28,579 bases of DNA from Saccoglossus kowalevskii (taxonomy: Eukaryota > Hemichordata > Enteropneusta > Harrimaniidae), in NCBI RefSeq assembly GCF_000003605.2, contig NW_003158746.1, positions 86,914 to 115,492 on the forward strand, in the 5' to 3' direction. Positions 1 to 28,579 of this stretch are shown here, one piece after another (the first letter of the stretch is position 1; each line of letters starts with the position of its first letter). Below the pieces are notes generated by a model that worked only from the letters and a program-made list of their open reading frames with translations, did not search any database and was not told the DNA's origin. A program made the translations under genes and the position numbers.

Positions 1-37
1 TGTCAGATCACAGCAGAACACTGATCATGTCGCACAA

Positions 38-123
38 CTAACTAACACAGATGTTGACTCTACCCTGGGTACTTGGGTTGGATGAAGAAAACGAGGACAA
101 AAACTGAATAATGGATATCAATG
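38..123 (-). CDS. Possible last NEK11 exon (or internal exon 64-123)
   Basis: A very good acceptor (pyrimidine tract TTTTCTTTGTTTTTCACTCTAG) ends at 124. In the required phase the frame reads ALISIIQFLSSFSSSNPSTQ and meets TAG at 40-38, or could leave by a GTAGAG donor at 63. With this end the protein would be about 542 residues, somewhat shorter than vertebrate NEK11 (about 645). The hydrophobic sequence is unconvincing as a kinase tail. Confidence 0.28.
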
Positions 124-391
124 CTAGAGTGAAAAACAAAGAAAATAAGCTATTAATATGAAATGTACAGTATGTACAGTGATATGTACAGTACTGTTGA
201 TTAGTTGCAATAACACATACACACACATAGGGTTAGCATGGGTTATAAAACAAAAGGATTTTACAAATGAACTGCAGAGGGCTTCATTCCCAAGACAAAC
301 CAAAACAGAATTTCAGATGATAGCACAGAATGAAATTAATAATGAACAGTTATTTTAGTTTGAGTTTGCAACATCTTTGTGAAAATCTTAC

Positions 392-529
392 CACTTTGTG
401 TAAGTCTATTATCTTTCTCTTGACCATTCTGACTAGAATAAATTTGATTAGGATTTTTCATAGGATTTATGGGCCTGTCGTCAGGTCTGACTATGTAAGT
501 TGTGGAGAAATCACTTGGCGAAGAAGAGC
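392..529 (-). CDS. NEK11: Probable NEK11 exon 10
   Basis: A strong pyrimidine-rich acceptor (CTTTTCCACATGTAG|GC) at 530 and a donor AGTG|GTAAGA at 391 enclose 138 nt. The exon takes up phase 1 from exon 9 and stays open to a phase-1 end. It codes SSSPSDFSTTYIVRPDDRP, then INPMKNPNQIYSSQNGQEK, a polar, probably disordered tail. It has no ATG near its start. I found it by following phase, not by homology. Confidence 0.55.
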
Positions 530-3500
530 CTACATGTGGAAAAGAAAAAAAAGGGAAGTCTCTGTCACTGTTCCTTTAACTGGTAGAGAAAAAAAAAGAT
601 TTAAAATTCCACTCAAGGGAGGTTAGAGCACATGTTGTAGTAAATTATGTTGCAGTTGCTCAGTTCATGAGAACATTATTACTGTCATATAAGACATCTA
701 TAATTCAACTTAAAATGCCACTAGAAGTACCACTGAATATCAACCAGATTAGGGAGTTTAAGTATAAATTGTATAATTCTACCATTCTAGACTAAGGTCT
801 ATGCAATAACAAATGCAAAAATTAACACAGAACAAAACTTGAATGAAACAGACACTGCTGTTCAAAATCAACGTAAATGTGCGACATCGGCCTATAATGT
901 GTTTTTATTTTAATCTCTTTCGATTGACATTCTATTAGCTTTAACAAACCAGATTCGTTGAGTTAAACAATAACTTGCTCATGTTGCAGATAGAGATGCG
1001 TCAAACTGTCGTTTGTTTAATCTACACTTGCACTGAATGTAGTAATCTTCGTTGATATTTTTGGCTTCATGACTCATTCATAAAATTAAATTCAGAACCT
1101 ATGTTGTGTCAGTAATCTACAGAATACTTATTTTTCTTTAATGTGATTAATGTGATTTACCACCACGCCATCAGAAAAGAAAACAAATTCTCGTTTCCAA
1201 TTTGGCCGTAACAAATGGACGACATGCTTTGAAAAAAAATGGCTGCCAGGTCAGAGGTCAATGTCTCAAGACACTTATCCTCGGGGGCGGAGCTACGTCA
1301 CAGACGTTCCACGTTGCTAAGACACGCACCACTGTACCATGCATTTCTATGGGCTCTGTGTGCGCTGCTGTGGAACGCCGGTCGAGCCGGTGAAAATTCG
1401 AGAAAACAACACAAAATCAACTTTGAAGTAATCCCGAACAACCAAATTTATATATGTTACACACGTAGGCCTAATTTTGTTGCACTGTTCAGAGGAGTCT
1501 CAACAATCATCCCAAAGTACTGTTTTATGCGAGTTTTGGGCCTTTGTTTTCACCGCCGCGGGTTGCCAGGCGGTGAAAATACCCGGATGTCCGCCCCCGA
1601 GGATTAGAAATTATTGCAAAAAAAAATGTTTATCCTTTTTATTAAAGCAGATTAACTTTACATTAAATTAAAATAGTTAAATCATAATTACGAGGATGAC
1701 AAAATGAATATTAATTGCCTCATGAATATTAATCAGCAATCAACACTGGAATCGGGCTAGGCAGAACCCTGCAAGCAATCTCGTAGCATCTGTTCCTTTG
1801 ATCAGTAATTTGGTTTGTAGCATATATGTATCAATTGAACTTAATATGTAGAAGCGTATTGTGATTGTCACATGGTTTGGCCACCATAAGCTATTGAAGG
1901 CAAGCTGAAAATGATGCAATTTAGAAATGTAACATTTTTGGTATAGCCTCAATTTTGAATACATATGGGTACTGAATGACATAAAAATATACATCTATCA
2001 AGTAGCTTGTCAGACATCTTTGATTTTTATAAACTGTAAAATACTTTATTTTAGCTGGAATCACTTTTCACTGAAGACATTTTGGATGTTTTATATGGAA
2101 TTTAGTTTCACAGATTTTTGACAAGTAAAATATAGAAAAAAAGGTATATTCGCTGGTTTTATTTTCACTGAATCATCCTTTCAGCGAAAATATTGAAAAT
2201 TAAAATGGGAGGGTCGTCACCTGCGAACACACAGGATTTGATAACAACACACGCTAAAAATGCAGTGGCTCATGGGTAGACGCTTTGTAAACAATGACAT
2301 GTTATGGCCGTCTGACGCATGCGCGCAGCTGACGACTCCCTCGCTTTGATTCCAAGAGAAAATGAACATGCAAGACTTGGAGCACTGGGATGCTGTTTAC
2401 AACTAATTATAATAATTTAATTATAATACATGTACAAATGTAATTAACTTGACATTTATAATGAGTACTATGAAACTTGTAATGACCTACCTTCTGTAGT
2501 TCTCATAACGACGTCATCATCATCATCATGGTAGACAACTTGACCCATATCAACACGTGTCTGGTACACAGTACCAATGTCTTCTCGTTCATACAGCATT
2601 GTACCAGAGTAATCCTCCGGCTCATAGTATGTACCTTCGGGCTCACCATGGTAAACAAGTGTACCACCCGGCGATTCGTCATGGTATATCACTGTACCAC
2701 CAGCCATGGTTCCAGCAGCCTGTTATCAAGTGACATACAGTATATCAATTAATTTCTGATTCAGTAACCAAAGGTGGATAAAAGAAAAGATCATGCAACT
2801 TGGGTGATACATGATGAAAAACTAACTGATCATGTAAAACAAACAAATTCCGAAACAATAGTGAAAGTGGTAATAGTCTATGTCTTTGAAAATTTGTGTC
2901 TACTGTGTTCTTGAATAGAATTGAGTATCCTTAGTGTGAATCTTGATTGTTTTTAATCAATGGCAATTTTTCCATAGTTACCAATTAACTTTGAGGGAAA
3001 AATTGCATACATAGAATTAAAGCTTTAGAGTATTCAGACCACACTCAATACATCAAATCATGACTTACTTTCTCTGATTAGATAATCATATTTAAGGATA
3101 AAAAAATGTTAGTACAGGCGTACATGCATGACTTACTAACTATATGGTTTTCAGTGAGGTCCTAGGGAATCAGTAAACTTTTCACAGGGGTCCTAGTGAG
3201 TTATCACAGTGAACATTTCAGTGAAATTCTAGAAAGTCATGGTGATGGTGGTGGTACAAATTCCTAGCAGTGAATTTTTTTTTACAGTAACTGGGATGCA
3301 TGTGAAATAACTGAGCCAGCGTGTTTTCTTGGACTTGAATATGAGTATCTGTTAAGATGGTAACAACAAATATTGCTACAAAATAAGTTACCTCCCCTCT
3401 GCCACCTTGCCAGGCTGGTCTGTTATAGGATGAAATTGTTCCCTGTATCAGAGCTTTTCTATGAATATTTTCAGCAAGGTTGGCTCTTGTATGCATTCTG

Positions 3501-6500
3501 TGAAAGTAATGACACAACTAATTAAGTAAGATCCTCATCAATATTTTTTGACAATATGATCATTTTGTATTTAAAAAAGAGAAAACAAGAATATGTCAAT
3601 GAACTCAATAAATCAGCCAAGTATCTTTTCTAGCTGTCTAGGGAGTCAAGTGCCACTAGAATCATGTCAACCTGTCTAGGGAGTCAATAGCCACTGGGAT
3701 AATGTCAACCTGTCTAGGGAGTTGAGTACCACCAGGATCATGTAAGTCAAGTACTACTGGGATCATGTCAACCTGTCTAGGGAGTCAAGAGCCACTGGGA
3801 TAATGTCAACCTGTCTATGGAGTCAATAGCCACTGGGATAATGTCAACCTGTCTATGGAGTCAATAGCCACTGGGATAATGTCAACCTGTCTAGGGAGTT
3901 GAGTACCACCAGGATCATGTCAGTCAAGTACTACTGGAGCATGTCAACCTGTCTAGGGAGTCAAGAGCCACTGGGATAATGTCAACCTGTCTATGGAGTC
4001 AATAGCCACTGGGATAATGTCAACCTGTCTAGGGAGTTGAGTACCACTAGGATCATGTCAGTCAAGAGCCACTGGGATCATGTCAACCTGTCTAGGGAGT
4101 CAAGAGCCACTGGGATCATGTTAACCTGTCTAGGGAGTCAAGAGCCACTGGGATAATGTCAACCTGTCTATGGAGTTGAGTACCACCAGGATCATGTCAG
4201 TCAAGTACTACTGGGATCATGTTAACCTGTCTAGGGAGTCAAGAGCCACTGGGATAATGTCAACCTGTCTATGGAGTTGAGTACCACCAGGATCATGTCA
4301 GTCAAGTACTACTGGGATCATGTTAACCTGTCTAGGGAGTCAAGAGCCACTGGGATAATGTCAACCTGTCTATGGAGTTGAGTACCACCAGGATCATGTC
4401 AGTCAAGTACTACTGAGATCATGTTAACCTGTCTAGGGAGTCAAGAGCCACTGGGATAATGTCAACCTGTCTAGGGAGTTGAGTACCACCAGGATCATGT
4501 CAGTCAAGTACTACTGGGATCATGTCAACCTGTCTAGGGAGTCAAGAGCCACTGGGATAATGTCAACCTGTCTAGGGAGTCGAGTACCACTGGGATCATG
4601 TCAGTCAAGTACCACTGGGATCATGTCAACCTGTCTAGGGAGTCAAGAGCCACTGGGATAATGTCAACCTGTCTAGGGAGTTGAGTACCACTGGGATCAT
4701 GTCAGTCAAGTACTGTAAAATGACTAATTTTCACTGGGTTTAAATTTCACTGATTTACCATTTCAGGCATATTCAGTGGGTTTTAAATTCACGGTTTCGT
4801 CATTTAGATAATGTGTTCTATGCTAAATTTTACATATTCACTGTGTTTTAATTTAGCGCATTTTTCCAGTCAGCGAAATAAGCTAAATTAAAACCCAGTG
4901 AATAATTACCCCCTTTACAGTACTACAGGAATCATGTCAACCTGTCTAGGGAGTCAAGAGCCATTGGGATAATGTCAACCTGTCTAGGGAGTCAAGAGCT
5001 ACTCGGATCATCAGGAGATTCAAGATGCGGAGGTGCTCAAATAAATGAAATGAAATGAGTCAGTATACTGTACTCACGTCAGTTCTTTTGCCTTTTCATC
5101 AGCATCTTGCAATTTTCTCATTATCAATTGCTCCTTGGGAGTTAGTTTGTTCAGTGATTCTTCTCTTAAATCTTGTAAATGAGTTTTCTCACGCGCAAGC
5201 GCAAAAATCTGCTGCTGCTGATCAATGTCTACTTCTACATCACGTTGATGCTCACGAACCCCAGCCATTCGGGTCGCCATTTTCTAAAAAAGAAAACAAG
5301 CATTTAATGTACTATGCCATATTTTCAATATTTTCAGGTAGCTGTGATCTACAGTCATCTACAAAGTTTATTTATTTGATGAAAAATTATAGAACAGACA
5401 CTTTTATATAAGGCAGCCATTTTTTGGTTTTTACAATATGGATTAAGAATGTAGTAGATTTTGGAGGACATTTGAGAGGTCAAGTTTAAAGGGTTTAGTC
5501 GTCGCGCCACGCATGCACGAGATATATGGGTCTCATATAAACAAAGATGGCAACTTTGACTGTTGCGTGATCAGGGAATACGAACTGAGACGTTTCAAAG
5601 CTTTAGTTAGGTAATTTTCAGGTGATTGGAAGGAATCAAAGGAGTCACCGGTGGCAATCAGTCGCACACAGGTCAAACCTTATACTTGTGAGTGATTTCC
5701 ATTTGAAGAGCGCATTGGATTATGGGGAAATCGAAATCAACACGAATGTCGCACATGCGTATATTTTGTAAATTTGTTTGATGACAAACAGCAATTTTTT
5801 TTTGTCATACATCTTCCTTGAAGAATAAAACTGAATGCATCGCTAAACACCATGCTATAAATTATGGATACTGATTTCTACGATTTTAATTAAAATAAAC
5901 AAGTAACATGTTTGAAAAAACAAACAGAATAGTGAGTGGCGAGTGTCTGCAGTGAAACATTATCTCACCAATAATAGGAATATGTAAATGAATACAAATT
6001 GATATTAAAATTTATGCCACCAAAGAATAACTGTTATTTCAAATTGTTGGGAACATTGTAAATCCTAATTTGATATGTCTATCAATAGTGTGTAAATGTG
6101 TGTAAACTTAGTAGTATTGCTTACTTCCATATGCCTGGCAACAAATGGTAAATTGAGAACTTCTGCCGCTGATGGTCGATTCCCAGGTTCTTTAATTAGT
6201 ACCCTGTAAGGAAATGTAGGACTTTTATTGCAGTATAATGAGTAGATGCAAGTCATTTATTTTCCTAATGTGATCACCTCTGTCTAACAGGCTTAGCTAC
6301 AACAATGTCGTAAAGAAACAAAATACTTCTGTTGAGCAGTGCAAAAGGTGTTTTGCTACTGAAAAGAATCGCATGTTTTTATGAATTTTTTTTTGACAAC
6401 TTCAGACCAAATAGAAATAATTTCCTATTGCTTTGCAGGTATTAATCAAAAAAACATTGAAACAATTCTGCAGATTTATTCAAATGAAAGTTGACAAAAA

Positions 6501-9500
6501 GTTTCAGGTTTTTGAGTTCATCTACATAATAATTTTGATATTCCATTATGCATGGTTACTCATTTAGTTGAAAATAAAATATGTTTCTTACTTGGTGAGT
6601 ATTTCTTGGATATTTTTATCGTATTTATTTGGTATTTTTGGTATCTTTCCTTCCACTATTTTGTACATAACACCCATCAGTGATTGTCCTTCAAAGGCAT
6701 GTTCTAGAGCGCATAGCTCATATAGTATACATGCTATAGACCTGTAATACCGGTAAATAGAATAGAAAAGATGAGTTTTAAGTACCTGTGCAAGTTCCGT
6801 GGTTGCTATGTTACTGAACACAATAGCAACAGTAAAGAAGGGAGGAGGGGTGTTTTTACAGCCAGTCATTTGGGAGACTCAGTTTTACACAAGCTACAGT
6901 TTGGTTATTTGTTGGCACCGAATTTCAAGAAGTTTCAAGAAGTCGAAAATATCACTTTTTACTAAAAATTACAAAAATATTCATCAAAATTAGAGAACTG
7001 AAGATATCATCATGAAATGAACAAATCTAAGAGAGGTCTACCCAAGGTACATATACACCAAGTATCAAAGCATTCAGGCTTGTAGTTTTCAAGCAGAAGT
7101 CGAAAACATTGCAAAAAACATTGACATGGACGACGACGGACAATCACTCATATGATAAGCTCCGCTCGACAAAGTGGACAGCGGAGCTAAAATCTTCCTA
7201 CAAAAAATACGAAAAGAATGATTCTGCACCAGTGCCAGTATTCTTATGTCTTTTGCAAGTCAGGAGTAAATTCTGCAATGTGAAAACATGGTCTGTCCAT
7301 TGCTGTAATATAGATTTGTCTGTAGTGTACATGACCACTACTAGTTGGTGCCTGCAAGTTTGAAAATCCAACTGTTTAGTCAAAGCACAAATGTTAGCCA
7401 ATAACTATCACATTACTTCCGATAATAAATGTCGCCACCTACCACACATCTGATTTTGAGTTGTAACCTTCATGTTTTAAGACTTCAGGGCTCATGTAAT
7501 AAGGAGTACCAGTGAAAGTACTGGCCAGATCTGTGGTACCCATCAACACTCTGGATATTCCAAAGTCACCTATCTTGCACATATTATTCTTCAAAAAAAT
7601 ATTTCGGGTTTTCAAGTCCCTATGTAAAACACGCCTATAATGAAAAGAACATGATATCAACTTAAAACAATGATCTTTTATGTAAGTAAGTTCTCCTTAC
7701 TCCTTTTTAATGTTAACACATTAAGCTCCAAAAATGTTGGTGCACACACACTCTTTTAGATATTTTTCTGTAATATTGCACCAAATAAACATAATTTCCC
7801 ATTAGTGATACTGTAGATTATAATTAAAATGTATAAAAAATATGGAAAACATTATGTTAGAGAAATTGACAGTGTTTATTAAAGGGTTAATGAAATTGTT
7901 ATTTTACAAACATTCAGTGCTACATGTACAATGTATATGCGTTTTATGTACACTTTAAAGGGGAACTGCTCAATCCCATGGATTGCATCTCGTGCTCATG
8001 GGTAATTAACTCTGCCTCTGTCCACTAAGTAAATGATGCTTTGAGCAAGAAAGCGGATGAAATGATGTGCACATATATCAACAACCATGACTTAATGCGA
8101 GGTGCACGTGGTAATGATGTCACATTATTTTCTGACTCAGTACACCTTAATCGCGGCTTTCGCCGTGGAACATCGAAGCTTATTCGTAATTGGATGTCAA
8201 ATGTGCCTGATATTTCAACCCGTGGTAGTGCTAGAGGGATAATTCAAAGCAACAAGCAAAATCGACCAATTTACCACAATACAGGTCAATACAATCATGA
8301 GTACGAACAACGACACTCTGGTTATAATAAAAGGCGGAGTTACATTGGTCAATTCAACAGCTGGCGCAATAATGGTAATGTTCTGCCTCATAATGAAACC
8401 ACTTTATATCAACCTCGTTTCCCAGAACTTGCACGTAACCCAAATTATCACGGATATAGTAATGACCAAGTCAGGTGTTTTCAGTGCGGAGAAACAGGGC
8501 ACATTCAAAAAAAATGCAGACATTCAACAAGAATGAAATGTTGGTCATGTGGACAAGGTGGACACAAACAAAAAGAGAGTCAATAAGTAACGAAATATTG
8601 AAGAAAAACTACAGCACAGACGAATGGGACCACGAATGATGATACAATAAATAAGTAAAACAGTAAATATTCTAACCTGCTATGCATGTAGTCAACAGCC
8701 AATGCAAGCTGGACAAACCAATCCATTATTTGGTTCTGCTCAAATGATTTCCCTTCTTTTTTGGCTTTGGTAATTCTCACATCCAAGTCTCCTCCCTAGT
8801 AATAGAAAAATATAGAGCTGATAAATAAAATATAGATTCATTAATTTTCAGATATGATCAAGTGAAGCACTGAATGACTGGACACTGCTGGCATACTGGT
8901 TGTCGCATCAGACTCATGATCGGTATACCCAAGCTCAAATCCTACCTTAGGCTGAACATCAAAAAGGTCAGCCCTCTACCCTGGGTGAGTTGGCCAGATT
9001 CAATGGGAAGGCCAATTCCACTGGCCGAGATTAATTCACTAAAGAATGCGACTTTGGAGGATCCTTGGGTTAAGGTCACAAGAGCTTGTGTTTGACGAGC
9101 CTGGTTGACGGCAGGGTAGCGCATTCAAATTGCCATTTGATGGGGAGATGTGTCAGCACTAGCACTTGCAATTTGTACATACAAAAATTAGTGATGTTGC
9201 TTATCAATTTTCATGGTAGATACATCAGATTGTAGCTTGATTGAAGGAAATAATTTGACGCATCATTATGCATTTTTCAGCTGAGCTTTGACATACTAGA
9301 ACTTTTGGGCCAATGGTGACGAGCAGCAGCACGAGTCAACAACTGAAGAAACTTTCGGACAAATGAGAGAATGACATTGCAGGCAGGTCCATCTCTTAAA
9401 ATCCCATCAACATACTCACCTCACAATATTCTGTGATAAGGCAAAAAAATTCCATATCTAGAAAGCTGTCAGAAAATCTGACAATACCGGGATGATTTAA

Positions 9501-10353
9501 CCTTGAAAGTAGTTTGGCTTCATGGACGGCATCAACGGTTTCATCAGGTGCTAACTCACCTACAGCAATTTCTTTTAAAACTTTACTATAAAGAAAGAAA
9601 TAACAACCTTGTTAACAGCCACAGAAATATCTTGGTGGTAGTAAAAAACAGCAGCAATCAGTTGAACAACTGACTGGACATTCCTACTAAAGAATTGACA
9701 CTGGTGTGCTATCAGTAACCTAGCAATAGGAGAACACCAGACTCATCTACCTCTTCATCATCAAATGCTAACAACACTTGGGCACATTTGGAGGCTTGAA
9801 TGGTATTCTAAATGCTCTCTTTCATGGGTAATGATGGTCGTGTGATGGCGATGACCTGATGCAGGGGTTGAAATAGCAGTCTATTGTTTCTAGCTTTACT
9901 TTACAATGAGCAATTATAACTGAATGCTCATCTTCACTTTCTTCACAGAGTGACCCACCACTACTCAACCCATCTATCTCTGAATATCTATTCCCACTAA
10001 GAACCCAATTTTATTACATGTCTACAGTCTACAGTTTGGTTGGCAGGCTCCTAAATTTCCGTAGCAGGGAACAAGTCTGGCTTCCAAATTTAACATCCTA
10101 TATCTACCACTATAATAACTAAATAATCCAAGAAATCAACCAAACGCCCAAATCTACTGGACATATACCACATATACCACATAATAAATACTCACAGTTC
10201 TTCATCACCTTTCTTGGTTTTCAAATCAAAAACCAGGAAGGCGGTTCCAAAATTCCCACTGCCAAGTTTTTTCTCAACTCTGTATCTATTGGCCAATACT
10301 CGATGATCACTCTTGTCTTCTTTCGGCTTCTTGATTCCTCGTGACGGCGGCAT
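392..10353 (-). CDS. NEK11: NEK11-like NIMA-related Ser/Thr kinase, whole gene model (10 exons, 3' end unsure)
   Basis: Exons, in transcript order: 10353-10196, 9585-9420, 8795-8677, 7634-7443, 6741-6592, 6203-6125, 5283-5078, 3497-3392, 2719-2491, 529-392. Every junction has an AG acceptor and GT donor, and phase is kept throughout (1543 nt, 514 codons). The protein has a glycine loop LGSGNFGT (about residues 30-37), a VLKEI lysine near 57, HRDLKTRN (catalytic Asp about 154), DFG (about 171-173) and TGTPYYMSPE (about 189-198). A coiled-coil-like segment with LTPKEQLIMRKLQDADEKAK follows in exon 7. That segment, plus KVLKEI-VGEL and VDYMH, is what I recall of vertebrate NEK11. NEK11 acts in the G2/M DNA-damage checkpoint (family knowledge). 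The C-terminal half beyond exon 8 does not resemble vertebrate NEK11, and the 3' end may lie outside the window. Confidence 0.88.
1278..1603. mobile_element. PIF/Harbinger-like MITE with TTA target duplication
   Basis: The ends are exact 14-bp inverted repeats, TCCTCGGGGGCGGA at 1278-1291 and its complement at 1590-1603. They are flanked by direct TTA at 1275-1277 and 1604-1606. A 3-bp TWA duplication is the mark of PIF/Harbinger transposition (family knowledge). The 326-bp element is richer in G+C than the intron around it, has no long ORF and contains an inner CACCGCC/GGCGGTG hairpin near 1550-1577. It is non-autonomous. Confidence 0.65.
2034..2205. mobile_element. Possible diverged copy of the CTGTAAA MITE family
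   Basis: It starts CTGTAAAATACT and repeats phrases also seen in the element at 4713-4920 (TTTTCACTGA, TTTCAGCG, AAATTAAAA). No clean right end or target duplication is visible, so this is a weak call. Confidence 0.3.
2213..2336. repeat. 124-bp unit with 13-bp inverted ends
   Basis: GTCGTCACCTGCG (2213-2225) faces CGCAGCTGACGAC (2324-2336), 12 of 13 bases complementary. The interior is CpG-rich (GACGCATGCGCGC) against AT-rich surroundings. It could be a small MITE; no target duplication is clear. Confidence 0.35.
2491..2719 (-). CDS. NEK11: NEK11 exon 9, six tandem GT-x-x-Y decapeptide-like repeats
   Basis: Acceptor GATAACAG|GCTGCTGG, donor CAGAAG|GTAGGT; 229 nt, entered in phase 0 and left in phase 1. 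Gly-Thr (once Gly-Gln) recurs at about residues 400, 411, 421, 431, 441 and 451, each usually followed by an aromatic Tyr and acidic residues: GTVIYHDE, GTLVYHGE, GTYYEPED, GTMLYERED, GTVYQTRVD, GQVVYHDD. A run of five Asp ends the series. The DNA repeats GGTAC about every 30-33 bases. This is absent from vertebrate NEK11 as I recall it, and recalls the GTM-type linkers of Hippo kinases MST1/2. Membership of the NEK11 transcript rests on phase and position. Confidence 0.72.
2720..3391. other. Intron between exons 8 and 9
   Basis: AT-rich intron. Its last part includes the tandem-like phrase CAGTGAGGTCCTAGGGAATCAGT / GGGTCCTAGTGAG around 3155-3200. I see no gene or mobile element. Confidence 0.6.
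3392..3497 (-). CDS. NEK11: NEK11 exon 8
   Basis: Acceptor TTTCACAG|AATG, donor GGGGAG|GTAACT; 106 nt, entered in phase 2 and left in phase 0. It codes a short polar segment with HTRANLAENIHRKALIQG and a Gly/Arg-rich end (WQGGRGE). I recognise no domain. The support is the splice sites, the phase fit and the position after exon 7. A 1.4-kb minisatellite lies in the intron before it. Confidence 0.7.
3640..5010. repeat. Minisatellite: 38+38+25 bp higher-order array, 101-bp period
   Basis: The basic unit is 38 bp (GTCAACCTGTCTAGGGAGTC and on to GGGATAAT). A second 38-bp variant carries GTTGAGTACCACCAGGATCAT. A shortened 25-bp unit begins GTCAGTCAAGTACTACTGGG. In the right half these alternate strictly: the 25-bp unit starts at 4196, 4297, 4398, 4499, 4600 and 4701, five exact 101-bp steps. 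The left part (3640-4080) is less regular. A transposon at 4713-4920 interrupts it. The array lies in the NEK11 intron between exons 7 and 8. Confidence 0.93.
4713..4920. mobile_element. 208-bp TA-inserting MITE (Tc1/mariner-like) inside the minisatellite
   Basis: The ends CTGTAAA and TTTACAG are inverted and flanked by TA at 4711-4712 and 4921-4922. Removing the element and one TA rejoins a normal 25-bp minisatellite unit (GTCAGTCAAG-TA-CTAC), and the next unit then starts exactly in register (4936 against 4726 plus 210). No ORF. TA duplication suits the Tc1/mariner superfamily. Confidence 0.85.
5078..5283 (-). CDS. NEK11: NEK11 exon 7 (coiled-coil linker)
   Basis: Acceptor TTTTTAG|AAAATGGCG, donor CTGAC|GTGAGT; 206 nt. 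It is rich in Glu, Gln, Lys and Arg and reads as helical coiled coil. The block LTPKEQLIMRKLQDADEKAK is very close to what I recall in vertebrate NEK11 after the kinase domain, so this exon, more than the kinase core, separates NEK11 from other NEKs. Confidence 0.9.
5284..6124. other. Intron between exons 6 and 7
   Basis: No exon seen. A CpG-containing stretch at 5490-5760 (GTCGTCGCGCCACGCATGC, AGTCACCGGTGGC) stands out from the AT-rich rest and may be an old repeat or an internal regulatory region; nothing in it decides this. Confidence 0.5.
6125..6203 (-). CDS. NEK11: NEK11 exon 6 (end of kinase domain)
   Basis: Acceptor CTTACAG|GGT, donor GGAA|GTAAGC; 79 nt. It codes VLIKEPGNRPSAAEVLNLPF and VARHME. 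The N-RPSA block is the conserved end of NEK kinase domains (helix H to I, with the invariant Arg). Confidence 0.9.
6592..6741 (-). CDS. NEK11: NEK11 exon 5 (kinase helices F-G)
   Basis: Acceptor TTACAG|GTC, donor CCAA|GTAAGA; 150 nt. It codes SIACILYELCALEHAFEG, then GVMYKIVEGKIPKIPNKYD. This continues the C-lobe after the split Trp codon (TG|G). The KIVEG-IP block is typical of NEKs. Confidence 0.9.
6742..7442. other. Intron between exons 4 and 5 with an AGCTCCGCT hairpin repeat
   Basis: Much of 6960-7190 reads like a dispersed repeat and ends in a perfect hairpin: AGCTCCGCT (7158-7166), 13-base loop, AGCGGAGCT (7180-7188). No coding exon was recognised. Confidence 0.5.
7443..7634 (-). CDS. 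NEK11: NEK11 exon 4 (catalytic loop and activation segment)
   Basis: Acceptor TTATAG|GCG, donor TGTG|GTAGGT; 192 nt. It contains HRDLKTRNIFLKNN (catalytic Asp and Asn), KIGDFGISR (metal-binding Asp), LMGTTDLASTFTGTPYYMSPE (activation loop and P+1 loop) and the YNSKSDVW helix-F motif. All key residues of an active kinase are present. Confidence 0.93.
7990..8586 (+). pseudogene. LINE ORF1 remnant: esterase-like end plus CCHC zinc knuckle
   Basis: A frame open from about 8026 to 8586 codes about 185 residues, with a stop just upstream and no credible start. The first part (CTYINNHDLM, then LFSDSVHLNRGFRRGTSKLI) resembles the last block of the SGNH esterase-like domain in CR1/L2-type LINE ORF1 proteins. 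A polar stretch follows, then a zinc knuckle CFQCGETGHIQKKC and a second, CWSCGQGGHKQKES, whose last Cys is Ser. It lies antisense in a NEK11 intron. It is a decayed 5'-truncated piece; a gag-like origin is the alternative. Confidence 0.6.
8677..8795 (-). CDS. NEK11: NEK11 exon 3 (kinase C-lobe start)
   Basis: Acceptor ACTAG|GGAGG, donor GCAG|GTTAGA; 119 nt, entered in phase 0 and left in phase 2. It codes GGDLDVRITKAKKEGKSF, then NQIMDWFVQLALAVDYMHS, the helix D and helix E region before the catalytic loop. A LINE ORF1 remnant on the other strand ends about 90 bp away in the next intron. Confidence 0.9.
8876..9195 (+). mobile_element. tRNA-derived SINE
   Basis: The head looks like a tRNA gene: a box A-like TGGCATACTGG near 8889, an anticodon arm region GCATCAGACTCATGATCGG with CAT in the loop, and a box B-like AGCTCAAATCC near 8933 at normal spacing. 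A non-tRNA body follows to about 9195. The anticodon-arm likeness is to tRNA-Met. No clear tail or target duplication was found, so the right end is approximate. Confidence 0.55.
9420..9585 (-). CDS. NEK11: NEK11 exon 2 (kinase N-lobe)
   Basis: Acceptor TATAG|T, donor GAG|GTGAGT; 166 nt. It codes KVLKEIAVGELAPDE, then HEAKLLSRLNHPGIVRF and ends at LITEYCE. This holds the ATP-anchoring lysine, the helix-C glutamate and the hinge. The segment lines up without gaps to the vertebrate NEK11 N-lobe as I recall it. Confidence 0.9.
9586..10195. other. Intron between exons 1 and 2
   Basis: No ORF, structured repeat or RNA gene recognised; ordinary intron. Confidence 0.6.
10196..10353 (-). CDS. NEK11: NEK11 coding exon 1 (start codon, glycine loop)
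   Basis: The ATG reads from 10353. The exon codes about 52 residues: a basic N-terminus (MPPSRGIKKPKED), then NRYRVEKKLGSGNFGTAFLV, the first kinase strand and glycine loop. The donor is GAACT|GTGAG (phase 2). The acceptor TTTCAG upstream at 10510-10509 suggests this exon begins at 10508 with about 155 nt of 5' UTR, so a further noncoding exon is expected upstream. The chosen ATG puts about 22 residues before the kinase domain, usual for NEKs. Confidence 0.88.
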
Positions 10354-10508
10354 GTCGAAGCATTTATTTTCCCCACCAATTTAAATAATTGATGCTCCTC
10401 AAAATGTACTTAATCAATTACAGTTGATCAACGTCTTAACAATAACAGTATTTAGTAGTAGTGACCGAATAAATTAAAGATTAGTTTCAATCACATCACT
10501 TGGTTTGT

Positions 10509-12907
10509 CTGAAATGAGAGCACAAATATAACAAAGTTTTAGTTACTTCATGTAGTTAATTATAGAAAATAAACAAATTTAACCTAGTTTGACATAGTTA
10601 TGCAGGTTACTCTACTGTAAATGGTGTCAACTTGACTGAACCAAAAATTTTGATATATTAGGCGCTACAATTTAATACCCCGGTATAGGGTATATACAAG
10701 ATTCAGTGATGTGGCGCTGACACATCAACTGCAAAAATATATTTGCCTGACAATGTATGTCTTGTCCTATGACAATTACAAAATATTTGAGTACTCGACA
10801 AGTGTGAGATTTTGCTTTTTTTACAGCAAGAATATATTGTATACTAGTATGTCCTTTTCATTGCATAGTACCAATATGGCCTAGCTATTTTCGTTTGGCA
10901 AGAATATACTAGGACAGTACCATATACAACTTTGTCGGCGTATATTGTTTTTAGCATGTGGTTCTAATTATGGATGATTTTCACCTTTTTTATGCATGAG
11001 GTGATGCTAAAACACGTTCTTTAAAAGCATGAATGTTACATTAATATGAATGTCTTACATTTTATTTTTTAGGTACGCAGTATTATTTGTCATACAATGC
11101 TTCAAAAAACGATTTTTTTTTAATATGAGCAAGTAATAAAATGATAATTGTGGCGCAATTTAATGACGCTAATTAAGTGTTGTACATGGCACAAGTAAGT
11201 CTGATTATTTCTATAGACATTATAATATAATGAAGTATATTACATTCAATTATTTCATAGTGTAGATGTTAAAATTACAGTTTATTGTACATTTGTAATG
11301 ATAAATCAGGCCATAAGTTAAGTACTTTTAACAAATTCTAATTAGTCTGTTTCTAAGCATGTAGCTATGAGAATACATTTATATATGCTTACAAAATAGT
11401 ATGAAATGGTAAAATGGAAATGAGTGTTTCTAATACAGATACAGATCTGCCAAATCCTGTTTTTCACTTTTGAAAAGAAAACGTCATCATATACGAGGTC
11501 ATCAAAGGAGCGTTGAAGTTTTGAAGACTATCAAATTAGCTTTGTCAGAAATCAAGGTGCAGAAATTTGTAATGGAGTTTCGTAGTAGGTATGTGGGCTG
11601 CGGCAAGTAGTGTTTTCCTGGCACTCGCATCATGGGCTGCTGTATTCACTGGACACAAGCTATGTCCAGAAAGGTTGGGCAGCTCAGATTGCAAGTTGCC
11701 TATAATGCGAACGGCAATACTTATGGCTACATCTGACTATCGCTACCTTAATGATCTATCAGATTATTAAGATATTCAACTTATTGACAGCGCTATCACT
11801 AGAAGAGACAGGACAGATGCATTCTAAAAGTGTGCACCTCTAACTCATCTTGAACTGAAATCCAACCCACATACATACATACAATGTATAACCAAATTAT
11901 TTTTATACTAAATATAAATTAAAGATTTTGATGGAAAGACATGTGTGTATAATCTAAAGGGACATCCATGTATTATTCGGGCCAAACAAAATACAGGTGG
12001 TTCCAATAATGCACTGCACTCAAATATTTTTAAATTTGTTTTTCTTTCAGCAGACATTATTTACATTAAGATTACAGTAAAGTCTTCCTAATTTGTCCAA
12101 AATCAGTAATGATGAATAAATTAAGTTTCATTGAGATCTTGGGTAATTTTGAATAATTTCTTTATGTTTGCCCAAAAGAAGGCAATTATTTTTGTTTTAA
12201 TTGGTTTCTGGTATTTCTAACAGTACAACGTTGTTCAAGTGTTGGTATGAACAATAAGAGAGGGGCGCGGATTACATTACATTCTTTGTATAATAGGTGT
12301 ATGGACAGGCAACAACTTGTCGCAATCATCAGGGTCCCAGTGGTAGCCCTGCAAGTGTATGATCCTTTCCCCACAGCACTGCACCATAATATGGTGCCAA
12401 GACTAAGAGAAAAATGTTATACCCTACCATTATACACGAGGTCGAAGTAACATAATTAATTCAGTGTAGATTATATTTTTATGACATGGAACACTGGATC
12501 TACATGTACCTGCACTTCGCAAAAGCGGGGAGACTGGTGAATGAGATAACGTCACGACAATTGAAGACATGAAACATGTAGGGGAGCTTGCAAGTTCTTG
12601 ACGCTGTATCACATTTATAATCGTAACGCCCATCACGGTTACTAAAAATTAGAACCGTGCTTCCATGCAAAAATGTATTAGTCTGTTCGCATTTGGATAA
12701 CATAACAATACGTATGTCGAGACGAGTGTTCGACAACGTTTCAACTTAATTAAGAAATTAAGGAAACTGTAGCATGCGGTTTTATATCATACAACGTTAT
12801 ATAGAAACACAACAACACAAACAACAACAACAACACCAACAACAGAACTACATAACATTAAAAAGTAACAAGTGTCTATATACTAAGAGTGCAAACCGTC
12901 AACAAAC
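10509..12907. other. First intron in the NEK11 5' UTR (inferred)
   Basis: AT-rich, with no recognised gene. A short coding-like piece at 11580-11840 on the plus strand (reading MRTAILMATSDYRYLNDLSD before stops) may be an old transposon scrap. The intron call depends on the proposed acceptor at 10509 and donor at 12907. Confidence 0.4.
12806..12845. repeat. Imperfect (AAC)n microsatellite
   Basis: A run of AAC/ACA triplets with a few changes. Confidence 0.8.
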
Positions 12908-13340
12908 CTTAGGCGGCCATCTTGTGATGTCAAGTTAATGACTTCAGTGGACCTTCTCAGCTGCTGCTGCCAACCGCCGTCACTCGGTGTTATGTAGCTC
13001 ACAGGCGCTGTCAATCATATGAACAAACTATGTGCTATGTTATTTGTTTAGTGTGAGACCTGTAATGAAAAACTAATCTCAATCAGACACCACCAAACTT
13101 TTCAACAGCGTACTAGGTCACCGTAATACGCAAAGCACCATGGGAACATGTACACTAACTGATCTGGGCATGCGCCATTGAAGAAACGAAAACGAGGCAA
13201 AAGGAACTTCCCCCTAATAATTGTTTCTTACGCAAGCGACGTTGCAAAAAAACAATTGTACCACGTACAGTTCCTCTTCTTCGTGTTTTACACTAGACAG
13301 GTCACGGATTGAGGCGTGTGCGCAAATTATTTGTTCGCAG
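12908..13340. promoter_or_regulatory. Shared promoter region between NEK11 and ASTE1
   Basis: This is about 430 bp between a minus-strand donor AAG|GTTTGT (12908/12907, proposed NEK11 exon) and a plus-strand donor CGCAG|GTAAGA (13340/13341, proposed ASTE1 exon). It is richer in CpG than its surroundings. It holds CAAGATGGCCGCC (reverse of 12912-12924), close to the YY1 site AAGATGGCGGC, and GGGCATGCGCC (13166-13176), close to the NRF1 palindrome. Both are common in animal two-way promoters (established knowledge). No TATA box stands out. Start sites cannot be placed. Confidence 0.5.
13280..13340 (+). other. ASTE1: Proposed noncoding first exon of ASTE1 (donor end fixed, start unknown)
   Basis: The sequence ends at a consensus donor TTCGCAG|GTAAGA (13341). 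The CDS exon of ASTE1 begins after an acceptor at 15450, so an upstream 5' UTR exon is required, and this is the best donor seen in the promoter-like region. The left limit is a guess. Confidence 0.4.
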
Positions 13341-14050
13341 GTAAGACGGAGAAACAAATTGGCGTGTTGCAACAAATGTTATTTATTCACAGGGACTTGA
13401 CGATCTAAGTATGGCTGGTATTAGCAGAAGAACAAAATGCTTGCAGCTCTCACGTGGGTGTATTATGAGTGGTAGGCGAATGTACCGGCGACTGACTAAC
13501 TATGCCGAACCTACTTTAGGTCATTATTTATTATCCAAGAAACGTTCCGAACGCATGTACAATGAATGTGTCAGCAGAAATCAAATTTGACTGGACATAG
13601 AAAAAATCGAACCATATTGTAATTTTGTATAATAGTGTATTGTATTTGAAAAAGTTCTTCCCCATAGATTATTAAATGAAATAATTAAGGTACCATTAAC
13701 ACAGATTATGAGATTTCTAACATTTGCCATATCCATTACCAAAATAAGCCATCACAAACAGGTCTTTTCACACATCTTGTGTGCTTGTTATTTATTTCAT
13801 TATTTCTTTCATACCGTTCTTCTTTGGAATGCGTGAGTGTTTCTGAATAAATAAAATAATCGCATTCAATTAGTTTAAAGACAATTTCCAGTATTCTAAT
13901 ACAACGAACAAACAAACAAGTCATTCACAGCCAAGTCAGCTAGCTACACACATCAAGCTCCATGTTGCACACAACCCCCCCCCCCCCAATAACTTACTGA
14001 ATCAACCAATACTTTTTTGTACACATGCAGTAGTGGGGAACTATATTTAA

Positions 14051-14168
14051 GCAATAACCCCCTGCCGAAGTCTGGTATACCACGAGATATTGCACAATTC
14101 ACGACATATATGGAGTGAATTGTGCAATATCAAGTGGTATACCCAACTTCGGGGGGGGGGGGGTTGCT
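14051..14168. mobile_element. Foldback (hairpin) MITE-like element
   Basis: Two arms of about 53 bp pair almost fully around a 12-bp centre: TGCACAATTCAC (14091-14102) against GTGAATTGTGCA, GGTATACCAC against GTGGTATACC, and GCAATAACCCCC against a G-run then TTGCTAT. Mismatches are few, and the G-run (about 14 G) has expanded on one side. No coding capacity. The superfamily is not clear. Confidence 0.65.
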
Positions 14169-15037
14169 ATTATATTATACCAGTATATTGACAATTCAAT
14201 AAAACTAGTAAAAAAGAGTTTACTTGCATCTACTATAAGATCATGATTATGGCCCTTGAACATGAATATTTATAAGAAAAGTATGTAGTTGTACACTGGT
14301 TGCATCCAAAAATTACATACGCAACACAGTTCAAATTGAATACAAACTATTTTTTAATCCGTGTGAAAATGAAAACGTATCCACAGTGAATAGAGCAGTA
14401 TAAACACAAAAATTAGCATAACAAAAGATGACCTTTTACTGACTGCGTCAACGCCATTTGAAATACAGGGTCGTGTACAATTTGGATCATTAAAAAAACA
14501 GTGGTTTAGGTTTGTGTGGCAAACGACAATCACCCAACGACCAACGCTCACAACTTGGATCCTGCCATTAACAAAAATATTATGATTATATAATTTTTCA
14601 GATGTTTTTGATTCGGTATTTTTTAAAAATATTTTTTCAGAATTCAACCACTATATTTCCCTAAAAATCAAATACTACCAGTTTTATGTAATTTCATATT
14701 AAACCTGTAGTCAATTCATGTTCCAGGGTCATTTGGCTTAGCACAAATAATGCAAAGTACATATCAAAATATTATATTATTATATTCATTCACACTTCTG
14801 TTTAAATATTTCAATTACATTCCTGGGCTAGAAATGCACTCCATAGAACTTGCATGTAGATGTGAGGTGCATGACAAAATCGACAACAATTCTTATATAT
14901 TTCAAAGAACAAAACCGGTGATATACTATTTTGACACATAAGCAAAGCAAAACATGGTAATATTTTTAATTCTGTGTCTTGATATCATTACTGAGTATTT
15001 ATGGAACAGACGACAAACTAGCCTGACAAGTTGGCGT

Positions 15038-15140
15038 NNNNNNNNNNNNNNNNNNNNNNNNNNNNNNNNNNNNNNNNNNNNNNNNNNNNNNNNNNNNNNN
15101 NNNNNNNNNNNNNNNNNNNNNNNNNNNNNNNNNNNNNNNN
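15038..15140. other. Assembly gap (103 N)
   Basis: Run of N inside the inferred ASTE1 5' UTR intron; the true length is unknown. Confidence 0.99.
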
Positions 15141-15486
15141 GAATTCTCAAAAAATTACAATAATAGTAACTGGATTTAAAACAATAAGTTGTATTATTAC
15201 TTGTGTCAGGCTTCCCTGATCAGTTGAAAATATTCAGAGAATGACTCATTTGCATAATCATTCACAATTGACTGATTACTGTGTATTATACTTTTCATTT
15301 ACATTTCATTTACAACGATGCAAATTATGCAGCTTTCGAAAATCGTGCAGTGTATTTTTCAGTATGTTTCAAAAGCTACAAGTTTCCATGAATCTGCATC
15401 TATGACTAAACATGTACACATATATACTAGTAAATATTTTTCTATTCCAGATTGAATGGAGACAGATAACAATATTTCACACCAAG

Positions 15487-17805
15487 ATGGGCGTTCTTGG
15501 TCTCACTTCCTTCATCGACAATAATCGCCAACTATTGCAGTCTCACAATCTTCATGATACACAGGTAGTTATTGATGGCCATGGCGTTGTACACTGGCTT
15601 TACTTTCAAAACAAGATTGACTTCCGCCATGGTGGCAACTACAGAGACTTTCAAGAGCTGTGTTACAGATTCTTCAAGTCATTTAAGTTATGCAAGGTTC
15701 AGCCTTATATCCTCTTTGATGGTGCATATGACCTGAATGATCGGAAACTTGCAACTGTTAAAAGTCGTGCCAAACAACAAGTTCAGCGTGCACTTAATAT
15801 CATTAAAGGTGGTGGAGATAAAATCTTACCTCTGTTTGCCTTTGAAGTTTTTCTAAAAGTCCTCAAGAAGCTTGACATTCCTTATATTTATTGTGATTTT
15901 GAAGCTGATAATGAGATTGTTGCTCTGGCCAACTCATGGAGATGTCCAGTTATTGGACAGGATAGTGATTTTTATGTGTTTGATATCAGAGCAGGTTATA
16001 TACCTCTTAATTATCTTTGGTGGAAGAATCCCTGTCCATTGTATGAAGAAAGCGACATCTTACCTACAGATGAGTATCCAGTCTTAGGAGGAAAGACTCG
16101 CAAACTTGGGAGTTACTGTTTGAAGACTGAAATGTATAGGTTGTCAAAATTCTGTTCACACTTCAGTGTAAATGAGGATATGGTTCCCCTGATGGCAAGT
16201 TTACTTGGAAATGACTACATAGCACCAGAAATGTTCAATGATTTCTTTTGCCAGGTAAAACTTCCAGGACAGTGCTTGCGACGTGTTTCCAAAAGACATA
16301 TACATATTAAGGGAACTATTAACTGGTTATCCAAGTATGAATCAGTAAGTAGTGCTATTACAGATGTACTGAAATGTACAAGGAAAGCATCACGTAGAGA
16401 CATACAAGCAAATCTTGAAGCCTCCATGGAGATGTACAATCTAGAAATGGGGTCAAAATTTGTTAATTATTTTGAGAGAAATCATCTTGATTCAAGTGTC
16501 TTGGAGATTTATGAAGGCCCCACATTACCAGGCTGGTGTGTGGCTTTATTCAGGCAAGGTCGATTACCTTCATTTTGTGTGAATGTCATGTCACAAAAAA
16601 GGTATTTCACCTATGATATGTTAGAAGATGTAGACGAGCCAAGTTGTCACAATTCTTCTTGCATGATTAGAAGACTTCTATATGGCATTCTTCTGAAAAG
16701 TGTGAAAGATATTGAAGGACAGGATTCATGCCTGAATACCCAAGCTCGAGCAGGAGTAGAATGGCAGGATGGAACAACTCAAACTCAGACTCCACTCAAA
16801 TCAAAACCCCTGTGTCAACATGCATTTAATAAGCCACTTTTTGTTGAAGAATTTACCAGATACAAGTCATCTTTGAAACAATGTTTCATTGAAGCATTGG
16901 GCTCACTTCCTCTCTATGGAGAGCTACCTACACTCTTCGACATACCATCTCTAACCCCATCGAAGAAGAAAAGTCTTCTGGATGAAGTTCTTGGTACTCA
17001 AGCAGCCAAACTTGATGCAGTTCCAAAGGAACTTCAATTTCCCATTTGTGTTTCTATATACTGGATTACAATGGCAGAACCCAAGGTTCATCTTCACCAT
17101 TTCCAAGGACTGCTACTGTGTTTTCTCAGGTGGTACTTTATGGATATTTTCAGCACTGAACAAACTAAAGGGGTAGATGATTCCGGTTCTGAGGCTTGTG
17201 ACAAAGCAATACAAGATGCACCAACAGTTCATGAGAAAACAAGCACAAGAAAAGATGCTGATGAAAGGAAGAACATTCCACTGAAGCAGTTACTTCTATC
17301 AGCTTATAGGCAGTATGAAAATGTGTCAAAGCAGTCTTATTTGGACCTAAATGCACTTCAAGCATGTGCACAATGGCAAAGCTGTATGAAGTATTCAATG
17401 TTTGTAAACTCGCTGCTTGGTGAGATATATCCTACCCCTGACATCTGCAAACTTTTCCATGGCAGTCTGGTACATAGTATGAGCACAACAGTGAAGGCAT
17501 TGAAGAAAGCTGACCCTACTGAGTGGCTGCAGAGCAAATTGTTTGCAGACATCCCAAAGGTATTAGAAATGTATATAGAATTGAACCACACTGTCATGTC
17601 AGTGGTTCCTTCAAGTGCGTTCCACCAGACAAAATCTAAGAAGCATTTAGCTAAATCTTTCATAGCAGAGAACACTGATTTACCTTCTCAAGAAGAGTGT
17701 AACAATGAACCAACTATTGAATTTTGTTCAAATCCACTTCTGTCATATGAAGTGACATGTGATGTGCAGAATCGGTTTGCTGGATTAATGGAACCTGATG
17801 ATTAG
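15487..17805 (+). CDS. ASTE1: Protein asteroid homolog 1, XPG/FEN1-family nuclease
   Basis: The whole 772-residue protein is in one exon. The acceptor TCTATTCCAG is at 15450 and the ATG at 15487, chosen because it gives the family start MGVLGLTSFI; the same frame runs upstream only into intron. The XPG N-region has VVIDGHG (Asp30) and LFDGAYD (Asp78). The internal region has FEADNEI (Glu139, Asp141), GQDSDF (Asp159, Asp161) and LLGNDY (Asp243). These match the metal-binding acids of FEN1-type nucleases. The C-terminal half keeps vertebrate ASTE1 blocks as I recall them: LHHFQGLLL, QWQSC, LFHGSLVH, NRFAGLM. Human ASTE1 is shorter (about 679). It is reported as a structure-specific endonuclease working with shieldin in double-strand break repair (family knowledge). 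Confidence 0.93.
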   Translation: MGVLGLTSFIDNNRQLLQSHNLHDTQVVIDGHGVVHWLYFQNKIDFRHGGNYRDFQELCYRFFKSFKLCKVQPYILFDGAYDLNDRKLATVKSRAKQQVQRALNIIKGGGDKILPLFAFEVFLKVLKKLDIPYIYCDFEADNEIVALANSWRCPVIGQDSDFYVFDIRAGYIPLNYLWWKNPCPLYEESDILPTDEYPVLGGKTRKLGSYCLKTEMYRLSKFCSHFSVNEDMVPLMASLLGNDYIAPEMFNDFFCQVKLPGQCLRRVSKRHIHIKGTINWLSKYESVSSAITDVLKCTRKASRRDIQANLEASMEMYNLEMGSKFVNYFERNHLDSSVLEIYEGPTLPGWCVALFRQGRLPSFCVNVMSQKRYFTYDMLEDVDEPSCHNSSCMIRRLLYGILLKSVKDIEGQDSCLNTQARAGVEWQDGTTQTQTPLKSKPLCQHAFNKPLFVEEFTRYKSSLKQCFIEALGSLPLYGELPTLFDIPSLTPSKKKSLLDEVLGTQAAKLDAVPKELQFPICVSIYWITMAEPKVHLHHFQGLLLCFLRWYFMDIFSTEQTKGVDDSGSEACDKAIQDAPTVHEKTSTRKDADERKNIPLKQLLLSAYRQYENVSKQSYLDLNALQACAQWQSCMKYSMFVNSLLGEIYPTPDICKLFHGSLVHSMSTTVKALKKADPTEWLQSKLFADIPKVLEMYIELNHTVMSVVPSSAFHQTKSKKHLAKSFIAENTDLPSQEECNNEPTIEFCSNPLLSYEVTCDVQNRFAGLMEPDD

Positions 17806-18419
17806 ATAAGCTGTTGAACATCATGCTGAGTTTATCTAGAGTGTTTGACCAAACATTACTAATTTTAGTCAGCCATATAGTCGTTGTTTAAACAATTTTT
17901 ATATTTTTATACTTGTGTATAGCACATGAGCCCATATATGATGTGGTGAAATTTAACTACCCTACTGGCTGTATGCATTCTTGAGTCAGTGTCATATGTC
18001 AATGTTGGCAAGAAAACCACCACTTTTCCCATTGTGCTTTTCCAGCATTTCCTGGCTAATAAGAGGATCACATGCTAGGGTTATACTAGGGTTAGGGTTA
18101 TGCATGTTCGACGCTCCTCAACTTGAGTGGCATTCAATGTTCATTTTCGAACAGAAATCACCAGAAGACGCAAGCATTGGAAGATATACGTTTTCAAACC
18201 AATACTATAGTGGAAATAACTTACCCAAACGTACGTCATCAAATAAAAGTAGAATTAGGAAAACGAATGGCTGACAAAAATTGAAAAAAAAATCCCAAAA
18301 CAAAACAAACTAGTCATTGTTAATGACACAGTCCCCGTCCAATATTTTGTGATCTGACATATCAATTTGATGCTGATGAAGTCATTGAGATTAGATAGAA
18401 ACCATTAATAGCAGATGGA
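17806..18419 (+). other. ASTE1 3' UTR and flank
   Basis: No ORF of note. AATAAA at 18242-18247 is the first good poly(A) signal, giving a 3' UTR of about 450 nt. A short telomere-like run, CTAGGGTTAGGGTTATG, sits near 18088-18104. Confidence 0.5.
18242..18247 (+). terminator. Likely ASTE1 polyadenylation signal AATAAA
   Basis: First AATAAA after the stop codon, 437 nt downstream, in an A-rich stretch. Confidence 0.45.
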
Positions 18420-19490
18420 TTTGTCAAAAATTATGATTTTAGTGTAAAGACACGAGAATTGACATTGGGCAGTCATATTGAATCAAATTACAAAAATAAT
18501 GTTCATGTTGATGTATTTATTGGTATACTGTCTTTGTACAAAATTTAAACAGAAATGTTCATTGCATTCATGGGAAAGTAGGCATGGGTATCATGAAAAA
18601 CAAAATGGCTACCAGTCAGCCATATTAGTTTGAGTCACAGAAAAAATATGACATGCAACTATAACCCAATATGTATGATCACCATACCAACTTTGATCCA
18701 AATCGGCCTAGTCATCTCTGAGAAATGGCTCCGGACATGTAAAAATTACGATTTAGCACTTTTACATGAAAATTGGGTATTGGCGAGCCATATTGAATAG
18801 AATCACAAAAATAATGTTGGTGCGCACGTATCCCTTGGTATACTATCTTTGTACACAATTTAAAGACAAACGTTCATTGCATTCAAGAGAAAGTAGCATG
18901 GGTACCATGAAAGACAAAATGGCCACCAGTCAGCCATATTTGTTCGAATCACGAAAAAAATATGATGTGTACCTATAACCCAATATGTATGATCACCATA
19001 CCAACTTTGATCCAAATCGACCTAGTCATCTCTGAAAAAACAGCTCCGGACATGAAATTTGGGCGTCAGTCAGCCATATTGAATCGAATAACAAAAATAA
19101 TGATGGTGTAGTTGTATCTCTTGGTATACTATCTTTGTACAAAATTTAAACATAAGCGTTAATGGCATTCAAGAGAAAGTAGCATGGGTACCATGAACAA
19201 CAAAATGACCGCCAGTCGGCCGTATTTGTTCGAATCATGAAATAAAAATGACGTGCACCTACAGCCCAATATGTATGATCATCATACCAACTTTGATCGA
19301 AATCGGCCCAGTCATCTCCGAGAAACTGCTGCACGTTTAGATATCAGAAATAGCAAATTTTACATCCAAAATGGCCGCCAGTAAATTGACACGCATATGT
19401 AAGATATTATGTATTGTCTTCATGTAAAGTTTGAATGAATTCCGTCAATGGGTGCCCGAGATATAGCTCCGGACGTACGGGACGACCCAA
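18420..19490. repeat. Tandem array, three units of about 290-315 bp plus a worn fourth
   Basis: The anchor CAAAATGGC-CCAGTCAGCCATATT occurs at 18601, 18915 and 19201, and in part at 19367. The anchor TTGGTATACT occurs at 18520, 18835 and 19121. The steps are about 314 and 286 bp. Each unit also holds two diverged halves, both built as CCATATT-GAATCAC-AAAAATATG and ending near CTTTG. No ORF is conserved between units. I do not recognise the family. Confidence 0.85.
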
Positions 19491-19869
19491 ATTAATAGTC
19501 CCTGTTTTTGGACATCGTCCGAACTGGGACAAAAAATCAGATTAGATCTCCAGACTATAAACATAATTAGACACCATGGTATACATTGAGTGATGTCAAG
19601 TGTTTCGAAAACACATCCTGCTTCATATGTGGTGCCCGCTATATAGTATTCTGAGTTTTAAGTGACAAGTGACATTGATGCCATCTAAAACCATCTTTGT
19701 ACCAGTGTTATTGTATTTTATAGTGTCAGTAGTATCATTAATCTCAAGTTTAACTGGATATACCAATGTAATATAATCACTAAATTTAGAATTGTTGATG
19801 GTAAATACATCATAAATTTATCCAGCATACACCCCTCACACAGGAACATATGTACAACTATACCCTAAC

Positions 19870-20112
19870 TGCATCTCCCAACATCCAACTCTCCAGCTAA
19901 CCTTCAACTCCAACTCCAACTCCAGCCCTTCATTTTTTCTCTACTATTCTTCTATTGTCAATCTCAACACTCAGTCTCTATGTACACAGGATCGCCCTAA
20001 TAGATACTCTCAGAGATGGGTTGTACTGTTTTATCCCCATTGGCTATGTCTTGCCCGCCATGATGCCACTACAATGCAGTGGCTACATTTCTGTTGATTG
20101 ACATGTCCCTAC
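19870..20112. other. 243-bp stretch present only in the left arm
   Basis: Bounded by CCCTAAC (19863-19869) and CCCTAC (20107-20112); the right arm joins directly across this point (near 28196). It contains a short TCCAACTCCAACTCCAACTCC-like run near 19910. The near-identical borders suggest microhomology deletion in the right arm. Confidence 0.7.
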
Positions 20113-20454
20113 AATTCCATTACATTGTGCAATCATAAACCTTACATTAAGTAAATGAACCTTTGGTAACTATGCCATATTATTTTTCAATATCACACAA
20201 TTGAATTGCTTCTATTGCAGCAAGGTAACCCCCTACTGTGAAATCAATTTACTTAGTGCTACCACAGGAACGTATTAACATCTAGCTGAGTAATACAATC
20301 ACTATCTATAGAAACCTAGTGAAAAATAAGCCGATATGTTTTTCCATCTGGATGTTTTTACTATTTACATTTAAGTTTGAGGACATACTAGTAGTGGCTA
20401 ACTTAACTGGTATGAGAAAATATGCAACACGATTAAGAACGATTATGTTATAAA

Positions 20455-22758
20455 CAGGGCCGTAGTTAGCTTTTTTCACTAGGGGGGCAGCAAATGTGTT
20501 TTTTTTAAGTTTCGTATAAATGCGTAGAGGTGTGCAGTTGCGCCATATGTTAATGCCTATGGGGAGGTATATCTATCTATTTTTAACAATAAAATCATCT
20601 TGATATATTTTATGAATATATACAAAACACGGGGTATTACAGTATGAACTTTAATACCTGAAACACTTTTGTTCTATCTTCATATATAAGCAACATTAAT
20701 GTGCAGGACTGATTAATACAATTGATAGTTGTACAATACACAGTTTATGTTTACAACTTTGGCGATAGCATATTAATTTATCTCCAGTTAGCTTTTCTCG
20801 AATAAATACTTCTGGGGAAGGAATGATGTCTGTGCCTCGGTATACTAGTAACTTTGTCTTGAGCCATGCTAGATCGTGTCCATAACTTCACCCGCCAAAG
20901 TGCAGAAAAAGAACGTTCACATGACACACTTCCGACAGGTGTTGTAAAGAATGTTGTGAGAATTCTGTGGATGGCTGAGAAATAGTTGACATCGATATCA
21001 CAAACAGCAAGAGATGAAGCAGCATCATTGGGCCTTTGCTCAATTGGTGTATCACTGAACTTTGTTATCCACTTCTCAATTTCAATATTCAAAAATTCAT
21101 CCCTTTGCAAAATTTCCCATAATAGTTGTTAATTGAGGTCACATGGGTTGATGTGAGCTGACCAATGTTGCATGGTAAAAGTGCTTGTGCAGCTATTATA
21201 TCACAGTGATGATCAGCAAATCGCGTCTCAAGAAATTGGATGACATGATCCGAGAAAAGATACATTCACCTTAAAATACTCACTGGGCGTCTGAGTAGAA
21301 CTTTGTCCTGCATTAGACCAATGAGCTTGTCTGCCTGAAGTTCTGGGTTTAGTGATTGTGATATCCAAGGCACCTGCAATGCTTGTTATTCTTTCCCATA
21401 ACTTGTCCCATCTGTCATCACAACGTGATTTGCGAATGGCTTCTTTACGTTTTTGTATGCCTTCGCCAAGTCACAATTTACCAACTGTAATATTATTGTC
21501 ACACAAGCACAGTAACTTAAAATGAATTGAGCCACAACCAGTGCCACTATGAATTGGGGATTGATTAACATACGAGCATATACACTTGCGTCACGTTTTG
21601 CATCACAATTGCTTCTATCCCTAATAGCTTCCATGGACTCTAAAATTATCTTGTATTTGGCAAGCAGGGATGACAGCGTAGTAACCTTAGCCGTCCAGCG
21701 TGTAACACACAGTTTGGGCACTGATGTTTTTTTGTCGGCCTTTGCGTTTCATCCATTAAAAGTTCACTAATATCATCATCACTATTATTAGCTACACTTA
21801 TAAAGATTGTCTTTCGTTTGGCACTACCACCCAAAGACCCAAGTAAGTTTTTCAACACTGTCAAACAAGTTACGGATTTCTGGAATCTGTCTACAACCAG
21901 CTGCAAGAGCTAATTCGAGGGCATGTGACTGACAATGGACATATGTTGCGTTGCTGTACTGTCTCTGAATAATAGCTTGTACGCCATTTTTGCCAGAACG
22001 CATCACTGCCGCCCCATCATACCCCTGTACAACCATGTTATCCATATTCAAACTATATCCTGTAAGTGTGTTAACTATTGTGTCAGCTATCGTACGCGCA
22101 TTCATTTTCTCCAGTTGTACAACGCCAAAGAAATTCCCTCGTAATTTGTCTTTGTACACGTAACGTATACAAAGACTGATTTGTTCACAAGTTGCGCAAT
22201 CCTGGGTTTCATCTGCCATAATACCCCGGTACTCGGGGATAGAAGTAACAATTGATCTTCTCATTTATTTCTCACAAAGATGGAGTATTTATTTTGTATT
22301 TGTGGGGAAGTATATTTAGCGTTTCGACTTGCACGTTTTAAATGTTCTGATAAGTCATGATCATATCTTGATTTCCAATCCATGAAAAATGCAAAATTGC
22401 CATTCTCGGCCTGATCCTCCATCACCCAGTTTCCTCTAAAAGGTATACCCCGCTGCCCGAGTACAAGTACGATGTCAATGATGGATAGTATACCCTTCTT
22501 TGTTATAATCTGGCTCTCTGCAGCTTCTTTATTTAATTTGGAAATAATATCTGTGCCGACATTTTGAGTACAATCTAAGAAGTTTCGAACTTTTTCAGTG
22601 GAAATAATGTGGTCAACACTTTTCGCATGTTTGTCAAGATAACTATCTTTGACACCAACTGCTTCTTTCCAGTTCTTATATCCTTGTTGTACAAACACAG
22701 GGAGCCCAGGCACTATACATTCTGAACAGGCCACGCCTCCAACTGTGCCGTGCGTTCG
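20455..22758 (-). mobile_element. hAT DNA transposon, left copy (3' terminal repeat seen, 5' end not found)
   Basis: The 3' end has the hAT-type terminal repeat CAGGGCCGTAG starting at 20455, followed inward by a G-run (AGGGGGGCAGC). The transposase remnant lies at 20778-22758. The expected matching repeat beyond the 5' end of the transposase was not found in 22758-23500, so the element is 5'-truncated or its end is too worn to see. Confidence 0.7.
20778..22758 (-). pseudogene. hAT transposase pseudogene (ZMYM1-like), left copy
   Basis: The pieces run in order from the N-side. TTF-type zinc-finger remains: FVQQGYKNWKEAVGVK, then LDKHAKSVDH. DUF4371-like core: GIMADETQDCATCEQISLC and VQGYDGAAVMRSGKNGVQ, with VHCQSHALELALAAG. 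RWTAKVTTLSSLL. GRQAH. hAT dimerisation end: TTPVGSVSCERSFSAL, ending TAA at 20778. Broken by an ATGA overlap near 22261-22264, TAG at 21826-21824 and a one-base loss at the seven-A run (21727-21733). It starts inside the zinc finger. Not active. Confidence 0.85.
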
Positions 22759-22975
22759 GACAAACCGTTAATTATTCATAAATGGAGTCAATTTATGTAG
22801 TTTTCTTGATTTATACTGCAGATATTGGTAAAATATAGGTAAGGCTTTGGCGAAATTTGAAAGAGCAACTAATATTCTTCAGCCTGGTATTTTTTATAGA
22901 TTTTATTCGTCATTCTGTTCGTCTGTATTTTCGAGTTTAAAAAATGTGAGCTGGCTGGAGCTCCCTGTGGTATAA

Positions 22976-23457
22976 ATGGCGAATCAATGCCTATTTACCT
23001 CCCATGAAATGTTATATCGTCTACCTGACGATACCGGAAATTTGTACGATTTTACGGGCTTGAATTTTACATCTTCATCACAGGAAATTCACCGCTTGGA
23101 AAAATCAGCAGGGTCTTGGTATATTTGGTCTCCACAGCAATCTGTTGTACTGGGATGTTTTTCACTGAAATGCCGCACCGAAATGAACCGTTCATGCGAG
23201 CTGCAATGGATGCAAAGATATTTGCAGAAAGGCGACTGGGTCCGCTTTCCTGCGCGGTTCAGTTTGAAGTCAATTTAAAAACTATGTTTGAACTAATGCG
23301 GGAAGAAGTTGACAGAATTTCAAACATGAACGATGCAGAATGTATTCGAATATTTTTGAATATATTCGGGATCGTTTACGAAATTCTGTCCTTTGCTTCC
23401 CGCCGCCACGAGGCATTGCAGACCCTGTGGAATCTCGACCACCAAGAAGATTTTTGA
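22976..23457 (+). pseudogene. Unrecognised coding-like ORF, frameshifted, crossing the inner breakpoint
   Basis: From ATG at 22976 (just after TATAA) the frame reads MANQCLFTSHEMLYRLPDDT and on to WYIWSPQQSVVLG. Near 23150 a shift of one base leads into a second frame that continues MFFTEMPHRNEPFMRAAM and ends LWNLDHQEDF at TGA 23457. The two frames together look like one protein of about 160 residues, with Cys early and a helical second half. I know no family for it. It is divergent from the transposase, 240 bp away. Confidence 0.4.
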
Positions 23458-23459
23458 TT

Positions 23460-23824
23460 TTTAACAGGTAACGTTTATTCCAGGAAAATATCAGCATGCG
23501 TTACAAGTAGTTAAAAAATGTTAAATAATGTGTATAAAAAGTTGCGATTTTCACATATAGTAAATAAGTAAAGCTTAAACAGAGCCGGCTGTTTATATCG
23601 TAAATACTAATGCATTGTCAACTACTTTACATAGAGTTTCATTTTTACCCCAAAATGTATCAAAATGAGCCAACTTATTGCACAATTTTGCATATTGGTA
23701 TTCAAGTAAGACACGTCTCTTGGTTCTACCGTGAAAAACATCTAGTATATTACTGTTGCACCCATTCTTAAATTAATCAAAGTGCGTGGTATGGGTGACT
23801 ATTTTTGCTGTGGTAAAGAGATAA
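23460..23824. other. Spacer between ORF and LINE remnant
   Basis: AT-rich; no gene or repeat recognised. AACAGGTAACG just after the ORF stop could be a splice donor. Confidence 0.5.
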
Positions 23825-24190
23825 TTAATTAACTGAAAATCTGACTTTCTTGCTTTCATGTAAGGTGGACCCAACACATACCACGTGAGAGGAAGTTGAT
23901 CTAGATATGCTTTTATATATGTTTTGAGCTAATTTAAATAAAGTTCTAAGTATCTGAGTAAGACGTGGATATTCTAGGAACATGTGCAATAAATCGTCAG
24001 GTACGTTTTTACAGAAGGGGCATTCATTTGAACCATTGTCAGTGTAACCTGAAACTTGCATGAATGTGCCCATGGAAATGGCGCCTTTCAGAAACCGCCA
24101 AGAATATCATAATGAAGTGATCGAGCTTGATTAGTGGCTTCATAGCAACCAAACCAAACGGCCCTTTTCAGAGCCACAGCATATTCCAAA
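23825..24190 (-). pseudogene. C-terminal end of a LINE ORF2 (reverse-transcriptase zinc-finger region)
   Basis: On the minus strand, AVALKRAVWFGCYEATNQAR leads, after a one-base shift near 24100, into WRFLKGAISMGTFMQVSG and then CPFCKNVPDDLLHMFLEYPR. The pattern W-FL-G-I---FM, CPFC, H-F---P is the zf-RVT-like tail of non-LTR retrotransposon polymerases. The first part carries no start, so this is a 5'-truncated copy, as is usual for LINEs. The clade cannot be set. Confidence 0.6.
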
Positions 24191-24440
24191 AAGAGAGAAA
24201 CCGTAATTTAAATGATTTGTATCATCAGATTGTGGTGAGTGTGGTCGATTATTCATTTATTTGAATTTACTGCCATACATACTGCCAGGGCGACGTCATA
24301 CAAAATCATACTGGTATTCTTTACCTCGATTCTTTACTGCTTGTACTATAACAATTCAACATTGACAGTTGTATACAACATTTCTTCGGAGCTGACATGG
24401 CTGTCAATTTGAAATACTTGAAGGTAACGTTTGAGCTGTG

Positions 24441-24932
24441 CAGGCAGACAAGCTCATTGGTCTAATGCAGGACAAAGTTCTACTTTGTATTACTTTGTAT
24501 TGTATCTACTAAGTATTTTAAGGTGAAAGTACATATCTTTTCTCGGATCATGTCATCCAAGATCTCGAGACGTGATTTGCTGATCATCACTGTGATCTAA
24601 TAGTTGCACATGCTCTTTTACCATGCAACATTGGTCAGCTCACATCAATCCATGTGACCTCAATTAACTACTATGGGAAATTTTGCAAAGGGATAAATTT
24701 TTGAATATTGAAATTGAGAAGTGGATAACAAAGTTCAGGGTTACACCAATTGAGCAAAGGCCCAATGATGCTGCTTCATCTCTTGCTGTTTGTGATGTAA
24801 ACTATTTCCCAGCCATCCACAGAATTCTCACAATATTCTTTATTACAACACCTGTTGGAAGTGTGTCATGTGTTCTTTTTCTGCACTTCGGCGGGTGAAG
24901 TTATGGACACGATCTAGCATGGTTCAAGACAA
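24441..24932 (+). pseudogene. Third, older fragment of the hAT transposase
   Basis: It aligns in direct orientation with 26975-27459 (RFLNIEIEKW-like block, RPNDAASSLAVCD, AIHRILT, TTPVGSVSC). It has visibly more base changes and indels than the two arms show between themselves: a repeated TACTTTGTAT insert near 24480-24500, loss of 6 bases near 24799 and loss of 4 within the SCERS codons. Only the C-terminal quarter remains. Confidence 0.85.
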
Positions 24933-25154
24933 TGGGAAACGCAACAGGGATGAAGAGGATACAAAGACAGTGAAGATAAATATCATACAAAGATATAGGA
25001 TATGAATTGTTAAGCGATCACCATTAGAGGACAATGTTTTGGAATTTGAGTTGGTCACGGTGTTAGATACAAGTACAGAAAGATTATATAAACACATAGA
25101 AGCAAAAACTTAGGACTTTGACACTTTAAAACGGGGGAGTCGGCGATTTGTTAT
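24933..25154. other. Unassigned stretch before the right arm
   Basis: One plus frame reads NRDEEDTKTVKINIIQRYR, a stop, then RSPLEDNVLEFELVTVLDTS and on to KHIEAKT, which looks coding but is not recognised. It may be more transposon. Confidence 0.3.
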
Positions 25155-25552
25155 ATATACCAAGACCCTGCTGATTTTTCCAAGCGGTGAATTTCCTGTG
25201 ATGAAGATGTAAAATTCAAGCCCGTAAAATCGTACAAATTTCCGGTATCGTCAGGTAGACGATATAACATTTCATGGGAGGTAAATAGGCATTGATTCGC
25301 CATTTATACCACAGGGAGCCCGGGAACTATAATCAACTGTACGCAAGGGATGAAGGCTCCAGCCAGCTCACATTTTTTAAACTCGAAAATACAGACGAAC
25401 AGAATGACGAATAAAATCTATAAAAAATACCAGGCTGAAGAATATTAGTTGCTCTTTCAAATTTCGTCGAAGCCTTACCTATATTTTACCGATATCTGCA
25501 GTAGAGATCAAGAAAACTACATAAATTGACTCTATTTATGAATAATTAACGG

Positions 25553-27534
25553 TTGGCCCGAACGCACGGCACAGTTGGAGGCGTTGCCTGTTCAGAATGT
25601 ATAGTGCCTGGGCTCCCTGTGTTTGTACAACAAGGATATAAGAACTGGAAAGAAGCAGTTGGTGTCAAAGATAGTTATCTTGACAAACATGCGAAAAGTG
25701 TTGACAACATTATTCCCACTGAAAAAGTTCGAAACTTCTTAGATTGTACTCAAAATGTCGGCACAGATATTATTTCCAAATTAAATAAAGAAGCTGCAGA
25801 GAGCCAGATTATAACAAAGAAAGGTATACTATCCATCATTGACATCGTACTTGTACTCGGGCAGCGGGGTATACCTTTTAGAGGAAACTGGGTGATGGAG
25901 GATCAGGCCGAGAATGGCAATTTTGCATTTTTCATGGACTGGAAATCAAGATATGATCACGACTTATCAGAACATTTAAAACGTGCAAGTCGAAACGCTA
26001 TACTTCCCCACAAATACAAAATAAATACTCCATCTTTGTGAGAAATAAATGAGAAGATCAATTGTTACTTCTATCCCCGAGTACCGGGGTATTATGGCAG
26101 ATGAAACCCAGGATTGCGCCACTTGTGAACAAATCAGTCTTTGTATACGTTACGTGTACGAAGACAAATTACAAGGGAATTTCTTTGGCGTTGTACAACT
26201 GGAGAAAATGAATGCACGTACGATAGCTGACACAATAGTTAACACACTTACAGGATATAGTTTGAATATGGATAACATGGTTGTACAGGGGTATGATGGG
26301 GCGGCAGTGATGCGTTCTGGCAAAAATGGCGTACAAGCTATAATTCAGAGACAGTACAGCAACGCAACATATGTCCATTGTCTGTCACATACCCTCGAAT
26401 TAGCTCTTGCAGCTGGTTGTAGATAGGTTCCAGAAATCCGTAACTTGTTTGACAGTGTTGACAAACTTACTTGGGTCTTTGGGTGGTAGTGCCAAACGAA
26501 AGGCAATCTTTATAAGTGTAGCTAATAATAGTGATGATGATATTAGTGAACTTTTAATGGATGAAACGCAAAGGCCGACAAAAAAACATCAGTGCCCAAA
26601 CTGTGTGTTACACACTGGACGGCTAAGGTTACCACGCTGTCATCCCTGCTTGCCAAATACAAGATAATTTTAGAGTCCATGGAAGCTATTAGGGATAGAA
26701 GCAATTGTGATGCAAAACGTGACGCAGGTGTATATGCTCGTATGTTAATCAATCCCCAATTCATAGTGGCACTGGTTGTGGCTCAATTCATTTTAAGTTA
26801 CTGTGCTTGTGTGACAATAACATTACAGTCGCTAAATTGTGACTTGACGAAGGCATACAAAAACGTAAAGAAGCCATTCGCAAATCAAGTTGTGATGACA
26901 GATGGGACAAGTTATGGGAAAGATAACAAGCATTGCAGGTGCCTTGGATATCACAATCACTAAACCCAGAACTTCAGGCAGACAAGCTCATCGGTCTAAT
27001 GTAGGACAAAGTTCTACTCAGACGCCCAGTGAGTATTTTATTGTGAATGTATCTTTTCTCGGATCATGTCATCCAATTTCTTGAGACGCGATTTGCTGAT
27101 CATCGCTGTGATATAATATCTGCACAAGCACTTTTACCATGCAACATTGGTCAGCTCACATCAACCCATGTGACCTCAATTAACAACTACTATGGGAAAT
27201 TTTGCAAAGGGAAGAATTTTTGAATATTGAAATTGAGAAGTGGATAACAAAGTTCAGTGATACACCAATTGAGCAAAGGCCCAATGATGCTGCTTCATCT
27301 CTTGCTGTTTGTGATATCGATGTCAACTATTTCTCAGCCATCCACAGAATTCTCACAATATTCTTTACAACACCTGTCGGAAGTGTGTCATGTGAACGTT
27401 CTTTTTCTGCACTTCGGCGGGTGAAATTATGGACACGATCTAGCATGGCTCAAGACAAAGTTACTAGTATACCGAGGCACAGGCATCATTCCTTCCCCAG
27501 AAGTATTTATTCGAGAAAAGCTAACTGGAGATAA
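25553..27534 (+). pseudogene. hAT transposase pseudogene (ZMYM1-like), right copy
   Basis: Same domain order as the left copy: NWKEAVGVK zinc-finger remains, MADETQD, YDGAAVM, VHC-SHTLELAL, RWTAKV-like block (here HWTAKV), GRQAHRSN, SCERSFSALRRV. It shares the left copy's ATGA overlap (26048-26051), TAG (26487-26489) and seven-A run (26580-26586). Its own lesions: a 4-base loss near 25999, CAG to TAG at 26424-26426, and a one-base loss near 26922. Its SFSALRRV is nearer the usual hAT motif than the left copy's SFSALWRV. Confidence 0.85.
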
Positions 27535-27837
27535 ATTAACATGCTATCGCCAAAGTTGTAAACATAAACTGTGTATTGTACAACTATCAATTGTATTAAT
27601 CAGTCCTGCACATTAATGTTGCTTATATATGAAGATAGAACAAAAGTGTTTCAGGTATTAAAGTTCATACTGTAATATCCCGTGTTTTGTATATATTCAT
27701 AAAATATATCAAGATGATTTTATTGTTAAAAATAGATAGATATACCTCCCCATAGCCATTAACATATGGCGCAACTGCACACCTCTACGCATTTATACGA
27801 AACTTAAAAAAACACATTTGCTGCCCCCCTAGTGCTA

Positions 27838-27848
27838 CTACGGCCCTG
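27838..27848. repeat. hAT terminal inverted repeat, right copy
   Basis: CTACGGCCCTG is the complement of CAGGGCCGTAG at 20455-20465. The neighbouring C-run GCTGCCCCCCTAG matches the left G-run. Sequence beyond it is still shared by both arms, so the arms include host or older-repeat DNA outside the hAT element. Confidence 0.75.
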
Positions 27849-28209
27849 TTTATACACATAATCGTTCTTAATCGTGTTGCATATTTTCTCATACCAGTTA
27901 AGTTAGACACTACTAGTATGTCCTCAAACTTAAATGTAAATAGTAAAAACATCCAGATGGAAAAACATATGGGCTTATTTTTCACTAGGTTTCTATAGAT
28001 AGTGATTGTATTACTCAGCTAGATGTTAATACGTTCCTGTGGTAGCACTAAGTAAATTGATTTCACAGTAGGGGGTTACCTTGCTGCAATAGAAGCAATT
28101 GTGTGATATTGAAAAATAATATGGCATAGTTACCAAAGGTTCATTTACTTAATGTAAGGTTTATGATTGCACAATCTAATGGAATTGTTAGGGTATAGTT
28201 GTACATATG

Positions 28210-28562
28210 TTCCTGTGTGAGGGGTGTATGCTGGATAAATTTATGATGTATTTACCATCAACAATTCTAAATTTAGTGATTATAATACATTGGTATATCC
28301 AGTTAAACTTGAGATTAATGATACTACTGAAACTATTAAATACAATAACACTGGTACAAAGATGGTTTTAGATGGCATCAATGTCACTTGTCACTTAAAA
28401 CTCAGAAGCATTTTTAGTGAATGTCCTGTCGCAGAGGAGACACTTCACATATACCATGGTGGAAGATATTACACAACCATCTTGTCACAATGTGTCCAAA
28501 CAAATAAAAGAAGTATGCTATGGCATAATTTTGAAAGGTCAACCAGATGCTATATAGCCTGA
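28210..28562 (+). pseudogene. Retroelement-like coding scrap at the outer edge
   Basis: Open frame from about 28224 to a TAG at 28556: FTINNSKFSDYNTLVYPVKL, then EINDTTETIKYNNTGTK, then after the arm boundary SIFSECPVAEETLHIYHG. The first half resembles the region near YP-(E/K)L-L---(N/D)-T(D/E)T just after the polymerase domain in some invertebrate retroelements (recalled, not checked). The left arm has the mirror copy at about 19649-19800. The second half is unrecognised. Confidence 0.35.
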
Positions 28563-28579
28563 TATACCTGATGACTAAA

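Follow-up and report, generated by a model that had tools for sequence, protein, structure and literature searches.

A head-to-head NEK11-ASTE1 gene pair and a candidate divergent promoter in the hemichordate Saccoglossus kowalevskii

In the stretch of Saccoglossus kowalevskii DNA analysed here (28,579 nucleotides, referred to as the window), NEK11 on the minus strand and ASTE1 on the plus strand lay head to head and diverged from each other. The pair is probably an ancestral one, kept since before the split from mammals, with both genes most likely transcribed outward from a single CpG-rich, TATA-less region. The genes, their orientation, the junctions of the coding exons and the splice-like signals were directly visible in the sequence. 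The first-pass annotation had delimited the pair by positions 10353 and 15487, which were found to be the start codons of NEK11 (minus strand) and ASTE1 (plus strand), with the two genes pointing away from each other. The two ATGs were 5,133 bp apart, and the longest stop-to-stop frame between the genes was 98 aa (among the listed frames of at least 60 aa).

Gene models and identity of NEK11 and ASTE1

NEK11 consisted of seven in-frame coding exons that ran on the minus strand from 10353 down to 5078. Coding exon 1 (10196..10353) contained the start ATG (10353), was in frame and was followed by the donor GTGAGT. Exons 2 (9420..9585), 3 (8677..8795), 4 (7443..7634, with the HRDLK, DFG and SPE motifs) and 5 (6592..6741) had AG/GT junctions and kept the frame. 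The kinase domain ended in exon 6 (6125..6203), and exon 7 (5078..5283) contained the start of the post-kinase tail, LTPKEQLIMRKLQDADEKAKEL, which matched the tail of a provisional human reference; both exons were bounded by AG/GT junctions, and the LTPKEQ...LQDADEKAK segment was located at the end of exon 7. Neither an exon beyond 5078 nor the C-terminus of NEK11 was found by eye in the minus-strand frame list of the window. The Pfam Pkinase domain covered residues 24-283 of the joined protein (4.1e-60). It was complete and of the NIMA type, with GxGxxG at residue 31, HRDLK at 152, DFG at 171 and SPE at 196.

The best PDB match of the protein was NEK1 (6.3e-69). The kinase domain showed 60% identity (155/260) to a provisional human NEK11 reference sequence, against 40% to NEK1 and 41% to NEK2, in a comparison confined to these three NEKs. 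NEK4 is a neighbour of NEK11 that one phylogeny calls hard to resolve. An assignment of the minus-strand gene to NEK1 or NEK2 was considered and is unlikely given these identities. The tail agreed with that of the provisional human NEK11 reference in 20 of 39 columns (E 2.5e-09 in a four-sequence database), although this was no contest between families because the NEK1 and NEK2 references carried no tail. The kinase identity and the matching tail start agreed with the earlier description of the gene as NEK11-like, and its orthology to NEK11 is supported against NEK1 and NEK2.

ASTE1 was encoded by a single plus-strand exon (15487..17805), an uninterrupted ORF of 772 aa. Residues 1-723 aligned nearly end to end with human ASTE1, likewise a provisional reference (319 bits, 28% identity; 33% in a second alignment). 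The Pfam matches XPG_N (residues 1-97, 20.6 bits against a cut-off of 22) and XPG_I_2 (residues 129-175, 15.7 bits against 24.2) followed each other in the expected order, both under their curated cut-offs. Seven FEN/XPG-type acids (D30, D78, E139, D141, D159, D161, and D243), corresponding to the catalytic set of FEN1, were kept, and all of them were identical in the provisional human reference. A core FEN-family enzyme (FEN1, EXO1, or GEN1) was also considered and is unlikely, since no related PDB entry matched at E up to 10; the sole match was an unrelated entry (E 1). No relative of ASTE1 was detected by tblastn in 128 pattern-matched prokaryote stretches and 63 viral ones, as expected of such collections. 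The near full-length alignment and the seven acids agreed with the first naming of this gene, and orthology to ASTE1 is supported.

The candidate promoter and predicted noncoding exons

The candidate divergent promoter was placed at 12850..13500, where the CpG observed/expected ratio (o/e) was 0.93 and TATAAA was not found. The ratio was 0.53 over the NEK11 span and 0.25 in the ASTE1 coding sequence; the intergenic DNA on either side of the candidate reached 0.70 and 0.61, above the gene-body lows, which weighs against a promoter reading. The 500-bp bins 12501-13000 (o/e 1.09) and 13001-13500 (1.02) were the only adjacent pair at or above 1.0. Equally ranked CpG-rich stretches were present at 1.0-1.7 kb and at 22.8-23.6 kb, so CpG content alone is no mark of a promoter. 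The latter stretch lay in and beside a hAT arm, as would suit the idea that the CpG-rich DNA at 12.5-13.5 kb has nothing to do with NEK11 and ASTE1 and stems from a recent transposon insertion or serves as the promoter of another gene. This origin is very unlikely, because the stretch had no second copy of at least 60 bp within the window and the inverted repeats touching it were imperfect and 16-19 nt long.

Several sites resembling transcription factor motifs were located in the candidate region. The YY1-like site AAGATGGCCG (12914..12923, minus strand, in the NEK11 direction) was alone in the window in matching AAGATGGCSG exactly; with one mismatch allowed, the pattern occurred three times against 1.16 expected, a count reached in 5 of 100 shuffles. 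The NRF1-like site GCATGCGC (13168..13175, plus strand) was one of two in the window, and the E-box CACGTG (13451..13456) was one of four, each counted on both strands. The ETS-type string that was scanned had no match at the hemichordate locus, and Rfam at gathering thresholds had none in the window. For at least one other divergent gene pair, YY1 is reported to contribute to promoter activity (PMC2713978).

Splice signals were scored over 10354-15486, with a donor maximum of 12.7. The best plus donor of the interval, CAG/GTAAGA (13338..13346, last exonic base 13340), scored 11.1 and is predicted to end the first exon of ASTE1; a plus donor of this strength turned up in 18.7% of 300 randomised full intervals. 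The acceptor ...CTATTCCAG (last intron base 15450) scored 10.7, the fourth best on the plus strand and the best downstream of 13340, and would open the predicted 5' untranslated part of the ASTE1 ATG exon (15451..15486, plus strand). On the minus strand, the acceptor with the last intron base 10509 scored 10.0, the second best in the interval, and would open the predicted 5' untranslated part of the NEK11 ATG exon (10354..10508). A clear donor for the NEK11 first exon was not found by scoring the minus strand of 10354-15486. The best minus donors, 11059 (7.8) and 10985 (7.2), were located 1.8-1.9 kb from the CpG-rich stretch on the NEK11 side, and the best ones near the stretch, 13515 (6.9) and 12428 (6.8), fell just inside the range of the coding donors (6.4-11.4).

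In the model that we favour, one region at about 12.85-13.5 kb would drive NEK11 and ASTE1 outward. The ASTE1 transcript would open with a short noncoding exon whose last base is 13340, joined by a 2.1 kb splice to the ATG exon at 15451, and a noncoding exon with an unplaced donor would be spliced to the NEK11 ATG exon at 10508. We infer these noncoding exons, a single promoter serving both genes and selection for that promoter. The YY1-, NRF1- and E-box-like sites and the best plus donor, all within the CpG-rich stretch, count for a shared promoter, as do the position of the best acceptor past 13340 just before the ASTE1 ATG and the good acceptor ahead of the NEK11 ATG exon. The unclear donor of the NEK11 first exon and the 5.1-kb interval, compared with the overlapping or close starts in mammals, count against it. 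For the short shared promoter proposed earlier, promoter-like features were present at 12.9-13.4 kb, but its shortness fitted poorly with the distance between the ATGs and with a NEK11 first exon that could not be confidently placed.

Alternatively, an ancient linkage may now be served by separate promoters, NEK11 starting at 10.4-11.1 kb and ASTE1 at about 13.2 kb, after the spacing had grown by insertions. This history is rather unlikely, although the separation of the ATGs and the remoteness of donors 11059 and 10985 from the CpG-rich stretch would suit it, and a palindrome with 51-nt arms (14058-14159), together with transposon pieces elsewhere in the window, indicates that insertions do occur in the region. 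Near the NEK11 start, however, the CpG o/e was merely 0.53 (10501-11000) and 0.72 (10001-10500), the good acceptor ahead of the ATG exon suggests an upstream exon, and the mammalian starts overlap or lie close.

Ancestry and retention of the pair

Published data backed the statement in the first-pass annotation that the human genes also lie head to head on chromosome 3. The gene table of PMC3013100 places Nek11 and Aste1 head to head on mouse chromosome 9, where the coordinates of the two genes share 133 bp, and the text of the paper gives matching genes and relative orientations at human 3q22.1; a human methylation region is reported at -163 and 82 bp from the NEK11/ASTE1 starts (PMC8550939). 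The divergent orientation was therefore conserved in another lineage, that of mouse and human. The same pair order in both points to common ancestry, and the arrangement was very likely inherited from a common ancestor with mammals. Selection on a shared promoter, as first suggested, is plausible, but one retained pair is no proof of selection by itself.

The order may also have been retained passively, by chance or because breaks harm the regulation of one gene, with no joint control. This is somewhat unlikely. A study of 49 animal genomes calls local gene order strikingly conserved, so that one retained pair is not exceptional, and NEK11-ASTE1 is not named in the available portion of the conserved-pair table of a 64-species survey (PMC2871058). 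In the available text of the same survey, however, conserved metazoan divergent pairs were enriched for related function, and in human cells the products of NEK11 and ASTE1 both have links to the handling of DNA damage. Passive retention is compatible with a physically shared promoter and does not exclude the favoured model. The main text of a medaka paper on bidirectional promoters named neither gene, and our literature search, limited largely to the main texts of openly accessible papers, found no account of a NEK11-ASTE1 shared promoter or of the pair in an invertebrate.

ASTE1 had been described in the first pass as an end-resection nuclease, which was right as to the nuclease but imprecise, since reviews have it cutting 3' overhangs and thereby limiting resection (in the human 53BP1-shieldin setting). 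A bolder version of the shared promoter, in which the pair would be a DNA-damage expression unit predating vertebrates, its divergent promoter under selection since early animals for a joint dose of kinase and nuclease and surviving a 5 kb drift of the ATGs, is distinctly unlikely. If a shared promoter is real, a checkpoint kinase and a nuclease that limits resection would be linked in their expression in a hemichordate, away from the 53BP1-shieldin context of human cells, and the locus would offer a natural test of whether the NEK11-ASTE1 pairing concerns co-expression. Shieldin is centred on vertebrates.

Comparison with known systems

The hemichordate kinase had its motifs and the tail start in common with human NEK11. 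S273, a CHK1 target in human NEK11 (PMC7997185), was absent, the aligned hemichordate residue being Gly; Ser273 is a regulatory site and was not taken as family-defining. Human ASTE1, the asteroid homologue of the FEN/XPG superfamily, aligned over nearly the full length and had the seven acids in common, whereas the hemichordate protein was longer (772 aa with several insertions, against 679 aa in the provisional human reference).

The promoter-like intergenic region and the YY1-like site had a counterpart in the bidirectional promoter of PREPL-C2ORF34 (NRF-2, YY-1). The PREPL and C2ORF34 genes are 405 bp apart and their promoter was tested by reporter, EMSA and ChIP, whereas the hemichordate distance was longer and the signals were those of the sequence only. 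In the mouse, Atp2c1 is the gene after Aste1, whereas hAT inverted arms at 19.6 kb followed ASTE1 in the hemichordate; no ATP2C1 piece was recognised by eye in the listed frames of the window. In mammals, the starts of the two genes overlap or are separated by a few hundred bp at most, whereas the hemichordate ATGs were 5.1 kb apart. The two genes and their divergent orientation were common to the mouse, human and hemichordate loci.

The NEK11 gene and its product

Seven minus-strand coding exons (10353-10196, 9585-9420, 8795-8677, 7634-7443, 6741-6592, 6203-6125 and 5283-5078) were joined in frame from the ATG of NEK11, with GT at 7/7 donors and AG at 6/6 acceptors of exons 2-7, to give a 356-aa product. 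The product contained a complete protein kinase domain at residues 24-283 (Pfam Pkinase, 4.1e-60). Among the best 60 of 753 matches to solved structures, NEK1 was the best, followed by NEK2 and NEK7 and then by other kinases; one entry among the NEK-type matches was a fusion whose title carried part of a NEK-type name. Compared with an unverified reference sequence of human NEK11, the product showed 53% identity over 339 columns from the kinase domain into the tail. The kinase domain alone was 60% identical to the human NEK11 reference (155/260), 40% to NEK1 and 41% to NEK2. This side-by-side comparison covered NEK11, NEK1 and NEK2; NEK4 is described as hard to separate from NEK11 in a NEK phylogeny (PMC2031824). 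In the tail, 20 of 39 columns matched the human NEK11 reference, and the NEK1 and NEK2 references, which were kinase segments from the structure matches, could not compete over this region. The CHK1 site of human NEK11 is given as Ser 273 in a review (PMC7997185). The human reference sequence carried the required Ser at 273, a partial check on its accuracy, whereas the aligned residue of the S. kowalevskii protein was Gly, so the CHK1 link may not apply to it.

The remainder of NEK11 beyond 5078 was not located within the window on inspection of the minus-strand frames by eye. A tandem array with 38-, 63- and 101-bp spacings occupied 3543-5049, just past the last exon found. An 84-aa open frame at 2471-2722 (-) contained repeated GT-VYH-like units, matched nothing in Pfam up to E 0.1, and may be either a downstream NEK11 exon or a chance frame. 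On the opposite strand within a NEK11 intron, a gag-like 185-aa ORF (8029-8586, +) encoded a CCHC zinc knuckle (1.5e-06).

ASTE1 and the transposon-like DNA downstream

The plus-strand ASTE1 ORF (15487-17805) was intronless and encoded 772 residues. Residues 1-723 aligned with a human ASTE1 sequence, likewise an unverified reference, at 28% identity (319 bits), and a second alignment gave 33%; identity this low suggests a non-vertebrate source. The XPG_N and XPG_I_2 domains were found in the right order, both under the Pfam cut-offs. A PDB search up to E 10 matched the protein to no FEN-family chain. This fits a divergent member of the asteroid type, but it also leaves the putative family assignment resting on the unverified human sequence and the two weak domain matches. 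The acidic residues D30, D78, E139, D141, D159, D161 and D243, the putative catalytic set by comparison with FEN1, were identical in the two proteins. ASTE1 is reported to act with shieldin and to cut 3' single-strand overhangs, thus limiting resection (PMC8785701, PMC12599495).

Downstream, two inverted arms (19649-23124 and 25155-28407, ~3.3-3.5 kb each) were 98-100% complementary piece by piece and carried hAT transposase pieces (DUF4371, Dimer_Tnp_hAT); 24534-24932 contained a third, partial copy. The arms are young, oppositely oriented hAT copies or else an artefact of assembly. An ASTE1-like 47-aa fragment (28408-28548, +), 55% identical to residues 362-408 of ASTE1 (E 1.2e-12), began at the first base beyond the outer arm and met a stop soon after. 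It is a second, probably broken ASTE1-type copy, lying by the inverted repeat and near the window edge.

The interval between the two start codons

The first-pass annotation had placed a short promoter common to both genes at 12.9-13.4 kb. The two ATGs were 5,133 bp apart. Scored with simple splice-site weight tables, acceptors were found upstream of the ATGs of NEK11 (last intron base 10509, minus, 10.0) and ASTE1 (15450, plus, 10.7). Since both lay just upstream of the ATGs and within the range of coding-exon acceptors (9.3-12.1), a noncoding exon probably lies farther upstream in each gene. The top plus-strand donor of the whole interval was CAG/GTAAGA at 13340 (11.1), followed by 11194 (9.5). 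Three plus acceptors outscored the one before ASTE1, all upstream of 13340; downstream of this donor the pre-ASTE1 acceptor ranked first. With first-order Markov randomisation, a donor scoring at least as high occurred in 1.2% of 1000 501-bp stretches on one strand, and anywhere in the full interval in 18.7% of 300 randomisations.

CpG o/e was 1.09 in 12501-13000 and 1.02 in 13001-13500, compared with 0.57 for the whole window, 0.53 and 0.25 for the NEK11 and ASTE1 gene spans, and 0.70 and 0.61 for the flanking intergenic DNA. These were the only adjacent pair among the 6/58 bins reaching at least 1.0. The YY1-like string AAGATGGCSG had a single exact match in the window (12914-12923, reading in the direction of NEK11); allowing one mismatch gave 3 (1.16 expected), a count reached in 5/100 shuffles. 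In at least one head-to-head pair tested elsewhere, YY1 is reported to contribute to promoter activity (PMC2713978). The segment 12850-13500 contained one of the window's two GCATGCGC sites, one of its four CACGTG sites and one CCAAT, against 1.33 expected by length only. TATAAA and ETS, CRE and Sp1 strings were absent from this segment in the string scan.

We consider it moderately probable that one divergent promoter at ~12.85-13.5 kb fires both ways. This CpG-rich, TATA-less promoter would drive both genes, each beginning with a noncoding first exon and a long first intron. The next likeliest reading is that the pair is ancient but the two genes start transcription separately. Against the shared promoter, minus-donor scoring of the interval gave no clear NEK11 first-exon donor in the CpG-rich stretch, and the top minus donors were instead 11059 (7.8) and 10985 (7.2). 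Those in or near the stretch were 13515 (6.9), 12428 (6.8), 13454 (6.1), 12510 (6.0), 13003 (5.3) and 12908 (5.0); with coding-exon donors at 6.4-11.4, 13515 and 12428 could serve, though neither is convincing. CpG content as a promoter mark was also weakened by windows of equal rank at 22.8-23.6 kb (in and beside a hAT arm) and 1.0-1.7 kb. Under the single divergent promoter, the first introns may have lengthened through insertions, one insert-like palindrome being present at 14058-14159. This palindrome (51-nt arms, 84% complementary, bounded by runs of C and G) and a 103-base N gap (15038-15140) both fell inside the predicted ASTE1 first intron.

Comparison with the pair in other animals

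The conserved head-to-head pair proposed earlier, with start codons at 10353 and 15487, was borne out in its arrangement: the genes were divergent, in the same order as in mouse and human. Mouse Nek11 is listed at 9:105064797-105297854 (reverse strand) and Aste1 at 9:105297722-105308088 (forward strand), with Atp2c1 next; these coordinates give an overlap of 133 bp where the two genes begin (PMC3013100). Human 3q22.1 is described in that source as having these genes with their relative orientations unchanged. The divergent order is therefore common to two mammals and this animal. A human differentially methylated region is listed at -163 relative to the start of NEK11 and 82 relative to that of ASTE1 (PMC8550939), and in duck one candidate region comprises three genes, ATP2C1, ASTE1 and NEK11, strands not given (PMC9795613). 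The linkage was almost certainly inherited by descent, since two particular genes out of many thousands are unlikely to have come together independently in one orientation.

Selection for joint control of the two genes is a more tentative proposition. Because conserved metazoan divergent pairs are reported in a 64-species survey to tend toward functional relatedness, joint expression would be a reasonable hypothesis by analogy; NEK11/ASTE1 was not named in the accessible part of its conserved-pair table (PMC2871058). The searchable literature yielded no description of this pair from an invertebrate. Head-to-head pairs that share a bidirectional promoter are already known as a class, and the NEK11/ASTE1 pair can be seen in mammalian annotation.
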